From NCBI GenBank assembly GCA_002753565.1, contig PEAM01000023.1, positions 1 to 64,000 on the forward strand: a stretch of 64,000 nt of DNA. Direction: 5' to 3'. The notes below the pieces were generated by a model. That model was not told the origin of the DNA and did not search any database. It saw nothing but the letters and a program-made list of their open reading frames with translations. Positions 1-64,000 of the stretch are shown here, in pieces (positions within the stretch are counted from its first letter, which is position 1; every line of letters begins with the position of its first letter). The stretch comes from Magnetococcales bacterium (lineage in GTDB: Bacteria > Pseudomonadota > Magnetococcia > Magnetococcales > JADFYX01). The translations under genes and the position numbers were made by a program.

Positions 1-306
1 AGCCTCTCCCATGGCTTCCATGGCTCTCTCCAAATGGTCGGAGGCCAGCCGTACCCGGTTGGATGTATCGGCGTCCGTGATGTGTCGGCTGGCGTTGAAG
101 CGGGCCTTTTTCAAATGGCGGTTGGCCTGTGCCAGAGAGAATATCCCTGCATCCAGCTTTGCCTGCCGGTGGGACAGTGTCGGATCGGTATGGGGTGGCG
201 AAACACCACCCCCCTGCAGGAACACCACCAACTGGGACAATGCGCCAGGCTGAATCCGGCCAGGAGAAACTGTGGCCGTTGAGACGGCGGAAATTGATTT
301 ACTCAT
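1..306 (-). CDS. Phage hypothetical protein, C-terminus outside window
   Basis: An open frame starts at ATG 306 on the minus strand, begins MSKSISAVSTATVSPG and stays open to base 1, giving 102 residues without a stop. It starts 2 bases after the stop of the upstream gene (309-596), so the two are probably co-transcribed. Its middle part resembles that gene: both carry a stretch of the type AQANxxLxxAR followed by LASDxLxxAMxAxG, which suggests a tandem duplication. The predicted protein is helical with no membrane segment. The family is not recognised. Confidence 0.6.
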   Translation of the reverse strand, partial: MSKSISAVSTATVSPGRIQPGALSQLVVFLQGGGVSPPHTDPTLSHRQAKLDAGIFSLAQANRHLKKARFNASRHITDADTSNRVRLASDHLERAMEAMGEA

Positions 307-308
307 GA

Positions 309-596
309 TTAAACCTCCCGTCCGGCCAGAGAGATACCGTAGGCGGTCATAGCGTTCTGCAGGCTGTCCGAGGCCAGAGTAATTTCCTCCGCCAACGGAG
401 TGTTCCGGGCCTTCTTCCTGGCGCTCTCCAACTGGTTGCTGGCCTGCACCAAAAAGTGGACTGTCGTGTCGGTCAATTGTTTGGTTCTCGGGTTAAGGCT
501 GAATGGTCTGGGTGGCGTTGGAAATAAAACTACGGTTTCGGCTACTTTTTTGGATGCGCTGCGGATGTGGTTCGAGATAGGATTGCTGCAATTCAT
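309..596 (-). CDS. Phage hypothetical protein, paralogue of next gene
   Basis: A 95-residue soluble protein beginning MNCSNPISNHIRSASKK. The C-terminal half (VQASNQLESARKK then LASDSLQNAMTAYG) matches the pattern seen in the gene that follows it on the minus strand, so the pair looks like duplicated copies. The stop codon lies 2 bases before the next start, indicating translational coupling. It is the first minus-strand gene after the divergent regulatory region at 597-1100. No known domain is recognised. Confidence 0.6.
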   Translation of the reverse strand: MNCSNPISNHIRSASKKVAETVVLFPTPPRPFSLNPRTKQLTDTTVHFLVQASNQLESARKKARNTPLAEEITLASDSLQNAMTAYGISLAGREV

Positions 597-828
597 GACA
601 TTCTCCGTTGAAGGATGTTGTGGATAGGACCGGTGTGGTGCTCTTACACCTACCGGTCCGCCTTTCCTTATCTCATACCTCCATTACTGAAAGTCTGCAA
701 CAGTAAAAATTCGGATACCGTGATTTATTTCAACTGTATGGAATAGATCGGGTTTTTCTCCCTCGGCTCCGTTTCAAACGGAAGCGAGTCCACCAGCCGC
801 ACACGATCCATTCCGACACCGATGGTAT

Positions 829-855
829 TTTAAAGTGCCATTTTGGCACTTTAAA
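829..855. promoter_or_regulatory. Perfect palindrome, candidate operator 1
   Basis: Left arm TTTAAAGTGCCA (829-840), spacer TTT, right arm TGGCACTTTAAA (844-855): a perfect 12-bp inverted repeat. It sits between divergent phage genes. It could be a repressor operator or a hairpin; the second site nearby with the same CA-TTT-TG core favours a protein-binding site. Confidence 0.5.
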
Positions 856-861
856 TCTGTG

Positions 862-876
862 GTCGCATTTTGCGAC
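862..876. promoter_or_regulatory. Palindrome, candidate operator 2
   Basis: Arms GTCGCA and TGCGAC flank the same TTT spacer, giving the same CATTTTG centre as the palindrome at 829-855. The two centres lie 27 bp apart, which is between two and three helical turns. The shared centre and close spacing suggest paired regulatory sites. Confidence 0.4.
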
Positions 877-1100
877 TTCAAACCTATCGCACTCCAGTTG
901 GCCAGCCATCATGCGGCATACTTGTTGGGCAACCCGACTCTCAATCCCGTCATTCCTCCCAGCCAGTTCACACACCGTCATTCACGACACCGACCCAACA
1001 TAATGATTTTATTCTAAAAAAACCGCTTTTATTAACTGGATAAGCGATTCGGATCTATGGCTTATGGTAATCAACATCAACGCAGGAACAGGAGGTAGCC

Positions 1101-1313
1101 ATGAGAACCCAGGGCCACACAGACACAGCCAAACAGCAACCCGGAACGATAGCGCTTAATGACCTCTACACAGTTATTGACGACATGCGGCGCACCGAAC
1201 TCAACCGCCAACGCCAATGGACTGAACAGGGCTGGGAAGACACTGGCGATTGGAGGGAAAGCAACGGAGTCCTGGACGCATTGGCCACCATCACACGCCG
1301 CTTCAACAAGTAA
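1101..1313 (+). CDS. Small phage protein, function unknown
   Basis: A 70-residue charged soluble protein (MRTQGHTDTAKQQPG...). A strong ribosome site, AGGAGGT, lies a few bases before the ATG. It is the first gene of a compact rightward set in which the next start follows after 12 bases. No recognisable domain. Confidence 0.65.
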   Translation: MRTQGHTDTAKQQPGTIALNDLYTVIDDMRRTELNRQRQWTEQGWEDTGDWRESNGVLDALATITRRFNK

Positions 1314-1325
1314 AGGAGACCGACC

Positions 1326-1532
1326 ATGAACAGACAGGCTATCAACAGCATGACACACACAGCCGACAAGGCTGGGCTACTCAAAGGCACCGCTTATTTT
1401 TGGCTCCACCGAGCCGATGCGATTCGCTTTCGAGTCTCACTCTCGGAACGAGCCTACGAAGTCGCCATCCGCGCCCGCCGAGACCGCGCCCAGACCAACC
1501 ACATCAACGCCGAGACGGAGGTAGTATCATGA
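1326..1532 (+). CDS. Small phage protein, function unknown
   Basis: A 68-residue basic protein (MNRQAINSMTHTADKAG...) preceded by the ribosome site AAAGGAG. The stretch around residues 15-50 looks helical and could form a DNA-binding fold (AGLLKGTAYFWLHRADAIRF), but no family is recognised. Its stop overlaps the next start in an ATGA junction. Confidence 0.6.
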   Translation: MNRQAINSMTHTADKAGLLKGTAYFWLHRADAIRFRVSLSERAYEVAIRARRDRAQTNHINAETEVVS

Positions 1533-2107
1533 CCAACCTCACCCCCACCCAACGCACAGCCCTTGAGACAGCCGCCACCCGGCCGCAAGGAAACATCTTC
1601 CCGGTTATCTCCGCCTCCGGGAAGGAACTGAACGGCGGCGCCGCAGGCAAGGTGATCAGCGCGCTCGCCAACAAAGGACTGGCACACGATGCCAGCCTCA
1701 ACCCTCCTTACTGCAACTGGCAGATCTCCAACGCCGGGTACGAGGCCATCGGCCAGGAGCCACCGAAGAAGGAAGAGCCCACACCGGTTGAGGAGGAACC
1801 AGAGACCACCAACGAGATCCTGGATAATTTCCTGGATGGCCTTTCCATCAAAATCCGGCGCGGCTCCAAAAAGGAGATGGTGATCGCCATGATGCTGACC
1901 GAGGGGGGAGCCAGCAACCTGGAGATCGCTGAGGCTACCGGCTGGGCTGCTCACACCATTCGCGGATTCATTGCCGGGACGCTTAAAAAGCAACTTGGCC
2001 TGGTCATCGATACCGAGCGGGATTTTGTCCACACCGAAACCCGCCGCAAGTACTTTACCAACTACCGGATCGTCGGCAGGAAGATGGCCGGGCAAGAGGA
2101 GAACTGA
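1529..2107 (+). CDS. DUF3489-domain protein
   Basis: A 192-residue protein starting at ATG 1529, inside a longer open frame that begins at 1250. This start has a GGAGGT ribosome site and overlaps the preceding stop (ATGA). The N-terminal 75 residues resemble a short helical repeat, followed by an acidic proline-rich linker (EEPTPVEEEPETT). The C-terminal 85 residues match DUF3489, a winged-helix-like domain with the signature TGWAAHTIRGFIAGTLKK followed by LG. DUF3489 proteins are common on phages and plasmids and their role is unknown. Assignment of the domain is from motif recognition. Confidence 0.75.
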   Translation: MTNLTPTQRTALETAATRPQGNIFPVISASGKELNGGAAGKVISALANKGLAHDASLNPPYCNWQISNAGYEAIGQEPPKKEEPTPVEEEPETTNEILDNFLDGLSIKIRRGSKKEMVIAMMLTEGGASNLEIAEATGWAAHTIRGFIAGTLKKQLGLVIDTERDFVHTETRRKYFTNYRIVGRKMAGQEEN

Positions 2108-2109
2108 TC

Positions 2110-2421
2110 ATGGCAACCCAATCGCAACACACACCCGGACCATGGGAGATGAAAAAACGAATCGGCCATAATGAGGGTGGATGGGATATTATCCGCCCCC
2201 AGAAAGCAATCGTAGCGACAACCTTTTCATCCGATGAGGAGGAATCCAACGCCAGACTGTTGGCCGCTGCCCCGGATCTGCTTGAGGCTGTAGACTGGAT
2301 CATCAACGGCCATCCGAACGCTAAAAAGATCGTGACCGCCATGTTGATGGCCGGGATTTCTAAAGATGATCTTAACGTCTGGAAGGAGACCATTGCCAAG
2401 GTGAAGGGGGAAGATCAGTGA
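2110..2421 (+). CDS. Phage protein of the HTPGPW type
   Basis: A 103-residue protein with the hallmark HTPGPW near the N-terminus and NARLLAAAPDLLEAV in the middle. This combination is frequent in small phage and prophage proteins of unknown function. The ribosome site GAGGAGA lies before the ATG, and the gene follows the DUF3489 gene directly. Its stop overlaps the GTG start of the next gene. Confidence 0.7.
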   Translation: MATQSQHTPGPWEMKKRIGHNEGGWDIIRPQKAIVATTFSSDEEESNARLLAAAPDLLEAVDWIINGHPNAKKIVTAMLMAGISKDDLNVWKETIAKVKGEDQ

Positions 2422-2669
2422 CCATCGAAGTCACCGATACCTTCAGAGGCCGGTACAACTGGGTTGCCAATCTCCACGAGGTAGGCGACCCGGTTCTCGA
2501 CCGGGTGCGGCGCTACAACATGACTGTCGAGCAACTCCATCAGCTATTCCGCCAGATGAAAGCCATGGAGGCCGAACTGACTGCCTTGGGTGAGGAGATC
2601 GAAGCCAAAGCCCATGAGCATTGGACGCCGGAGGAGATTGCCGCTGCGAGGGAGGAAGTGGGGGGATAA
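2418..2669 (+). CDS. Small phage protein, function unknown
   Basis: An 83-residue protein starting at GTG 2418, which overlaps the preceding stop (GTGA). It is highly charged and helical, with a coiled-coil-like centre (LFRQMKAMEAELTALGEEIE). It is the last gene of the rightward set beginning at 1101. A hairpin, CGCCCCA/TGGGGCG, follows 6 bases after the stop. Confidence 0.6.
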   Translation: MTIEVTDTFRGRYNWVANLHEVGDPVLDRVRRYNMTVEQLHQLFRQMKAMEAELTALGEEIEAKAHEHWTPEEIAAAREEVGG

Positions 2670-2675
2670 TGGGTG

Positions 2676-2692
2676 CGCCCCACCGTGGGGCG
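2676..2692 (+). terminator. Hairpin after early gene set
   Basis: CGCCCCA-CCG-TGGGGCG forms a 7-bp GC-rich stem just after the stop of the last rightward gene. No T-run follows, so this is a weak candidate for a terminator. Confidence 0.3.
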
Positions 2693-3133
2693 AATTCCGT
2701 TATTGATGGAATGATCTGCACCCCAGGTTTTCTATAACAACAAAGAATACACTGTCTATCATTCTAGAATCACAAGAAAAATCTCTGCCCCAGGTGAAAG
2801 GGGTGCTGGTTTTGATGTTTTTCGGTGATTTTTACTCGCAACTGTTCAAAAATACAGCAGAAAAAAGGTGGACTGTGTTGTGGGTAGTTCCAACTGGATA
2901 AACGAAAAGATCGAAAAGTATGGTTTTGTTGAAAATCAAGACTTTGTGAGTATTCCCCAAAATGGGGGAAAACCCCAAGGCGGTGTCTAGCCAAAGAACA
3001 CCACCTCATCCTGGACATAGACTCAACCAACGGCTAAACCTTTACACAACACAACTTCTTCTTCAGGATACCAAGAATAACCAGATAACCGATAGTTGTT
3101 TACGGGTGATATGCTGAAACATACCAACTTTGA
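2693..3133. other. Stretch without intact gene
   Basis: Apart from the antirepressor remnant, this stretch is AT-rich and has no convincing intact gene. An 86-codon minus-strand frame (2770-3030) is the antisense of the remnant and has no ribosome site. Confidence 0.5.
2868..3037 (+). pseudogene. AntA/AntB-type antirepressor remnant, frameshifted
   Basis: The + frame from 2868 reads SNWINEKIEKYGFVENQDF and then SIPQNGG before a TAG at 2988. This matches the AntA/AntB antirepressor core, normally a WI...RI.KYGFVE..DF pattern. After the TAG a shifted frame (2990-3034) continues AKEHHLILDIDSTNG and ends at TAA 3035, resembling the usual continuation K(D/E)YHL.LD. The N-terminal part is degraded. 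The fragment is too short and broken to be functional. Confidence 0.6.
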
Positions 3134-3150
3134 TTAACCCACTGGGTTAA
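3134..3150. promoter_or_regulatory. Operator palindrome of the toxin-antitoxin operon
   Basis: TTAACCCA-C-TGGGTTAA is a perfect 17-bp palindrome ending 24 bp before the toxin start codon. HigA- and MqsA-type antitoxins repress their own operon by binding such sites, so autoregulation by the downstream XRE protein is likely. This role is inferred. Confidence 0.6.
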
Positions 3151-3174
3151 TAATATCTTGGACAATCTGTTTAA

Positions 3175-3522
3175 ATGGATATAGTATTTAGGTCAAACAA
3201 GTTGGCAAAATCCTTCAATGAGGGGTCTGTGCTTGTGAAAATTCATGGGAAAATGCGGGCCAAAAAAATCAAACTCCGTATGATGGAGTTACGGGCAGCA
3301 AATAGTTTGATGGATTTCTGGCCTCCCAAGAGTGGACCAGCCCGTTGCCATGAAATCTCCAAGGGGTACCGCTACAACAGACTATCCGTTGACTTGGATC
3401 ATCCATACCGCTTGATCTTCAAACCAAACCATGATCCAGTGCCTTTACACGATGAGGGAGGCCTGGACTGGTCCTGTGTAACCGCGATTACAATACTCGG
3501 GGTGGAGGATACTCATGAGTAA
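3175..3522 (+). CDS. higB: HigB/RelE-family toxin
   Basis: A 115-residue protein with the RelE/HigB fold signatures: an N-terminal F+SNKLAKSF stretch, LKxxMxELRAANSL helices, ARCHEISKGYRYNRLSVDL and PYRLIFKP. HigB-type toxins are ribosome-dependent mRNA endonucleases that are neutralised by their antitoxin. The toxin gene comes first, as usual for higBA, and its end overlaps the antitoxin start by 8 bases. A 17-bp palindrome lies upstream. No strong ribosome site is seen. Symbol is by family, not proven orthology. Confidence 0.75.
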   Translation: MDIVFRSNKLAKSFNEGSVLVKIHGKMRAKKIKLRMMELRAANSLMDFWPPKSGPARCHEISKGYRYNRLSVDLDHPYRLIFKPNHDPVPLHDEGGLDWSCVTAITILGVEDTHE

Positions 3523-4615
3523 CAGTCAGCAAAATCAATATATCCCTGATTATCTGGTGGCCCCAGGTGAAGTACTGGATGAATATTTGCAAGCGTACCC
3601 CATGACACAGGCTCAACTGGCCATGCGGACCGGGCTAGCCAAAAAGACCATCAACGAGATTATCAAGGGCAAGTCTCCAATCACAACCGATACGGCGCAA
3701 AAACTGGAGCGGGTTTTGGAGCGGCCTGCTCATTTCTGGAATAACCTGGAACGCCAATATCAGGAGGACAAATCCCGTCTGGCAGAACAGGAACGGCTGG
3801 AAACGGAATTGGATTGGCTACAATGGGTTCCAGTAGCCAAGATGATCAAATTGGGCTGGATTGAGAAGTTCAAAGACAAAAAAGATCAGCTTGGAGCCGT
3901 TCTGAACTTTTTTGGTGTCGCCTCACGTGAACAGTGGGTAGATGTCTGGGAATGGACGAACTCTCAGTCGGCTTATCGGCAGACCAAACGTTTCGAAACC
4001 CGTGCCGAGGCGGTTTCTGCTTGGTTGCGTAGAGGAGAAATCGAAGCCCGGAAGATGCCGTGCGCCCCATTTGACAAGGAGCAATTCCAACAAGCTTTGG
4101 AAAAGATCCGTTCTCTCACCACTCAAACACCGGATGTGTTTCAGCCAAAGCTCATCGAGTTATGCGCCTTGGCCGGTGTTGCCGTGGTATTCGTGCCTGA
4201 ATTGCCCAAAACCGGGATCTCAGGTGCCACCCGCTGGCTGGGAGATAAAGCGGTCATCCAGTTGAGCCTGCGCTACAAAAAAAACGATTATCTCTGGTTT
4301 ACATTTTTCCATGAAGCAGGCCACATCATCAAACATGGCCGTAAGGAAATATTTATCGAAGGAAATGGCCTGGACGGTGATAAGGAGGAGGAAGCCGACA
4401 AGTTTGCCCGGGATTGGCTGATTCCTCCTGCCAACCTCCGTGCTTTTCAGCGCAAATGGGATGGACGATCGTTGGATCCGGTTGTCGATTTTGCCAGAGA
4501 GATAGGCATAGCTCCAGGAATTGTAGTGGGCCGCTTGCAGCATGACAAATTGCTGCCTGTCACCCACGGCCACAAACTCAAAATTACACTCCGTTGGAAG
4601 AATGCAGAAGTTTGA
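3515..4615 (+). CDS. HigA-like XRE antitoxin fused to ImmA/IrrE peptidase
   Basis: A 366-residue two-domain protein. Residues about 15-80 are an XRE/HigA helix-turn-helix (VAPGEVLDEYLQAYPMTQAQ, then LAMRTGLAKKTINEI). Residues about 205-330 are an ImmA/IrrE-type zinc metallopeptidase with HEAGH at 266-270 and a following EEEADKFARDWLIP helix that supplies the third ligand. Plain HigA antitoxins are about 100 residues; peptidase-fused versions exist in phages and mobile elements. The gene overlaps higB. The peptidase may cleave a repressor or the protein itself, but no substrate can be read from the sequence. Confidence 0.8.
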   Translation: MSNSQQNQYIPDYLVAPGEVLDEYLQAYPMTQAQLAMRTGLAKKTINEIIKGKSPITTDTAQKLERVLERPAHFWNNLERQYQEDKSRLAEQERLETELDWLQWVPVAKMIKLGWIEKFKDKKDQLGAVLNFFGVASREQWVDVWEWTNSQSAYRQTKRFETRAEAVSAWLRRGEIEARKMPCAPFDKEQFQQALEKIRSLTTQTPDVFQPKLIELCALAGVAVVFVPELPKTGISGATRWLGDKAVIQLSLRYKKNDYLWFTFFHEAGHIIKHGRKEIFIEGNGLDGDKEEEADKFARDWLIPPANLRAFQRKWDGRSLDPVVDFAREIGIAPGIVVGRLQHDKLLPVTHGHKLKITLRWKNAEV

Positions 4616-4650
4616 TAAATTTGCGGGGCACGTTTCAAACGAGCCTCACC

Positions 4651-5115
4651 CTAAGCGGCCTCTTTCTCATCCAACCCGGCATCAATGGCCAGGGTAGCCA
4701 GCCAGATAGCCTTGGGTACTTTCGCCTCTCCGCTTTTGTAGTTGGCCACGGTTCGGCGGCTGACTCCAAGCCGATTGGCGGCCCGTGCCAGGGACAGGTC
4801 ATGCTTGCCCATCCAGTGAGCAAAATGCTCGGCGGTCATAACACCCTTTTCCGGGAGTATCCGCCGGGCATAATCCTGTAGCGTATCGGTACTGATCCCG
4901 CGACCGTTCGGCCATTCGATGGCCCATCCATGGTGGGTGATTTTAGCCTGGATAAACTCATCCGGTGAAAATGGCTTGGATGCCGGAAAAGCACGGTCAA
5001 TGATTCTATAGTCGAGGGTATCCGTTTTCCCGTCCATCCAGATCATGGAAAGGGTATAGGTGTCTGGATCGGTTTCGATACTCTTAAGCCGGTATGGGTA
5101 ACTCTCTTGACTCAT
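4651..5115 (-). CDS. DUF2442 plus helix-turn-helix protein, putative antitoxin
   Basis: The start at ATG 5115 is preceded by AAAGGAGA and gives 154 residues; the frame continues upstream to 5238, but that part overlaps the neighbouring gene. Residues about 10-75 match DUF2442 (YTLSMIWMDGKTDTLDYR ... WAIEWPNGRGISTDTL). Residues about 100-145 form a Cro/C1-like helix-turn-helix (LSLARAANRLGVSRRTVANY). DUF2442 genes often pair with DUF4160 genes as proposed toxin-antitoxin-like modules, as here. The promoter carries a palindromic site (5148-5167) that probably mediates autoregulation. Confidence 0.75.
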   Translation of the reverse strand: MSQESYPYRLKSIETDPDTYTLSMIWMDGKTDTLDYRIIDRAFPASKPFSPDEFIQAKITHHGWAIEWPNGRGISTDTLQDYARRILPEKGVMTAEHFAHWMGKHDLSLARAANRLGVSRRTVANYKSGEAKVPKAIWLATLAIDAGLDEKEAA

Positions 5116-5147
5116 GGCCGTTCTCCTTTCAATTTCGCTGCAATCAT

Positions 5148-5167
5148 TATAGTGCAAATTCTGCATA
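5148..5167 (-). promoter_or_regulatory. Promoter-operator of the DUF2442 gene
   Basis: On the minus strand, TTGCCT and TATAAT are separated by 17 bases that contain the near-palindrome TGCAGAATTTGCA. The same element, in the same register to its -10 box, precedes the DUF4160 gene. A repressor bound here would block RNA polymerase. Confidence 0.6.
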
Positions 5168-5179
5168 TAGGCAAGCACA

Positions 5180-5419
5180 TCACCCTTTCTTGTGAATTTC
5201 CTCCCATGCTGCAAGTGCTTTCTCGCGGTTTTCCTCAACCCATTTGATGGCCTTTTTGACCTTCCTTGCCGGGCCTACGGCCTTGATTACTTCCAGGGTC
5301 TTTATGTTCAGCTTGATGCGAACCGCTCCGTCCGGGCTGATTATATGAACGTGGGCCGGAATATGATCGTTTGGAAAAATTGAAATTGTGATCCCGTTTA
5401 TTCTTTCAATTTCGCCCAT
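5180..5419 (-). CDS. DUF4160 protein, putative toxin-module partner
   Basis: A 79-residue protein (MGEIERINGITISIFPNDH) with the DUF4160 core: a short beta stretch, the PNDHIPAHVHII motif, and a helical C-terminus ending in ALAAWEEIHKKG. The ribosome site GGGAG lies before the ATG. It sits 64 bases upstream of the DUF2442/HTH gene, each with its own copy of the same operator. DUF4160-DUF2442 pairs are proposed toxin-antitoxin-like modules; the biochemical function is unknown. Confidence 0.75.
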   Translation of the reverse strand: MGEIERINGITISIFPNDHIPAHVHIISPDGAVRIKLNIKTLEVIKAVGPARKVKKAIKWVEENREKALAAWEEIHKKG

Positions 5420-5459
5420 GTTCTGCTCCCGTTGGTTATTGCTCTTTGTTGAGTACTAA

Positions 5460-5479
5460 TATAGTGCAAAATTTGCATA
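5460..5479 (-). promoter_or_regulatory. Promoter-operator of the DUF4160 gene
   Basis: TGCAAAATTTGCA at 5465-5477 is a perfect palindrome. On the minus strand it lies inside the 17-base spacer between TGGAGA (-35-like) and TATATT (-10). The flanking TATAG...ATA is shared with the site at 5148-5167. Confidence 0.6.
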
Positions 5480-5625
5480 CTCTCCAGGATGAATCGACCA
5501 GAAAGAAAAAAATATCCTGCAAAAACCTCCATTTACTGGTTGCAAGCTCTGCGAACTGTTGCTACAGCTATGTCCAACAAAAAAGATCAGCAAAAAACGT
5601 CAGCTTTTCAGTGAGGTAGAGAGCG

Positions 5626-5871
5626 ATGGAGAAGAAAACAACGCAGAGCCAAGAAAGTGAATTTCAACCGGCCATGTTGGCCTATTCGGCCCCGATGATG
5701 GGAATAAAACTTCAACGCATTCATCGAGCACAATCCGTTCTCGATCTGGTGCGGGATGGTCTGGGCCGATCGTCGGACCCAAACCGTGATCAATGGGTTG
5801 ATTCGTTGCTGATCGTCGGGGAGGAGTTGGATAGGTTGTTCGATGATATCACGGTTGGCCGCAGGGTTTAG
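5626..5871 (+). CDS. Small hypothetical protein
   Basis: An 81-residue soluble protein (MEKKTTQSQESEFQPAM...) with a GAGGT ribosome site 9 bases before the ATG. The centre (RIHRAQSVLDLVRDGLG) and C-terminus (WVDSLLIVGEELDRLFDD) are helical, similar in style to small phage regulatory proteins. It lies alone on the + strand between minus-strand genes. No family recognised. Confidence 0.5.
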   Translation: MEKKTTQSQESEFQPAMLAYSAPMMGIKLQRIHRAQSVLDLVRDGLGRSSDPNRDQWVDSLLIVGEELDRLFDDITVGRRV

Positions 5872-5973
5872 CCAGGCCGAAATACCGGGGATGGGCGTAA
5901 TACAATACCCTTTGGGGGAATATGCCCACCGCTTTTTTCTGCGCGGCTTTCGATCCCCGGTGCCCACCATCCA

Positions 5974-6342
5974 TCAAAACGTTTGTTTCAAAATATTGAA
6001 AATCTGACGGGTAGTAAGATCAAAGGCCACCGCCAGTTCCCCTGGTAGCTCCCCCGCATCAAACCTCCGGATGATTTCCTGATCCCGCCGCCTGCGTTTG
6101 GCCTTGGTCCCAAGGCACAATAGAAGCTGGTCCCCACCGTAGCTTTTAGACAACCGATATGCCACCTCTTTCCCCAGCAACCCGACCAAACGGTGATGAT
6201 CCGCCATCTTCCTCGGAACATAGATCCGCTGGCCAGGATGTTTCGCCATCAACCGCTCGGTGGAGGCTACACCGATGACCATGGCCAGATCGATCATGGA
6301 TTGCGGCCAGTCTTCCGGGATCTTCTCTGTTTTTTCTTCCAT
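5974..6342 (-). CDS. Mor-family transcription activator
   Basis: A 122-residue protein matching the Mor/C family of Mu-like phages in length and layout: WPQSMIDLAMVIG at the N-terminus, RIYVPRK in the beta-strand dimer region, a GLLGKEVAYRLSKSYGG middle, and a C-terminal helix-turn-helix (ELAVAFDLTTRQIFNILKQ). Mor proteins activate phage middle or late promoters by binding dyad sites. The upstream region 6370-6560 contains repeated GTAAACC motifs that may regulate this gene. Its targets are not identifiable here. Confidence 0.75.
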   Translation of the reverse strand: MEEKTEKIPEDWPQSMIDLAMVIGVASTERLMAKHPGQRIYVPRKMADHHRLVGLLGKEVAYRLSKSYGGDQLLLCLGTKAKRRRRDQEIIRRFDAGELPGELAVAFDLTTRQIFNILKQTF

Positions 6343-6369
6343 ATAGAGCGGTCTTTTCGGTTGTGATGG

Positions 6370-6560
6370 GTAAACCTGTTTTTAGGGAATTTGTACCTGG
6401 ATTTCTCGGTTTTTTGATCGTCAACCGCTTCTCCAGTTTACTAAGACACCGGTAAACCAAGTTTTCCAGACCGTAACGTTCTATTTTTCAAACGGATATA
6501 CCCGACTTAAACGGTAGGATATTGGCTGTAGGTTACTCCAAGTAAACCTATTTTTCTGAC
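6370..6560. repeat. Cluster of GTAAACC-type direct repeats
   Basis: Imperfect copies of GTAAACCtaTTTTTC start at 6370, 6452, 6473 and 6542, with inverted partners GTTTACT (6436) and GGTTACT (6531). They lie directly upstream of the minus-strand mor gene. Likely binding sites for a phage regulator; no protein can be assigned from sequence. Confidence 0.45.
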
Positions 6561-6977
6561 TGTAAAAACCCGAAAAAGCCGCCGCGCGCGGTACCCGCAG
6601 AGAACTGCCCCCCAAAGGAACCAAGAGGGGGGTACCCCCTGCTGGCCACGTGTGCCAGCGTGTGGCGACATCACGGTTGCACTGGTCCGGTACAACCATC
6701 TGATCAACACGCGGCCGCACACGGCTTGAGTTTATCAGCCGCTCTGAACGAGGAAGGCATCCAGGAGACCACTCTCTCACCCAAGCAGTGGCCCCCTGGA
6801 TCATTTGGCAGCGCCATGGCTCAACCCGGCTCCACCCAGCCAGGCAGGGGCGACGACCACCGCTTGCCCCTTCGTCCCGTTGGCCTGGCAGTAGGGTAGC
6901 CTGAGAGACACCGAGCGTGGATCAACAAGGAAGGAGTCCTCTCCACACGCTCCAACTTCCCACTCGCCTCGGGAAGA
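6561..6977. other. GC-rich structured region without convincing gene
   Basis: This 400-base stretch contains the palindrome GGGGGTACCCCC (6628-6639), the flanking C6 and G6 runs, and an imperfect hairpin GCTGGCCAC/GTGCCAGC (6641-6659). A 107-codon minus-strand frame (6481-6804) crosses the repeats, lacks a ribosome site and has an implausible composition. A structured RNA or a recombination remnant are both possible. Confidence 0.4.
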
Positions 6978-7541
6978 TCAGGAGAGCAACCTCTTTTCGA
7001 TTTCGGCGGCTCTTGATTCCAGGTCGACAGAGTCATCCATGCGATAGCCCTTCGTACCATCCGACAGAACAGCCACTGCGAAAGCATGCTGATCTGGATG
7101 GAAGAATGCTGATTCGTAGGCAATGAGTAGATCGTCCAGTTCCTCTTGGTGCCGCTCCTGGAAAGCTCCGGCCATCTGCTTGAATGCCGTCCGCCAGAAT
7201 GTGAGCCGGGCTTGATGAGCCCTATCCTCGAATGGAGTCGGCGACAGGTTCCAACCGAGTTCCGTTGTGACCTGGGATTGTCGGGTGGTTATGTGCTCAG
7301 TGAGCTCCTCGATACGATCAACAACCTCACTGAGACGCCGCTTCTGTTCCCCGATCTCTGAAAGTGATTGATCCTGGCCATATGCACGATGGATCTGGCG
7401 CTTTTCCTCTTCCAACCGGTCAAGCTCCACAGAGGCCGCGTCGAGCTCACGTTGTAGGCAAGTCAGTTTCTGCCGGGCAGTCTGGAGAGTGGCGACCGCC
7501 TGGTCTTTCTGTTTGGCGAGTTCCTGCAGGTTGGTAATCAT
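6978..7541 (-). CDS. Phage coiled-coil protein, paralogue of upstream gene
   Basis: The start at ATG 7541 has the ribosome site AAGGAGA and gives 187 residues. Residues about 5-90 form a long coiled coil (QKDQAVATLQTARQKL, LDRLEEEKRQIHRAY). The C-terminal part contains FWRTAFKQMAGAFQERHQEE and ends AAEIEKRLLS. The same layout and similar C-terminal sequence occur in the gene at 7613-8200, so they are tandem paralogues. They sit downstream of the prohead protease, where head-assembly genes would be expected, but the function is unknown. Confidence 0.65.
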   Translation of the reverse strand: MITNLQELAKQKDQAVATLQTARQKLTCLQRELDAASVELDRLEEEKRQIHRAYGQDQSLSEIGEQKRRLSEVVDRIEELTEHITTRQSQVTTELGWNLSPTPFEDRAHQARLTFWRTAFKQMAGAFQERHQEELDDLLIAYESAFFHPDQHAFAVAVLSDGTKGYRMDDSVDLESRAAEIEKRLLS

Positions 7542-7612
7542 CTTGTCTCCTTCTGGAGATTGGTTGCAGGATGGCCCCACCGGTCGAAGTGAGACCACCC
7601 TCGAGGAAATAA

Positions 7613-8200
7613 TTATTTCAGGATCTGGGTTTCGATTTCCTGGGTACGTTCGGCGAAGTTCTCCGGGTGTTTCCCGTAGATGTCATGCCGTCCACCGATC
7701 AAAACAGCATCGGCGAACATGGACGGGGGAGTGATCATTCCGCCGCCACGATACAACACAAAAAGTTGGTCGAGTTCGGCAGCATGCTCTTTGCGGAACT
7801 GCTCAACCTCAAGGCTGAAGACAGCCCGGAAAAAAGTCTCTGTCGCACTCTGTGCCGTACGGCGAAGCCCTCGTATAACGTGATCACCAAGCTCATTGTC
7901 CAGACGATCAATCAAAGCCTGCGCCAGTTCGTCATGATCTTGCAGCGCCTCCTCGGCAGTTCGGAAACCTTTCCTGGCCACATTCAGACGGGTCATCCCC
8001 CCTTTCTGATCCTTGGCAACGGAAGCGAGCGCCCCCTCTTTCTCATCGTTGGCAACACGAATGGCCTCTTTCAATTTCACCCGCTCCGATTCCATCTCGA
8101 CTATCCGGGCCTGGAGAGTATCCCGTTGCTCCTCGGATGCCTGCAGATCAGCCATAGCATCGTTCTTCGCGGCGGCAAGTTTTTTCAGTTCGGTACTCAT
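7613..8200 (-). CDS. Phage coiled-coil protein, tandem paralogue
   Basis: A 195-residue protein with an N-terminal coiled coil (KLAAAKNDAMADLQASEEQR) and a globular C-terminus containing FFRAVFSLEVEQFRKEHAAE and ending TQEIETQILK. Positions align with the following gene (FWRTAFKQM...ERHQEE, AAEIEKRLLS). It lies 44 bases after the protease-scaffold gene on the same strand. A structural or assembly role is inferred only from position. Confidence 0.65.
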   Translation of the reverse strand: MSTELKKLAAAKNDAMADLQASEEQRDTLQARIVEMESERVKLKEAIRVANDEKEGALASVAKDQKGGMTRLNVARKGFRTAEEALQDHDELAQALIDRLDNELGDHVIRGLRRTAQSATETFFRAVFSLEVEQFRKEHAAELDQLFVLYRGGGMITPPSMFADAVLIGGRHDIYGKHPENFAERTQEIETQILK

Positions 8201-8244
8201 GATTTTCTTCCTCTATATTTCAGTGTGAATGATTTCAGTTGTTA

Positions 8245-8556
8245 TTACGGGCGTGCGTTGGCTTCGGTGAGGTATGCTTCATGAACCTTTGGATGGTTGT
8301 TGACCACCTCTCTCACGGCCTCCGACCGGGATTTTCCGGCTTCAACGGCCATGTCTACCAGTCCATTAAACATGATTTTTCCGGCTCCATCGGCGGGTTT
8401 CTGAGAGTTGGCCGGTTGTTCGTTGATGGCTCGGATATAATCTTGGTGAGCCTCCGGGTAATGGTGGGCTATATGCCGGCTAGCTTCGGACTTGGATTTC
8501 CCCTCGGCTTGAGCCTGGGCAAAAAGCTGTTCGTATTCATTGATCGGGTTGGTCAT
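8245..8556 (-). CDS. Possible nested scaffold protein from internal start
   Basis: In frame within the protease gene, ATG 8556 is preceded by AAAAAGGAAA at suitable spacing and would give 103 residues starting MTNPINEYEQLFAQAQ. This product contains the last two of the three C-terminal repeats and no protease domain. Nested scaffold genes at the 3' end of ClpP-type protease genes are known in lambda-like phages. Expression from this start is inference. Confidence 0.4.
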   Translation of the reverse strand: MTNPINEYEQLFAQAQAEGKSKSEASRHIAHHYPEAHQDYIRAINEQPANSQKPADGAGKIMFNGLVDMAVEAGKSRSEAVREVVNNHPKVHEAYLTEANARP

Positions 8557-9366
8557 GGTTGGGGTTTCCTTTTTGGGTTGGATGTGGGTGTTTTTGGCGC
8601 CAAAGGCTTTCCTATAGCCGATGGGGTCTTCCTGGGAGACTTTCGCAACCGCGTCAACCATGCGCATGCCTCCGCTGTTGACCAGTTCCAATATTCTCGC
8701 CTCAGCCCCTTTCGTCTGGACTGTCTTTGGCCTTGGCGGGGTTGTCGGTTTGGAGCCCGATGATCTGAGCGACATACTGCGGGCCTGCGCCACAAGTTGA
8801 GCCGGGGGGCATGAAAAGCAGGTCAGATCCATATGGGCCGTGACCTCAATCGGGCCGGTTACCTCATCGCAAAAACCTTTTTCCTTGGCCTCGGCGGCAG
8901 TTAGCCAGGTTTCAGCGGACATCATCTCCTTGATCTCTTCAACCGATATACCGGTTTTCCAGGAGTATTTATTCGCCAGGGTATCCCGAACTTTATCCAA
9001 GGTCTGGCCCATTTTTCGCATTTTCTCAGCGTCACCGGCAACCGTGCCACTGGGATTGTGGACCATCAGAAACGAGTTGCTCGGCATGACCAGCTTTTCA
9101 CCGGAAATGGCGATCACACTGGCTATGCTGGCGGCCACGCCATCAACATGAACAGTGACAGTGCGGCGCCGCTCGATGGCGTTTGAAATAGCCAGCCCCT
9201 CGAAAACGCTTCCGCCTGGCGAATTGATGTACAAATCAACCGGTCCGGTTGACTGGCTCAGTTCACCGATGAACTCTTTGGCTGTGATGCCGTATCGGCC
9301 GATGGAATCGTGGATGTTGACCACGGTCCGATCTCCCTTGTTTTGAAATTCATACCAACTCTGCAT
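8245..9366 (-). CDS. ClpP-type prohead protease with C-terminal repeat region
   Basis: A 373-residue protein. Residues 1-185 are a ClpP/crotonase-fold phage protease: LYINSPGGSVFEGLAI, a catalytic serine in DGVAASIASVIA, and a histidine in FLMVHNPSG. Phage proteases of this type process head or scaffold proteins during capsid maturation. Residues about 225-373 contain three repeats of roughly 35 residues, centred on VDAVAKVSQEDPIGYRKAF, SEASRHIAHHYPEAHQDYI and SEAVREVVNNHPKVHEAYL. An internal ATG with its own ribosome site (8556) could produce a separate scaffold, as in lambda C/Nu3. Confidence 0.8.
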   Translation of the reverse strand: MQSWYEFQNKGDRTVVNIHDSIGRYGITAKEFIGELSQSTGPVDLYINSPGGSVFEGLAISNAIERRRTVTVHVDGVAASIASVIAISGEKLVMPSNSFLMVHNPSGTVAGDAEKMRKMGQTLDKVRDTLANKYSWKTGISVEEIKEMMSAETWLTAAEAKEKGFCDEVTGPIEVTAHMDLTCFSCPPAQLVAQARSMSLRSSGSKPTTPPRPKTVQTKGAEARILELVNSGGMRMVDAVAKVSQEDPIGYRKAFGAKNTHIQPKKETPTMTNPINEYEQLFAQAQAEGKSKSEASRHIAHHYPEAHQDYIRAINEQPANSQKPADGAGKIMFNGLVDMAVEAGKSRSEAVREVVNNHPKVHEAYLTEANARP

Positions 9367-9375
9367 TGTGTTCTC

Positions 9376-9558
9376 CTATCTGAAATCCGTGTTTGGAATG
9401 TTGATCTTTACCAATGGGTCTGCTGCTCTCTCCAATTCGGCCAGCATGACGCGCGCTGCTTGATAATCACCTTTGACGATGGTCGTCAGGATCTCGGCAA
9501 CCTCAGGTGGTTGCTGTTTTGGTTCCGGCGCCGGCGGCCGGGTTGTGGTGTCATTCAT
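9376..9558 (-). CDS. Small phage protein, function unknown
   Basis: A 60-residue protein beginning MNDTTTRPPAPEPKQQP, preceded by CGGAGGA. After a proline-rich leader, a helical part (VAEILTTIVKGDYQAARVMLAELERAAD, split here only for description) fills the rest. It lies 9 bases before the protease start and is likely co-translated with it. Family not recognised. Confidence 0.55.
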   Translation of the reverse strand: MNDTTTRPPAPEPKQQPPEVAEILTTIVKGDYQAARVMLAELERAADPLVKINIPNTDFR

Positions 9559-9568
9559 GGTTCCTCCG

Positions 9569-10027
9569 TTAGTGAATAGTTTCTGAACCCGAATGCCAAT
9601 TCATCGAAAGGCTGGCCACAAAATCATCAGGCAGCCGGTAGGCGGCTGGTTCAGTATTGGTTGATCCAGATTGGCAATTGATGAGTTTGACCGCCTCTGC
9701 TGAAATTCCATCTTCCCAAGCTACGACCAGGAGGGCATCTCCATCACGAGCTCTTCGAACGGCCTCTTTCAATCTGTGTTTTGCAGTTTTCTTCCGGGAA
9801 ATCTCAACGATGATCAATGTCCCGTTGTGCTGTTCCGTGGCCGCTGCAATTGTATTCAGAACATGCTGCCCAAGTTCTGAGACCATATTTATGTCCCGGC
9901 TGATAGTGAAACCGAGGAATACGGTCTTGTGGCGATTCACTACAGTCTCGAAAGCCATGATTTTGAATTGGTCGTGTACCTGTAGGGGGTATGATTTCAC
10001 GCTGTACTGTCCTTGATCTGACGCCAT
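9569..10027 (-). CDS. Phage hypothetical protein
   Basis: A 152-residue open frame starting MASDQGQYSVKSYPLQV; a later start (MAFETVV, about 9958) is possible because no clear ribosome site precedes 10027. The centre has alternating hydrophobic strands (TVFLGFTISRDI, GTLIIVEISRKK, DALLVVAWEDG), suggesting an alpha/beta fold. The first start overlaps the upstream gene by 31 bases. Function unknown. Confidence 0.5.
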   Translation of the reverse strand: MASDQGQYSVKSYPLQVHDQFKIMAFETVVNRHKTVFLGFTISRDINMVSELGQHVLNTIAAATEQHNGTLIIVEISRKKTAKHRLKEAVRRARDGDALLVVAWEDGISAEAVKLINCQSGSTNTEPAAYRLPDDFVASLSMNWHSGSETIH

Positions 10028-10314
10028 TCAATTTGTGACTCATCAAAAGCAACCGGTGGATGACATCGGCCGCAGCTCCATCCAGCCCAATCGTGGCGCT
10101 TCCAGAACTTCACCCCGGCGCAAACGTAGCAGATGGTGTTCTCTGCCTTATCCTCCGTGTGACACGAGGAAACTGTTTTGTGCAGAGCAGGTGTCACAGA
10201 ATTTTCTTTGTTTATATAAATAGTTGCAGGCTGTTGTGACACTTGTGACGCCTGTGACACCTGTTTTGTGTCTACCTTCTCGACATCTTTCAGACACTCA
10301 TCCCAGATCGACAT
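9997..10314 (-). CDS. Zinc-ribbon-like phage protein
   Basis: The start at ATG 10314 is preceded by GAGGAGGAA and gives 105 residues. The C-terminal half has CYVCAG and SCGRCHPP, a C-x2-C...C-x2-C pattern typical of a zinc ribbon. The N-terminal half includes VSQASQVSQQ, which is encoded by 9-bp repeats of the TGTGACACC type that also occur outside the gene, so DNA repeat constraint rather than protein function may shape this part. It lies just downstream of the candidate origin. Confidence 0.6.
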   Translation of the reverse strand: MSIWDECLKDVEKVDTKQVSQASQVSQQPATIYINKENSVTPALHKTVSSCHTEDKAENTICYVCAGVKFWKRHDWAGWSCGRCHPPVAFDESQIEWRQIKDSTA

Positions 10315-10470
10315 ACCATTCCTCCTCACATGTGTGCGCGCATACCCCCGTCACACCCGTCACATACACCCTCTATATATATCTAAATAATTAATATATT
10401 TATATTTATAGAGGACAAACACTGTGACACCGTCACGTCACAACCTGTGACACCTGTGACACCTGCCATT
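10157..10470. repeat. Iteron-like 9-bp repeats and AT-rich block, candidate origin
   Basis: The octamer TGTGACAC occurs at 10158, 10235, 10253, 10423, 10446 and 10455, a variant TGTGACGC at 10244, and an inverted copy GTGTCACA at 10191. The groups at 10235-10260 and 10446-10462 are spaced exactly 9 bp apart. Between the groups lies an AT-rich block (about 10371-10412) made almost wholly of A and T. The primase-helicase gene starts its coding region next door. Iterons plus an AT-rich unwinding region beside a replication gene is the layout of many phage and plasmid origins. Confidence 0.55.
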
Positions 10471-10472
10471 TC

Positions 10473-13013
10473 TTACCCTTCGCGGACAATCACCCGATAA
10501 TCAAAACACCATGCCCGGCACTGAACCTTACTTGGAGAACCGTTCTTGGTAACATCAAAGCGATCACGCCTTGTTCCAACATAAGATGGATGTTCCTGAA
10601 GTGCCGGTTGCAGATCCTTGAGGTTGAACGATGTGTGGTTTTTCTCGCGGAGATAGGCCAGACAATTTTCTACGTGAACAACAATTTCCCCTTTATCTTT
10701 CCTGAGCAGGATCAAGGGGACGTCAGCAAATCGCTGATCAATATCCTGCTCCATCAGTACCTTCAAAAATGAGTCGGCAATCGTTTCTTGCCGTTGCTCA
10801 CACTCAGCCATCTTTTTCTGGCCAATCATCTCAATGTATGGGAGCAGGTTGTGGTCAATACCAATAATCGCTGACATCAACCGGTGGAACGCCAGAAGAA
10901 TACCGTGGTTCTCATTGATCCGATTATCTGGAACAGATTGCTGCAGATCCTTCTTGGCTCTTTCAAATGCTGTCGGCCATTGCTTCTCGATCTGTTTTCT
11001 GTGTTTCATGATCTCAGTAAAAAAACTGGCAAGCTCCGGTAAAGCCATCTTTGTCAGTGTGTCATAAGCTGACCTTGTCACATCGGTAAGGCTGTCTTTG
11101 GAAATTCCGACAGAGATGACTCGTTCTTTCTGGGCCCGGCTACTGAACGCCTCTGTGTTTTGGACGAACATCAAAGAGGCCAGGAAAGGAATATCTCGGG
11201 TCCGGGTATCTGTAGTTTTTAATGCCTGCACCTGGAGCGCATTTCCATAGTTGTACAGAGGAAGAATGCTATCGACATCAAACCGTATTTTTTCCCTGTC
11301 ATTCCCTTCGATCAGAGCTTTGAACATTCCCGATCGTTGGGCCAGCTTCCGAATTTCTCCCTTACTCGTGTTGACCCGGTTCATGGCCAGACCTTCTTCA
11401 TCAAGCCCTTGTATTGCATTCAGCAGACGGACAAGTCTGGACTTCCCGGTCTGAGGATCACCAAAAATAGATAGAAAAGGGAAAAAACCGATCTCCTCCT
11501 TGATCTGATTCACCCACCAGCAAGCAACCACCCAGGCTATTGCAGTGATTCCAACCTCACCCCAGGCTTGATAGACAAGCTTCCATATCTCAGCCGGTGG
11601 TTTGCCCGCCTCAGGCTTCAGGGATGGTTGTTGTACTGGTCGAACTTTATCTGAACGGGAAAGGTCGAAGATTTTTCTCTTGTTTGGGAGTAGGAGTTTT
11701 CCACCTCGATCAATGGCAAAATTCAAAAGAACATAACACCCGGTTTTGGAGTCATATCCGGTCGTAGTCAGTTGTCTGACAACCGGCGCACCAGATTCCA
11801 CAATCTTTCTGGCCAAAGCTAAAGATGGGTTCCGGTCACCTTCCCAAAGCACTCTGGATCGCTGCATGAACACCGCAGTCAGTTTACTGGAACTAGCCAA
11901 TTCATCCGCCGTGACGCTGCATGACACCGTCTTCCCTTTTCTCGGTGAGATGTTTAGATGGAATCGGTTTATCGGCTCATCCTGATTGGTGTCATCCAAT
12001 TGGAAGTGGTCAACCTCAACGGTAAAGTTTGAGACTTTGCGGGAATGAAGCTCAGGAGGTTTTTTTTCTGTCCCTGCTTTTGCGTAGGAGTAATAATGAC
12101 AACCCTGAAAATCAAACAGGCCAGGAACACGGCCGAAAAAGCCATGATAGACCTCGACGTATTCTTGTGCAGTGCTGGCCAGAGATAGAGACGCTCTGGT
12201 CTCGAACTCATCAAAGCTTTTTTCAAATCTTTCCTTTGCGGTTTCCAGCGATCCGGCCTGCAGAAAATCATTCCAGTCTCCGATGATCGGCTCTATGGCC
12301 CCAGCCTCTGGAAATGCCTCCTTCCATTTCTTCAGCGCCCTACGACCCGCTGCATCCCTATCAAATCCGAAAACCAGCTTTGGGAATTCGTCGAGATCAA
12401 ATTTTTCAGGTTTTTGCCCAGCAGATAATAGTGCAATTGCCTGATTACCCATCTCGACATGGGAAAGAGCATCAATGATCCCTTCTGTGGCGATAGTTCT
12501 CTGATTCGGATCATATTCAATTCCAGGATGTTGCCAGTAAAGCCCACCGCACGAACCGGAATTGTGAGTTTTTCCTTCTCCTTGAGGAGGATTGAATAAC
12601 CGACCGTTTTCCACTCCGTGAGCAACTTCAAACATAACCCCACCGCTCCCGGTTCGGCGGATATTCGGCTGATAACGATACTTCAATCCCTCAAGTGACT
12701 TGTTGAGCCCACGCATTTGCAGGAAAGCAGTTGCCGGTTTGTTTGGATCCTCTTTCGTCGGCTTGTAATCTCGTTCAACCTGCTGTTTCAACTCAGGGAA
12801 CAGATCAAGGGTTTTCACCTTGGCGCCACATTTGTTCAATCGGTTGCAGATAACTGCCAACGGAGATTTAGTGTATGCCCAAGCTTCCTTGCTTCCACAT
12901 CCAGAGCAAACAAGTCCCGACATGCTGGATTGGTTTTCCCGGAACTTCGGACCACGATATTCAGAATCTCGCAGCCGATCTCGAACCTTGTCTATGAACA
13001 GGGAGTCAACCAT
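10473..13013 (-). CDS. Primase-helicase, replication protein
   Basis: A protein of about 846 residues from ATG 13013; a GTG at 13025 is an alternative start. Residues about 30-65 form a zinc-binding domain (CSGCGSKEAW ... CNRLNKCG). A TOPRIM-like primase region follows (ATEGIIDALSHVE near 171-183 and FGFDRDAAG near 215-223). A Walker A motif, GDPQTGKSR, lies at 518-526, within a DUF927/helicase-like ATPase region. Such proteins prime and unwind DNA for phage, satellite or plasmid replication. The adjacent iteron-like repeats support an origin nearby. It is in the integrase-to-structural direction of transcription. Confidence 0.8.
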   Translation of the reverse strand: MVDSLFIDKVRDRLRDSEYRGPKFRENQSSMSGLVCSGCGSKEAWAYTKSPLAVICNRLNKCGAKVKTLDLFPELKQQVERDYKPTKEDPNKPATAFLQMRGLNKSLEGLKYRYQPNIRRTGSGGVMFEVAHGVENGRLFNPPQGEGKTHNSGSCGGLYWQHPGIEYDPNQRTIATEGIIDALSHVEMGNQAIALLSAGQKPEKFDLDEFPKLVFGFDRDAAGRRALKKWKEAFPEAGAIEPIIGDWNDFLQAGSLETAKERFEKSFDEFETRASLSLASTAQEYVEVYHGFFGRVPGLFDFQGCHYYSYAKAGTEKKPPELHSRKVSNFTVEVDHFQLDDTNQDEPINRFHLNISPRKGKTVSCSVTADELASSSKLTAVFMQRSRVLWEGDRNPSLALARKIVESGAPVVRQLTTTGYDSKTGCYVLLNFAIDRGGKLLLPNKRKIFDLSRSDKVRPVQQPSLKPEAGKPPAEIWKLVYQAWGEVGITAIAWVVACWWVNQIKEEIGFFPFLSIFGDPQTGKSRLVRLLNAIQGLDEEGLAMNRVNTSKGEIRKLAQRSGMFKALIEGNDREKIRFDVDSILPLYNYGNALQVQALKTTDTRTRDIPFLASLMFVQNTEAFSSRAQKERVISVGISKDSLTDVTRSAYDTLTKMALPELASFFTEIMKHRKQIEKQWPTAFERAKKDLQQSVPDNRINENHGILLAFHRLMSAIIGIDHNLLPYIEMIGQKKMAECEQRQETIADSFLKVLMEQDIDQRFADVPLILLRKDKGEIVVHVENCLAYLREKNHTSFNLKDLQPALQEHPSYVGTRRDRFDVTKNGSPSKVQCRAWCFDYRVIVREG

Positions 13014-13332
13014 CGCCGCCAACACCCCTCTGAGCTGACTTTCGTTTTCTAAACATTACAGATACTTAGCCAGGATTAACTGAATTTCTGCACCTGTGCG
13101 CAGTGTTTCCCACGGTGAGAGATTACACACTGGGGGAGTCCGTGCGCCGGTTGTCGGCTGGGCAAAAAAAAGAGAGGGTATTCGTTCCATCTGTACTCCT
13201 TCCGGCCATCCTGCCACCCACTCTGAACAGCTTCAGCGTGTTCCTGGAGCGGGTTTTCTGGCAAAATGGCGGTCACTTGGTTGGTAGCAAGTTTAGCCCC
13301 TGGGGACGCCTGGCCCCGGGGGTTTTGTCGTT
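13014..13332. other. Gap between primase and excisionase genes
   Basis: A 66-codon minus-strand frame (13076-13276, GTG start, CVISHRGKHC near its end) is possible but lacks a ribosome site. A GC-rich hairpin, CCCCTGGGG/CCCCGGGGG (13297-13322), is followed by TTTT on the + strand. Nothing else is recognised. Confidence 0.35.
13297..13326 (+). terminator. Hairpin with T-run, possible terminator
   Basis: CCCCTGGGG and CCCCGGGGG pair with one mismatch around an 8-base loop and are followed by TTTT. The polarity fits the + strand, where no gene lies upstream, so its role is unclear; it may block transcription running against the excisionase gene. Confidence 0.35.
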
Positions 13333-13641
13333 TTAGGTATTGACAGTTTCTGCAGTTGACCGTTGGATGCGATCAGCAATCCATTTTTCGCAGTCAACAC
13401 GCCGATAACGAATAGCGGTTCCAATCCTAAAAAACGGAATGAAATCACCTGTCATGCGAGCTTTGGCTTGGGTAGATGTGGGGATGTTGTATTCTTTAGC
13501 CAACCCCAGAGGAGTAAGAACCTCGGGTTTCAACTTAAATGCTTCAGAATTATGAAACGTGTCCTTGATTAGGTTCTCAAGGAATTGTTTAAGTGAGTCA
13601 GCAGATCCTGGAATACTGCCTTGTGGGGTATCGGGATTCAT
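13333..13641 (-). CDS. Excisionase-like helix-turn-helix protein
   Basis: The start at ATG 13641 has the ribosome site GGAGAGA and yields 102 residues. Residues about 45-95 form a winged helix of the AlpA/excisionase type: EVLTPLGLAKEYNIPTSTQA, then a wing and RIGTAIRYRRVDCEKWIADR. Such proteins bend attachment-site DNA or regulate the integrase. It is located 155 bases downstream of the integrase gene on the same strand. Confidence 0.65.
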   Translation of the reverse strand: MNPDTPQGSIPGSADSLKQFLENLIKDTFHNSEAFKLKPEVLTPLGLAKEYNIPTSTQAKARMTGDFIPFFRIGTAIRYRRVDCEKWIADRIQRSTAETVNT

Positions 13642-13796
13642 CTTTCTCTCCAACGTGTGATGTGTAGGAACCCTGTTGTAATCAGAGCTACTAAGGGTTT
13701 TCACCGGCGTTGGGAAGAAAGGTTAGGCCATGTCAGGAGCCTGTATAAAACGGAAGGATTTCCGCAAACATAAATGTAAATTATTTCAACATGTTG

Positions 13797-14951
13797 TCAT
13801 GCTTTTTTCTGTTTTCTTGCTTTATCAAGGCTCACCACTTGAGCGATCCCACTTGATGCTTTTCGCAATGCCTCATCCTTGATATGAGCGTACCGTTGGG
13901 TCATCGCCCCAGTTTTATGTCCAAGCAATTGTTGGACGTGATACAGTTCTGCCCCTGAGTTAAGAACCATGCTAGCGAAGGTGTGTCTTAGGTCGTGAAT
14001 TTTCATATCTTCAATCCCTGCATTTTTGATTGCTGTCGCCCATGGCTTTTTCACGGTGGTGAGGTGTGCGCCAGGCTTTTGTCCGGGAAAGACATACATG
14101 CCGATCTTAACATCCTCCTGACTTTCAAGGATTTCCATTGCAGCATCATTCAAAGGGATTACCTGGCCACTTGATTTTTTTCCCTTGGTAAACGGAATCC
14201 TCCACTGCTTTCGATCCATGTCAATATCTGCCCAACGTGCGGACAAGACGCTTCCAGATCTGGCTCCTGTAAATAGCATCAGCCCGATTGCTGCCCTTGA
14301 TACGGGACTTGTCTTCTCCAGTGCCTGAAACAACCGGCCAAGCTCATCCTCATCCAACCACCGGGTGCGCTGGTTATTCTCCTGCTCTATTTTGACTCGC
14401 TCGGCAGGGTTCGCATCAATAATCTTTTCATGTATGAAAAAGTTAAACATCGTTTTGATCAATGCAAGATATCGATTGCAGGTGGCTATGGCTCGCCCAT
14501 CCGACTTAACGCTGGCAATCATCCGGCGAACATCTCTTTCCGTTATCGTATTAACGGGCCGATTACCCCAGGCAGGGATCAATCGAAGGTTTAGCTTGTT
14601 CTGATCATCTTTCAGGCTTATTTTGCCGCTGGCATGGACCAGATACCTTTCGGCAAATTGACCGAAGGTAGGGACTTCCCGGTCATCTCTTCGTGTCTGT
14701 GCAGGGTCTTCCCCTTTCGACGCCAACCGCAATAATTCAACTGCCTCTTTTCTAGCTTGTTCCAGGGTCCATTTCCCAAAGTCACCAATAGCATACCGTT
14801 TGGATGCCCGACCGATCCGGTAACGAATCATGAAGCTCTTTCGACCACTCGGGTATACCCGCAGAACAAATCCTTTTAGAGAATCATCGGAATATTCCAC
14901 TCGTTTTTCGGTAGGCTTCAGGCTGTCTATCACTCGCTTTGTCAGGTTCAT
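13797..14951 (-). CDS. int: Tyrosine integrase
   Basis: The start at ATG 14951 is preceded by GGAG and gives 384 residues. Residues 1-85 are the arm-DNA-binding domain of DUF4102 type (RVIDSLKPTEKR, GKWTLEQARKEAVELL). The core-binding domain follows (TFGQFAERYLVHASGKIS). The catalytic domain has the arginine in LMLFTGARSGSVLSARW, the HDLRHTFAS box, LGHK, and the tyrosine nucleophile in AMTQRYAHI. The gene lies next to the tRNA-Thr fragment into which it presumably integrated the element. Confidence 0.9.
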   Translation of the reverse strand: MNLTKRVIDSLKPTEKRVEYSDDSLKGFVLRVYPSGRKSFMIRYRIGRASKRYAIGDFGKWTLEQARKEAVELLRLASKGEDPAQTRRDDREVPTFGQFAERYLVHASGKISLKDDQNKLNLRLIPAWGNRPVNTITERDVRRMIASVKSDGRAIATCNRYLALIKTMFNFFIHEKIIDANPAERVKIEQENNQRTRWLDEDELGRLFQALEKTSPVSRAAIGLMLFTGARSGSVLSARWADIDMDRKQWRIPFTKGKKSSGQVIPLNDAAMEILESQEDVKIGMYVFPGQKPGAHLTTVKKPWATAIKNAGIEDMKIHDLRHTFASMVLNSGAELYHVQQLLGHKTGAMTQRYAHIKDEALRKASSGIAQVVSLDKARKQKKA

Positions 14952-15125
14952 GGCACACTCCATAGGGGAAAATGACAGCTATTCCGTGGATCTACTCATA
15001 CTGTCTGGGGACACAATAGGGACACATCTGAACGGAATTCAGGGGAATCTCTAGGAACATAATAAACCGAATTTCTGCAAAATCAATAGGTAAGAAATCT
15101 CAGGAAACGTCAGGAAAGGCGGATA

Positions 15126-15176
15126 CTCGGATTTGTAATCCGTAGGTCACGAGTTCGACTCTTGTCGCCGGCACCA
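15126..15176 (+). tRNA. 3' fragment of tRNA-Thr(UGU), attachment site
   Basis: The sequence contains an anticodon arm with loop TTTGTAA (anticodon TGT), variable region AGGTC, a T arm ACGAG-TTCGACT-CTTGT and the 3' acceptor strand ending ACCA at 15176. The 5' half (acceptor strand and D arm) is absent upstream, so this is not a complete gene. A half tRNA beside an integrase is the usual sign of an att site; the intact tRNA should lie at the other end of the element. The shared core probably begins near 15128. Confidence 0.8.
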
Positions 15177-15184
15177 TTAAAATC

Positions 15185-15222
15185 AATGGCTTAGACTAGA
15201 AATGGTCTAGGCCATTTTTATT
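15185..15222 (+). terminator. Terminator following the tRNA gene
   Basis: AATGGCTTAGAC (15185-15196) pairs with GTCTAGGCCATT (15205-15216) with one G-T pair, followed by TTTATTT. This is a strong intrinsic terminator that belongs to the tRNA gene and stayed on this side after integration. Confidence 0.7.
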
Positions 15223-15391
15223 TGGTGCTCTGGTGGTGCTAGGATTGGTGTGAATTGTTGGCGCCTCTTCACGGAACCTCTTCACCAACAACCACAGATT
15301 TGATATGATTGGAAAATTACCAACAAATCATACCATAAGCCCGTCATTTAGACGTGGCATCGCCTTCCCAAAATTGCGACTTTTTGCGGGA

Positions 15392-15424
15392 GACTCAAGC
15401 CTAAACCAAAAAGAGGCTTGAGTC
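15392..15424 (-). terminator. Hairpin after pilE
   Basis: GACTCAAGCCT (15392-15402) and AGGCTTGAGTC (15414-15424) form a perfect 11-bp stem 29 bases after the pilE stop on the minus strand. No long T-run follows, so terminator activity is plausible rather than certain. Confidence 0.5.
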
Positions 15425-15453
15425 CGCTGATCAGGCCAGCAGCCTCCTCTTTT

Positions 15454-15906
15454 CTACCAGTAACTTGCAGGAGTCTTGATACCCTGGGAGTTATAGGTCA
15501 TGGCCCCATCCGCCGCCTGCCCCCCCTGGGGGGTGGCTGTCAGGACAATGCAGGAGGCATCCCCGGTAACACAGTAGGCAGCAGAGACAAGATAGAACCC
15601 ATTTTCTGTTGTAAACTGGTCTGAAGCGTCTACGGTCAAGTTGAGTCCAGCACCGCCTCCCAGGGTATCGGTATATTGATTGTTTCGGATCAAATATCTC
15701 TCCTGCAAAGACATGATCATCATCAGAGCTGTTTTCCCATCCACGCGCCTGGATCTACTCACCTGATCCTGATAAACAGGCAGAGCGATGGTTGTAAGAA
15801 TACCGATAATACTCAAAACAATAAGCAGCTCAATCAAGCTGAAACCGGATTGTGGGGCCGGTAGCTTGTTGTTACGCTGACTAGGGTGATGATGAACACA
15901 GCGCAT
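15454..15906 (-). CDS. pilE: Type IV pilin-like protein PilE
   Basis: The start at ATG 15906, with AAGGAG upstream, gives 150 residues and overlaps pilY1 by 26 bases. The prepilin signature is [18 protein letters not shown], with cleavage expected after the Gly preceding Phe and Glu at +5. The N-terminal helix is followed by a short globular domain with a cysteine pair ([13 protein letters not shown]) near the C-terminus. PilE is a minor pilin of the PilY1 operon that helps start pilus assembly in the inner membrane. It is the last gene of the operon. Confidence 0.85.
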
Positions 15907-18900
15907 CGGTGTCACACTCCTTCCAATAGGTGCGTTTGAGCAAGTTGGCAAAGGGGATATCGGAAATAGGCTGTTCTGGGCCAACCAGTACCACCGGACT
16001 GCTTCCGGCTGGCAGTAAAATGGATGGTTCAGGGGCTATACCTCCTCTTCGCAAGGTTCTGGATCGATCCTCTTTAACCAAGAGGCTCGGGTTGTCTGGG
16101 TCTTGAGCAGGGTCCAGGTCGGAGATTGGGCTGGCGTTGCAGATATTCATCAGATAAAACCTGCTTACCCCTTGCTGAGCCTGACAGCTTTGTGTATCTG
16201 AAGCCACCGGAGTGTAGGAGGTAAACATAAGCCAGTTATCAAAAATAATGGAGCTGCCCAAAATCTTTTCGCCAATATAGCTGCTCGATTCCGTTAGCTC
16301 GACCAGCCAACCATCGGCCTCGGACAAAGAGGTGGCGGCAATGGTCTGTTCGGAGCCGCTTCCCTGACTGATCAGGTTCTCTGTGGCATTATACAGGTCA
16401 CCCTCTACCAGTTTATGATAGCTTCCACTGCTATTGGTATCCCGAATCATATAAAACCGATCATGTATCTGGACATCCAACGGGTGGGCACGATAACCGG
16501 ACCCTATGGCCAGGGTGAGTTGATTGGTTGCGTTGCAACTGGCCAAAACAAGATCTGGTGCATAAAAAAAACGTCGATTGGCGGATTTTTGACTATCCTC
16601 TGCCTCGAGTAAGGTTTCCGCCCCTCCTAAACTGGCCATCACCCCCCCTTGAACCAGAGTACTGGCACCGGTATTCTCGTCATTATCGATATCAAAGCGC
16701 CAGACTCTTCCGCCCATATCACCCACATACATCAAATCGGCAAAACCGTCCAGGTCCCGGTCCACAACCTTGATATCAGCCGGAATGCTGCTCGACATGT
16801 CGCCAAGAGGCAGGTCAGCCGAGCTGTTGTCACTGCTGGAGGCCCACCAGAGACGTTCTCCACTCTCTGCATCGACCATAAAGATCGCCCTTCCGATACT
16901 GTCGGCCTGATAGACCGTGGCATCATCCTGGTTATTGTCATAACCACCCGCGAACAGGATGACATTTTTTTCCACACCGTTTAACTTGACTTTGGTCACG
17001 ACCGGTCGTGACCAGCTCTCTCCCAGTTCAACAAAATCACCCTCCACAGCGCCGCTAATCATCCACTTGAGTTTGGGCGCCGATCGATCGGTTACATCCA
17101 ACGCATAATAGTTATGTCCACCTCGTCTCATACCAATATAGAGATAGACATGATCCCCAGAGTCCATGGTTCCATCATTGTTGACATCCTTCTGCCAGAC
17201 GGCAATGGAGCCATCCAGACCATAGGGGTGGGCTTCGGAGCCGGAGTTGATGTAGAATTTTTTCAAGTTGGGCAGCAGCTCTTTGGGAATAAAGCTGAAA
17301 AGCTCGCTCCCTGGGTCGACACCGGTATCACCATCCACATCGATTGCGTGCAACAGCCCTTCGTTGGTACCGAAAAAGATGGTCAGATCTCCCGGCCCAT
17401 AGGTGACGATAACCGGCTTGGAGTGGAGGGGGTCACCGATGTGCTGGCGGGAATCACTGCTATCTCCATCCCCATCTCGATCCAGAAGATCCACCCCTCT
17501 GGCCCATTGGATCAGGTTTTGACGATAATTTCCGCCTAAAACGGGGTCTGTCTCCCCATCGATATCCAAAAGGGCTGTGGTTAGAGCGGTATTATCTTCA
17601 TGCAGCAGATGACCACTTCCGGTCAATAGCACATTGCTCGGTTGGCTGGCTCCGGTATAGGTATAGATTTTCCGGCTAGAGAGCAGAGAATCGCTCAACT
17701 CACCGGCGGCCCCACCCAGTGTCGCATCGTTACCATCCACCCCATCGGACCAGAAGCTCTGCGCCGTATCCTTGAACAGACCGGATGAGGTATCAACAAC
17801 AGCATGATCCGGTATGTTTTCCGGCAGAACCGTTGCCGGATCATAGGTGGCGCCAACCAAAACCGCCGGCGAGCCACGCAACTCATAGCGCTTGAGGTTT
17901 CCGACCCATTCCGGCGTCTCTTCAGGTCGGAAGAGAGAAAAATAAACATCGTTCAGATGAGTGAGCCTGTTAAATTGATTGACCGCAACACCCGGTGAGA
18001 CAAATGTGCTGTCAACCTGGAGAATATCTTTAAAGATGGCTCGGAAGGCGGCGACCAAATCCGTCGCACTGGCGGCCTCATAAAAACCACCCCCTCCATA
18101 GAGGATGGCCATATCCCGCATCCAGTCACTGGTGAAGTTAAAACCGATGGTGTGGGTGGTAATGGTCTGATCATCGCTCAGGGCTGACTGATCGGTCTCT
18201 TTTAAAAACCCAACCAGCTCATGGCCACACTTTCCACTCCCGGAACCTGAGCAACTTTCACCAATCATCGACTCAACACGACTCTCTGCGGTATTGACAC
18301 TGGGAGAGCCATCAGAGAGCAGAACAAGATGGTTTTGCTGGCAGCTATTGGTCAGGGGAGATTGGTAGATGGGGCTGCCGGTAATCTCCTCCAGTTTACA
18401 GGCGCTGGCTTCCAGATTTTCCTCGCTACAACCATCCGGCTGCACCAGGGTTCCCCCACTATAGGAGGCGGGATGGCTGACTCTTGTGTATTCGGAGCGG
18501 CTCCCCTGGTTACCACGGGTTTTACCGTAGTCTACCCCTTCACCACGAAAATAACGGGCCGCTTCGTACAGGGTATCGACAATAGGGGTTCCGCTGCGAT
18601 ATTGAATATCGTTGACCAGCTCAATCAGGCGGGTCCGCACGGTTTTGCCGGTTGTTTGGGTGGCATCCCCTCCCGAAAAGGTGATTCTCAACTTGGGGGC
18701 CGCGCCGGTCTCGCCGTTGTAGGACTCCACTGTCCGCCGGCCGCTACCGGTCAGAATAAACACCATGCTGTTGCCTGCAGCCCAATCTCCCCGGTTGACA
18801 ATCTCCTGAACAAGGCTGGTCAGGTCGGGGGTTCTCAACAGACTGTCCACGGCCACCTCAGGCAGACTATTCCAGGCTACGCTGGCAGCGGTGGTGGTCC

Positions 18901-20698
18901 GACTGCTGATGTTGTGGCTGCCGCTGGAAAAGGTGGTGGCGTTACCAGACGCCTCGCCATGAATGGTCAGAGAGGTGGCTGCGCTGGAGGATTCATCGAT
19001 TTCAAACTCTATTTCGGCACTGGAAATGGTGGCCCCCTGGGGAATGGCCAGGGCACGAAAACGGATGCCAACGGTCTGGGTTGAAGACTCCTCTACCAGC
19101 TCCAAATCACTGCTGGACAGATTCATTCCGCCACTATCATCCTCCTCGGCATCGTCACTGGTGGCTGAGACCTGTTTGACCACCGACTGAACCCTACACC
19201 CCCCCCCTTCAGGGATAGAGTCCGGGTCCCAGGTTACGGAGAGTTCTGGGGCTAAACTGGGGTTGGCATCGTACGACGCTGCGATTCTGTTTCCTGGTCC
19301 ACCGGAACCGCTGATGATAAATGAGAGGGCATTTCCACCACACCAACCACTGCGATTGACAATTTCTTGAACAATGGATTTCACATCACCCTGTTGATAA
19401 CTCCCCCCCACCGTATCCCAAGCCGGGATACTGTTCCAGGCCGTCGCCGCCGAGGTGACACTGCGACTGGACAAATTGCCGGTTGCCGTTGTAAAGGGGC
19501 TGGAGTGGTCCGCAGCATCCCCTTTAAGGGTCAGGGAGAGCGCACTACTGCTGGCAGCCGCCGCTTTAAACCCCAAGGTTGCGCCGGTAATGGTTGCCCC
19601 TTGGGGAACCAGCAGATTTTGAAAGCGTAAGCCAACCCTCTGGTCACTTCCACTACCCCCGGCCCCGGTTTGGTAAGTCACCACCAGCTTGGGGGCCTCC
19701 TGACCGGCGTTGACCGACTCCACCTCTCTTTTGCCGCTACCGGTGAGAATGAAGACCATATCGTTCCCACTGGCCCACCCCCCCAGGTTGACGATCTCCT
19801 GGACAATGCCACTCAGATTGGGGGTGGTCAGTATGTCGTTGACCTGGACAATGGGCACACCGTTCCACGCCACCGAAGCCGCCGTCCTCGCCCGAGAAGA
19901 GACATTATGGTCGCTGTCGACAAAAGGCTCGGCATCGGGGCTAATCTGCCCTTCAATGAGCAGGTCGGTATCATCATCATGATAGACATCCACCTCAAAT
20001 TGAATCTCGGCACGGACAATGGTAGCCCCTTGGGGAATAGCCACACTCTGAAAGCGCAAGCCTACCGTTTGGTTGCCACCATCATAGACCAGCTCCAGAT
20101 CGGAACTGCTCATGCTCATACTGCCATTGGCTCGCTGTTCTACGGCGTCATTTTCGTTAGAAATCTGGACCTCTACCTGGGCTGTGGACGCTGCGGGTTG
20201 CAAGGTGACCATCTCCAGTTCGGTCTCATCCAAACTCATGATGCCGGTTGCACTCTCCTCGGCATCGTCACTGCTTTCATGGATGGACACCTGGGCAGAG
20301 TTGGCATCGGAAGTGGAGGAGGCACCGACAATCTCATCCACCTCCTGATCAATACCGGCTATCGGAAAAAGCACCGGCCCGCCAGGGTTGGAAAAACGCA
20401 TCAGCCCCACATTGACCCCCGCTGTTTCGGCCAAAATCTGCCGCAGCGCCTCCTTCATCCGATCCAAGCGGGTGGTTGTCGTCCCATCCAGGCTGTTCAT
20501 ACTACTGGAGGTGTCCAATACAAACAGAATATTGGGCTGAATCGTGCCACCCTGGCTCCAATCTCCGCCAAAGAAGATCTCGGTGTCGTCGGCATGACCG
20601 GGATGGCTCCCCAACAAGAGGGCCAACAGCCCCCAAAAAAGAGCAATCCCACGCTTGGAAAACCTTCGCTTTTGTTTGATTCTAAGGACAGTTTCCAT
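15881..20698 (-). CDS. pilY1: PilY1-type pilus tip adhesin with interrupted vWA domain
   Basis: The start at ATG 20698, preceded by AGGAGG, gives 1605 residues; an N-terminal signal peptide ends at GHA/DD. A vWA domain begins near residue 57 ([19 protein letters not shown] DxSxS at 62). It is interrupted at about residues 115-685 by three repeated modules, each with QTVGLRF..., IPQGATI, AWNSxP, [12 protein letters not shown], VFILTGSG and a closing PKLxxTF. The vWA resumes ([26 protein letters not shown]). The C-terminal half is the PilY1 beta-propeller with Ca-binding-like loops ([27 protein letters not shown]). PilY1 caps the pilus and can bind surfaces. Confidence 0.9.
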
Positions 20699-21194
20699 TT
20701 CCACCTCCTGAAGATGGGCCAATTTTTTCAACACCCTGCAAGTTGGTCGTTTGTGCATTGAGGGTCGCGATGGAGCCACGCCCCCGAACTTTATAGCGAT
20801 GACCAACAAAGTTCTGACCGCCAACCCCCATACTAAAACCGGGGACCACCACTTCGCCGTTGTAACAGATCAACGCTTGACTCAGAAGAGTCGGGTCTTC
20901 CAGATCATACCCCTCTCCCGGTGCGGGGCGTTGGGCCGTTGCAACCAGTCCATCCACCAAGACATTCCCAACAACCAACGGTCCGTTAGCCTCCTCTATC
21001 ACCAAGCCAATGGCCGACTCAGCCCCTTGAAAGGTGATCCTTTTTTTTTGGGTGTTGCCGGATATCTTCTCATTAAGGGTGCTGGTTCGTGAGCCGGTTA
21101 TGGCAAAAAACGTCAGCAGAAACAGCATCATTAAACTAACAATCAAGACAGAGCCCTGTTGGTCGTTCTGTGGATGGTTGACTGGCCTGTTCAC
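20682..21194 (-). CDS. pilX: Type IV minor pilin PilX
   Basis: A 170-residue protein with the PilX N-terminus QQGSVLIVSLMMLFLLTFF followed by AITGSR. PilX lacks the classic Glu5 and is recognised by this hydrophobic pattern. Its end overlaps the pilY1 start by 17 bases. It works with PilV, PilW, FimT/U and PilY1 in an initiation complex for pilus growth. The C-terminal domain is small and ends GGGNGNCP. Confidence 0.85.
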   Translation of the reverse strand: MNRPVNHPQNDQQGSVLIVSLMMLFLLTFFAITGSRTSTLNEKISGNTQKKRITFQGAESAIGLVIEEANGPLVVGNVLVDGLVATAQRPAPGEGYDLEDPTLLSQALICYNGEVVVPGFSMGVGGQNFVGHRYKVRGRGSIATLNAQTTNLQGVEKIGPSSGGGNGNCP

Positions 21195-21209
21195 ACGCCT
21201 TACCTCTGG

Positions 21210-21941
21210 CTAATAGGGAGTCCGATTACGCAAAACGATGGTGGTAGAGAAGATGCGCCGCAACCATCCATCGGTAAAGGGTCCTACGGGGGCTTCGTTG
21301 AGCAGACGATGCGCGCGAATTTCACTGCCCCCCACATTTTGACCATTGCTGACCAACCAGGCGATACGAACCGTCAGAACCCGACTCCAATCGACAACAT
21401 TGCTGGCCTTGCGGTAGACATTGACCTGGCCATCTTCCAGAGTGTCGGTATCTTCACCATAGAGAATCTGCATCCGTTCACAATTTTCCACCAAAGGGTA
21501 GTACTGGGTGCCGGTCGCTATGGTGCCGATACAGCCCAATTCGGGAAGCCCCCCGGCATTGTTCTGGATCAGGTATTGATTTTGGGTAATCGCTCCTCCG
21601 GTCGCATCCCCGCCACAATTGATGGTGGACTCATACTGGATGGTCACACGATCACTGCTGTTGGCACTCCCCCCCTCTGTACCGGTAATGGCTGTTGTGA
21701 GGGCATCACTGTTTCTGGGATAGCCGGCCATTCGCAGGTCGGCACCAATAAAATCTTCCAGAAACCGACCCGACTCCTGAACCTGCTCCAACCCCTGTTG
21801 CAGTTGATAGTTGATGCGCTGGTTCTGGAACACCCTTATGGTCCCGCCAAGAATCAACAACCCGACGGTCATGGCGATCATCAGCTCAACCAGAGAGAAA
21901 CCACCCTGCTCCGCATCCACCTTATGAACAATGTTCATCAT
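21210..21941 (-). CDS. pilW: Type IV minor pilin PilW
   Basis: The start at ATG 21941 overlaps the pilV stop (ATGA) and gives 243 residues; the frame extends further upstream within pilV but those starts are unlikely. The prepilin motif is GGFSLVELMIAMTVGLLIL, with Glu5. The globular domain includes typical PilW features such as ADLRMAGYPRN and a late VLTVRIAWLVSN strand. PilW is a minor pilin of the assembly-initiation complex. Confidence 0.85.
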   Translation of the reverse strand: MMNIVHKVDAEQGGFSLVELMIAMTVGLLILGGTIRVFQNQRINYQLQQGLEQVQESGRFLEDFIGADLRMAGYPRNSDALTTAITGTEGGSANSSDRVTIQYESTINCGGDATGGAITQNQYLIQNNAGGLPELGCIGTIATGTQYYPLVENCERMQILYGEDTDTLEDGQVNVYRKASNVVDWSRVLTVRIAWLVSNGQNVGGSEIRAHRLLNEAPVGPFTDGWLRRIFSTTIVLRNRTPY

Positions 21942-22576
21942 GGCACCACATTGATGGCGACACAGTCGGTATTGGCGGGACAGCTGGCATCTGCAGCCAG
22001 CCTCTTCCAACCAAACCGTTGCCAGGAGACCCGAATGGTTTGTGCCGATGTGGCTGTACAGGGGGCAGGACAAGAGACGGCAATCTGTAAACCAGGCAGA
22101 CTCTGTCCCACACCGGTTGTCTGGTTGTTATATCCCCAGGCTTGGCAATAGACCTGAAAAGCATCAAATTCGGCCATCTGCGTGGCGTTGCAGGCTGTCC
22201 CGTTGATCACACCGCCCGCCGAATCCAGGTCATCACTACAGAGGGCTGTTGGAAAGGTGGTTGATATCAGCCCACCCAGGTTTTGGGTACAGTCGATCTC
22301 TGAATAGGAGAGAGGAGAGACGGTGCGTTGGGTTAAATCGTAGGATTGACTGATGGCCCCCTCAGGATTGGCGTGGAGACGTTCGGACAGCTCTTGAGCA
22401 ATGGAGGTGGCCTGACCTCGATAATAAGACTCCTGACTGCTCCTAAGCCCGTTCAACTGCAGAGACCCCAAGCCAAGCAGGCCAATGGAGAGAACCAGAA
22501 GCGCCACCAGGTTCTCTATCAGGGTAAAGCCGCTGGTTCCAGAGGAGAGGGGAAATCTTTTTCTTAGGGTGTACAT
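21938..22576 (-). CDS. pilV: Type IV minor pilin PilV
   Basis: A 212-residue protein with the prepilin signature SGFTLIENLVALLVLSIGLL, then GLGSLQLNGLRSSQ, which is characteristic of PilV. Glu is present at position 5 of the mature form. The globular part holds several cysteines. Its start overlaps the fimT end by 13 bases and its stop overlaps the pilW start, so translation of the operon is coupled. Confidence 0.85.
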   Translation of the reverse strand: MYTLRKRFPLSSGTSGFTLIENLVALLVLSIGLLGLGSLQLNGLRSSQESYYRGQATSIAQELSERLHANPEGAISQSYDLTQRTVSPLSYSEIDCTQNLGGLISTTFPTALCSDDLDSAGGVINGTACNATQMAEFDAFQVYCQAWGYNNQTTGVGQSLPGLQIAVSCPAPCTATSAQTIRVSWQRFGWKRLAADASCPANTDCVAINVVP

Positions 22577-23109
22577 GTCACCGCTCCGGTTGATGTGGAG
22601 AGACGACCGATGGCGCTGACAGTCAAGGTTCGAGCATCACTACCGGCGCCTCGATCATCACAAAAAACCAACGTCCCACTCTGCAAGCTGCCATCTACCT
22701 TCCGAATCAAGCCGTTAGCGTTGTAGGAGAGATAGTCTCGAACATGAGCACTCCCTCGAACGGTCACACCATTGGCCGTCGCACCGGCGTTGACCTGTAG
22801 CAGGGTATCGCCGGTGGTTTGGGTGCCCGAATCGTCCGCATCCACAAACACCGCCCAGCCCAGCTCCCACTGCCCGGTTGTCAGGCAGGTTGTTCCGCTG
22901 GCTGAGGGACAGAGAGTAATCCGAGCGGAACGGTTGATGGCCTCGCTGCGGGCATAGTTTGTCAGGCCGACAAAGTTATTAACCCGCACAACCATACGAC
23001 CATTTTTAATAATCTGGCTAAAGGTCGGCACAGCCAGTGTTAAAAGAACAAAGGCGATCGCCATCACAATCAGCAGCTCCAGCAAGGTATATCCCGAATT
23101 GTTCTTCAT
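22564..23109 (-). CDS. fimT: GspH/FimT-type minor pilin
   Basis: A 181-residue protein opening MKNNSGYTLLELLIVMAIAF, a short leader and prepilin motif with Glu5. The globular domain has the GspH/FimT pattern: NNFVGLTNYARSEAINRSARITLCPS, WELGWAVFVDADDSG and a late GTLVFCDDRG. It is the first gene of the fimT-pilVWX-pilY1-pilE operon. Related FimU and FimT proteins are minor pilins, some of which bind DNA; which of these it corresponds to cannot be settled from sequence. Confidence 0.85.
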   Translation of the reverse strand: MKNNSGYTLLELLIVMAIAFVLLTLAVPTFSQIIKNGRMVVRVNNFVGLTNYARSEAINRSARITLCPSASGTTCLTTGQWELGWAVFVDADDSGTQTTGDTLLQVNAGATANGVTVRGSAHVRDYLSYNANGLIRKVDGSLQSGTLVFCDDRGAGSDARTLTVSAIGRLSTSTGAVTCTP

Positions 23110-23377
23110 AGTTTACTATTAACTCAAATAACATACCAACTATTTAAACAGTTGCTTTTAGGGCAAAAAAAGCTGTTTCTTCAAAAAAAAACCACCCCAA
23201 AGCGTAAAAATACACTCCTTAAAGTAAAATATTTATACACATCTTGTGCGTAGTGTTGAGTAGGGCGGAACAGGGGGCTGAAGGGGTGTCGGGTGGGGGG
23301 GCACAAAAGATCCGCTGCTGCTTGGGGCTTGATAAGACTAAAAGAGAGATAGGTTAAGCAAGGTACCTTCAACCCCG

Positions 23378-23614
23378 TCACTCCACGGCATACAGCTCTC
23401 TACCTTCCAACAGCTCAGTCTGATCATCTTCAAAAGGGTTTAAGCCTCTCTTTTTTTCGAGGTATTTATACACACCAAAACCGGCTGCTGAAACAGCCAC
23501 GACAATAAGGACAGGCCCCCAACAGGCGCCCAACCCCAAGCCAGCGCCCAATGCCGGCCCTTTGACTGAAACCGCTTTGCCTGTCATGGTGGAAAACTTT
23601 GTCATGGGGGTCAT
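23378..23614 (-). CDS. Mms6/MamG/MamD-like small membrane protein
   Basis: The start at ATG 23614 is preceded by TGGAG and gives 78 residues; upstream starts to 23629 are possible. A glycine-leucine repeat (GPALGAGLGLGACWGPVL) runs into one membrane helix (LIVVAVSAAGFGVYKY), then a basic patch (LEKKR) and an acidic tail (FEDDQTELLEGRELYAVE). Mms6 and MamG/MamD magnetosome proteins have this order: LG repeat, WGP, helix, YKY-like basic turn and acidic C-terminus that binds iron. The match is by recall of the family pattern. Neighbours are not known magnetosome genes. Confidence 0.5.
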   Translation of the reverse strand: MTPMTKFSTMTGKAVSVKGPALGAGLGLGACWGPVLIVVAVSAAGFGVYKYLEKKRGLNPFEDDQTELLEGRELYAVE

Positions 23615-23671
23615 TGTGCTACACTCCAATCATCGTCATCACTTGAAGGTGACGGCAGGGTTCTCAACAAC

Positions 23672-24253
23672 TCATCCATCTTTGAGTTTTTTGTAGAGAT
23701 CTTTAGGCTTGACCAGAACCAGGCTAAAGCGCCCAAAACTGATCACATCGGCATAGTTCAACTCTTTTTCCCAAAATTTGGCCAAACGCTTACCGTTGAC
23801 GATGGTAAAATTGCTCGACCCCAGATCCTTGATGCTAAACACATTGAGCTTTTTGGTCTTCCCCTCCCCCACATAAAACTCCGCATGTTTGGAGGAGATG
23901 GATTGATCCAACAAAATAATGTCGTTGCTACTGGCACGACCAATGGAAATCTTGTTTTTTTTGCTGTTGGAAGGGGTAACCTTGCCGAAAAGGGGATAGA
24001 CATGTTTCTCCAACATTTTCAGGCGGGCTACCTCGTTTTTTTGCTCAGGGGATTGAAGAAAAAGAACCGTCTCCATATGTCGGCTGTTTTTCTTCATATC
24101 CACCTTATTATCAAACCAACCACGGTAGAGACCCGAGCCGACAAGAACAGCGTGGGGGATGGCTGCCAAAAACTCGTCGGCACTGCTGTTTGTCGCAAAC
24201 TCTTGCAGCAGTTTAAAGTCAAATCTTCCGGTTTCATCAATCAATGTCGTCAA
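23672..24253 (-). CDS. FHA-domain protein
   Basis: A 193-residue cytoplasmic protein. The C-terminal half is an FHA domain: ISIGRASSNDIILLDQSISS, KHAEF, KDLGSSNFTIVNGKRL and ADVISFGRF, with the conserved GR, SS.H and N residues for phosphothreonine binding. The N-terminal 90 residues are not recognised. It lies 56 bases after the Ser/Thr kinase gene on the same strand, so it is a likely phospho-dependent partner of that kinase. Confidence 0.85.
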   Translation of the reverse strand: MTTLIDETGRFDFKLLQEFATNSSADEFLAAIPHAVLVGSGLYRGWFDNKVDMKKNSRHMETVLFLQSPEQKNEVARLKMLEKHVYPLFGKVTPSNSKKNKISIGRASSNDIILLDQSISSKHAEFYVGEGKTKKLNVFSIKDLGSSNFTIVNGKRLAKFWEKELNYADVISFGRFSLVLVKPKDLYKKLKDG

Positions 24254-24309
24254 TCATCCTGCTCCCGTTAGTGCAACCTGTCAGCACGACACAATCTACG
24301 CGTATCGGC

Positions 24310-25746
24310 TCAGGGACGTTTTTTCAACTGAATCTCCAGCACTCTATCTCTATTCTTGATTTTTATCCACTTCCTTTTCGTCTCATACCCGGCACGGGAA
24401 ACCTCCAGGTGATAGTTTTCGGGTGGAAGCTTGATGCCCGGCTGGTAGGGCGGCTGAATATTTAAAATCTTAATCTCTGCATCAGCCGGTATGGTGCGGA
24501 TGGTCAGGCTGAATTCCGACGCAGAGGTGGAGGGGGCCAGCACACGCTCGACCAATGAACTGGTTTGTTGAAAAACCTCAGGGAAAAAGCCGGCCGGCTT
24601 ATCTGGCCCGTTTGGCTCCTCAACAGCCATTAGAGGCCGGAAATGTTCATACCCCATCAGGATAATGGGTTGCAGCAACAAAAACAGAGCTGTCGCTATC
24701 CCAAGAGATTTTCGGCAGTTAGCTGGAGGCTCTGCCTTTTTTATGCTGGCAGACGCCCCCCCTTGGGTCTCCTTATCCAGGGATTTGGGTATCGACAAAA
24801 CCGTCTCGGCATCGTGAGACGAGATGGAGCGCTGAGGCGTTCGCATCACTTTCAACCAGGCATCGATGGTTTGTGGTCTTTTTGTCTGGTCGATTAACAG
24901 AGCTTGATCGATGGCGTTTAAAAATTCCTCCGGATATTTTCCCCTGCCAACCTCTTTAGCCAGTTTAAGGGGGTCCGGTTGATGATTGGAGATGGCTCTC
25001 AACCGTGTGCCCGCATCATAGGGGTTGACACCGCTAACCATCTGATAGAGAACCGCCCCCATGGCAAAAATATCGGTCCACGGCCCCTGCTCACCTTTTT
25101 GAAGAAACTGCTCTGGCGGGGCGTAGGCGGGGGTAGCCAGGACGGTTAATTGAGTGTTCTTTTCCAACAACGCCTGCCGAGCCGCTCCAAAATCCAGCAG
25201 AACTGGGACACCATTATCTCGAATAATGATATTATCCGGCTTGATATCCCTATGGATAATGCCGGTTTTATGGATGGCTTTGAGTCCACCACTCAAATAG
25301 CGGACAATTTTGTACAGCTCATCTTTGCTGAAGTCTGAACTACCAAGAAACAGGTTTTTTTTGCGCTGTTTGATATGCTTTTTCAGGCTGAGTCCCGGCT
25401 CATAATCCATAATCAGATAGGCGGTGCCCATTTTTTGAAAAATACGCACAATACCAACAATACTGACATGTTTAAATTTGGCGAGGGTGCGGCCCTCCAG
25501 AAAAAAGCGATCCAACCCCCATTTAAACAGCTCTGGATCGGCCCCCCTTTGAGGCATGACGCTGTAGTCACTATTGCGGACAGAAAAGGCCTTGGGGAAA
25601 TACTCCTTGATCGCCACCTCTCGATCCAGATGTTTATCATGGGCCAGATAGGTGATACCAAAAGCACCAGCCCCCAATACTCGAATGATTTGACACTCAT
25701 TGAGGATAAAGCCCTGGGGTAGCGGTTTTTGAATCGGATCTGACAT
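24310..25746 (-). CDS. Ser/Thr protein kinase with C-terminal PEGA domain
   Basis: A 478-residue protein. Residues about 17-290 are a Hanks-type kinase: glycine loop RVLGAGAFGITYLAHD, lysine in VAIKEYFP, catalytic loop HRDIKPDNIII, DFG in LLDFGAARQ and TPAYAPPEQF in the activation segment. One membrane helix near residue 345 (LGIATALFLLLQPIILMG) is followed by a PEGA-type domain (TIRTIPADAEIKILN, YHLEVSRAGYETKRKWIKI) outside the membrane. Such kinases sense through the extracytoplasmic domain. The FHA gene downstream is the probable effector. A 17-bp palindrome lies upstream. Confidence 0.9.
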   Translation of the reverse strand: MSDPIQKPLPQGFILNECQIIRVLGAGAFGITYLAHDKHLDREVAIKEYFPKAFSVRNSDYSVMPQRGADPELFKWGLDRFFLEGRTLAKFKHVSIVGIVRIFQKMGTAYLIMDYEPGLSLKKHIKQRKKNLFLGSSDFSKDELYKIVRYLSGGLKAIHKTGIIHRDIKPDNIIIRDNGVPVLLDFGAARQALLEKNTQLTVLATPAYAPPEQFLQKGEQGPWTDIFAMGAVLYQMVSGVNPYDAGTRLRAISNHQPDPLKLAKEVGRGKYPEEFLNAIDQALLIDQTKRPQTIDAWLKVMRTPQRSISSHDAETVLSIPKSLDKETQGGASASIKKAEPPANCRKSLGIATALFLLLQPIILMGYEHFRPLMAVEEPNGPDKPAGFFPEVFQQTSSLVERVLAPSTSASEFSLTIRTIPADAEIKILNIQPPYQPGIKLPPENYHLEVSRAGYETKRKWIKIKNRDRVLEIQLKKRP

Positions 25747-25798
25747 TACTCAATCTCTTTTCACGAACACTAGGATGAGACCCTCTCACCCTATTGGC

Positions 25799-25815
25799 CA
25801 TACAAGCCTTGTATG
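25799..25815. promoter_or_regulatory. 17-bp palindrome upstream of kinase gene
   Basis: CATACAAG-C-CTTGTATG is a perfect palindrome 53 bases before the start of the Ser/Thr kinase and 58 bases after the stop of the hybrid kinase on the minus strand. It could be an operator; as a hairpin it lacks a T-run in the minus direction. Confidence 0.4.
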
Positions 25816-25872
25816 TAGCATATTTTTTCCATTCAATATAGCTCCTTGTCGGTTCAACCAAGAGAGAGTCCC

Positions 25873-27774
25873 TCAGAAACCAACCCAAACTTTTCCGGCC
25901 GGTGACAGTCGATCAAACGACAAGAGTACCCGGTTGATTTCCGTTATATCAACCGGCTTGGCAATCACACCATCCATCTGATTGGCCTTACAGCGCTCAA
26001 TAGTCTCCTTCATGACATCGCCCGTAAAGGCGATAATTTTAGTCTGAGCCAGCCGGGGATCTTTCAAAGCCCGGATGCGTCGGGTGGTCTCAAAACCATC
26101 CATGTGCGGCATGCGTAAATCCATCAAAATAATATCAAACGGCTGCTGACTCACCTTTTCCAACGCCTCAGCCCCGCTGGTAGCGACCACCACACCGTAG
26201 CCCTCATCCGCCAGCAGAGTGGAGACAATCTCCTGGCTCACCAACTCATCTTCAACCAACAACAGCGAGAGGGGCGGGACGGAGGGGCGCTTGGCTGTTT
26301 GGGGTTTTTCAACCCAGTCGACCCCTTTTTCAAAGGGTATGAAAAGACGAAAAACAGTCCCCACTCCCCATGTACTCTCTACTTCCATGGTTCCCCCCAT
26401 CATCTCTACCAGCCGTTTGCAGATGGTCAGGCCAAGTCCCGTCCCTTGCTGCAGTCGGGAGATGGATGCATCTACCTGAACAAAAGGGTCAAAAATGCTT
26501 TGCTGCTTCTCAAGTGGAATACCTATCCCCGTATCTCGCACCTCAAACAGTACATCAACCCCACTCTCCCGGCAGCCGACCTGCTGGACCTCGACTGTAA
26601 TCACCCCCTGCTTGGTAAATTTAATGGCGTTGGCCAGCAGGTTCCAGACAACCTGACTCAGTCGGGTTGGGTCACCCAACAGAGTTGGGGGAAGCTGGGG
26701 GTCCAGAGTGTAGTGTAGCTGTAAATTTTTCTGTTGGGCATCCGGTGCCATCAACGAGACCAGCTCCTCCACCAGCCGGTGCAGGTCCACCCTCTCTGAA
26801 ACCAGCTTTAGCTTACCCTCTTCAATTTTTGATAAATCCAAAATATCGTTAATAATGTGCAGAAGAATTTTCGATGAGAACGAGATGGCATCCACCAGTT
26901 TTTGCTGATTGTTTGGCATCGACTGCCGACGAAGCATCTCAATGGCACCCAGAACGCTGTTCATCGGTGTTCGGATTTCATGGCTCATGGTGGCCAAAAA
27001 GTCACTTTTGGCCTGGTTGGCATTTTCCGCCTCATGTCTGGCTATAACCAGATCCTCTGTTTTCTCATCGACCAACGCCAACAGTTCATCTCGATTGATT
27101 TTGTTCTGCCTGAGCAGCTCCTCTTTGGATTTTTTAAGGCTTATCCGCATAGAGTCCAACGTGGCAGCCAACATGGCCAACTCATCCTGGCCCGGCAGTG
27201 AAATATCGCTGTCCAAATCCCCTTTTCCTATGCGGATGGAGGCAGACGACAGCTGTCGAAGAGGGCGCCTGACCATGGTGGAGATAAGGATAAAATGGGT
27301 GATAATGATAAACAGCACCATCATGCCCAAAATCAAAATCAGGCTCTGGACACGCTCTTCGATGCGCTCCTTGATGGGGTCAGTCCACATGCCCATGGTG
27401 ATGGTGCCCAGAGGAAAGCCGGCATCAACCTCGATGGTCTGGGTATAGTTTTTTACTGACTGTCTTGCCGAAAGAACCGGCCCGCTCAGCACCACAGTTC
27501 GACGGTTAGCCGATAGCTCTATTTTGATAAAGGCAATCTCCTCTATCCTGGCAAGAAAGGTATCGGAAATGTTTTGCAAGGCAGGAAAGTCATCATACAA
27601 TATGGGGCCAATGGCCGCTTGAGACAAGGCGTATATCAACGAGTTTGCCTGGCCATCAAGACGATCTGCCTGCCTTTGCCGCTCGTTGGAAGAGCTATAG
27701 AGAGCATAGGCACCGATAATCAGAATAGAGACCAGAGAGGATAGAAAGATCAGCTTCAGATCCAGGCGCTTCAT
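25873..27774 (-). CDS. Membrane hybrid sensor kinase (HAMP-HisKA-HATPase-REC)
   Basis: A 633-residue protein. Two membrane helices (LIFLSSLVSILIIGAYAL near 9-26 and LILILGMMVLFIIITHFIL near 145-165) bracket a periplasmic sensor region. A HAMP segment follows (RRPLRQLSSASIRIGKGDLD). The HisKA box has His265 in ATMSHEIRTPMN, and the ATPase has NLLANAIKF and GTGLGLTI. A C-terminal receiver has phospho-acceptor Asp552 in ILMDLRMPHMDG. The PhnD-like gene starts 14 bases upstream in the same operon and probably provides ligand sensing. No separate output protein is adjacent. Confidence 0.9.
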   Translation of the reverse strand: MKRLDLKLIFLSSLVSILIIGAYALYSSSNERQRQADRLDGQANSLIYALSQAAIGPILYDDFPALQNISDTFLARIEEIAFIKIELSANRRTVVLSGPVLSARQSVKNYTQTIEVDAGFPLGTITMGMWTDPIKERIEERVQSLILILGMMVLFIIITHFILISTMVRRPLRQLSSASIRIGKGDLDSDISLPGQDELAMLAATLDSMRISLKKSKEELLRQNKINRDELLALVDEKTEDLVIARHEAENANQAKSDFLATMSHEIRTPMNSVLGAIEMLRRQSMPNNQQKLVDAISFSSKILLHIINDILDLSKIEEGKLKLVSERVDLHRLVEELVSLMAPDAQQKNLQLHYTLDPQLPPTLLGDPTRLSQVVWNLLANAIKFTKQGVITVEVQQVGCRESGVDVLFEVRDTGIGIPLEKQQSIFDPFVQVDASISRLQQGTGLGLTICKRLVEMMGGTMEVESTWGVGTVFRLFIPFEKGVDWVEKPQTAKRPSVPPLSLLLVEDELVSQEIVSTLLADEGYGVVVATSGAEALEKVSQQPFDIILMDLRMPHMDGFETTRRIRALKDPRLAQTKIIAFTGDVMKETIERCKANQMDGVIAKPVDITEINRVLLSFDRLSPAGKVWVGF

Positions 27775-27788
27775 CTCTTACTCTCTGC

Positions 27789-28679
27789 TCATCGAATCGG
27801 CTCAAGCTGGCAACTCTCAAACCGATCAACCTGGAGCATGGCCTCTCTGATGGGAAGATAATCCTCCTGACTGGCAGGGAAAAACCCTTCTATTTTCAGT
27901 TTTTTAAAAGCAACCTGCGCCTTCAAGCCCAATATCACCGACTGAAGCCCGTTAAAAACGACCTCATCCAGACCGGCCCGAGCCAACCAGGGCTTGGTGA
28001 CATTGGGAAAGCTATGGAGGATTTTTAAGGGGCTGTTATTTTTGTTCCTTTTATAAAAGGTCGACTCCTTGAGCGCCCCCGCATCGAACCGACCAGAGGC
28101 AACAGCTGTGAACACATTATCATGACGCTGGAGATAGTCATGCTCAGCAAGGTGAGCCGCACAAATACCCACCTTGGCAAGCTCTCGTTGTGAAAGATAA
28201 CGCCCAATGGTTGAGACCTTGTTGCCGAAAGCAAATCTCTTTCCTTTCAGATCGGAAAGCCCCTTCATGGCACGCTCTTTTCTCACCACGATCAAACCCT
28301 GAAAACTTTTTTTGCCTTTTCTGTTTTCCATTGCCAGCAGTCGAATAGCCGGATTTTTTCTCTTGGCAAGCACATACGAGGAGGGCCCAAGACGACCAAA
28401 ATCTATCTCCCCCTGGACAAAAGCTTCAATGGATTCATGGTAGGTTCTGAACACTTTAAAGTGAATCTTGACAGGCTGTTGCAGCCGCCCCTCCAACCCC
28501 TCTTCAATCACCTGCAAGACCGGCAGTATCTTTTGGGCGATCACCTGGGGACTGTCCGTTGAGTTGATGCCAAACTGAAGCTCAAGAGGAGAAGGGGTTG
28601 CCAAACTTGACCCGGGAACCACCATCACAAAAAAGGAAACCGACAACAGCAGAACAGAAAAGAGATATCTTACGCGCAT
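27789..28679 (-). CDS. PhnD-type periplasmic binding protein
   Basis: A 296-residue protein with a signal peptide (YLFSVLLLSVSFFVMVVPGS). It matches the phosphate/phosphonate-type substrate-binding family: LQFGINSTDSPQVIAQKILP, a central DFGRLGPSSYVLA, LIVVRKE and DLKGKRFAFG, then FDAGALKEST. Such proteins normally serve ABC importers, but here no permease or ATPase gene is nearby. Instead a hybrid sensor kinase follows after 14 bases, so it likely acts as a sensory ligand-binding subunit. The ligand cannot be deduced. Confidence 0.8.
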   Translation of the reverse strand: MRVRYLFSVLLLSVSFFVMVVPGSSLATPSPLELQFGINSTDSPQVIAQKILPVLQVIEEGLEGRLQQPVKIHFKVFRTYHESIEAFVQGEIDFGRLGPSSYVLAKRKNPAIRLLAMENRKGKKSFQGLIVVRKERAMKGLSDLKGKRFAFGNKVSTIGRYLSQRELAKVGICAAHLAEHDYLQRHDNVFTAVASGRFDAGALKESTFYKRNKNNSPLKILHSFPNVTKPWLARAGLDEVVFNGLQSVILGLKAQVAFKKLKIEGFFPASQEDYLPIREAMLQVDRFESCQLEPIR

Positions 28680-28930
28680 TTAAACACCTATACAGCCCCT
28701 CATTTGATAAAGGTCGGCCCCCTTGGGGAGGCAACCCTCTGACCACACAAAAATCGTCACAAATCAACAACTCATCATGCCCACACAGCCCAAAATAAAC
28801 CCCCAGCCACATCAAGGCAACTTCTGCCCGCATATATATTTTTAATTTGATGTTTTAGAATATGTTGATTATCTTATATAGCGTTTCCTTAATCTTTCTC
28901 ATCCATCTCTTTTATTTGGAGGGCTGTAAG

Positions 28931-29017
28931 ATGAAGCTAGAGTCTATTGTTACCATTGTTGCCGTTGTCATGATGTTTTCAGGTGTTGTGTTTCTGCCCA
29001 TCTTGTTTGGCTCGTAA
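28931..29017 (+). CDS. Possible 28-residue membrane protein
   Basis: ATG 28931, preceded by TTGGAGGG at good spacing, opens a 28-codon frame (MKLESIVTIVAVVMM ... ILFGS) ending TAA. The whole product is one hydrophobic helix with a charged N-terminus. It lies alone between a leftward binding-protein operon and a leftward SulP gene. Small single-helix proteins often regulate larger membrane proteins, but no family is recognised. The strong ribosome site is the main support. Confidence 0.45.
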   Translation: MKLESIVTIVAVVMMFSGVVFLPILFGS

Positions 29018-29102
29018 CTGTTTTTTCATACAGTCTCTTCCCTCCCTCTCCTCAGAGTGGAGAGGGGCGGGATTGGCACTTTACCCTCTCCTCCTCCCTG
29101 CC

Positions 29103-30776
29103 TCACCCCACCAAAGAGTCTTGAGCCTGTGCATCTTCCTCTTCCAGCAACCGCTTGGCATGACGCAGCGCTTGCAGACGAACCGGATGGCGGTATTCAG
29201 GTGAAATGTGGCGAAGAATGCCCAGATCATCCAGGGTATTGATCACCTTTCCACCCACACAATCCCCACTACAGGAGAGCAGAACCATGCGTCCTGAATC
29301 CTGACACTGTTTGATAATCTCCTCCAAGGCCAAGGCGATGGAGGTATCGATCATGGTTGCCCCCTCCAAATCGAGCACCACAACCCGATAATTCATCCCT
29401 ACCGGCCCCATTTTGCGAACCATCTCCTTGGCTGAACAGTAGGAAAAGGCCCCGGAGAGGTGGAGAACCAAAATGCGCCCCTCGGCCCAGCGAAGAATCT
29501 CCCGGCCCTTGACGGTGATAGGCGGATATTCTGCCGGGCTGGTGACCAGACGAAACTGTTTGAGCTGCTCCTCACTCATCTGGTTGGCAGAGATCAGGGA
29601 GGAGACGATAACCCCAACCCCTACAGCCAACACCAAATCAGTCACAACGGTCAGCAACAGTACTATCAGGGTGACCAACATGCCACCCCGAGGGGCTTTA
29701 TGCAGGCGGCGCAGATGTTGCCAGTCGATGATATCATACCCCACCTTCAGAAGAATACCGGCCAGAACCGCATGAGGAATCTGCTCGGCCAGCGGCCCCA
29801 ACCCCAAGACAACAGCCAGCAATACGACCGAGTGAAGAGCACCCGAAAGAGGGGTCTTGCCACCAGCGCGAATATTGACCACTGTACGCATGGTCGCACC
29901 GGCCCCTGGAATGGCGCCAAACAGCCCCGCCACCATATTGCCAACCCCCTGCCCCACCAGCTCTCGATTGGATTGGTGATAGGTTCGGGTAAAATTATCC
30001 GCCACCAAACTGGTCAGCAGAGAGTCGATGGATCCCAGCATGGCCAACGTAATAGCAGAGGAGATCATACCGGGAAACTGGCTCAGTTCGACGTCAGGCA
30101 GGATAATCTCTGGAAAACCGGTGGGAATCTCACCAATAACCGGCGCACCAGGAAGCGCAAAGACCCCGAGCAGGGTACCGGTTAGCAGTGCCAGAAGAGG
30201 TGCGGGGAGAAAACGGCTGACGGCAAGGGGGGTGAAAGAGACAATAGCCAGGGAAAGAACCCCCAGCAGCGCCGCATTGCCAAAGGGGCCGGAGAGAAGG
30301 TCCGGGATCATGGCAATGGCATGCAACACCCCTTCAGAGGAGGGCGGATACCCAAGCAAGGGGGCCAGTTGCAGCAGGATGATTATGACGCCGATTCCGG
30401 TCATAAAGCCTGAAATGACCGAAAAAGGCATGTAGGTAACATAATGACCCAACCGCAATGAGCCAAACAGTATCTGCAGCGCTCCCCCCATGATGACGAC
30501 GGTAAAAGCCAAGGCAGGGTTATCCCCATACTGGGTAATAATAACCGCCATCACCACGGTCATGGGGCCGGTAGGACCAGAGATCTGAGAGGGGGTTCCG
30601 CCAATAATGGCAGCAAAAAAACCGACAAAAACCGCCCCATAGAGACCGGCCATCGCCCCGGCCCCAGAAGCCACACCAAAGGCTAAAGCCAACGGCAGGG
30701 CAACCACGGCAGATGTCAAACCACCAAAGATATCTCCCCGAATATTTTTAAAGTGCAGACCATTGACAAGTTCCAT
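29103..30776 (-). CDS. SulP-family anion transporter with STAS domain
   Basis: The start at ATG 30776 (MELVNGLHFKNI) gives 557 residues; the open frame extends to 30872 but that start lacks support. The N-terminal 400 residues are a multi-pass SulP core (DIFGGLTSAVVALPLALAFG, IIGGTPSQISGPTGPMTVVM, NLVGQGVGN-like AGLFGAIPGAGATMRT). The C-terminal 120 residues form a STAS domain (VVVLDLEGATMIDTSIALAL). Family members carry sulfate, bicarbonate or other anions, so the substrate is open. It is divergent from the ArsR-type gene, with 522 bases between. Confidence 0.85.
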   Translation of the reverse strand: MELVNGLHFKNIRGDIFGGLTSAVVALPLALAFGVASGAGAMAGLYGAVFVGFFAAIIGGTPSQISGPTGPMTVVMAVIITQYGDNPALAFTVVIMGGALQILFGSLRLGHYVTYMPFSVISGFMTGIGVIIILLQLAPLLGYPPSSEGVLHAIAMIPDLLSGPFGNAALLGVLSLAIVSFTPLAVSRFLPAPLLALLTGTLLGVFALPGAPVIGEIPTGFPEIILPDVELSQFPGMISSAITLAMLGSIDSLLTSLVADNFTRTYHQSNRELVGQGVGNMVAGLFGAIPGAGATMRTVVNIRAGGKTPLSGALHSVVLLAVVLGLGPLAEQIPHAVLAGILLKVGYDIIDWQHLRRLHKAPRGGMLVTLIVLLLTVVTDLVLAVGVGVIVSSLISANQMSEEQLKQFRLVTSPAEYPPITVKGREILRWAEGRILVLHLSGAFSYCSAKEMVRKMGPVGMNYRVVVLDLEGATMIDTSIALALEEIIKQCQDSGRMVLLSCSGDCVGGKVINTLDDLGILRHISPEYRHPVRLQALRHAKRLLEEEDAQAQDSLVG

Positions 30777-31298
30777 CGGCTTTTTACTTTCTATGTTGTC
30801 CCTATAAGCAGGGTTAAACCTGGAAACAGCAAGGGGTACCGGAGGTAAGGCAAGCAGAAATAAAAACCGCAACCGGGCCTGGCTCTGCTGGTTTTACTGG
30901 ATGGAACAGCAGGTTGATACACAACTCTAACGTCATCAAAACGAGTGATGTATTATCGGTTAAAGTTAAAATCCTGAATGTGTCCCCTTGGGAGCCTGTC
31001 AGAACCATCATTTGAGCATGATACTCCTTCCCCATCTCCTTCTCAACAGCTTGAAAATCAAGCCGGATCAGCCTCCATCAACAGAGGAGAAAGCAGGATA
31101 AAAAAAAGATGATCCGGATAGCTGAATAGGATTTATTCTCAAAAAGTGAAATTATTCTCTTGACTACTTAACCAATACTCTCTATGCTGCGACGCAATAT
31201 TGCTGCATCGCAATATATCAATTTCACACTTTTAGCCTCAAGCCGACACACACCTTTTCCATTGTCAAAAACCGATTCCGACCAAAGGAGTTTTCCAC
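30777..31298. other. Divergent intergenic region, sulP / arsR-type gene
   Basis: About 520 bases with no credible gene. It holds the promoter and palindromic sites described for the ArsR-type gene near its right end. The left part, next to sulP, shows no clear promoter. Confidence 0.45.
31160..31213 (+). promoter_or_regulatory. Promoter and operator of the ArsR-type gene
   Basis: TTGACT (31160-31165) and TATGCT (31183-31188) are 17 bases apart, close to the sigma-70 consensus. Immediately after lies the palindrome GCAATATTGC (31194-31203) and then a second GCAATAT copy (31209-31215). ArsR-family repressors bind such AT-centred dyads, so autoregulation is likely. Confidence 0.6.
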
Positions 31299-31625
31299 AT
31301 GGACTGTGAATATGACGAGATCAACTTTGATCAGATGGCCCGTTGCATAGGCGCCATCGCCCATCCACTACGGCTAAAAATCATTACCGCCATTCGTAAT
31401 CAGGAGTTGAATGTCAACGAACTGGTTGCCACTGTCGGCTCCTCTCAGTCCAATATTTCTCAACATCTGGGCATTCTTCGGGAGAAAGAGATCCTTCACT
31501 CCAAACGTCGAGCCAACAAAGTCTATTATCGCCTGGGTCGCTGTGGTGTAGAAGAGCTGCTTCTCCTGACAAACGACATTTTTGCCGGCCAACAAAACAG
31601 AGGCCAGCAAAGACAGCCTGCCTAA
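31299..31625 (+). CDS. ArsR-family transcriptional regulator
   Basis: A 108-residue winged-helix protein with AAAGGAG before the ATG. The helix-turn-helix is NVNELVATVGSSQSNISQHL, followed by GILREKEILHSKRRANKVYYRL. Cysteines lie at residues 3 and 16 and in LGRCGVEE, so a thiol-based metal or sulfur sensor is possible, but the classical metal-binding motif is absent. It is divergent from the SulP transporter, which may be a target. It ends in a strong bidirectional terminator. Confidence 0.85.
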   Translation: MDCEYDEINFDQMARCIGAIAHPLRLKIITAIRNQELNVNELVATVGSSQSNISQHLGILREKEILHSKRRANKVYYRLGRCGVEELLLLTNDIFAGQQNRGQQRQPA

Positions 31626-31643
31626 GCCACCCCCTTCTCATCT

Positions 31644-31673
31644 AAAAAAGGCCCCCAATTGGGGGCCTTTTTT
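31644..31673. terminator. Bidirectional intrinsic terminator
   Basis: AAAAAAGGCCCCC-AATT-GGGGGCCTTTTTT is a perfect 30-bp palindrome with A- and T-runs on both sides. It ends the ArsR-type gene on the + strand and the hybrid kinase on the minus strand, whose stop codon (31672-31674) overlaps it. Confidence 0.9.
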
Positions 31674-34600
31674 ATCCGACCTTTTTCAAGCCGGATAAAA
31701 TCGCCTCAATCTCTTCAAAGGTTGCCGGCTTTGCCACAACCTCTGGGTAGCGCCCTCCCCCCCCTGTTGGCAGGGGCGTTCCCTCTTGACCGGCAGAACA
31801 GAGATAGACAGGAATCTCCGGGCGAATGGCAACCATGCGCTGAGCCAGATCCCGACCACTCAGGCTTGGCATATGCAGATCGGTAATCACCACATCAAAC
31901 CCCTCTGGATGAGCCTGGAATCGACGCAGTGCCTCCTCCGGGTCAGCCGTACATAAGGCGTGCCGATAGCCGCTCGCCTTCAGCCGCAGGGCGACAGTAT
32001 TGACAAGGGCCTCCTCATCATCAACATACAAAAGACGCGGCAGGGGTGCAGTCCGCTGCTCCACAGCAGGCCGAACCACCTCTTCGATGTTTTCATCCGT
32101 GGGTTTATAATCGATCGGCTTCTCCTGGCAGCCACCCACGGCTACCTCTTTCAAGGCGGTGGAAAAATCTTCAAGGGTGAGGGGTTTTTGCAGATATTTT
32201 TTCAACCCCAGTTCGGCAATAGTATCGGCATGAATGTTTTCGCTGTAACCGCTGCAGAGAAAGATAGGCATATCGGGACGGTGGGACAAAATCTGCCCGG
32301 CCAGCTCTATTCCGGTCATGTTGGGCATCATCTGGTCGGTAATCACCACATCAAAATCGCCAGGACTCTCCAAAAACCGGCTCAAGGCCTTTTGTGGATC
32401 GGAGAAGGTCTCCGACTCATACCCCAACACCTTTAACATGCGCCCCCCCAGCTTAACCAGATCCTTCTCATCATCGACAAAAAGTACCCGCCCTTCGCCC
32501 CGCTCTATCGAAGGAGCCGATTGTTCTGCCCCCTCCTGATTGTTGGCAGACTCCACCACCGGCAGATAGAGATAAAAGCGGGCACCCAGCCCAACCTCAC
32601 TCTCGACATGGATGGCCCCAAGAGAGGCCTTAACCGCCCCATGGACGACAGAAAGCCCCAGGCCGGTCCCTTCATCTTTGTTTTTGGTGGTATAAAAAGG
32701 CTCAAAAATCCGTTCTTGTAACGCTGCCGTCATCCCCGGTCCACTGTCTTGCACCACAAGCTCCAGGAAGCTACCCGGCTTGAGATCCAACCGCTCCGCC
32801 TCCTCTTGGCTCAAGAGCACAGAACGCAACGCTACCGTCAGCACCCCTCCCTGATCCCCCATGGCCTGAATCGCATTGGTACAGAGGTTGGTCAACATCT
32901 GATGCAGTTGAGTGGTCTCCACACAGACCATCAACCCCTCATCGACCATCTCTTCCTCGATACGGATGGCAGGAGGTGTAGTGGAACGGATAAATTTTAG
33001 CGCCTCACCAATGACAGGAATCGGGTTGAGACATGTTTTAGGAACCTGGCTACGGCGACTGAAGGTCAGCAGTTGATTGACCAACGCCTTGCCTCTTAGG
33101 CTGGCTTTTTGAATGATGTTCAGACTCTCGATGGGGCTACCGATCCCCAGGGTTGCCAACTCAACATTACCCAAAATAATAGCCAGAATATTGTTGAAAT
33201 CATGGGCAACACCGCCAGCCAGAGTACCGATAGCCTCCATCTTCTGAGCTTGGCGCAACTGGCTTTCCAAGGCTCTTCTTTCGGTGATATCCCGCAAAAA
33301 AGTGCAGAGATAAGAGCCCTGACCAATCTGGGAGTAGGAGATGCTCACCTCCAGATCGATCAGCCCACCCTCTTTATTTCGGTGCCGGGTCTCAAACTGC
33401 CCGCCCCCCTCCGAAAAAACCGCCTGGATATGGGCCCGAACCTCTTCCGGCGATTCGTTAGCCTCCAGATCAGATACAGTCAGAGCCAGAAGCTCCTCCC
33501 GACTGTATCCACTCATTCGGCAATAGGCGTCGTTGACCTCCAAAATCCGCCCCTTCTCATCCACCACCCAAAAGCCATCCTGAGTAGTCGAGATGATGGT
33601 TTGATGCCGATCAACCAGCAGCTGCAACTGTGCCTCAACCTCCTTTCGGTCGGTAATATCCACATGGGTTCCGACAAAGCGTACCAGCTTGCCCGCTTCA
33701 TCGGGAATGCCAAATCCACGAGAGAGAATCCAGACATAGTACCCCCGCTTATGACGCATCCGAAACTCGATTTCGAAAGAGGGCTGGGGATTATCCAGAT
33801 AGTTGGCTATTGCCCTTTGACAACGTTGAAGATCATCCGGGTGCAAACGGGACTCCCACTCCCAGAGCTGAGAGCCGATCTCCTCCTCCCGATAGCCGAT
33901 CATGCTTTTCCAACGTGGGGAGTAGTAGACCAGACCGCTGGCCAGATCCATATCCCACAGACCATCTTTGGCCCCCTGCATGGCGAGAGAGAACCGCTGT
34001 TCACTCAGGCGCAGATCCTCTTCTGCCCTCTTACGGTCGGTAATATCCTGCCCCACCGCAATAATCCCGGCTGGCCCACCGGCGGCATCCATCAGCCGGT
34101 CAAAATTCCACAGAAACGTTTGCCGCTCACCTTTTCTGTTTTTAAGGGTGTTTTCATAACCAATGACAGAGAGGCCTGAGTCTAGAAGAGTCTGCCAAAT
34201 GGGCAGTAGATTTTGCCTCTCCTCTTTTTCAACAAACCGCTGCAGATAGTCCCCCCCCAACACCGCCTCCCGTTTCTGTCCGAAAAGCTGCTCGGCGGCT
34301 GGGTTGAACTCCAAAATCTTAAACTGGGGTGACAAAGAGAGAATAACCGTAGGGGCGGTCTGAATCAGGGTCTTATAGTGCCGCTCCGACTGAATCAGCG
34401 CCCCTTCGGTATAGTGGAGAAGCTGGCGGTTTTCCAGGGTAATGGCCACCAGTTTGGCGGCATTGCGGATGGCGGGCAACAGATCCGGGGAGAGAGGCTC
34501 GGGGGTCTCGACAAAAACCAGGCTGCCAAAGGCGTTTCTGACCGTGTTGATTTCGATGGTGGGCTGCTCGGAGACCACACCGGGGGGTAAAAGTTGAACC

Positions 34601-34725
34601 GTCAGGTCGGGATGAAAATTGGAGATGGCCTCGACAAACAGCGACAGAATACGTTCCTGGCTTCGTACCTGGGAGAGGTTGGCAATCAATAAAAGAAGAT
34701 CATGGAAAATTTGACTTCGTTCCAT
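31672..34725 (-). CDS. Soluble multi-PAS hybrid kinase with two receivers
   Basis: A 1017-residue protein without membrane segments. The N-terminal 130 residues are GAF-like (SQERILSLFVEAISNF). Three PAS domains follow, each closed by a DITDRK- or DITERR-type end. The kinase core has His508 in GTLAGGVAHDFNNILAIILG and the ATPase box DEGTGLGLSVVHG. Two receivers complete it, with DVVITDQMMPNMTG and DVVITDLHMPSLSG. A gene downstream on the minus strand does not exist, so the target is unlinked. The MEDS-domain gene upstream on the same strand may belong with it. Confidence 0.9.
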   Translation of the reverse strand: MERSQIFHDLLLLIANLSQVRSQERILSLFVEAISNFHPDLTVQLLPPGVVSEQPTIEINTVRNAFGSLVFVETPEPLSPDLLPAIRNAAKLVAITLENRQLLHYTEGALIQSERHYKTLIQTAPTVILSLSPQFKILEFNPAAEQLFGQKREAVLGGDYLQRFVEKEERQNLLPIWQTLLDSGLSVIGYENTLKNRKGERQTFLWNFDRLMDAAGGPAGIIAVGQDITDRKRAEEDLRLSEQRFSLAMQGAKDGLWDMDLASGLVYYSPRWKSMIGYREEEIGSQLWEWESRLHPDDLQRCQRAIANYLDNPQPSFEIEFRMRHKRGYYVWILSRGFGIPDEAGKLVRFVGTHVDITDRKEVEAQLQLLVDRHQTIISTTQDGFWVVDEKGRILEVNDAYCRMSGYSREELLALTVSDLEANESPEEVRAHIQAVFSEGGGQFETRHRNKEGGLIDLEVSISYSQIGQGSYLCTFLRDITERRALESQLRQAQKMEAIGTLAGGVAHDFNNILAIILGNVELATLGIGSPIESLNIIQKASLRGKALVNQLLTFSRRSQVPKTCLNPIPVIGEALKFIRSTTPPAIRIEEEMVDEGLMVCVETTQLHQMLTNLCTNAIQAMGDQGGVLTVALRSVLLSQEEAERLDLKPGSFLELVVQDSGPGMTAALQERIFEPFYTTKNKDEGTGLGLSVVHGAVKASLGAIHVESEVGLGARFYLYLPVVESANNQEGAEQSAPSIERGEGRVLFVDDEKDLVKLGGRMLKVLGYESETFSDPQKALSRFLESPGDFDVVITDQMMPNMTGIELAGQILSHRPDMPIFLCSGYSENIHADTIAELGLKKYLQKPLTLEDFSTALKEVAVGGCQEKPIDYKPTDENIEEVVRPAVEQRTAPLPRLLYVDDEEALVNTVALRLKASGYRHALCTADPEEALRRFQAHPEGFDVVITDLHMPSLSGRDLAQRMVAIRPEIPVYLCSAGQEGTPLPTGGGGRYPEVVAKPATFEEIEAILSGLKKVG

Positions 34726-34848
34726 AAAAACACACTTCTCCCCAACCAGAAAAAAAGACCAGGGAATCTTCCCCCTTGATCTTCAATGACAGACCGTCAT
34801 ACCGATACACACCTCAGGGTGTCATGACTCTATTCCAAAGAGAGTAAA

Positions 34849-35496
34849 TCATAAAAATTCAGGGGCATTATTCTCAAGCCACCGATCCGGCTCTTGATAG
34901 AAGGGATTTTCTGTCACAACCCCCCCGCTGATGGTGTAGGGGTGGGTTTGCAGGACACTCATGATGACAGAGCCGCTAAACTTGTTCACATCGTACAGGC
35001 AGAGGCTGACCCAGGGTTTTCCAGGTATAAAGCGGTTGAGTTTGGCCTCGTAGGCCATTAAATGTTCCACACCCGGCGTCTTGCTCTCTTGTGACCAGAT
35101 CATATCAACCACACCCCGAATATTACGTGGCCCCTCTTTTTGGGTGTCGGCAAAAAAACGGTCCAGCCCAGAGATCATCTCCGGTGGAGAGAAGCTTCCA
35201 TTGGGATAGTAGAGGGTTCGTGCATCCAGAAACCGAAACCGGTCTGGATCATCCAGATGGTTTTCAGACTCTGGATAACGGCTTTTGAACAGCTCGGAAA
35301 AGGAGGCCAGGGTCCTTTCGGTCGGACAATAGAGACCCAGATCATTGGCCTGATCTCCCCGCCCCAAAAAACCCAAGATGATATCGTCTCGCTCTTTTTC
35401 CGATTCATACAATCCACAAAGATGGGTACCCCAATTACACGAACAGTTATGAAACCCCAAATCGACAACAGGTTGGGAAGAGGTTTGCAGATGCAT
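34849..35496 (-). CDS. MEDS-domain sensory protein
   Basis: A 215-residue protein. The N-terminal motif HNCSCNWGTHLCGLYESEKE is the hallmark of the MEDS domain, first described in DcmR-type regulators and methanogen sensors. A P-loop-like ATPase pattern is not seen. The rest has RFRFLDARTLYYPNG and IRGVVDMIWSQESKTPG, which match MEDS proteins. The domain is thought to bind ligands or metals through its cysteine and histidine residues. It lies 123 bases before the hybrid kinase gene on the same strand, suggesting joint signalling. Confidence 0.75.
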   Translation of the reverse strand: MHLQTSSQPVVDLGFHNCSCNWGTHLCGLYESEKERDDIILGFLGRGDQANDLGLYCPTERTLASFSELFKSRYPESENHLDDPDRFRFLDARTLYYPNGSFSPPEMISGLDRFFADTQKEGPRNIRGVVDMIWSQESKTPGVEHLMAYEAKLNRFIPGKPWVSLCLYDVNKFSGSVIMSVLQTHPYTISGGVVTENPFYQEPDRWLENNAPEFL

Positions 35497-35696
35497 CGTC
35501 TTTTCTCCTTAGCGGCAGGAAAATCATGAGTTTCGACCAAGTATGTGCTGACAAATGCCCTTTCCAGGTTGAACCCATCAAGGGCAACACCCTGAAGATG
35601 TCAGTGTACATCCTTTCAAAGAGTAAAGGTGACTATTTTTAAAAAAAAATCATCCCTTGCCCCCTCTGCAACCCGATCTCAAGAGAGAGGAGTAGG

Positions 35697-36749
35697 TCAA
35701 AAAGATTTGGCCGCCGTGATCCTGCCAAGAAAGGTTCCCATCTCTTCAAGAGAAAGAACAGAGGTCTCGGCCTGAGACTGGAGGGCGGCATAAAGCATCT
35801 CTGTGGCCGGAGAGCTATGGGGATCTTGAACCAGAAGAGGCCGCTGTTTTTTAGTAAAAGAGCTGGCGGCCTCACAACCATCCACCCCTCGACCCGACAG
35901 AACAACCCCAACCGGACAAGAGGCTTGGGAGAGGGCGGAGTGAAAGAGCCGATTGATGGAGGGGTGGCTGTCCAGATCGGGTTGGAAGGTTGAACAGAGG
36001 ATAAAGCGGCCTGCATCATTCCTCTTGATGACGCCGTCAACCCCTTCAGGAACAACCGTAATGGAGCCATCCTGCAGAACCTCCCCACTCGCCCCCACCT
36101 GGATGGGACAGCCGCTCTCCTGATGAAGCAGCCCCACCAGATCTCTCATCCCCTCCACCCCCTGAAGAGCGACGACAATCGGTGCAGAAAGTGTCCCAAC
36201 CTCTTGTAAAAAGCGGTACAGATCACCCACACCACCAACCGCCACACCAACGACGACCAGATCACACCCCTCGGCAACCCTCTCCTCAAGGGCAGAAAGC
36301 CGATCCACTTCCGCCTCACTTTTTCTCGCAGGCCAAGAAGAAGAGTGAGTTTTTTTTCCCCAGTAACGAATTTTATTTAAAAACTGCTCTTGAGAGTGGC
36401 CCAGTTTGATGGGATCGTGAAAGGTGGGCCAGGAAAAAAAATCAACCGCCCCCGACGCCAAAGCCTTGAGAATGAAACCCTTGTTTGACCAGCTGGATTC
36501 GCTGTGCAGGAGAATGGAGCAGGGAAAATGGTATGAAATCTGCTGAACCCTTTCCACTACCCGCCCAGGAGGCTCAACGGCAAGGGTAATCAAATCCGGC
36601 TTGAAACGTTGGATTTCATCCAGGGAAAAGGTGTCGGAACTCAAGCCGGGGTGTACTCTAATCTCTTGGGCATCCAGCAGCACTCGACGGGTCACAGCTT
36701 GTAAAAATCCTGGTTCATCAAGGGGAAGGAGCTTGATCATCTCTTCCAT
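35697..36749 (-). CDS. CheB homologue lacking key receiver and esterase residues
   Basis: A 350-residue protein with the CheB layout: receiver-like domain, linker, methylesterase-like domain. In the receiver the phospho-acceptor position reads KPDLITLAVEPPG, where CheB has LDVEMP, and the conserved Lys position reads DFFSWP. In the esterase part the serine loop GASTGG is replaced by GVAVGG and the histidine in VQHMP by ALQGV; only the Asp of SGRGVDG remains. It therefore looks like a pseudoenzyme. No chemotaxis gene is adjacent. It could bind a receptor or act as a scaffold. Confidence 0.75.
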   Translation of the reverse strand: MEEMIKLLPLDEPGFLQAVTRRVLLDAQEIRVHPGLSSDTFSLDEIQRFKPDLITLAVEPPGRVVERVQQISYHFPCSILLHSESSWSNKGFILKALASGAVDFFSWPTFHDPIKLGHSQEQFLNKIRYWGKKTHSSSWPARKSEAEVDRLSALEERVAEGCDLVVVGVAVGGVGDLYRFLQEVGTLSAPIVVALQGVEGMRDLVGLLHQESGCPIQVGASGEVLQDGSITVVPEGVDGVIKRNDAGRFILCSTFQPDLDSHPSINRLFHSALSQASCPVGVVLSGRGVDGCEAASSFTKKQRPLLVQDPHSSPATEMLYAALQSQAETSVLSLEEMGTFLGRITAAKSF

Positions 36750-37183
36750 CTTTCATCTTTTCAACCTGGATAACCGTGTCAGCCGTGGCGACAGGGTACA
36801 CTCGGAGGGGTACCTTTTTTCAGGTTTGACTGGCGGGATGAAAAAAGAGTGGGAGCAAACGCCAATCCCCGTAAGGACTCCTGGGCTATCTGACCAAAAA
36901 AAGTAGCCAGGAACCCCGGCGCCTTAAGGGGGGGGTAGGCAGCCAAGGTTCCTGGATTAAAGCCTCGGAGTGGATTAAAACTCTCTTTTTCTCCTCCGCT
37001 TGCCAATAGACACTTCACAAAACGTACCAACCTTGAAAAAGGAGGTTTTTTGGCGACAATATTATAGAATTGCAAACAAACCAACAGAATCATCCAGAAG
37101 CACAGTGGAAAAAAAACAACCATCCGCCAAGAAAAAGAGGCCGTAACGATAAAAATGGTACTTTTTTATCAAAAAGATAGCAT
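36750..37183. other. Intergenic stretch with inverted repeats
   Basis: No credible gene; a 114-codon minus-strand frame (36779-37123) has no ribosome site and atypical composition. A 9-bp perfect inverted repeat, CCAGGAACC (36907-36915) and GGTTCCTGG (36947-36955), flanks a GC-rich core. The segment GGCAGCCAAGGTTCC resembles GGCAGCGCCCAAGGTTCC at 63270-63287, hinting at a dispersed repeat. Confidence 0.4.
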
Positions 37184-37208
37184 AATATGGAAAAAAATTT
37201 TCCATATT
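37184..37208 (-). terminator. AT-rich hairpin after the NtrC-type gene
   Basis: AATATGGAAAA and TTTTCCATATT form an 11-bp perfect inverted repeat 9 bases after the regulator stop codon on the minus strand. An additional short hairpin with a T-run follows (CTTTTTGATAAAAAAG on the minus strand). Together they may terminate the operon. Confidence 0.4.
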
Positions 37209-37216
37209 TACCAAAC

Positions 37217-38638
37217 TTACCGCTTGCTTCCCACAGCCACTTTTCTCAATCGATTATTCAAGGTCTGCCGGGTAATCCCCAACAGGTTGGCTGCCAGACT
37301 CTTATTACCATCAGCCCTTTGAATGGCCGCTTCAATCAGCAGGTTTTCCGCCTCAAAAAAGGTGGGCAACCTCCCTTGCACCGAAAGAAAGGGATTTTCG
37401 TCTGTCTGCTGAAAGCTGATATCCAGAGATTTTTTGTCCAAAATAATCTTGCGAAAACTCTCCAAGGCCAGATTTCCCGATTCGTGACGGGCAACGGCAT
37501 CGACGATCATGGCCCGCAACTCTCTAATATTACCCGGAAAGTCATAGGCATTGAGCAACTGGAACAGCTCCTGTGACGGATGGGGTACGCTCTTGTGCAT
37601 GGAATGGGCGGCATCGTTTAAAAAATGGTTGACCAGCAGAGGGATATCTTCCCGGCGCTCTCTAAGGGGTGGAATGGCAATCTGGTGGGCGGAGAGTCGA
37701 AAATAGAGATCGGCACGAAACCGCTCTTCCACCATCAACTCTTTAAGATTTTGGTTGGTCGCACAGATAATGCGCGCATCGGTTCCAATGGCTCCATCCG
37801 CCCCAAGCGGATAGTAACAACGCTCTTGCAAAAGACGCAACAGTTTGATTTGGGATGACTTTTTCAAATCCCCAATCTCATCCAAAAAGAGGGTGCCTCC
37901 CGCCGCTTTGGCAATCAACCCCTCCCGGTGGCTATCGGCACCAGAAAAAGCCCCTTTTCGGTGGCCAAACAGGGTATCCGAAAACATGGTGTCATCCAGC
38001 CCTGCCACATTCAAAGGGACCAGAGGCCCCTTGCGACCACTCACACGATGCAACGCCTCAACCAGGATCTCCTTGCCCACCCCGGTCTCACCACTCACCA
38101 ATACCGGTTCGGTTGAGTGGGCAATGGCCTCACCATAACGAAACAGGGTCTGCATCTTTCGGCTTCGGGTCAGGATGGCCTCGAAGGCTTCACTGTTTTT
38201 GGGCTGATCGGCAAACAGCACCTGCTTGAGCATACCCACTTCACCCCGCAAGGCCCGCAACGCCAAAGCCATCTTGACACACGAGATAAAACGGCTGCTT
38301 TCAACCGGTTTAAGCAGATAGTCAAACGCCCCCAACTTCATACACTCCACAGCCCGTTCCAGGTCGTGGGTTGCGCTCATGACGGCGACCGGAATGTCAG
38401 GAAACCGCTGCGCCAACTCCCCAAGCAGCTCCAGACCACTGATTAAAGGCATGGCCAAATCGAGAATCACCATGGCTCCGCCCCGCTCCTCCAAAAACGG
38501 AATCAACTGTCGCCCATCGGTCATACTCTCCACCGGGCCAAGCCCGGCAAATCGGAGTTGGGTCTGAGAGCTAAAAAGAATCTCCTCTTCATCATCCACC
38601 AATATGATGGGCAGGTTTGTTTTAGATTGAGAATCCAT
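37217..38638 (-). CDS. NtrC-family sigma-54-dependent response regulator
   Basis: The start at ATG 38638 has AGGAAA upstream and gives 473 residues. The receiver has Asp60 in MVILDLAMPLISG. The AAA+ domain has Walker A SGETGVGKEILVEA, the sigma-54 contact loop GAFSGA (usual GAFTGA, Thr to Ser) and Walker B GGTLFLDEIGDL. The C-terminus is a Fis-type helix-turn-helix (NKSLAANLLGITRQTLNNRL). The kinase gene ends 9 bases upstream, making this its cognate regulator. Target genes should have sigma-54 promoters but none is evident nearby. Confidence 0.92.
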   Translation of the reverse strand: MDSQSKTNLPIILVDDEEEILFSSQTQLRFAGLGPVESMTDGRQLIPFLEERGGAMVILDLAMPLISGLELLGELAQRFPDIPVAVMSATHDLERAVECMKLGAFDYLLKPVESSRFISCVKMALALRALRGEVGMLKQVLFADQPKNSEAFEAILTRSRKMQTLFRYGEAIAHSTEPVLVSGETGVGKEILVEALHRVSGRKGPLVPLNVAGLDDTMFSDTLFGHRKGAFSGADSHREGLIAKAAGGTLFLDEIGDLKKSSQIKLLRLLQERCYYPLGADGAIGTDARIICATNQNLKELMVEERFRADLYFRLSAHQIAIPPLRERREDIPLLVNHFLNDAAHSMHKSVPHPSQELFQLLNAYDFPGNIRELRAMIVDAVARHESGNLALESFRKIILDKKSLDISFQQTDENPFLSVQGRLPTFFEAENLLIEAAIQRADGNKSLAANLLGITRQTLNNRLRKVAVGSKR

Positions 38639-38647
38639 AACCATTTC

Positions 38648-41158
38648 CTATTGAGAGGGCGTAAGAAGAGAGAACTCGATGGTAACCGTCGTACCTTCTC
38701 CCATACGGGACTCAAACGACATCTTGCCACCATGGTTTTCGACAATGGAACGGGAGATGGAGAGACCCAATCCGGTGCCGTTGGCTTGGGAGCCGGTAGA
38801 AAAAAAAGGGTTTGTCAGACGTTGCAAATCCTCACCCGGAACCCCTCGCCCTTCATCCTTGACCAGCACACAAACTTTTTTGGCTTCCGGGTCGGGCACC
38901 ACCTGAATGAGAATTTTTCGGTCAGGATCTTCCAGAGCCTGGAGGGCATTTAAAATCAGGTTGATAAACAGCTGCTCCAACTGTTGGGCATTACCCAGAA
39001 CCTGCAGGGTTTTATTCTCTTTTTCGAAATGGAACCGATGACAGGATTGATTGATTTTCCCCTGAAGAATGGCAATGGCACGAGAGAGAACCTCCTGAAT
39101 ATCCACCTTCTGATCCAGCACCCCCTTATCCTGTCGGCTTAAATGTTTCAGGTTTTGGATGATACCTTGAATGCGAACCGAGCTTTTCAAAATCCCTTCG
39201 AATAGTCGAGGCATGGTCCCCAACACCTCGGCAACCGGTATGCCCGCCAGCAGAAAATCCCCCTCCTCTTGCCGGGATCTCTCTAAAAAGGGGACCGCGT
39301 CTGCCCAGACATCGGCAACCATGGCTGCGTTGAAACGGATCGAGTTATTGGGGTTGTTGACCTCATGAGCCACCCCCCCCGCCAAAACACCCACCGTAGC
39401 CAACTGTCCAAAGTGGATGGTCTGCTGCTGCAGTTGAGTGCGCTCCTTCTCGACGCGGCGCCGTTCAGAGATATCCCGCACACTGTAAAAAATAAACGCC
39501 TCCCCTTTGCTATCCAGATAGTTGGTCGAAACCTCAACCGGAAACATCTCCCCATCCTGACGACGGTGTTGGGCTTCGAAGGTGTAGCTCCCCTCCTCCT
39601 TCACCTTCAGCCAATGGGCCTGCCAACTCTCGTTGGGGAAAGCGTTACCCAGATCAATCACAGTCAAAGACAACAGCCTCTCTCGGGGGTAACCCAAAGC
39701 CTGACAGGCGGCCTGATTGACATTGGCAATGGTCCCATCCAGTCGGACCCAATACATGGCGTCTTGAATATTATCGACCGAAAAGCGGATGAGATGAAGC
39801 GCTTCCTCATTTTTTTTACGTTCGGTAATATCCAAAAAAAGCGACACAAACTGACCCGGCTGGGGAGAGTAGGCAAACACCTCCCAATATCGATCCAGTA
39901 CGGTATCGTACTCCTCAAAATGGATGGAGTTTCCCGTCAGGGCCACCTCGCCATATTTTTGAATCCAACCTCTCTGTGTGGCCGGCATCACCTCCAGCAA
40001 GGTGCGGCCAATCAACGCCTTGGCCGTCAATCCGGTCAGGGCCTCAAATTTGGGGTTGACCTCCAAAAACCGATAGTCAACCACCCTCCCCCCCTCATCG
40101 ACAATCACCTCATGGAGGGCCATGCCGGTGATCATCTCCAAAAAGAGGGAACGGTAGCGGTGTTCACTCTTCTGGAGCGCTTGAACAGCCTGTTTTGTTT
40201 CGGTAATATCTTCGACACTGGACCAGATGTAGCGGCAGTTTTTCTGGACCAAGAAGGTGCTGAACAGCCGTACCGGAACCCGATGACCCCTCAGATGAAT
40301 CAGCTCTTTCTCATAGGGGCCATGACGACCCGTGGTTGCCAACTTTTCAAGATGCAGGGCCTCATCCTGCTGATAGCTGTCTGGGGTAATCTGCCAGCGG
40401 CCCAACTGTTTGGCCTCCTCGACCGTACGGCCGATAATCTGGGCAAAGGCCTGGTTGACATCCACCACCTCTCCGTTTGTCCGGCTTAACACCAGACCGA
40501 TGGGAGAGTGTTCGAACAGGGCGCGGTTATAGAGCTCTTTTTCTTGAATAGCCGACTGTAAAGCGAGATATTTCATCTCGTGACGGAGCAGAAGCCCTAA
40601 CAAGAGAACCGCCAGAGGGGTCGTCACCAGAACCGGCAGGGCAATAAGCGAAAACACCTGCCAACTCTGAGCAAAATCCGGCAGCGCAAAAATCCAGGCC
40701 AGACTCATCAGAGCCAAAAGCAAACCGACAACCAGCAGATAGGTAACCGTCAACGCCTGCTGGCGCCCCTGCCACTTAACGCCAAGATAGAGACCAAAAA
40801 ACGCCGCTGTCACAAGGGTACCAATACCAGCCCAGGCACCGACCCCTCCCAAGGAATAGCGATAAACCGAGAGAATAGAGCCTGTAATAAGTGCGGCCCA
40901 CCCTCCACAAAAAGGGCCTGCCATCAACGTGAGCAGCACCCGACTGTCGATAAGGATACCCGGCTGGACCTCAATGGGCAGTTGCATGCTGACCAGCCCC
41001 ACCAAGCCAAACACCACCCCACCGGTGACAACAAACAGCCCCTCACTCAGATTGGTGGCATAGCGCAAGAGCAGATGGAAAAGAAAGGTTAAGGCAATCA
41101 TCAGGATGATATTCTGGCCCAGATCGGCCGAGATGGTCATAAAATGGTCCTGAATCAC
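38648..41158 (-). CDS. Membrane sensor kinase with LytS-type 5TM and three PAS domains
   Basis: An 836-residue protein. The N-terminal 190 residues form about six membrane helices of the 5TMR-LYT type (GGVVFGLVGLVSMQLPIE ... GILIDSRVLLTLMAGPFCGG). Three PAS domains follow (NRALFEHSPIGLVLSRTNGE; YRSLFLEMITGMALHEV; NIQDAMYWVRLDGTIANVNQ). The HisKA box is GVLAGGVAHEVNNPNNSIRF and the ATPase contains NLILNALQAL and GTGLGLSI. It pairs with the NtrC-type regulator directly downstream. The ligand is unknown. Confidence 0.9.
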   Translation of the reverse strand: MIQDHFMTISADLGQNIILMIALTFLFHLLLRYATNLSEGLFVVTGGVVFGLVGLVSMQLPIEVQPGILIDSRVLLTLMAGPFCGGWAALITGSILSVYRYSLGGVGAWAGIGTLVTAAFFGLYLGVKWQGRQQALTVTYLLVVGLLLALMSLAWIFALPDFAQSWQVFSLIALPVLVTTPLAVLLLGLLLRHEMKYLALQSAIQEKELYNRALFEHSPIGLVLSRTNGEVVDVNQAFAQIIGRTVEEAKQLGRWQITPDSYQQDEALHLEKLATTGRHGPYEKELIHLRGHRVPVRLFSTFLVQKNCRYIWSSVEDITETKQAVQALQKSEHRYRSLFLEMITGMALHEVIVDEGGRVVDYRFLEVNPKFEALTGLTAKALIGRTLLEVMPATQRGWIQKYGEVALTGNSIHFEEYDTVLDRYWEVFAYSPQPGQFVSLFLDITERKKNEEALHLIRFSVDNIQDAMYWVRLDGTIANVNQAACQALGYPRERLLSLTVIDLGNAFPNESWQAHWLKVKEEGSYTFEAQHRRQDGEMFPVEVSTNYLDSKGEAFIFYSVRDISERRRVEKERTQLQQQTIHFGQLATVGVLAGGVAHEVNNPNNSIRFNAAMVADVWADAVPFLERSRQEEGDFLLAGIPVAEVLGTMPRLFEGILKSSVRIQGIIQNLKHLSRQDKGVLDQKVDIQEVLSRAIAILQGKINQSCHRFHFEKENKTLQVLGNAQQLEQLFINLILNALQALEDPDRKILIQVVPDPEAKKVCVLVKDEGRGVPGEDLQRLTNPFFSTGSQANGTGLGLSISRSIVENHGGKMSFESRMGEGTTVTIEFSLLTPSQ

Positions 41159-41503
41159 ACGCTACACCCCCACTTTCCTCTGGATGGATCAACCCAGCCA
41201 AAGTTGGATTTGCCTGATAGAGCCTGGATAGATGAAAAGGACAATCTGAATCTGTCATCTTTTAAGGGTCTTAGTCAGGATAGTTACCCATGATACCTTG
41301 TTTAGCCTGACGACCAAACAAAAATCCGGGCTAAGGGGCAGGGAGAAGCGGGCAACTTGATGGGTTTTGGATGGGCATTGTTGGGAGAGGAAGAGAAAAA
41401 TAAAACAGGGGGTTAAAAAGGGTTTGTCACGATTGGTGGCCCCACCCCTGGGGCCACCAATCCGCAACAGCTTCTGGCTGAAACGGCTCTATCGACAGAA
41501 AAC
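41159..41503. other. Intergenic stretch after the feo operon
   Basis: About 345 bases between the kinase promoter side and the end of the feo operon. It contains the long hairpin at 41432-41461 and no plausible gene; short minus-strand frames (41043-41258, 41255-41467) lack ribosome sites. Confidence 0.4.
41432..41461 (-). terminator. Strong hairpin after the feo operon
   Basis: ATTGGTGGCCCC-ACCCCT-GGGGCCACCAAT is a perfect 12-bp stem 43 bases after the stop of the last feo gene on the minus strand. No T-run follows directly, so it may act as an RNA-stabilising 3' hairpin instead of an intrinsic terminator. Confidence 0.5.
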
Positions 41504-41695
41504 CTAGCCGCATTGATCGCCTTTTTTAACCCTTTCGGCCTTGCTGGGGCAGCCCTGACTGTTTCCCGCAGAACAGCCACAAGAGATCCCCTCCTTTTTT
41601 GAAAACAGCGCCCGGGCGCTCCGATAGATATACCAGAGACAAAACAGCAAGATCAGCCCAAGCACCCCCCCTTCAACCCAACCTACTTCGCTCAT
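41504..41695 (-). CDS. FeoB-associated cysteine-rich membrane protein
   Basis: The start at ATG 41695 overlaps the feoB stop (ATGA) and gives 63 residues; the frame extends upstream within feoB. One membrane helix (GGVLGLILLFCLWYIYRSA) is followed by a basic, cysteine-rich tail (ISCGCSAGNSQGCPSK ... GDQCG). This layout fits the FeoB-associated Cys-rich membrane proteins often found after feoB. The cysteines might bind iron or a cluster; the role in Fe(II) uptake is not established. Confidence 0.8.
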   Translation of the reverse strand: MSEVGWVEGGVLGLILLFCLWYIYRSARALFSKKEGISCGCSAGNSQGCPSKAERVKKGDQCG

Positions 41696-43842
41696 ATGAA
41701 CAGACTCCCAACCGATACAACCGTGAAGGCCAACCCCCAGGCCAGAACAAGAGAAAAAGCCACCGAAAACCCAGCCCATCGCCAACCACCAGCCTCACGA
41801 CGAATAGCTGCAATGGTTGCCAAGCAGGGGGAGTAGAGCAAGGCAAACAGCATGAAGGCAAACGCCACCAGAGGGGACATGGTTCCCGCCAACACCGCAC
41901 GCAGACTGGTGGACTCCTCCGTAGACTCCTCATCCTGGGAGTAGATCACCGCATAACTGGCCACCACCACCTCCTTGGCAACAAAGCCGGTAAGAATGGC
42001 AACCGTATCCCGCCAGGTAAAATCCAACGGCGCAAAAACCGGGGCAATGGTGCGGGCAATGCGCCCCAGGTAGCTCTCGGACAGATGCTCTTGGGCTTTT
42101 TTACGTTTCAGTTCAGCAATGGCGGCTTCACTGTCCGAGCTGGCCGGGCTGGACTGCAGTTGCTCAATCTGGGCATCGAAATCGGTACTGTAGACCGTAT
42201 GCTGTGGAAAAGCCTGCAGAAACCAGATAACCACGGAGCCTACCAAAATCACCCCGGCAATCTTTTGCAAAAAGTTTAACGCCTTATCCCACATATGGAC
42301 CAGAACAGCCCGCAGAGTTGGCAGTCGATAGGGAGGCAGCTCCATCACAAAAGCCTCTTCAGCCCCTTTGGGAAGCAGTTTGTTGAGAAACACCGATGCA
42401 GCCATGGCGATGATAATGCTCAGCATGTACATGATGAAGACCATGGTTCCCGCCATTTCGCTGAAAAAAGCACCGGCAAAAAGGATAAACACCGGCAGTC
42501 GGGCGGCACAGAGCATGAAAGGATTGATTAAGATGGTGATCAATCGGGAGCGGTCACTCTCGATGGTTCGGGTGGCCATCACCGCGGGCACATTGCAGCC
42601 AAAACCCATCACCAGCGGAATCAGGGCTTTGCCATGCAGACCAAAGGTGTGCATCAGGCGGTCCATCAGGAAGGCGGCTCGGGTCAGATAGCCCGTTTCG
42701 CTGAAGATGGCCATAAAGAAAAAGAGAATGACAATATTGGGCAGAAAAATAATGGTCCCACCTACTCCAGCCACAATTCCCTCGATAACCAGGTCATGAA
42801 CCATTCCGGCTGGAATCAGATCATCCAGAAACGCCGAAACAACCGTCACACCAGAGTCAATCCAGTTCATGGGGTATTCGCCCACGGTAAAGGTGGTTTG
42901 AAACATGGTCCAGAGCAGGCCGATAAAAAGAGGGATACCGATCACTTTATTCAGAAAGATCCGGTCCAGTTTTCGGGTGATATCGAAACGGCTTTCAATA
43001 TCATCGGGGAACTCAACCGCCTCACAAACCATACCATGGACAAAACCGTATCGGGCATCGGCAAACAACATTTCACACTCACCGTCATGGTCCCGAGCCA
43101 GGTCGTAGCGTTCCCGCCGCACCATCTCCAACAGATGGTCATGGTCCTTCTCCTGGCGCAGCAGAACCTCATCCCCTTCCAGCAGCTTGATGGCCAACCA
43201 GCGGGTCTGCTGTTCGGTCATCTCTTTGGGGTGGAGTTGGGCAATCTTCTCCTGCACCCGCACAACCGCATCCGCCAGATGCTGGTCATATTTGATGAAA
43301 GTCTGGGACACCTCCCGCTTGACGGCTCCCTGCTCGACGATGGCATCCTTGAGCTTCTCCAGCCCCTCTCCGGCGATACTGTTCATCTCGATGACCGGTC
43401 CACCCAACATATCCGAGAGGGCCTGGGTATCGATCTTGAGATGTTTGCGCCGGGCCTCGTCGATCATATTAAGAACAAAAATGATCGGCCGCCCCATCTC
43501 GATAAGCTGACTGGTCAAATAGAGAGAGCGCTCCAGGTTTCCGGCATCCAGAACATTAACCAATAGATCCACCTTTTCGGAGTGAATCAGGTCACGACTG
43601 GAGCTCTCTTCGGGGGAGAGGGTAGTCAGAGCATAGATGCCGGGCAGGTCGGTAATGGTGATGGAGTGCCCTGCGTGGCTGAACGATCTCTCTTGAGCAG
43701 AGACCGTCACCCTGGGGTAATTACCCACACTATCTTTAGAGTTACAGAGCTTGTTCAACAGAGTTGTTTTACCACTATTAGGATTACCTACAAGACCAAT
43801 AGTAATATTTGATGAGACTGTTTCCATGTCAGTGTGTTCCAT
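41692..43842 (-). CDS. feoB: Ferrous iron transporter FeoB
   Basis: A 716-residue protein. The N-terminal G domain has GLVGNPNSGKTTLLNKL (G1), TDLPGIYAL (G3), NMID (G4) and NSIAGEG (G5). Residues beyond 280 form the membrane channel with two Gate repeats (GGTIIFLPNIVILFFFMAI, LIPLVMGFGCNVPAVMATR). FeoB drives Fe(II) uptake through the inner membrane. It follows feoA by 50 bases and overlaps the Cys-rich partner gene. A later start, METVSSN at 43827, is also possible. A magnetite-forming host would need a high-flux route of this kind, but that link is inference. Confidence 0.95.
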   Translation of the reverse strand: MEHTDMETVSSNITIGLVGNPNSGKTTLLNKLCNSKDSVGNYPRVTVSAQERSFSHAGHSITITDLPGIYALTTLSPEESSSRDLIHSEKVDLLVNVLDAGNLERSLYLTSQLIEMGRPIIFVLNMIDEARRKHLKIDTQALSDMLGGPVIEMNSIAGEGLEKLKDAIVEQGAVKREVSQTFIKYDQHLADAVVRVQEKIAQLHPKEMTEQQTRWLAIKLLEGDEVLLRQEKDHDHLLEMVRRERYDLARDHDGECEMLFADARYGFVHGMVCEAVEFPDDIESRFDITRKLDRIFLNKVIGIPLFIGLLWTMFQTTFTVGEYPMNWIDSGVTVVSAFLDDLIPAGMVHDLVIEGIVAGVGGTIIFLPNIVILFFFMAIFSETGYLTRAAFLMDRLMHTFGLHGKALIPLVMGFGCNVPAVMATRTIESDRSRLITILINPFMLCAARLPVFILFAGAFFSEMAGTMVFIMYMLSIIIAMAASVFLNKLLPKGAEEAFVMELPPYRLPTLRAVLVHMWDKALNFLQKIAGVILVGSVVIWFLQAFPQHTVYSTDFDAQIEQLQSSPASSDSEAAIAELKRKKAQEHLSESYLGRIARTIAPVFAPLDFTWRDTVAILTGFVAKEVVVASYAVIYSQDEESTEESTSLRAVLAGTMSPLVAFAFMLFALLYSPCLATIAAIRREAGGWRWAGFSVAFSLVLAWGLAFTVVSVGSLFI

Positions 43843-43892
43843 TTAGACTTTCAGGCGAGTGATACAATCAAGAAAGATGAAAATCTTGATCC

Positions 43893-44159
43893 CTATTCAT
43901 ATGAGACAATAATCTTTGATGCATCATCGTTGCGAATCGTCAGGCGGTACCCCAAAATAGAGTAGACACGAGGGTCTCCCATGGGGGCTTGGGTGTCCAA
44001 TGCGATCTCTTTTCCTCGGACAATGCCCAGAGCCATCAGGCGGCGCTTACTGACATCGTCTCCCTTCAATCCGACAATCCGAGCGGTCTTAAAGCCAACC
44101 AAATCGGCTAGAGTAATGGTCTTTTCCAAGATGTTCTCTTTCGACATGATGTTACCCAT
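43893..44159 (-). CDS. feoA: FeoA-type iron transport protein
   Basis: An 88-residue protein with an SH3-like fold: ITLADLVGFKTARIVGL, the RRLMALGIVRGKEIALD motif, then ILGYRLTIRNDDASKIIV. FeoA is a small cytoplasmic partner that modulates FeoB. It is the first gene of the operon. An internal start (MSKEN, 44147) could also be used, since the ribosome site is not clear. A Fur-box-like sequence lies just upstream. Confidence 0.9.
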   Translation of the reverse strand: MGNIMSKENILEKTITLADLVGFKTARIVGLKGDDVSKRRLMALGIVRGKEIALDTQAPMGDPRVYSILGYRLTIRNDDASKIIVSYE

Positions 44160-44467
44160 ACCTTACGCAAATTTATTTGTTAATTGAAAATCATTACTAT
44201 TAACCATCAGCACCGGACCAAGGTCAAGTAATTATCTCACCCTGTGTTGAAAATTTCTCGCCGCCACATCAAGCTACCGGCCTGGAACAGCATGCCGTCA
44301 GCCAACCATAGAGGGAGAGAGAAGCTCCTTTTTCCTCTTTTTTTTCAATAGCCCTCTCCCTCCATCCACCCTTTATTAATTGGTATTCGGAATCATTAAC
44401 GTATATATTGCCCATCGTAGTCGCTGGACAGGCTGTGTTGTAGCGTTTCTTCCGAATTTTTTCAGGT
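44160..44467. other. Divergent intergenic region between feoA and the SpoIIE-type gene
   Basis: About 308 bases without a gene. It contains a Fur-box-like site near feoA and a second, weaker match around 44383-44401 (ATTCGGAATCATTAACG) nearer the + strand gene. The middle is pyrimidine-rich with a C/T-tract. Confidence 0.45.
44180..44204 (-). promoter_or_regulatory. Fur-box-like site upstream of feoA
   Basis: On the minus strand the core GTAATGATTTTCAATTA matches the classical Fur box GATAATGATAATCATTATC at about 11 of 19 positions, including the central TAATGAT. It lies 21-45 bases upstream of the feoA start. Iron-dependent repression of feo by Fur is widespread, which supports the call. 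Confidence 0.5.
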
Positions 44468-46954
44468 ATGGCTTTCGTTAACATAATGACTTTTTCCCCC
44501 GATCAATCTCAGACTATTCTGCTCTTGGATGCAGAACCGAAAGCGTTGAGGGATCAACTGGCAGAGGGGGGGGTTCAGGTGGTTGTCGCCCACAACTGCA
44601 CCGAAGCCATCGCCTTCCTCAATACCACCCCAATCGATCTTCTGCTGATAGGGGAGATTGGTAACGAGGACAGGCAAGAGAGAGAGAGACTCAGGCTCCA
44701 TCTGGCCACCAAAAAACAGTCCAAACAGGGCTGCTTTCCCCTCCTCGCTCTGGTGGCATCCGAAGAGGAGGCCCACCTCGAAACAGCTCTGACCCTTGGA
44801 GCCGACGACTATCTTCTCAGGCCGCCTTCGACCCTGAGCCTCAGCAGCCGGATTGGTTGGTTGATTCGGCTAAGAGGCCGTCTCTACTCCAAAACCACCC
44901 AACTACAGGGAGAAGCGGCCCTTCAAGCTGAATTCAAAAACATCAAGAGCGCTCTGCTGCAGACCTCTTTTTATGATCTCTCCCTGTTGGGCAACCCCCT
45001 GGAGGAGATACTTAAACTGGCCCTCAGCATTATTTTATCCGCCCCCCTTCTGCCCAAAAACCCCTCTGGCGCCATCTTTCTTGCCGATCGAGATGAGACC
45101 AAACTCCGCCTGGGGTGTCAGTTGGGTATCTCGGAAAAAATCGAGAGCAGTTGTGGAGAGGTTCTCAGGGGGAGCTGTCTTTGTGGTCAAGCCTTGATTG
45201 AGAAAAAAGTTCGATTTTATAGCCATGTTGATGACAACCACACCCTATCCTACCCCGGCATGGCTCCTCACGGTCACTATATTGTCCCCCTCCTCCACGA
45301 GGGGGGCCGTGTGCTTGGTGTGCTGAACATCTATCTGGAGACCGGACGCTCTCCCTCTCGGGAACTCGAACTGTTTTTAAGCGATATTGCTCTGATTCTG
45401 GCCATGACCATCAGCCGAAAATATTTTGAAAAACGTCTCATCGCCTCCGAGGTCCGGTTTAGCTCCATTGCCAACACCTCCAACGACGGCATCATCTCCA
45501 TCAACCAAGAAAACCGCATCACTTTCGCCAACCGGCGTGCCAACCAGATCTTCCAATATAAGGAAGGTGAACTGCTGGGGGAGTCTATTGAAAAGCTGAT
45601 CCCAAAAAAATATCATCTCCGCCACAAAGCCGGACTGAAAAAGGCCGCCACCTCTCAACAGCTCACCTTGGCGGGAAAAATCGTCGAGCTGAGCGGCATA
45701 CGCAAAAATGGTGAGGCGTTCCCCATGGAAATCTCCCACTCCATGTGGGTTTCGGAGGGAGAGCCCTCCTTTGCTGCCTTTATTCGAGATGTGACAGAAC
45801 GCAAGCAGACTGAGGAAAAAATGCGCCTTCAGTCCGCCTCCATGAACTCAGCAGCCAACAGCATCATGATCTCTGACATCCAGGGAACCATCCAGTGGGT
45901 CAACCCCGCCTTTGAGGCCCTGACCGGCTATTGCTTGGATGAGGTTGTCGGAAAAAAGGTCGACATTCTCAACTCTGACTACCACCCACCAGATTTTTTT
46001 TCGAGCATGTGGAAAACACTGCAAAAGGGGGAGATCTGGCAGGGACAACTCAGGAACAGAAAAAAAGATGGCTCACTCTTCTGGGAAGAGGCGACCATTA
46101 CCCCTATCCTGGACCAAGAGAACACCATCCAACACTTTCTCTCCATCACCGAAGATGTCACCAACCAAAAAGAGATCGACGAGACCTTATGGAAGGCCAA
46201 AGTGGCCTTGGAGGCCTCTCACGATCAACTGGCGAAGGTTAACGAACTGCTCCTGGAAGAGCGAAAGATTATCGAAAATGTGGTGTTGAAAATTCAACAC
46301 TCTCCTCTCTTCGACCCGACCGACCTGCGTATTCTGGAAAAACCGATGGAGAAAAACTCAGGGGATCTGATCTGTGCCGCCAAAAAAAGCAATGGGGCAC
46401 GCCGAGTGCTGTTGGGAGACTTTGCCGGCCACGGTCTGACTGCCGCCATTGCCGGCCCTCTCATCTCAGAAATATTCTATGCCATCGGCATGGACATGCC
46501 CATAGAAGAGATGTTCAGAACTCTGAATGTCCGCCTGCTACAGGCCCTGAACGAAGATATGTACATGACCTGCGGCTGTCTGGAGTTAAACGCCCAACGG
46601 GACCAGGTTACCCTGTTTAATGCCGGCATGGTCAACATCCTCATCCTCCGCGACGGAAAAATCATCCATAGAGAGCCGTCCCGTTTTGTACCCAGAGGGT
46701 TGATGGATGTGCCGGATCAAAAAAAAGCCCCTCTGCCCATCCAACCGGGGGACCGGATCATCCTCTGCACCGACGGCTTTGAGGAGGCCACCGATCCCAA
46801 CGGCAAAATGTTGGGCGAGGAGCGGTTTTGTCAGTTGCTGGAAACACTCATCGCCCAAAACAGACCACTGGAGAGTCTCATCCAGGAGCTGGAACAGTTC
46901 CGGCAAGGGGGAAAACAGGAGGATGACATGACCCTAGTGGAGTTGACTTGCTGA
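44468..46954 (+). CDS. SpoIIE-type phosphatase with pseudo-receiver, GAF and PAS domains
   Basis: An 828-residue protein. The N-terminal 130 residues have a receiver fold, but the acceptor position reads DLLLIGEIGNED with no Asp, and the Lys position is LLRPP. A GAF-like domain follows (GHYIVPLLHEGGRVLGVLNI), then two PAS domains (NTSNDGIISINQENRITFA; MISDIQGTIQWVNPAFEAL). The C-terminus is a SpoIIE/PP2C-type phosphatase (KNSGDLICAAK, LLGDFAGHGL, FNAGMVNILI, ILCTDGFEEATD). The STAS gene 79 bases downstream is the likely substrate. A second start at 44486 is possible. Confidence 0.85.
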   Translation: MAFVNIMTFSPDQSQTILLLDAEPKALRDQLAEGGVQVVVAHNCTEAIAFLNTTPIDLLLIGEIGNEDRQERERLRLHLATKKQSKQGCFPLLALVASEEEAHLETALTLGADDYLLRPPSTLSLSSRIGWLIRLRGRLYSKTTQLQGEAALQAEFKNIKSALLQTSFYDLSLLGNPLEEILKLALSIILSAPLLPKNPSGAIFLADRDETKLRLGCQLGISEKIESSCGEVLRGSCLCGQALIEKKVRFYSHVDDNHTLSYPGMAPHGHYIVPLLHEGGRVLGVLNIYLETGRSPSRELELFLSDIALILAMTISRKYFEKRLIASEVRFSSIANTSNDGIISINQENRITFANRRANQIFQYKEGELLGESIEKLIPKKYHLRHKAGLKKAATSQQLTLAGKIVELSGIRKNGEAFPMEISHSMWVSEGEPSFAAFIRDVTERKQTEEKMRLQSASMNSAANSIMISDIQGTIQWVNPAFEALTGYCLDEVVGKKVDILNSDYHPPDFFSSMWKTLQKGEIWQGQLRNRKKDGSLFWEEATITPILDQENTIQHFLSITEDVTNQKEIDETLWKAKVALEASHDQLAKVNELLLEERKIIENVVLKIQHSPLFDPTDLRILEKPMEKNSGDLICAAKKSNGARRVLLGDFAGHGLTAAIAGPLISEIFYAIGMDMPIEEMFRTLNVRLLQALNEDMYMTCGCLELNAQRDQVTLFNAGMVNILILRDGKIIHREPSRFVPRGLMDVPDQKKAPLPIQPGDRIILCTDGFEEATDPNGKMLGEERFCQLLETLIAQNRPLESLIQELEQFRQGGKQEDDMTLVELTC

Positions 46955-47033
46955 CCATTTCTGCTAGTCTGTCCCGGTGCGGTTGGATCAGGGAGCGCTT
47001 GCTCCTGTCTTTATTGATAATTGAGAGAAATGA

Positions 47034-47339
47034 ATGGCTAAGAGTGAACTGAAGGTTTTGCGCGAAGGGGACACCCTGATCTATCAGATTGGCGGAGCGT
47101 TTGACTATGCCTTGGTAAAATTATTCAAAAAAACCTATCAGGCGGAAGGGCAGGCCGGTCGCTATGTTCTCGATTTGGGCAAAACAGAAAAGATCGACAG
47201 CTCTGCCATTGGTGGCCTGATGTATTTTCACCATTTTGCCGGGGGGAAAGATGCCGACATCACCCTGACAAACGCCAGCCCCGAGATTAAACGACTCCTC
47301 AACATTGCCCAACTCCACCACGCTTTCCATATCGAATAG
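47034..47339 (+). CDS. STAS-domain anti-sigma factor antagonist
   Basis: A 101-residue STAS protein: TLIYQIGGAFDYALVKLF, then RYVLDLGKTEKIDSSAIGGL, where the serine in DSSAIGG aligns with the phosphorylated serine of SpoIIAA/RsbV. It follows the SpoIIE-type phosphatase in the same direction and is the probable phosphatase substrate. It is convergent with the anti-sigma-type ATPase gene, 15 bases away. Together these form a partner-switching module. The controlled sigma factor or effector is not in the window. Confidence 0.85.
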   Translation: MAKSELKVLREGDTLIYQIGGAFDYALVKLFKKTYQAEGQAGRYVLDLGKTEKIDSSAIGGLMYFHHFAGGKDADITLTNASPEIKRLLNIAQLHHAFHIE

Positions 47340-47354
47340 CCGAGCAGAGCGCTC

Positions 47355-48260
47355 TCAAAGGTTTTTGGCTGCCGCCAACACCACCGCCAGGACCGTATTT
47401 CCGTTGCCTTGGTAATCCATACGATCAAAGCTTCCCCCCTTGGCCATGGCGATACCGTAACCGTGGCTTTTATAGGAGAGAAAAGGGTCTCTTTCCATAT
47501 ATTTTTTCCAGTCAAAACCGCTGCCCTGGTCCTGAATCAGAAAGCGGATCTCTTCGGTTGTCCTCTCGATATCCACCTTGACGAACTTGTTCCGGTTTTC
47601 CGGTAGAGCCAAACGGCGTTCCACCTCTTCATCCCACGCATTTTTTTCATTGAGCAGGGTTTTTTCCTGATAGGTAATGCCCAGGTTACCATGCTCAACA
47701 GCATTGACAAACAGCTCTCGCAAGCCAAAAATCCTCTTTTCTGGCTCAGGACACAGAAGAGCCAGTTGATCGGCCAACTTCCGAGCATCCAACAGGGTTT
47801 GAAACTGAAAAGAGGCGTGCTGCATCAACAGCAGGGTGTCATCAAACAGTTTGATTTTTTCCCGAAACTCCTCTTGAATGGCATGATTGGTCAGCCACCG
47901 CTCCATAGAGGGAACCAGAGAGTTCAGGTTTTCTCGGGCAACCACATCGCATACGCCACAATCCAACAGCCTGACGGCCTGATCCCGATCGATGGTATCT
48001 GTCACAACGATAAAGGGGGCCCCACGCCCCTCGGATTTCCAGAGATCGAGAACTTGCGAGCGGCAAAAATCCTGGTCATGGCACTGGGCGATAAACAGAT
48101 CCCACTCACGAATTTCCAACGCCTCCCGCATGCTCTTGACCGAATCAACATGAAAACAGCGGACCTTGATATCCCGCTTGTTAAGCTCTTGCCGCATCAC
48201 CTGAAAATCCTCATCCGAATTTTCAATCACCAGGATATAGCATGTCTCTTTATCGATCAT
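47355..48260 (-). CDS. Pseudo-receiver plus anti-sigma-type ATPase
   Basis: A 301-residue protein. The first 130 residues have a receiver-like fold (CYILVIENSDEDFQVM), but the acceptor position reads DLFIAQCHDQDF, with Ala instead of Asp. Residues about 170-300 are an RsbW/SpoIIAB-type ATPase: N-box GLRELFVNAVEHGNLG, G1 DQGSGFDW and YGIAMAKG. Such kinases phosphorylate STAS proteins. Here the likely partner is the convergent STAS gene. A functional receiver is usually present in HsbR-like signalling proteins, so its loss is noteworthy. Confidence 0.75.
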   Translation of the reverse strand: MIDKETCYILVIENSDEDFQVMRQELNKRDIKVRCFHVDSVKSMREALEIREWDLFIAQCHDQDFCRSQVLDLWKSEGRGAPFIVVTDTIDRDQAVRLLDCGVCDVVARENLNSLVPSMERWLTNHAIQEEFREKIKLFDDTLLLMQHASFQFQTLLDARKLADQLALLCPEPEKRIFGLRELFVNAVEHGNLGITYQEKTLLNEKNAWDEEVERRLALPENRNKFVKVDIERTTEEIRFLIQDQGSGFDWKKYMERDPFLSYKSHGYGIAMAKGGSFDRMDYQGNGNTVLAVVLAAAKNL

Positions 48261-48309
48261 GAAACCCCCTGTTTTGAGAAGAGCCGGTCAGAAAGAAAGT
48301 TACCATGGG

Positions 48310-49824
48310 TTAACCATACAGAGAACAGCGCCAATATTCAACGCCATTCCCCACGGAGGTCGAAAGGGTGTCAGATTGATCAGCCCCGAAGAAGAACAAA
48401 AAAAAAGCGGAGAAAAAACCGGCTACTCCCCCTTCCAGCATAATAACCCTTGCATGACGGCGGGCAGGTAATAACCCTTGCATGATGGTGGGCAGTTTGA
48501 GAAGGAGGATATAGGTCAACATCGGCAGATGAACAAGGAGCATGATCCCAATCACCACATCCGCCATGGACCAGACCAGAGCAACCGGAAAAAAGGGGCC
48601 GCAAAAGGTCATGCCGGCAAAAAACCAACGGTAGATTTTGACATTGCCACCCCAAAGATACTCAAAACAGCGCTCTGAAAAGTAGGCCCAGTTGATAATG
48701 GTAGTAAAAGCAAACATACCCAGACAGACAAAAACCAATACTCGCCCTAACCCGCCCAAACCGGCCTGAAAAGAGGTGACGGTCAGATAGGCCCCGGTCA
48801 AGCCGTGCCAATCTCCGATGGCCAGAATAACAAAGCCGGTTATGGAACAGACCACCAAGGTATCGATCAAAGGGACCAAGGCGGCCAAATAGGCCCCTTG
48901 GGAGGGGTGATCATCATTGGCACCATGCAGAAACGGGGCGATGCCCATACCCGAAAAATGGGAGAAAACCCCTCGAGATACTCCGAACTGAATCGTCTGC
49001 ATCAGGGTGTATCCTGCCACCCCGCCGCCAATGGAATAGGGGGTGAACGCATGGGTAAAAACCAGCCCCACCGCCCGCAAGCTCTCTTGAGGATTGGCAA
49101 AGAGGATGATCACCCCCCCCACCACATAAGCCACCACCATAAAAGGGGCACTGGCTACACTGAAATTGACAATGGACTTAACCCCACCCACCACCACCAC
49201 CGCCACGGCAACAAAAAGGGTCAGCGCCACCACAACCGTCGAGACCCCCAACTCGTTGGTCACCGCGTGGGCAACCGAGTTGGCCTGGATCAGATTGGCA
49301 CTCACCAACCCCTGAAAAAGAATCAGTCCTGCCAACATTGGCGCAAAACCAGGCCAGAAACGACCCACAAATTTTTCGATATAGGCCATGGGGGTGGCAA
49401 AGAGGGGGGAGTTATGGTCGGTGGGGCCATAACGAACAGAGACATACACCGAACACATGCGAAAAGAGGCCCCCATCAACGCCGACATCCACATCCAAAA
49501 CAGCGCCCCTGGCCCTCCCAGGTGGATTGCCGTACCAACCCCAGCCAGATTGCCAACCCCTATCCCGGCAGCCAAAGCGGCAATAAAGGCATCGGTATGC
49601 TGAATATGGCGGTGGTTATCACTGCTTTTTTTTCGGGATCGGCTATGCCAAGCCTGCTTGAGAACATCGATGGCACGGCGCAGAGCCACCCCTTTGGTGA
49701 GGACAAGAAAGAGAATCCCCACCTCAAGGTAGATCAAGCTGAGCATGGGGTTCCAGATCCAGGATGCCAACATCTCCACAGCTAATACTCCTTGATTCCA
49801 AGCCAAGAGACCCACCCAATCCAT
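48310..49824 (-). CDS. AGCS-family sodium:amino-acid symporter
   Basis: A 504-residue multi-pass protein with AGCS signatures: AALAAGIGVGNLAGVGTAIH, GGPGALFWMWMSALMGA, GVSRGVFSHFSGMG and LVPLIDTLVVCSITGFV. Members import alanine or glycine with sodium. The last 45 residues are unlike family members: a 28-bp tandem duplication (48441-48496) has shifted the frame. Without the second copy the protein would end MQGLLCWKGE at about 48423. The shifted tail (PARRHARVIML...) reads into a hydrophobic stretch. Transport function probably remains. Confidence 0.85.
   Translation of the reverse strand: MDWVGLLAWNQGVLAVEMLASWIWNPMLSLIYLEVGILFLVLTKGVALRRAIDVLKQAWHSRSRKKSSDNHRHIQHTDAFIAALAAGIGVGNLAGVGTAIHLGGPGALFWMWMSALMGASFRMCSVYVSVRYGPTDHNSPLFATPMAYIEKFVGRFWPGFAPMLAGLILFQGLVSANLIQANSVAHAVTNELGVSTVVVALTLFVAVAVVVVGGVKSIVNFSVASAPFMVVAYVVGGVIILFANPQESLRAVGLVFTHAFTPYSIGGGVAGYTLMQTIQFGVSRGVFSHFSGMGIAPFLHGANDDHPSQGAYLAALVPLIDTLVVCSITGFVILAIGDWHGLTGAYLTVTSFQAGLGGLGRVLVFVCLGMFAFTTIINWAYFSERCFEYLWGGNVKIYRWFFAGMTFCGPFFPVALVWSMADVVIGIMLLVHLPMLTYILLLKLPTIMQGLLPARRHARVIMLEGGVAGFFSAFFLFFFGADQSDTLSTSVGNGVEYWRCSLYG
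48441..48496. repeat. 28-bp tandem duplication in the symporter gene
   Basis: Two head-to-tail copies of a 28-bp unit beginning TAATAACCCTTGCATGA start at 48441 and 48469 and differ at only two or three positions. Because 28 is not a multiple of three, the second copy changes the reading frame at the 3' end of the symporter gene. Confidence 0.8.
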
Positions 49825-49950
49825 CGAGCTGTTCCAGGATCAATCTGTTTGATAATCGGTTTCTGCATGCTCACAATCAACGTTACAAGATAACTCACTT
49901 GCACAGACCCCCGGATGAACAGCAGAGAGATGCCCAGGTACCAAGAACTG

Positions 49951-50043
49951 TTATCGGCTAAAAGAGAGGAGAAGGGCAAGCAGGGATTTAAAGATAATAC
50001 CCACTAACAGAGCAACAAGCAGCGCAATACCCAAATTGCCCAT
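49951..50043 (-). CDS. Possible 30-residue membrane protein
   Basis: A frame from ATG 50043 encodes MGNLGIALLVALLVGIIFKS followed by LLALLLSFSR and a stop, a single amphipathic-ended membrane helix. No ribosome site is obvious, so expression is uncertain. It lies upstream of the AGCS symporter on the same strand and could be a small partner or a chance frame. Confidence 0.25.
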   Translation of the reverse strand: MGNLGIALLVALLVGIIFKSLLALLLSFSR

Positions 50044-50218
50044 AAAGGTGTTTTTTCGACCGGACACCGTAAACTAGCCACCTAAAAAAAAGATAAAACA
50101 AAGCACCTCACCCCAAACACCCAAGAAAAACAGACGAAAAAAACTCCACCACCTATCCGCTAAGAGCAGGTACGTGAAACAACGTCCGTCGGCGACATCT
50201 CTGAGAAGGGGGTGAATC

Positions 50219-50255
50219 AGGCCCACCTTTTCCGTTTATGGCGATAGGTGGGCCT
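50219..50255. terminator. Inverted repeat after the TPR gene
   Basis: AGGCCCACCT (50219-50228) and AGGTGGGCCT (50246-50255) form a perfect 10-bp stem 52 bases beyond the stop of the TPR gene on the minus strand. No T-run follows, so termination is uncertain. Confidence 0.4.
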
Positions 50256-50306
50256 GGTGAGGATAGTACTAGAAAAGGGGGGGGATAGGAAAGGGACTCT
50301 CCCCCA

Positions 50307-51092
50307 TCAACCCTGAATAATTTTTTCTGCCAGGGCTCTTTCAATCATGCGCCGGGTTTCAGAATGGTCCGGGCGAATTTTTGCAGCCTGGGTCCAGGCA
50401 TCGATGGCGGCGTCGAACTCACCCTTTTTGGCATGGGCCAACCCGAGAAAAAAGTGGAGGTTAAACCGTTTTTTATGGATCTTCGCCACCGGAGACATCA
50501 CCTTGATTGCCGCCGAGTATCGGCTGCTGTAAAGCAGCGCCTTTCCCAGCAGGGTAGCCACCCCGGCATCGAACGGGTGGGCCGATTTCAGATCGTAGAG
50601 CAGGGCGGTCGCCTCACTCAGTCGACCGGTACGGGCATAGGCCAAACTCAAATGGAGCTGACACTCCAGGTCAAAAGCCCCCAGATCGATGGCTCTCTCC
50701 AACGCTCTGACCGCCTCTTTGGGATACCCCCTGTTTAACAGCTCCCCTCCTACCCTTCTATAGTAGGTTGCACTGTGAGTTTTTTTGGGTTTCGAGGCAA
50801 AAAACAGCTTTCCAAACCATCCAGAAGCCTCTTTTCCCTGGCGAGGTGACGGGGTACGGTCTGGCTGGGTTGTTGTCTGCTTGGCAGAAGAGCGGCTTAG
50901 CTCTGATGGTTCAGGGAAGAGCGTATCGATCTCTCTGGCAGAGGGGCTATCTGAGGGGTTGGCTGATGTCAAAAAAGTGTGCCCGAATGGTGTCAAATCT
51001 TCTGAATCCAAACCACCATCCAGCGTTGAAAGCAAGGGAAAAGCAGGCTCGCTGATTGAGGCCTGATCGGCTGTTGCAACAAGTTGGCTCAT
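50307..51092 (-). CDS. TPR-repeat protein
   Basis: The start at ATG 51092 has GGAGGAGA upstream and gives 261 residues. The first 110 residues are low-complexity with many Ser, Pro and Thr. The C-terminal 150 residues hold about four tetratricopeptide repeats (LLNRGYPKEAVRALERAIDL; LSLAYARTGRLSEATALLYD; LGLAHAKKGEFDAAIDAWTQ). No signal peptide is seen, so it is probably cytoplasmic. TPR repeats mediate protein binding; the partner is unknown. Confidence 0.75.
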   Translation of the reverse strand: MSQLVATADQASISEPAFPLLSTLDGGLDSEDLTPFGHTFLTSANPSDSPSAREIDTLFPEPSELSRSSAKQTTTQPDRTPSPRQGKEASGWFGKLFFASKPKKTHSATYYRRVGGELLNRGYPKEAVRALERAIDLGAFDLECQLHLSLAYARTGRLSEATALLYDLKSAHPFDAGVATLLGKALLYSSRYSAAIKVMSPVAKIHKKRFNLHFFLGLAHAKKGEFDAAIDAWTQAAKIRPDHSETRRMIERALAEKIIQG

Positions 51093-51196
51093 TGTTTCTC
51101 TCCTCCAAGGGTTCCGCATATGACAGGATACTACCCTGGGTTACGCAAAATACAAGCCATTATTGAAAGAGAGGGCTTTGAGTGGTGGTGTCCACC

Positions 51197-52774
51197 CTAT
51201 CTTTGGAGTTCCACCCCCTGATCCAACATAACCTGAGCCGGTTTAAACCCTTGCTCTGCCGCCAACTCCAGCCAATAGACGGCCTCTTGCCTGTTGGGCG
51301 CAACCCCCTTGCCTTCCGCATACATCAACCCCATCAGATACTGTCCGTAAGCATGATTGTTGGCAGAGACCCTCTTTAGGTAGTCCATGGCAAGAGGATA
51401 GTTGGGGGGAACCCCATTGCCTTCGTAATAGATGATGCCCAGCTTGAGGTTGGTCCAGGCCAGAATTTGCGCAGAGAGGGGGTTGTCTGTGGATTCAGAT
51501 CCCGGCTCAACCACCTTCAGAAACCATTTCAGGGCCTCCTGATCGTTCTGTGGTGTCCCTTTACCATGCTGGTAGAGGGTCCCCAGGGTAAATTGGGCCC
51601 GCTTATCGCCCTGGTGTGCCGCCTGCTTGAACCAATAGAAGGCTTTGGTTGGTTGATAGCTCTCTTCTCCCCCATTTAAATAAAGATTCCCCAACACAAC
51701 CTGCGCTCGGGAATCCCCTCTCTCAGCCAATCTTCCGTAGGCAACAATCAACGGGTTTTTCTCGTTTTGTTCGTCAACACCCCCCTCATCCAGGATAGGC
51801 TGCTGAGCAGGAGCGATCCAAGAGGGTTGCGCCTGTGAAGCCTCCTGTTGAGGCTCGTCTTTTAACCGAGGCGGCGTTTGCGGTCCGTTAATAGAGGGGA
51901 CAGGCTCTCTTGGCAGGGGAGCGGTTAGGGGCAGAGCTACCCAGACGGGGATCACCCTCTGACGTGGCGAGGGGATGGGCGGTTCTAACGGGCTATTTTC
52001 CTGTTGAGACAATGCCTCTTCTTCAGAAAAGATCTCTTCTTGAGGGGATGTCACCTCAATAGCCCATCTGCCCACGGTTACCGTCTCTTCCAAAGCGTTG
52101 GAGCTGTTTGGGTCACCTTTCTGTCGTTGTCGGGGCGAGACCTGGGGCATGGCAACCAAAAGAGGAGCCTTTTTCTGAAAAGGCGTAGCCTGTGGGAGAG
52201 CCATGACAACGGGTTCCGCTTGCCTTAAGGGGATGGCTTGAGGAAGCGGAAAAGCAAGGAGTAAAATTTTGGGGCGTGGTACGGTCAGGGGTGGCTCAAC
52301 CTGAGGAGGCCTCTGTCGTGGTCGTGGTAAAAGAGAGGGGGAGTCGACCAGGGCCAGCACACTTTTTTTAAGAGGAAGAGTGACAGGAGGCGCCTGGAGG
52401 GTAGCCAGTTTTCTTTGAAGCGGGTGGGCGACTGGCAGGGCCATCTCGAAGGGAGGAACCTTCGGACGAGGGAGTATGGCTGGTGGCGAGACCAGAAGGG
52501 GATCTCCCCAGTTTTCTTGAGGTTTCTGTTGGGTCAGAGGCATCTGCTGGGGGGGATCGAGGGGAGAGATTTCCACTTGAACGGGGTTTCCACCCTGCTC
52601 GGGGAAAAGGGGGAAAAGGTAGTTTTCGAAGGTGGCCGGTTGAGCAACCACCCCCTGGTCATCCTCGCTCCCCAGCCGTTCTGGCTGCTGGGTTGTCTGA
52701 GCACTGGAATAGCCGGCAAGCCCGAAACAGGCTGCCAGGGAGAGTGCCGAGAGAGTTTTGGAAAAAAAGGTCAT
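51197..52774 (-). CDS. Secreted proline-rich protein with Sel1 repeats
   Basis: A 525-residue protein with a signal peptide (LSALSLAACFGLAGYSSAQ). Residues about 80-340 are proline-rich, with a recurring motif of the type AxPxxxPxQR (VALPVAHP-like, ALPQATPFQK, AMPQVSPRQR, ALPLTAPLPR). Residues about 355-520 carry four Sel1-like repeats (AQVVLGNLYLNGGEES, AQFTLGTLYQHGKGTP, LKLGIIYYEGNGVPPN, YLMGLMYAEGKGVAPN). Sel1 repeats usually mediate protein binding. A periplasmic scaffold is likely; no specific function is known. Confidence 0.75.
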   Translation of the reverse strand: MTFFSKTLSALSLAACFGLAGYSSAQTTQQPERLGSEDDQGVVAQPATFENYLFPLFPEQGGNPVQVEISPLDPPQQMPLTQQKPQENWGDPLLVSPPAILPRPKVPPFEMALPVAHPLQRKLATLQAPPVTLPLKKSVLALVDSPSLLPRPRQRPPQVEPPLTVPRPKILLLAFPLPQAIPLRQAEPVVMALPQATPFQKKAPLLVAMPQVSPRQRQKGDPNSSNALEETVTVGRWAIEVTSPQEEIFSEEEALSQQENSPLEPPIPSPRQRVIPVWVALPLTAPLPREPVPSINGPQTPPRLKDEPQQEASQAQPSWIAPAQQPILDEGGVDEQNEKNPLIVAYGRLAERGDSRAQVVLGNLYLNGGEESYQPTKAFYWFKQAAHQGDKRAQFTLGTLYQHGKGTPQNDQEALKWFLKVVEPGSESTDNPLSAQILAWTNLKLGIIYYEGNGVPPNYPLAMDYLKRVSANNHAYGQYLMGLMYAEGKGVAPNRQEAVYWLELAAEQGFKPAQVMLDQGVELQR

Positions 52775-53007
52775 TGGAAACCATCCGCAGCTTTATTGTT
52801 ATCCCAACAGTGTAACACTAAAACCCTGTTTTTTTCTATGCTTTATCACCTGTTAAGGCAAGATTTTATCCCAAATGGAGAGATAAAGTAAAAATTGTCT
52901 GGTAGATCGATCTGAAAGTTGTGTTATATTTTCATCCACCATTCACCAGAAGGGGTTGACATAGTGTCTCTCCCCCGCTCCCCTGTTTGATAAGAAGAGA
53001 GTAGATC

Positions 53008-53316
53008 ATGGCAATTGATTTTGAACGAGCCGGTGACACCATTACCATCCGAATCCAGGGTGAGTTCGGTCACGAGTATCGCAATGATTTCCAGAAGATT
53101 TTTACCTCTCAAGAGGGAGACCCCCACGGCCATCACTATCGGATCGATTTTAAGGAGATCAAGTACATATCCAGCGCCGGTGCGGGACTGTTGATCCGTC
53201 TGCGGGACTATTGTGGTGGAGAAAAAGCCAACATATCCCTCATTAATGTGAATGACAGGACACTTAAATTGTTGAGAATTCTCAATTTTGACAAAATTTT
53301 TCAGATAACGCAATAG
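53008..53316 (+). CDS. STAS-domain protein
   Basis: A 102-residue protein with AGAGAG before the ATG. It has a STAS fold (TITIRIQGEFGHEYRNDF, then YRIDFKEIKYISSAGAGLL), with a serine pair in SSAGAG at the position of the phosphoserine. It resembles the STAS protein at 47034-47339 and may share the same phosphatase and ATPase. It precedes the stator-like locus by 250 bases, so coupling of that locus to partner switching is conceivable but unproven. Confidence 0.8.
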   Translation: MAIDFERAGDTITIRIQGEFGHEYRNDFQKIFTSQEGDPHGHHYRIDFKEIKYISSAGAGLLIRLRDYCGGEKANISLINVNDRTLKLLRILNFDKIFQITQ

Positions 53317-53566
53317 ATTCTCATTTCACCCCTTTTTCTCCTCCCCGTTCTCAACAGACTCCTTCTATCATGGCCTGCTTGAGTCGATGCCATTGGGTGA
53401 CCTTTCTGCCTAACCTCTTCTCTTTACTAAAGAGAGGTGAAGTTCGTGGTGGGTGAATCCTGATGGGGGGAATTTGTATAACCTGATTGACCGGATTAAC
53501 CTATTCGGTTACTATCGTGCGTCAATTTTCTTTTAATTCTTTAATCATGGCAGATGGCGCAGATAT

Positions 53567-56500
53567 ATGGAAGAAGGCGGCTCAGATTCCAACGTCCTTT
53601 TTCAGAACTATGGGGGCATTGTCGACTCTTTCTTTGCGGATAGCAAGGAGGCTGGGGACCCCATAGCTATCGTTCCACCCTCCAAACGCCCCATCCGAGA
53701 ACCCGCCGAACAACAAAAAAAACCACTCTACGAATTTCCCCTCGAAAATAGCGAGGCCGAGGCCGATTACGGGCAGCCCACGACAGACGATAAAGAGCCC
53801 CCCATCCTAGAGGGTTCTGCCGAGGCATCAAAAAAAAACGCCTCTCTTATCATGCAGTTTGTCCCCAAGGACGCCTACAAGAAAACCCAGGAGATGGTGG
53901 ACTCCTTCCGGCGTATTTTACGGAAAAAACCCAGCACCATACTAAACCGCAACCAAAAAGAGGGGAGTGAGGAGGAGCAGCTTCTCTTCTCCTATTTAAA
54001 AGATTTTCGTCGCTCGTTACACACGGGGGAAGAGGCCCTTTTAGAGACCAACCCGTTTTACGAGTTGGCCAAACAGATCTACAAGCTCAGCCTGGATGGT
54101 ATCAGCAACGCGTTTCAAGACCTCCATAAAAATGCCGCCGATGCCCTGCCCAAGCCGATTCCTGTCTCCGAAAGCCTGCGCTCCATCTGGAGACGGTCCG
54201 GACCCGGTCGCGGCCTGCTGGATAAGATTGCCGAGACGTTTGGCAAAGGGATGGCGTTTGGTCGAACCCCCTTCTCCCTCCTGTTGTTTGCCGGCTCCAC
54301 CTATACCACCGCCCGAGGTGTCAACGATCTCCTTCAGATGTCGGAGGTGGCGGGATTTTTCGGGGAGATGTTTGATGGCCGTTCCGGGGAAGGCAACCGC
54401 TACATGGTCTGTCTGGCCAGCGGCCTGATTCTCTCCTCTGCCATTCTGGACTATAAAACCAAAATTTTTCAATCCATTGTCGAGTCAGGTTCCGTGTTGT
54501 CGGGTATTCGGGACGCTTTTTTGCGCAGCCCCCGCTGGATGATCATCGCCTCCCTGCTGACCTTTGTCTCCATCAAAACCAATTACGACGGCATTGTCTC
54601 CATTATCTCCAAAAAGGAGGATCTGGCCCAGCAATCCTTACTGATCACCTCGCGGGTTCGCAAGGCGTTGGGAAGCCCTTTCTTCATGAACCCGCTCGAG
54701 CCGGACTCTCTCTTCGATCTGCAGGGGCTGTTCCAGCAGACCACCAAAGAGATGATGGAGGTTTTTCTGGCGCTTCCCGAGGATGAGGTCAAGGGGGTAG
54801 CATCCAGTGGTGACCCGCGCAAAGGGCCACGCTATTGGGCGAAACATTTTATTGTTCATGGCGGTTATGAGGAGGGGATAAACGATGTCAAACTCTCCTA
54901 TAACAACCAGCTCTTCGCCCAACGCATCGACGACATGCTTAAAAATTCCGGGATTGATTTCAGCAGCTCCTACTCGCAAAAAGTGGAGTCGCTACGAAAC
55001 ACCTACGAAAACCACCTGCGTGAAACCGACGAGTTGGTTCGCAAACGGTTGGGTGAGTTGAATGTGCTCATGAGCATGGGCGGCTACTCCCTGGATGAGA
55101 TCAAACGGGTTCTCGCCATCGAGCATTACCAGATCAACGATATTGTCGAGATCGTTGTCTCCGCCCTGGAGGCCAACAAACAGGCCTATAAAGAGATCTC
55201 GGAAGATCTGGGTGAGTTGACAAAAAGTTATGTGGATATTCTCCAGCAGGTGGATAAATCCGGCACATCGGGGTTGAGTGCCTATCACATTAAAGCCGAT
55301 GTGGTGGTACCGAAGATTGAGGCGATCGATCAACTTCGGGCTGGAAAAATTCCCATCGCCAAACACAAAAATTTTGCTGAGCTAAGAGCCTCTCTGATGC
55401 AGCGTTACGGGGTGAGCCTGGGGAGCATGCTGCTGGCGGCCATTCTCTTTTTCTCCATCAGCATGGATCTGGGCGACCCGATCGTCTTCAGCCGGATGAC
55501 GGCACGACGAGGCAAGAAAGATCGGGTCTTTTTCAAGGACAGGCTGGAAAAGCTCAAGGTTTGGGAGGAGTTTTTCTTTCAGAGATCCGAGGTCTTTTTC
55601 CAGGAACCCGATGTCCGAGCGGTTTTCATGGACACCCAGTCTCCTGGGGATACCATGATTCGCAACGCCTTTTATAAGCTCTTGGAAGAGATCAACCCAG
55701 AGCTGCGCGATACAAAAGATAAATCGCTCTACCTGCGATTTGATCACTGGTTTCGGGGCATGTTCCGATTTAGCCGCACCACCGATATGGCCGGGCTGAA
55801 CAATCGGCTGAAGACGATTCAACACATCATCAAAAAACGGAACCGCTATTTTCAACAATGGGGGGTGTTGATCTATCCCGATTTTCAGGTCGACAAGAGC
55901 TTCTCCAAATGTACCTTCCAGGAGTGGCAAGAGAGAGCAAAAACCCTCTTGAACGAGCGGCGCGTCTCCTTCTATCAGGAGTTGCGAGATGCGGTTCAAG
56001 AACATACCAACCCCCTGTCCGAGCTACCGAAAGATCTCTCTCCGGCACAAAAAAGGTTGACCTCCTGGACCGACAAAAAGGGGATGGGGCTGCTTGCCAA
56101 GCTGCTGGCCTGGAGCCAAAGATCGTGGACGCTTCTTTTCGAAACCAGCTTCAAAGAGCCGATTCCCGAGTTTAGCTACACCCGACGGGGATGGCTGCAA
56201 GACTTCTCTGAGAACAGTCTGGAGTCTGAAAAAATTGTCGAGTCCATCTATGGCTTCATTCCTGACCTGAAAAAGGTGGTCTTTGAGACTCTACCCTCCA
56301 TTCAGGAGGAGTATCTGGAGCCGGTTCTGGATTTCCTTTCCCGCTATCCGGGTTATGAGTCCTCCAACGATTTTCTCAACAGAGAATCGCTGCAAAAACA
56401 GTTTGACGAGATTGAAAAAGAGGCTTTGGATCTTTGGGGGGTCTCTTTTTTCGCCTCGGACGATCCAGGGGGATATCTGGGGTTATCCTCCATTATCGGG

Positions 56501-57532
56501 CAGGAGGAGCTCTCCAACCTCCAGGAGATTGTCGAGAAGACCGGAACCGATTCGGTTGTTTTCTCCAGGAAGGTGAGTGAGCTGGCCCACTCCATGAAGC
56601 GGGCCCATCAATTTGTCACCACCGCTGAAGAGATGAACAGACTGTTTTCGGAGGTGCGGACCTATTGTGTGGCCATCAACCAATCTCTGATGAAAATCAA
56701 AATGCGTGCCTGGGAGTATCGGGGCAGTGGCGGGGTGGGTGATGGCTTCCTGGATACAGCCCGAGATCTTCAGCATCATGCGCCCAAAGAGGCCGACAGC
56801 ATTCTCTCTGTGATGGAGGCCATTTTACAGTCTGAAGAACCCTATACCCGAACCAACCTGATGACGTTGCGAGATCTTAAACAGAACGCCAGTGACCTTC
56901 AAGATCGGATTATGGCTTTTGTCGACTTTGGAACAGGGGATGACGATGACCAGTCAGCCCCCTCCTCCTATCCCTCTGCCGGGCAGCAGGAGTACTCAAG
57001 CCAAGGGTCGTCAAACTACGATGAAAACGACCATCAAGAGGAGGAGGATTTTGATTATTCCCTCCCTCCTGGTGGAGCCTCAAAGGGTAGCGAAACCCAG
57101 AGAAAAGAGTCTGCATCCAGGTGGGCAGAACAGGAGAAAATGGCCCACCATGAAGTGCCTTTCGCCAACCACCACGCCTCCTCTTCAAGAGAGCTGGGCG
57201 ACGAGTTAGAGGCAACCTCAGGGGGTGAAGACAATTTCTACCAGGAGCAGCCATTCCAGCAAATTGGTGCACTCTACGAGACAAGACGGGGTGTCATTTA
57301 CCAAGGAGAGGCAGAACAGATCAGCTTGAGTGGACTGGAGTTCAACTCGACCACAGACCCTTCCATGTTGCCGATTGGCAATGAGGGCACCGTTCAGTTG
57401 ACCGTCGGTGAGGATGCCTATCAATTTATCGGGAAGGTGGTTCGGGTTTCCGGCTCCTTGATCATCATCCGCATTCTCCATGATCAAGAGCAGTTCGAGG
57501 CCTTTGTCCAACAACTGGTCAAGGGTGCATGA
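53567..57532 (+). CDS. Giant membrane protein with C-terminal PilZ-like domain
   Basis: A 1321-residue protein of no recognised full-length family. Residues 1-200 are charged. Membrane helices are predicted near 242-260 (FSLLLFAGSTYTTARG), 285-300 (YMVCLASGLILSSAIL), 325-343 (WMIIASLLTFVSIKT) and 622-645 (LGSMLLAAILFFSISMDLG), with a long helical domain between the third and fourth. After a low-complexity acidic linker, residues 1235-1320 resemble PilZ: ETRRGVIYQGEAEQISLSGL, where the D/NxSxxG motif has Gln. The ZorA-like gene follows 135 bases later. A role as a c-di-GMP-linked partner of a stator complex is inference. Confidence 0.7.
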   Translation: MEEGGSDSNVLFQNYGGIVDSFFADSKEAGDPIAIVPPSKRPIREPAEQQKKPLYEFPLENSEAEADYGQPTTDDKEPPILEGSAEASKKNASLIMQFVPKDAYKKTQEMVDSFRRILRKKPSTILNRNQKEGSEEEQLLFSYLKDFRRSLHTGEEALLETNPFYELAKQIYKLSLDGISNAFQDLHKNAADALPKPIPVSESLRSIWRRSGPGRGLLDKIAETFGKGMAFGRTPFSLLLFAGSTYTTARGVNDLLQMSEVAGFFGEMFDGRSGEGNRYMVCLASGLILSSAILDYKTKIFQSIVESGSVLSGIRDAFLRSPRWMIIASLLTFVSIKTNYDGIVSIISKKEDLAQQSLLITSRVRKALGSPFFMNPLEPDSLFDLQGLFQQTTKEMMEVFLALPEDEVKGVASSGDPRKGPRYWAKHFIVHGGYEEGINDVKLSYNNQLFAQRIDDMLKNSGIDFSSSYSQKVESLRNTYENHLRETDELVRKRLGELNVLMSMGGYSLDEIKRVLAIEHYQINDIVEIVVSALEANKQAYKEISEDLGELTKSYVDILQQVDKSGTSGLSAYHIKADVVVPKIEAIDQLRAGKIPIAKHKNFAELRASLMQRYGVSLGSMLLAAILFFSISMDLGDPIVFSRMTARRGKKDRVFFKDRLEKLKVWEEFFFQRSEVFFQEPDVRAVFMDTQSPGDTMIRNAFYKLLEEINPELRDTKDKSLYLRFDHWFRGMFRFSRTTDMAGLNNRLKTIQHIIKKRNRYFQQWGVLIYPDFQVDKSFSKCTFQEWQERAKTLLNERRVSFYQELRDAVQEHTNPLSELPKDLSPAQKRLTSWTDKKGMGLLAKLLAWSQRSWTLLFETSFKEPIPEFSYTRRGWLQDFSENSLESEKIVESIYGFIPDLKKVVFETLPSIQEEYLEPVLDFLSRYPGYESSNDFLNRESLQKQFDEIEKEALDLWGVSFFASDDPGGYLGLSSIIGQEELSNLQEIVEKTGTDSVVFSRKVSELAHSMKRAHQFVTTAEEMNRLFSEVRTYCVAINQSLMKIKMRAWEYRGSGGVGDGFLDTARDLQHHAPKEADSILSVMEAILQSEEPYTRTNLMTLRDLKQNASDLQDRIMAFVDFGTGDDDDQSAPSSYPSAGQQEYSSQGSSNYDENDHQEEEDFDYSLPPGGASKGSETQRKESASRWAEQEKMAHHEVPFANHHASSSRELGDELEATSGGEDNFYQEQPFQQIGALYETRRGVIYQGEAEQISLSGLEFNSTTDPSMLPIGNEGTVQLTVGEDAYQFIGKVVRVSGSLIIIRILHDQEQFEAFVQQLVKGA

Positions 57533-57667
57533 CAGTGACCAACCTCTCTTTTGGGTTGGCAAGAGAGTAGAATGGGTCGGCTTCATGCTGACAGCTATCA
57601 CTTACAACTTTTTTATTCAATGGGTCGAATTCAGACCTGAGATAATCAAAGAATGGAGGGGCCGTAG

Positions 57668-60600
57668 ATGGTTGACTGGACATTCAATTTAATCAGCCAC
57701 CCGCTGCTGCCTTGGGCATCAGCCGGCTTGATTGTCCTCTGGGGTTTACTCTCTTGGCTCTCCTTTCGCTCCAAGGTGGTTCAGGTCTATTATGCGCTGG
57801 AGGATGCCTCGCGCATTGTCGAGACCACCCAGGGACAAGAAGATTTTTCCGACCATTTTGAGAAGATCGATCAAAGTCTCACCTTGATGAAAGGCTTTGG
57901 GGTGTTCTGGAGCGGCTTCAGAGGCACGTTGCTCCACTCTCCTGGTCAGCAACGGGTGTTGGGGAGTCAGCCACCCAAAGCGTATTTCAACTTTAATTCC
58001 CTGGTCATGTATCAGGTGGATTTTCAACACTACCGATCCCTGCCGGTCTATCTGATCGGGGGCGGCCTTCTATTTACCTTTATCGGCTTTTCTTCGGCAC
58101 TATATTATACCTACCAGGGGCTCTCCTCTCCTGATCTAGAGACAGTCAAGGGGGCGCTGAACGGTATTTTCAGCACCGCTGCTGTCAAATTTTCCGCCTC
58201 TATCGCCGGCCTGTTAACCGGCCTGATCTTCTCTCGAATAGAGAAGGCCTATACGCATAATCTGGAGCGAAAAATTGTCCAGTTTTGCGGTTTGATCTCA
58301 GATCGAGTTGAGTGGACGGCAGAGGAGAATATTTTTTCTGACCAGACGGCAGAAATGAACACCCTCCCCTCAGGTGCTGCTGGCAAACCTTCCAAAAACT
58401 CCTCTCTTCCCCAGGATCTTATGGACCGACTCACTGCCGAGATGAGTCAGGCCACCAACCAGATGGAAGACCAGGTTGTCCGGGCTGTTCAAGAGAGCCT
58501 GAAACCACTGATTGAAGGGCTGCACCAAGCGGGTGAAGAGCGGTCTGTCCAACATGAGACCCGTTTGGAAGAGATCCTTAAGCGGGGAGAAGAGCGGCTC
58601 CTCACCCTGGAACCGCAAAACAGGGGGGATGAAACCGTGGCGGCGCTGGTTGCCCAGATGGAGCAAAAACTTAACGACCCAGCCTTTACCGAGCCGCTGC
58701 TCTCGACTGTAAGAGAGGAGGTTCGCCAGATTCAAGAACAGATTCGGGCGGCCTCTTTTCTGGAGCCGTTGATCTCTGCCCTTCATAATCGAGAGGCCAA
58801 ACAAGGGGATAGTGACAAGGAGACCATCCCTAAACAACAGGCTGATCTCAGCCAGTTGCTGCAGAATCAGGCATTCCTGAAACCGTTGCTGCTTCAAGTT
58901 CGTGAGGAGATGGAGCGGGTGACTGAGGGGCTTGGAGCATCTCCCGATCTGGAGCCGGCAATCAACGCGCTCAAAACAGAAATCGCTACTCAGGGAGCCG
59001 CCCAACAACAGTGGTTGGAACAGCGGTTGATGGCGGTTACACCACCCCGGTTGAGTCCAGATGAGCAGGTTGCAGATGGGGATGACAGCGATAACAGAAG
59101 CGAAGCTTCAGGGGTTGTTCAAGCTGAAGTTTCCCGTTTTATCCAAGAGGGAACCGAGGCCATAGAGAAGGCGGTTGCCGGGCTATCCACCCCCCCACAA
59201 ACCTCTTGGGTGGCAGAGGAGCTTCTTCAGCCCCTGCGCGAGGCGGTGAGAGAGTCTGTGGTTGAGGTGGCAGACACCCTCTCTCTGTCCTCGGTCATCC
59301 AGACCATTCAGGAGGGCAACAGCCTGCTGACTCAGGGACAGTTGGAAATGGTGGCGGCCCTGGATCAAGAGTCGAAAACCTGGCGGGAGCAGCTTGACCG
59401 TTCAGTCGATTCCATCCTGGAACGGCTGGGGGATCGGCTGCAGGCAGAGGAGGATATCACCCCTGTTGTAGCCGCGGTTGATCGGGCTGGAGAGCGGCTT
59501 GTGGCACGGCTCTCCTTGGAACCCCTGTTGGCGGCGGTTCACTCCGAGGGTGAGCGCACCACGCAGAGCCTTCAATCGGTGGTGGAGACCTTTGCCAGCA
59601 GTCGGGATCTGGCGGTAAGGGAAGCGGTCTCTCAGGTGAAAGATCACATTCAGACCCTCCTCTCAGAGGGGATCTCCACCGAGTTGGCTCGGGGTGGCTG
59701 TGAAACCACCGAGATCATCGATGAGTTGACTGCATTGATTCTGGCTGAAACAGCCCAACTTACCCAGTCGAGTCAGAAGGTTCAGAATGCTCTATTGGCT
59801 CTTCAAGAAGAGCAGCAGGTCAGCCTCCAGCAGGTGACCGATGGGCTGGATGGTCTCACCCATCGCCTGGATACCATAGCCCAACAGATCGACACCCCCT
59901 CGGTAGAGGCGTTGGTGGCGGCTATTCGGGATGAGATAGGACGCTATGCCGAAGGACAAAAACAGAGCTTGGCTCCCCGCCAACCCGCTCAATCCAGTCA
60001 ACAGGCGCGCTCCTCTGGGGTTTTCGTTGGGCAAAACGGGCTGAAGCTCCCTGCCCATCTTCTTATTTCACCCGCCTCCATCGATGGCATGTCTTCGGCG
60101 GCCCGCAGATACCTGCACCCCAACGGGCAGGAGGGGGGAGAGGTAGTGCCTGTGGGTCCGGTTTTGCGTGCCGGCAGCCCAAAAGCAAAGGACTTTATAC
60201 AACTGCTCACCGACCTTTCCCAACAGCTTCGAGATTTTGTTGATCTGGATACCCAATCTCTGGAGCAGAGTGTGGATGATCTACTTCAGCAGCTCAAAGG
60301 GGGGGCCAATCGAGCAGACCTTCCGCTGGTGTTGGAGTTGGGACGGTTGGGAGAAGAGATCGGCTCTTTGGATCTCTCTGAAATAGATGAGGGGACGCTG
60401 AGTGATCTGGATGGGATTTTAATGGGGTTGGCGCTCTTCCTTAAAAGCAATGTTGATGCGTGGCTTGATGAGGAGAGAGCGCCTAACCCTTCCCTGCCTG
60501 ACTCGCTGGACGAGACAGAGCCCAGCCAGCAGGTTCAGGAGATGAGAAAGCTGTTCGACGCCTTCGAGGCTCAGAAAACACGGCAACTCAGGGACCACAG

Positions 60601-60865
60601 CACCCCGGCCCACGTAGCCAGCAAGCCGAATAGCCCCATTGAAAAAAGCCTCTCCCAACCATACCCTTCCAAGAAGGGAGAAGATCCCTTGGAAAAAACC
60701 TCTCCTGGTCTTCAAAGAGAGGGGCGTGGGTTTCAGCCTGAAGAGGAGATTGTCGATATGGGGGGGTTGTTGGACTCTTTCGTTAAGGGAAAAGGGCCGC
60801 GTTCACGCCAAACGCAACAGAGTCGTCGGCCCCTCTCCTCTAACACGATCGATAGAACCTCTTGA
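57668..60865 (+). CDS. ZorA/MotA/ExbB-like channel subunit with long tail
   Basis: A 1065-residue protein. Three membrane helices lie at about 13-33 (LPWASAGLIVLWGLLSWLSF), 125-147 (PVYLIGGGLLFTFIGFSSAL) and 167-188 (IFSTAAVKFSASIAGLLTGL), the order and motifs of MotA/TolQ/ExbB and, most closely, of ZorA. The remaining 850 residues form a helical, probably coiled-coil cytoplasmic tail with repeats such as FTEPLLSTVREEVRQIQEQI and FLKPLLLQVREEMERV. The tail is a ZorA hallmark. The ribosome site GGAGGGG precedes the ATG. The ZorB-like gene begins 20 bases after its stop. Confidence 0.75.
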   Translation: MVDWTFNLISHPLLPWASAGLIVLWGLLSWLSFRSKVVQVYYALEDASRIVETTQGQEDFSDHFEKIDQSLTLMKGFGVFWSGFRGTLLHSPGQQRVLGSQPPKAYFNFNSLVMYQVDFQHYRSLPVYLIGGGLLFTFIGFSSALYYTYQGLSSPDLETVKGALNGIFSTAAVKFSASIAGLLTGLIFSRIEKAYTHNLERKIVQFCGLISDRVEWTAEENIFSDQTAEMNTLPSGAAGKPSKNSSLPQDLMDRLTAEMSQATNQMEDQVVRAVQESLKPLIEGLHQAGEERSVQHETRLEEILKRGEERLLTLEPQNRGDETVAALVAQMEQKLNDPAFTEPLLSTVREEVRQIQEQIRAASFLEPLISALHNREAKQGDSDKETIPKQQADLSQLLQNQAFLKPLLLQVREEMERVTEGLGASPDLEPAINALKTEIATQGAAQQQWLEQRLMAVTPPRLSPDEQVADGDDSDNRSEASGVVQAEVSRFIQEGTEAIEKAVAGLSTPPQTSWVAEELLQPLREAVRESVVEVADTLSLSSVIQTIQEGNSLLTQGQLEMVAALDQESKTWREQLDRSVDSILERLGDRLQAEEDITPVVAAVDRAGERLVARLSLEPLLAAVHSEGERTTQSLQSVVETFASSRDLAVREAVSQVKDHIQTLLSEGISTELARGGCETTEIIDELTALILAETAQLTQSSQKVQNALLALQEEQQVSLQQVTDGLDGLTHRLDTIAQQIDTPSVEALVAAIRDEIGRYAEGQKQSLAPRQPAQSSQQARSSGVFVGQNGLKLPAHLLISPASIDGMSSAARRYLHPNGQEGGEVVPVGPVLRAGSPKAKDFIQLLTDLSQQLRDFVDLDTQSLEQSVDDLLQQLKGGANRADLPLVLELGRLGEEIGSLDLSEIDEGTLSDLDGILMGLALFLKSNVDAWLDEERAPNPSLPDSLDETEPSQQVQEMRKLFDAFEAQKTRQLRDHSTPAHVASKPNSPIEKSLSQPYPSKKGEDPLEKTSPGLQREGRGFQPEEEIVDMGGLLDSFVKGKGPRSRQTQQSRRPLSSNTIDRTS

Positions 60866-60885
60866 AGGATGGGGGGCTTGGTACC

Positions 60886-62121
60886 ATGAGACTCTCGGAA
60901 AATACAGTCCCCATCGTCATGATTGAGCTGATTGTCGGCCTGGTCTTCCTGTTGGTCATTCTTGTCTCGGCCTCGTTGGTCAAGGATCGGATTGTCTCCC
61001 TCTCCCACGAACCGGAAAAAACCTTGGTGACGCCTCCTCCATCAGAGTCACAATCGAGGGCTGAGACCCTCCTGATGCCAACCTTGGCAGCCTTGGAAAA
61101 CAAGGTGGATAGCCTCTCTCAGGAGGAGAGCCAACCAGCCCAGCCACTTAGAGGCAGACCGCCCAACAAAATTGAAGGGCTGCTGGAACGTCATGTCGAG
61201 AAGATTGTACCCCGGTTTGAAGCGCTCAACAAAAAAATGGATGCCCTTCTTGTCGACCAAGAGGCGATCATGGTCAAAAAGCTGGCGGAGCTGGATAGTC
61301 GGATTGAGTCGTTAAAGCTGAAAGAGCGTGACACAGCATCACCCCTGTTGGGCGAATTGAGCCAAAAGGCCGAAACCCTCTCCTATGAGCATGATACCGT
61401 TATTGCACCAACCCTTAAGGCCTTGAACGAAAAGGTCGATCTTCTGTTGGGAGAGGAAGGGAGCGTCTCCCCCTCCTCCTTTGACAGGGCAGCCTCACCT
61501 GCTGAAGAGAGCGCTCGCCACGCCCCTTCTCTGGCAGTGCCGACTCCCAGACCACGGGCTATCTTGGCTGTGGAGCCTTCTGCCGAGCCATCAGGCGTAC
61601 CGGGGATTACCAAGATCCTGCAGCAACTACAGACGATTCTTTCCCAATACGGCATTGTCGCCACCCTCCACTCTGACCGTAACGCCATGGGGTTGCCACA
61701 AATATTTGACTTTGAGCGCGGTTCCTCTACTCTATCAGAGCGGCAGTTGACAGCCTTTGCCAGGCTATCACAAGCCCTTGGGGCTGTTCTGCCTTGTTAT
61801 GCCAATCTGGCTGAAAGGGGCCTGCTGGAGCGCTGTTCCCATGCTCCAGATTCGGTTAAGTTGGATACGGTTTTTATTAAAGGTTTTGCCGCCGGGGATA
61901 CGGTTGGGACTGAGCGTTTCAGTTATAACTGGCGTCTGGCCAATGGTCGTTCCATTCAAGTTCTCAAAGCTCTGCTTATCGCTCAGCCAAATCTGGTCAT
62001 GCTGACCAATCCAGAGGGCGCTTCTCTGTTTGAGGCGATTGGAGAACATACCGATGCCCAGAGGGGCCGCTCTCGGCGGGTCGAGTTGCAGTTTTCCATC
62101 GCCAAGCCAGAGGATGGATAA
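60886..62121 (+). CDS. ZorB/MotB-like subunit with OmpA-like domain
   Basis: The start at ATG 60886 (after GGGGGG) gives 411 residues; a TTG at 60862 is an alternative. One membrane helix (VPIVMIELIVGLVFLLVIL) has Glu14 where MotB, ExbD and ZorB have the ion-carrying Asp. A coiled-coil region with five 22-residue repeats follows (PTLAALENKVDSL, PRFEALNKKMDALL, KLAELDSRIESLK, PLLGELSQKAETL, PTLKALNEKVDLL). The C-terminal 150 residues are OmpA/MotB-like (LDTVFIKGFAAGDTVG, WRLANGRSIQVLKAL, RGRSRRVELQF) and could bind peptidoglycan. Confidence 0.75.
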   Translation: MRLSENTVPIVMIELIVGLVFLLVILVSASLVKDRIVSLSHEPEKTLVTPPPSESQSRAETLLMPTLAALENKVDSLSQEESQPAQPLRGRPPNKIEGLLERHVEKIVPRFEALNKKMDALLVDQEAIMVKKLAELDSRIESLKLKERDTASPLLGELSQKAETLSYEHDTVIAPTLKALNEKVDLLLGEEGSVSPSSFDRAASPAEESARHAPSLAVPTPRPRAILAVEPSAEPSGVPGITKILQQLQTILSQYGIVATLHSDRNAMGLPQIFDFERGSSTLSERQLTAFARLSQALGAVLPCYANLAERGLLERCSHAPDSVKLDTVFIKGFAAGDTVGTERFSYNWRLANGRSIQVLKALLIAQPNLVMLTNPEGASLFEAIGEHTDAQRGRSRRVELQFSIAKPEDG

Positions 62122-62177
62122 GGGGAATGACGGGGATTTTTTTTGTTGTTTTAGCGAGAGGATTTGTCGAATCAACC

Positions 62178-63134
62178 ATGAAAAAGCCTAGATTTTTCAT
62201 CCTGAGGGCACTCCTTCCTGTTCTGCTTTGGCCTCTTCTGATTGGAGAGGTTTCGGCCTACTATGAGCGGGAAGCCGCCATTTTGGAGGAGCTGCGCACG
62301 GCGGTTGATCGCTATGGAGCCAAAGACTTCAACACCGTCACACACCGACTGGAGTTGGCCAACTTTTATCTCTCCAAAAAAGAGTATTTTAAAGCGGAGC
62401 CTCTTTTTCATCAATCTCTGGGGATTATGGAGAAGCGCTGGGGTCGGGACAGCGCCAAGCTACTGCCCATTATCGAAAACCTGGCAGCCCTCGATCTACG
62501 CCAGCGACGCTTCTCTTTTGCCTTGGCTCTGTACAATCGGGCCATCCTGATTGCCAAACGACACTATGGCAGCCGAGGGGCTGAGACACAGAAATTCAAC
62601 GATGCTCTATCCGAAACCAGACGAGCGGAGCGGGAGTGGAAGCGGTATGGTAGTCGCTCGGTCCCAGTTGTCGCCGCACCTCAAATAGAGGCCGATTCCG
62701 GCCAAAATGAGCGTGTCTTGAAAAGAGCTGTGGTTACCAACAGACACAAGGAGCCCGTCAAGAGCCAGAATCTGGCCCCCAGCCAAACCTCGGCGACCAC
62801 CAACAAAGCGGCTTCACCTTCAACCTCCACCAAAAGAACCGCCTCGTTTGCCCGTTATCTGGATGCTGAGGGGGTTCCCAGAGAGCCACCGGCGGAAGAA
62901 AAACAAGGTTTTTTTATCTCCATGGGCTGCTTTTCCGACAAGCCTTTTGCATTGGGGCAGGTTAACCGGGTTATGAACATCCCTCTGCCTGTCTATATGA
63001 AGAGCATCCGTAACAATCAACTTCACTGTGTGTTTGGCGGTCCCTTTGCAACCGAGAGAGAGGCTCAGGAGGGGGCGGAGCAATCTCGTCGTCAAGCCCG
63101 CGTGAGCGACACCTCGGTTCGTCAGTATAAATAG
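62178..63134 (+). CDS. Secreted TPR protein with SPOR-like domain
   Basis: The start at ATG 62178 opens a signal peptide (KKPRFFILRALLPVLLWPLL, cleaved near VSA/YY) and gives 318 residues; the frame extends upstream to 62127 without support. Residues about 45-155 form TPR-like repeats (RLELANFYLSKKEYFKAEPL, FSFALALYNRAILIAKRHYG). After a Ser/Thr-rich linker the C-terminus is SPOR-like (GFFISMGCFSDKPFALGQV ... HCVFGGPFATEREAQEGAE). SPOR domains bind denuded peptidoglycan. It closely follows the ZorB-like gene, so it may anchor that complex in the cell wall. Confidence 0.7.
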   Translation: MKKPRFFILRALLPVLLWPLLIGEVSAYYEREAAILEELRTAVDRYGAKDFNTVTHRLELANFYLSKKEYFKAEPLFHQSLGIMEKRWGRDSAKLLPIIENLAALDLRQRRFSFALALYNRAILIAKRHYGSRGAETQKFNDALSETRRAEREWKRYGSRSVPVVAAPQIEADSGQNERVLKRAVVTNRHKEPVKSQNLAPSQTSATTNKAASPSTSTKRTASFARYLDAEGVPREPPAEEKQGFFISMGCFSDKPFALGQVNRVMNIPLPVYMKSIRNNQLHCVFGGPFATEREAQEGAEQSRRQARVSDTSVRQYK

Positions 63135-63928
63135 CGCTGCTCTGGTTGGACCCTCCCCCCCCCCACTCTCTCCGTTTTTTTTTCAGATTATAGAGATTTC
63201 AAACCAAATGTGTGCAAAATGATTGCGGATGGGTCTGGAAAGGCATGAATGCCTTCCCAGCGGGTTTGGGCAGCGCCCAAGGTTCCAAGTATTTTGTTTT
63301 AAGTTGTTTTTTACCTTTAAAAGCGTGGGGGTTTAGGGGCCTGCAAAGCCTCCCAAGGTGTTGACTTTGCCTTTAACCATTGCCCCTCAACCAAAGGCCG
63401 GATATAGGGATGCAACTTTTCCTCTTTTGCTCAATGAAAAGTGTTCCTTGCTCAGTGGGGCGGACCATATATGACTATAAACCTGGGAAACAGCTGTTGA
63501 GAGTGCTTGAATAACGCAAGATATTGGTCTGCCTGGACTGATGGCAGAAATCACCGTCATCTTATTTGGTGACAAGAATTTCTGCTAACAGGCTGGGTGA
63601 AAGAGCGACCCTCCCTAAATGGCCCACCGTTTTTTTTTCATTTTGTTTGGTAGACTTCTGGGCTCAATATTTTATACTGGGGAGACTTTTTTTGGTTTAA
63701 GAGGTTTGCAAATAAGAGTGAGAATCAACACGCTTTTTTCGCCTCATCAAGCTTTTAAGTTAATGGGGTAGAAAAAACCAAAAAAGGTGCTCCTGCCCCA
63801 TGGGGGGGTTACGTATCATACCATAGAGATCTCTCTTTTCAGCTGGCTGGCTGAGTTTGGCTTGGTATGAACCTGAAAAGGGGAAAGATGATGATTCCCC
63901 GGAACAATCGAACAAACTGGATGGTAAT
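63135..63928. other. Intergenic region with adjacent hairpins and homopolymers
   Basis: About 790 bases with no credible gene; a 62-codon minus-strand frame (63387-63575) has no ribosome site. A C10 tract (63155-63164) and a T9 tract (63175-63183) follow the SPOR gene, and two hairpins lie at 63237-63257 (GGAAAGGCAT/ATGCCTTCC) and 63266-63280 (TTGGGC/GCCCAA). The segment from the second hairpin reads CCCAAGGTTCC and resembles the one near 36943-36952. Confidence 0.45.
63237..63280. repeat. Double hairpin, possible dispersed repeat
   Basis: GGAAAGGCAT-GA-ATGCCTTCC and TTGGGC-AGC-GCCCAA stand side by side within 44 bases. The following CCAAGGTTCC is shared with 36943-36952. Such paired stems are typical of REP-like intergenic elements. 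Confidence 0.4.
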
Positions 63929-64000
63929 ATGTCTCAGAAAGAGCATGAAAAATCGGAGGTGTTGTCCCCGTTAGAGCGTTATGTTCGCGACAAGGTGCTG
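63929..64000 (+). CDS. Partial protein, N-terminus only
   Basis: A frame opens at ATG 63929, preceded by GGATGG, and remains open to the window end with 24 residues (MSQKEHEKSEVLSPLERYVR, then DKVL). Nothing can be said about its family. Earlier in-frame starts exist back to about 63833. Confidence 0.35.
   Translation, partial: MSQKEHEKSEVLSPLERYVRDKVL

Follow-up and report, generated by a model that had tools for sequence, protein, structure and literature searches.

A cluster of short repeats around an AT-rich block, lying directly 3' of a primase-helicase gene in a Magnetococcales bacterium, is best read as the replication origin of a prophage: an iteron origin of the P4/SaPI type, recognised by the adjacent primase-helicase. 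We give this reading a probability of roughly 0.85. The computational analysis, centred on a window comprising the first 64,000 nucleotides of contig PEAM01000023.1, establishes the array, its position, the AT-rich block, the recurrence of such arrays next to initiators both related and unrelated, and the fold predicted for the neighbouring protein.

Repeat array and its prophage setting

Within 305 bp, seven exact copies of TGTGACAC, six forward (10158, 10235, 10253, 10423, 10446 and 10455, plus strand) and one inverted (10191, minus strand), are accompanied by one TGTGACGC variant at 10244, which completes a triplet with 9-bp spacing (10235/10244/10253); the same spacing separates the copies at 10446 and 10455. 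Outside the array the window holds a single further TGTGACAC (15909, minus strand). Whole-window shuffles gave a mean of 1.46 and a maximum of 6 copies, and eight were reached in none of 100. The best 8-mer in 10157-10470 occurs 7 times, against a mean of 1.9 and a maximum of 5 in 2000 dinucleotide shuffles, and elsewhere in the window no other 8-mer family attains 5 copies per 314 bp. No other 40-mers among the 63,960 of the window are as AT-rich as the four that start at 10371-10374 (92.5% AT). Immediately left of this block a degenerate pair with 9-bp spacing was recognised by eye (CGTCACAC at 10349-10356, CGTCACAT at 10358-10365); because its members carry at least two mismatches to TGTGACAC, they were left out of the eight copies. 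An earlier note on this DNA had described six copies, an inverted copy and a variant, in groups at 9-bp spacing, with an AT-rich block of about 40 bases, and the recount and shuffles confirm that description. The array begins about 10 bp past the stop of the 850-aa primase-helicase gene, on its 3' side. The features of the locus are as follows.

8245-9366, minus strand: ClpP-type head maturation protease
9997..10314, minus strand: small zinc-ribbon gene with iterons in its 5' part (VSQASQVSQ); AGGAGG site and ATG at 10314
10157..10470: putative origin of replication formed by the iterons and the AT-rich block, immediately 3' of the primase-helicase gene; based on the repeats and on the same position in relatives
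10158..10165, plus strand: iteron TGTGACAC within the zinc-ribbon gene
10191..10198, minus strand: inverted iteron TGTGACAC within the zinc-ribbon gene
10235..10260, plus strand: iteron triplet TGTGACAC, TGTGACGC, TGTGACAC at 9-bp spacing within the zinc-ribbon gene
10349..10365: degenerate pair next to the AT block, CGTCACAC / CGTCACAT, identified by eye
10371..10413: possible unwinding element, the AT-rich block with the most AT-rich 40-mers of the window
10423..10430, plus strand: iteron TGTGACAC
10446..10462, plus strand: iteron pair TGTGACACCTGTGACAC at 9-bp spacing, ending 10 bp from the primase gene
10473..13025, minus strand: primase-helicase, 850 aa, with a Toprim/DnaG-type primase, a Cch/SaPIbov1-Rep-like helicase and a C-terminal winged-helix-like region
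13333..13704, minus strand: weak excisionase/HTH-like protein of the same element (phrog_66, E 2e-4)
13797..14963, minus strand: tyrosine integrase of the element (PF00589, E 1.7e-33)
15111..15177, plus strand: tRNA gene fragment (3' portion), with a TGT anticodon as judged by eye

The zinc-ribbon gene is taken as 9997-10314, and not as the mechanical ORF extending to 10329, because an AGGAGG ribosome site accompanies the ATG at 10314; with this start, the coding sequence contains five of the eight copies, and the remaining three lie between genes. The observation that copies within the gene generate the peptide VSQASQVSQ likewise held on re-examination, for those five copies, and a constraint on the coding sequence from a function at the DNA level is plausible. 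A search for homologues of the gene found none, and a motif search found no zinc-ribbon gene near any of the 42 TGTGACAC arrays described below (among the matches listed) or at any of 30 VapE loci.

On the minus strand the order of the element is integrase, excisionase-like gene, primase-helicase, array, zinc-ribbon gene, a small gene and the head maturation protease; a late transcriptional activator (5974-6342) is also present. The tRNA 3' fragment beside the integrase likely marks the end of the element at its attachment site; no complete tRNA is called by ARAGORN at 15111..15177, and the fragment has 86-88% matches at two places on contig C7. Since the window starts at base 1 of the contig, the element may be incomplete at its left end. 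The ORFs scanned between 309 and 9366 match no terminase, portal or capsid family, and this region is a candidate cryptic prophage, satellite or truncated contig. PICIs are small elements under AlpA- or Stl-type control. No AlpA match was found in the ORFs scanned, the contig beginning inside or at the element, and with its head maturation protease the whole element is not classed as a PICI. An iteron plasmid origin of the Rep_3 type was also considered and rejected, as the adjacent ORFs scanned contain no initiator of the Rep_3/RepA family beside the iterons. Elsewhere in the window, a small protein of the phrog_3066 toxin-antitoxin toxin family directly precedes a regulator with HTH and M78-peptidase regions (3175-4615, plus strand), a gene pair resembling the HigBA type.

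The adjacent primase-helicase and arrays beside its relatives

The 850-aa protein matches Toprim_2 (E 2.6e-7) and the 'DNA primase' family phrog_1139 (E 1.4e-82). It was modelled with AlphaFold from 42 sequences, namely 41 of 46 listed representatives and the window protein, giving a mean pLDDT of 82.7. In the predicted structure, residues 88-284 match the primases T7 gp4 and DnaG (Z about 12-15), residues 300-809 match SCCmec Cch (5dgk; Z 23.4, 388 residues, rmsd 4.1), and residues 301-753 match SaPIbov1 Rep (8tch; Z 22.1, 359 residues, rmsd 3.8). Poxvirus D5 and MCM matches of the helicase lie near Z 11, and a D5-type helicase was rejected, this value being well below those of Cch and Rep. 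The C-terminus (775-842) is modelled as strand-strand-helix-helix-strand-strand at a pLDDT of about 60-70, an arrangement compatible with a winged helix. The proposed initiator is thus predicted to carry a putative self-loading Rep-type helicase domain plus a Toprim primase.

Relatives of the protein in phages and plasmids are 20-30% identical, and ten of 31 phage and plasmid matches were taken forward for locus reading. Single-protein searches of viral_contigs and genome_contigs yielded no close relatives, and among 48 genomes of the class only the protein's own genome matched. As a single-protein query was insufficient, relatives were gathered by profile search; of 133 primase ORFs, 128 were retained after removal of four low scorers and a partial ORF, and these fell into 52 clusters, for each of which 620 bases around and after the primase stop were searched.

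A strong exact array, defined as at least six copies of a 7-mer, is present in four of these 52 phrog_1139-type clusters and in none of the other 48. The four are the window itself, phi3 (CGGAACA, 10 copies), Providencia L014 (GTTACAA, 6 copies, with 8 more beyond) and L133 (ACTGAAC, 6 copies). Shuffles of their downstream regions reached at most 4 copies, and upstream or in-gene segments never reached 5. When one mismatch was allowed, 9 of 51 clusters exceeded the best of 12 shuffles downstream, compared with 1 of 51 upstream. A partial relative from Candidatus Lambdaproteobacteria (L041), outside the 128 ORFs and read by hand, carries TGGCACCG/CGGTGCCA repeats immediately past the end of the gene, together with a 9-bp pair and an AT-rich block. 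The clusters that lack a strong exact array may rely on sites that are degenerate or lie farther away, or on another mode altogether.

In phi3, CCGGAACA/CTGGAACA repeats surround AT-rich DNA 3' of the primase. Scanning with the phi3 word recovered at least 21 phrog_1139-type loci with an array 3' of the gene, which form 7 clusters about 52-58% identical to phi3 (among the matches listed). Their geometry is nearly fixed: counted from 30 bases before the primase stop, the first pair is found at about +75 to +90 in six clusters, the AT-rich block at about +115, and the last pair at about +377 to +390 in all seven. The question raised by the earlier note, whether the repeats persist in relatives that share the primase, therefore has a divided answer. 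Position and architecture recur, in phi3 and its 7-cluster clade, L014, L133 and L041; the letters do not, as no TGTGACAC array was found at any other phrog_1139-type locus examined, nor is recurrence frequent, with strong exact arrays in just 4 of 52 clusters.

The same repeat word beside other initiator families

A scan of viral contigs with TGTGACACNTGTGACAC returned at least 120 loci, which were used as a sample, and a reversed-letter control returned 36 in all. Four or more copies within 500 bp occur at 50 of the 120 test loci (among the matches listed) versus one of the 36 controls; that sole control locus (L396, 395-440) is a tandem array with a 9-bp period whose word, TGTTCACAG, is close to that of P4; it lies near an ORF at 1289-2494. 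Nine of ten long neighbouring proteins scanned are replication proteins (among the matches listed), comprising VapE-like, DUF5906, D5_N, PrimPol-DUF3987 and Toprim-DUF5906 proteins and the DUF5906-polymerase proteins of phrog_4210. Pfam searches of 58 neighbouring ORFs gave DUF5906 in 15 and VapE in 11 (among the matches listed), neither of which appeared in 31 control ORFs; one control ORF encodes a DUF927 protein, and integrase families were matched among the control ORFs as well.

De-duplication reduced the 50 TGTGACAC arrays to 42, and the following counts again hold among the matches listed. A primase or helicase ORF related to the seeds lies within 2.5 kb of 18 of the 42 distinct arrays, compared with 0 of 31 control ORFs. 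Thirteen of these 18 arrays lie directly 3' of the initiator (0-70 bp) and five on the 5' side of phrog_4210-type proteins; the latter (L199, L252, L256, L263 and L267) precede large proteins combining a DUF5906 helicase region with a DNA polymerase. The other 24 have no seed-related initiator ORF within 2.5 kb. Ten ORFs at nine of these 24 were inspected: four, at three loci (L193, L205 and L157), are primase/helicase-like, and the rest are tail, head, lysis, terminase or unknown proteins. At two loci with 11-12 copies (L253, 7178-7437; L195, 5976-6321) the nearest scanned ORF encodes an endolysin or a head protein.

Counting all loci, duplicates included, 35 of the 120 TGTGACAC loci have one of the searched-for initiators within 500 bp, 30 with the array on the 3' side and five on the 5' side, as do 24 of 120 TGTTCCGG loci, all 24 on the 3' side and 21 of them with the same primase type as the window (both among the matches listed). 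None of the 36 reversed-pattern control loci has an initiator within this distance.

VapE genes were also collected by protein. In 22 of 30 clusters at least 5 copies of a 7-mer lie downstream, in many different words; these arrays exceed the best of 30 shuffles, and none of the clusters reaches 5 copies upstream or within the gene. Word frequencies in this set are biased, since the query was seeded by TGTGACAC-linked proteins, and because the seeds also had an array downstream, the set gives no fully independent evidence on position either. In a comparison seeking a DNA-binding domain exchanged between VapE proteins and the window protein, C-termini of the own family scored equally high or higher (best z 6.4 vs 3.9); the phrog_1139 and VapE profiles match in the Walker A region only (probability 12.5%), and the VapE structure model (pLDDT 52) was too poor for comparison. 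Module exchange, common recognition and a common host factor are candidate explanations for a word common to several initiator families.

Known origins, alternative explanations and proposed mechanism

In PMC6092414, PICI origins lie 3' of pri-rep and consist of an AT-rich region with a set of iterons on each side; the EcCICFT073 replicon was tested there for plasmid replication. PMC7581432 states that SaPI Rep recognises iterons directly downstream of its own gene via its C-terminal domain, and that Cch2 binds direct repeats beside its own gene (repeat word AAGTG), its isolated C-terminal domain binding the putative origin. The origins of SaPIbov1 Rep and EcCICFT073 Pri-Rep share with the window their place immediately 3' of the initiator and a pair of iteron sets either side of an AT-rich region, and the window initiator has the same predicted helicase fold as SaPIbov1 Rep; the likeness is one of layout and predicted fold. 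Unlike in PICIs and SaPIs, the window primase is of the DnaG/Toprim type and lies in the same polypeptide, and the element carries a prophage head protease. SCCmec Cch provides the closest helicase fold (Z 23.4), and Cch2 has direct repeats beside its gene; these are, however, separate helicases with no fused DnaG-type primase, and the Cch2 word differs. For pRN1 (ORF904), PMC4234260 likewise places the origin directly downstream of the primase-helicase gene, but there a stem-loop takes the place of iterons and an archaeo-eukaryotic primase is combined with an SF3 helicase.

In the P4 record, crr with its type-I repeats lies directly 3' of alpha, in 9-bp pairs of CTGTTCACA/CTGTTCACC. P4 thus resembles the window in having a Toprim primase-helicase and 8-bp repeats in 9-bp pairs and both orientations 3' of the gene, and the Toprim regions of the two proteins are related (hhalign probability 95%). 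It differs in its repeats (CTGTTCACC versus CTGTGACAC in the window), in a second repeat region near 9.1-9.4 kb, and in that the profile match to alpha is limited to the Toprim region, whereas the window helicase resembles Cch/Rep. All P4-alpha relatives in viral_contigs are 84-99% identical and therefore contributed no new iterons. In Streptococcus phage Sfi21 the origin is reportedly also downstream of a primase gene. Position, AT-rich block and 9-bp pairs match the PICI/P4 layout and, together with the predicted Cch/SaPIbov1-Rep-type helicase of the adjacent protein, support the proposal of the earlier note that this is an iteron-like candidate origin.

That the repeats mainly reflect repetition of VSQ in the product of the zinc-ribbon gene, or have clustered by chance, is scarcely credible and was rejected: five of the eight copies do lie in that gene and yield its repetitive peptide, but three exact copies and the AT-rich block are intergenic, one copy is inverted, the observed count was never reached in shuffles, and arrays recur after initiator genes elsewhere. 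We also regard it as quite unlikely that the repeats are operator or partition sites for a phage regulator or host factor. Their overlap with the start of the zinc-ribbon gene, the occurrence of one word beside different initiator families, which a common host factor could explain, and some arrays with no recognised initiator nearby (among the matches listed) would suit such sites; a 3' position kept across initiator families with different words fits recognition by the initiator better, and P4 crr and PICI origins of the same layout function in replication.

A former origin, now disused in a decayed prophage, is unlikely. The head maturation protease stands in the ORFs scanned (309-9366) with no terminase, portal or capsid match, as decay would have it, but the primase frame is intact over 850 aa, the iterons are exact and the integrase is intact; moreover, because the contig begins at the window start, missing structural genes may lie past its edge. 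Points that count against the origin reading itself are the 48 of 52 clusters with no strong exact array, the modest C-terminal pLDDT (about 60-70), the five 5'-side arrays of 35 and the 24 of 42 arrays with no seed-related initiator (both among the matches listed), and the absence of TGTGACAC at other phrog_1139-type loci examined.

For the preferred reading, a prophage origin recognised by its neighbouring initiator, P4, SaPI, PICI and Cch2 suggest by analogy how the parts may work. The winged-helix-like C-terminal region of the adjacent primase-helicase would probably bind the TGTGACAC iterons, and the protein would form helicase rings to either side of the AT-rich block; the rings would melt the block, and the N-terminal DnaG-type primase of the same protein would then prime synthesis. 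By the same analogy, the locus may support autonomous replication.

The architecture of iteron origins is known; what is new is the setting, a prophage in which a DnaG-type primase is fused to a Cch/Rep-like helicase. Searches of the open-access literature, a scope outside which most subscription papers fall, brought up no description of TGTGACAC iterons or of a phrog_1139-family origin, and no report of one iteron common to distinct initiator families. A tentative proposal, to which we assign less than even odds, is that TGTGACAC is an iteron common to Toprim-Cch/Rep-like, VapE, D5/PrimPol, DUF3987 and DUF5906-polymerase initiators, so that words and initiators would be partly interchangeable across phages; one element could then fire, block or parasitise the origin of another. 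Equally, the PICI-type architecture may be a general phage primase-helicase solution and not a PICI hallmark. The array provides a testable candidate origin for phrog_1139, a large primase family in many Peduoviridae-type phages, and makes one ask why a single 8-bp word is shared by distinct initiators.

What the first reader, a model, noticed from the sequence alone, without database searches (positions are those of the whole stretch)
53567..63134. Undescribed stator-like locus: PilZ-type giant membrane protein, ZorA-like, ZorB-like and TPR-SPOR genes
Seen: four consecutive + strand genes, three closely spaced, encoding a 1321-residue multi-pass protein with a PilZ-like end, a three-helix MotA/ZorA-type subunit with an 850-residue helical tail, a one-helix OmpA-like subunit, and a secreted SPOR protein. 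Known: MotAB, ExbBD, TolQR and ZorAB share the two-subunit ion-channel design, and Zorya defence systems add ZorCD, ZorE or ZorFG effectors. None of these effectors is present after the ZorB-like gene. Inference: a distinct ion-driven envelope machine, perhaps tied to c-di-GMP and peptidoglycan. An anti-phage role, motility or surface behaviour are all possible.
Basis: partly seen in the sequence, partly recalled or inferred. Interest (0 to 1): 0.85.

Follow-up and report, generated by a model that had tools for sequence, protein, structure and literature searches.

The report
Zorya-like motor in magnetosome gene clusters
In magnetotactic cocci (Magnetococcales), relatives of an ion-driven motor known from anti-phage defence, stripped of its DNA-attacking parts and usually given a much longer tail, lie inside or beside the genes that build the cell's magnetic compass, often next to the actin gene mamK, so they probably help anchor, move or sense the magnetosome chain, which no known protein explains in this group.

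Summary
The four genes are real and placed as described. Across Magnetococcales the ZorA-like domain occurs in 47 of 48 genomes, against 22 of 351 elsewhere in the phylum, where 12 of 15 inspected are ordinary Zorya with ZorD. The window's ZorA belongs to a Magnetococcales-only clade; its ZorB usually carries Glu instead of Asp in the membrane helix; the giant gene A was found only in Magnetococcales and has no known fold. Best reading: a domesticated ZorAB motor serving the magnetosome/MamK apparatus. The magnetosome link is strong; the mechanical role is inferred.

The parts
53567..57532 (+). gene A, 1321 aa: helical membrane protein (one clear TM at aa 615-640, weaker candidates before it) with a degenerate C-terminal PilZ-like domain; family found only in Magnetococcales
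   Evidence: all 40 loci of an 84,980-species scan are Magnetococcales; model pLDDT 81.6, no PDB fold match
57668..60865 (+). ZA, ZorA/MotA-superfamily subunit: 3-TM channel domain (aa 1-235) and a ~830-aa, largely helical cytoplasmic tail
   Evidence: PADLOC ZorA1 1.4e-27; family profile vs PDB ZorA 9e-24; Foldseek of the AF2 model, six best hits all ZorA, E 9e-9 to 7e-6; tree clade alpha
60862..62121 (+). ZB, ZorB/MotB-like subunit: one TM with Glu at the ion-carrier position (IVMIELIVG), helical linker, OmpA/MotB-like peptidoglycan-binding C-terminus; probable start ATG 60886
   Evidence: PADLOC ZorB1 2.6e-23; PDB 8vvn MotB-related 1.6e-4; TM alignment
62127..63134 (+). SP, exported TPR protein with a diverged C-terminal SPOR-like domain
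   Evidence: TPR_12 7.7e-8; SPOR above cut-off in homologues L024 and L030 only; next to ZB in relatives
51197..52774 (-). divergent Sel1-repeat exported protein; a ~49% identical relative sits divergently beside the paralogous ZA2 near mamD in this genome and in G003
50307..51119 (-). MamA-like TPR protein (magnetosome family, below cut-off)
   Evidence: NCBIfam MamA 87.5 bits, 8.2e-25, cut-off 200
53008..53316 (+). STAS-domain protein just upstream of gene A; membership in the system uncertain
   Evidence: similar STAS ORFs near gene A in L078, L066, L070

Best explanation
The locus is a magnetosome-cluster version of the ZorAB motor. ZA and ZB most likely form the usual 5:2 inner-membrane channel (inferred from homology and fold). 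ZB would be anchored to peptidoglycan by its OmpA-like domain, and ion flow past the membrane acid (Glu here, Asp in Zorya) would turn or switch the ZA ring and its long helical tail. Zorya uses that tail to recruit nucleases; here no nuclease is present, and the tail probably acts on the magnetosome chain or its MamK filament. It would anchor, position or pull the chain relative to the envelope, or at least couple the two. Gene A (PilZ in many members), SP (TPR, SPOR-like) and the mamK-preceding gene are likely partners or regulators. Shown: homology, gene order, order-wide linkage to mam genes, absence of ZorD. Inferred: assembly, ion drive, and action on MamK or magnetosomes.
For: Same contig continues ZB-SP-594 aa gene-mamK (526 bits, cut-off 400)-mamD (250 bits, cut-off 100). 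Paralogous ZA2-ZB2-435 aa-mamK beside mamD on contig C88. MC-1 order mamK-M-O-P-A-Q-B-S-T-ZA-ZB-193 aa-A. Recurrent placement after mamT, beside mamD/H/E, or near mamK; 30 of 44 genomes with a ZA within 12 kb of a mam gene inside one fetched stretch, 37 of 44 within 15 kb when same-contig coordinates are added. Near-universal in the order, 47/48 vs 22/351. ZorD beside 12 of 15 ZA homologues outside the order and beside none of the cluster-linked ones. ZorA-like ORFs 630-787 aa with ZorD, but 1157-1603 aa (beta) and up to >4000 aa (alpha) here. Alpha is a clade of 36 sequences (100/98). Fold closest to ZorA. mamJ and mamY are missing in this group, so chain positioning is unexplained (PMC6783814, PMC10653835).
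Against: No physical or genetic evidence links ZA/ZB to MamK or magnetosomes. The link is genomic, and all genomes are of one order, many being MAGs. Gene order varies. Three alpha ZBs lack any acid at that TM position (L034, L035, L061), so ion drive is not universal. In congeners G001 and G003 the A-ZB-SP block has no ZA between A and ZB, and in G004 A and ZB are likewise adjacent. Some genomes show a ZA with no mam gene in reach (G016, G018, G019, G026, G032, G033, G040), several on short contigs. Some alpha ZAs are as short as 476-581 aa. Three other magnetotactic genomes (G122, G152, G290) have no ZA, so magnetosomes do not generally need it. Many gene A paralogues lie away from both ZA and mam genes.
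Confidence: 0.5

Rival explanations
1. Sensor rather than mover: the complex senses force from the magnetosome chain, or the state of the envelope and ion gradient, and passes a signal through the tail to signalling partners (PilZ of gene A, the Hpt-like tail of beta-type ZorC, HDOD protein in gamma), tuning flagellar behaviour.
For: Signalling-type domains replace the nuclease in all three Magnetococcales types: PilZ with intact motif in MC-1 and others, ZorC-like with Hpt-like C-terminus, HDOD between ZA3 and MotB-like ZB3. ZorAB is already thought to sense and relay (PMC11890865). A MamK-MCP force-sensing hypothesis exists for AMB-1 (PMC7175107).
Against: The PilZ motif is degenerate in the window's genus; the Hpt-like domain keeps the acceptor His in only a few members; I saw no receiver, CheA or flagellar gene consistently adjacent.
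Confidence: 0.27
2. Envelope or surface machine that merely sits in the magnetosome island, with no functional tie to magnetosomes.
For: Many gene A paralogues and some ZA genes lie away from mam genes; the gamma type in this genome and MC-1 is not beside mam genes; SP and ZB act in the periplasm.
Against: Linkage to mam genes in 37 of 44 genomes and 12 of 14 families, in several different arrangements and for three separate ZorA clades; not found in 3 other magnetotactic genomes or, for gene A, in any other lineage.
Confidence: 0.15
3. An anti-phage defence system of a new Zorya subtype lodged in the magnetosome island.
For: ZorA and ZorB are the closest relatives; the beta type keeps the EH-signature half of ZorC.
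Against: No ZorD, ZorE or ZorFG; near-universal rather than patchy occurrence; true Zorya with ZorD exists separately in the same order (L079, L090, L205-L208); order-specific partner A.
Confidence: 0.08

Closest known systems
Zorya type I ZorAB (anti-phage defence)
   Same: MotA/ExbB-superfamily ring subunit with helical tail, one-TM subunit with acid in the TM and OmpA-like domain; sequence and fold closest of all known structures
   Different: No ZorC/ZorD; different and often much longer tails; Glu instead of Asp in most alpha ZBs; near-universal in one order; linked to mam genes and to gene A
Magnetosome gene cluster of Magnetococcia (mamAB, mamK, mamD)
   Same: Lies in or beside it, same strand as mamT or mamK in several genomes
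   Different: ZA, ZB and A are not described as magnetosome genes in the papers found; searches found no paper joining magnetosome with MotA and TolQ, or magnetotactic with Zorya, and one that lists a MotB-like and an EH-signature gene near mamD in strain UR-1 as of unknown function (PMC6783814)
MotAB, ExbBD, TolQR
   Same: Superfamily fold and two-subunit design; ExbB and TolQ are the next Foldseek hits
   Different: No PF01618 hit in ZA; no flagellar, ton or tol genes seen nearby; the genome's five PF01618 matches lie on other contigs
MamK partners of other magnetotactic bacteria (MamJ, MamY, McaA/B)
   Same: Proposed job: linking chain, filament and envelope
   Different: Not compared by sequence here; those are not ion-channel proteins (literature and own knowledge)

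Membership tests
Zorya defence system | ZorA: MotA-superfamily channel with long cytoplasmic tail | tested here: met
   PADLOC ZorA1 1.4e-27; Foldseek ZorA E 9e-9; but below the NCBIfam cut-off, 88.8 vs 190 bits
Zorya defence system | ZorB: TM acid plus peptidoglycan-binding OmpA-like domain | tested here: met
   the acid is Glu rather than the Asp seen in 12 of 12 ZorD-linked ZorBs
Zorya defence system | Effectors ZorC+ZorD, ZorE or ZorF+ZorG in the operon | tested here: not met
   No PADLOC effector hit in the other window genes of the locus; ZorC/ZorD search of all loci; 594 aa gene, mamK and mamD follow
Zorya defence system | Patchy occurrence across genomes | tested here: not met
   47 of 48 Magnetococcales vs 22 of 351 other genomes
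Zorya defence system | Protects from phage | not testable with these tools
   Needs phage assays
Flagellar stator MotAB | PF01618/MotA match and flagellar gene context | tested here: not met
   No PF01618 match in ZA at E<1; the neighbours identified are mam genes
ExbBD / TolQR | Second subunit of ExbD/TolR type | tested here: not met
   ZB matches OmpA/MotB/ZorB profiles, not ExbD
Magnetosome gene cluster genes | Located in or beside mam operons | tested here: met
Magnetosome gene cluster genes | Confined to magnetotactic lineages | tested here: inconclusive
   Gene A only in Magnetococcales; the ZA alpha clade only there in this sample; 3 other magnetotactic genomes lack it
Magnetosome gene cluster genes | Affects magnetosome formation, arrangement or magnetotaxis | not testable with these tools
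   Needs genetics or imaging

The most novel reading that the evidence does not exclude
The first ion-driven motor known to act on a bacterial organelle: a peptidoglycan-anchored ZorAB-type complex whose tail, hundreds to thousands of residues long, exerts force on (or reads force from) the MamK filament and magnetosome chain. It would have been recruited from Zorya-like ancestors more than once (alpha, beta and gamma clades).
Probability: 0.33. Interest if true: 0.95.

Novelty: new variant of a known kind. Interest (0 to 1): 0.8.

Why it matters
How Magnetococcia hold and place their magnetosome chains is open: they lack mamJ and mamY (PMC6783814). A conserved ion-channel motor in or beside the magnetosome cluster, repeatedly next to mamK, gives named candidate genes. 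It also suggests that ZorAB is a general transducer module, with defence only one of its uses, and that an actin filament and an ion-driven stator may work together in one bacterial organelle.

Tried and rejected
Zorya subtype: rejected as a filing (no effectors, universal in the order). ExbBD, TolQR or MotAB: rejected by profiles. c-di-GMP control for this copy: not supported, motif degenerate. Hpt phosphorelay in the beta type: mostly not supported, acceptor His lost in L045, L047, L082 and L094. Gene A fold: no PDB or viral-structure match. Pfam and NCBIfam found nothing in the 594 aa mamK-preceding gene; Pfam also found nothing in the 435 aa gene on C88. My first ORF caller picked antisense ORFs in high-GC relatives; maps were redone in six frames.

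Full report
What is in the window. Four + strand genes lie at the stated coordinates: A (1321 aa), ZA (1065 aa), ZB (419 aa) and SP (335 aa), with gaps of 135, -4 and 5 bp. ZA matches PADLOC ZorA1 models (1.4e-27) and ZB the ZorB1 models (2.6e-23), while no defence effector is convincingly matched. NCBIfam's ZorA models match well below their cut-offs (88.8 vs 190 bits), and Pfam MotA_ExbB does not match at all. A profile of 29 relatives of the ZA channel domain matches solved ZorA chains at 9e-24. The AlphaFold model of ZA 1-420 (pLDDT 78.6) has ZorA structures as its six best hits, with ExbB and TolQ next. So the MotA-superfamily fold holds and ZorA is the nearest kind.

The host genome (3.87 Mb, 92 contigs) belongs to the Magnetococcales: all 40 loci found with gene A in 84,980 species are Magnetococcales. 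The window's contig goes on for 7.5 kb. After SP come a 594 aa gene, mamK (526 bits, cut-off 400), small Mms/MamD-like genes and mamD (250 bits, cut-off 100). SP to the 594 aa gene is 723 bp, and that gene to mamK 55 bp, so mamK may be a separate transcription unit. A paralogous pair ZA2-ZB2, followed by a 435 aa gene and a second mamK and flanked by mamD, lies on contig C88. The main mamAB cluster with a third mamK is on C10. In MC-1 the order is mamK-M-O-P-A-Q-B-S-T-ZA-ZB-193 aa-A, on one strand. In congener G003 the order is mamQ-B-S-T, then mamD, A, ZB, SP and the mamK-preceding gene, without ZA at that place.

How general it is. Six-frame maps of about 80 loci show ZA/ZB after mamT (MC-1, G025, G021, G013, G012, G015, G027, G011), beside mamD/H/E (G007, G028, G024, G010, G030, G017, G036, G038, G005), or near mamK (own genome, G001, G003, G004, G002, G024, G028, G030, G034, G041). 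Within single fetched stretches, 30 of 44 genomes have a ZA within 12 kb of a mam gene. Same-contig coordinates add G002, G007, G008, G023, G029 (14 kb), G035 and G044, giving 37 of 44, from 12 of 14 families. A generous chance level of 10-20% per genome gives vanishing binomial probabilities; the genomes are related, so these are only a guide. As a contrast, the five ordinary MotA/ExbB/TolQ matches of this genome lie on contigs without mamK. The domain is present in 47 of 48 Magnetococcales and 22 of 351 other genomes. Three other magnetotactic genomes in that sample have MamB but no ZA.

Separation from Zorya. Outside the order, 12 of 15 fetched ZA homologues have ZorD beside them. In the order, ZorD accompanies six ZorA genes away from mam genes and none of the cluster-linked ones. 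ORFs of ZorD-linked ZorAs are 630-787 aa; beta types are 1157-1603 aa, and alpha and gamma types range up to 4073 and 2865 aa, with longer frames still reported; some alpha types are short (476-581 aa). The tree gives three Magnetococcales clades: alpha (36 rows including the window, 100/98), beta (11, 100/98) and gamma (11, 100/99), with ZorD-linked Zorya on both sides of the deepest split as drawn. Beta loci carry a ZorC-like protein whose EH-signature half is kept and whose C-terminus is Hpt-like, found in 8 of 11 loci, the rest being cut off by the fetched stretch. The acceptor His is mostly lost. Gamma loci are ZA3, an HDOD protein and a MotB-like ZB3; in genus g7 ZA3 follows a further mamK, while in this genome and MC-1 no mam gene is in the fetched stretch.

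Channel residues. The TM acid of ZB is Asp in 12 of 12 ZorD-linked ZorBs, in all 9 readable beta ZBs and in 9 gamma ZBs. In alpha it is Glu in 18 of 26, Asp in 5 and absent in 3 (Thr, Gly, Gln) (duplicates removed by hand). In ZA, W81, P126, G133, T137, F175 and G181 are nearly invariant.

Gene A. The core (aa 100-780) is predicted with pLDDT 81.6, all helical, and has no match in PDB or viral structures. A pattern scan finds the PilZ c-di-GMP motif in MC-1 and 16 other sequences, and not in the window's genus. Several genomes carry further gene A copies away from ZA.

Interpretation. Zorya's ZorAB is a 5:2 complex whose tail, peptidoglycan binding and ion flow are all needed for defence (PMC11890865). 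Here the same module lacks the nuclease and is linked to the magnetosome island and mamK. Magnetococcia lack mamJ and mamY, so their chain attachment and positioning are unexplained (PMC6783814, PMC10653835). The best reading is that the motor serves the magnetosome/MamK apparatus. Anchoring or moving the chain is put first because of the mamK neighbourhood and the long tails, with sensing second because signalling-type domains replace the nuclease. Neither is shown. The UR-1 genome paper already listed a MotB-like and an EH-signature gene near mamD as of unknown function; the passages read do not connect them with Zorya. No paper in the library joins magnetotactic bacteria with Zorya, but the library is incomplete.

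Noticed in passing
L045:17234-18526, L053:2228-3571, L081, L082, L094, L187: Beta-type loci, mostly beside mamD/mamH or in the mam cluster: ZorA (1150-1600 aa)-ZorB-ZorC with the EH-signature half kept and an Hpt-like, mostly His-less C-terminus, no ZorD. An unusual Zorya relative in its own right.
   Followed up: partly
L169 (G000:C83), L170 (MC-1), L171-L177: Third ZorA-like clade (gamma, up to 2865 aa) with an HDOD protein and MotB-like partner; in genus g7 it directly follows a further mamK.
   Followed up: partly
L019:7778-19999 and G004, G022, G029: ZorA-like open frames of 4073-4577 aa, the longest tails seen.
   Followed up: no
G000:C86 63857-65641, L018:1388-2695, L042:12449-13288: A low-complexity gene precedes each of the three mamK genes of this genome; possible MamJ-like or Maq1-like adaptors.
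   Followed up: no
L060, L062, L061: A-ZB block without ZA between A and ZB in congeners; the ZB of L061 has Gln in place of the TM acid.
   Followed up: partly
window 41692-44159 (-): FeoB (confirmed by Pfam) and a small FeoA-like ORF near the magnetosome region.
   Followed up: partly
window 44468-47339 and 53008-53316 (+): SpoIIE phosphatase with PAS/GAF domains, then a STAS-like protein, and a second STAS gene just upstream of gene A: a possible partner-switching module.
   Followed up: partly
window 8245-14963 (-): Integrase, Toprim-domain primase-like protein and ClpP-like protease: probable integrated element.
   Followed up: partly
window 15454-23109 (-): PilY1-like giant protein (VWA domain) with prepilin-like genes on either side: type IV pilus minor-pilin operon.
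   Followed up: partly
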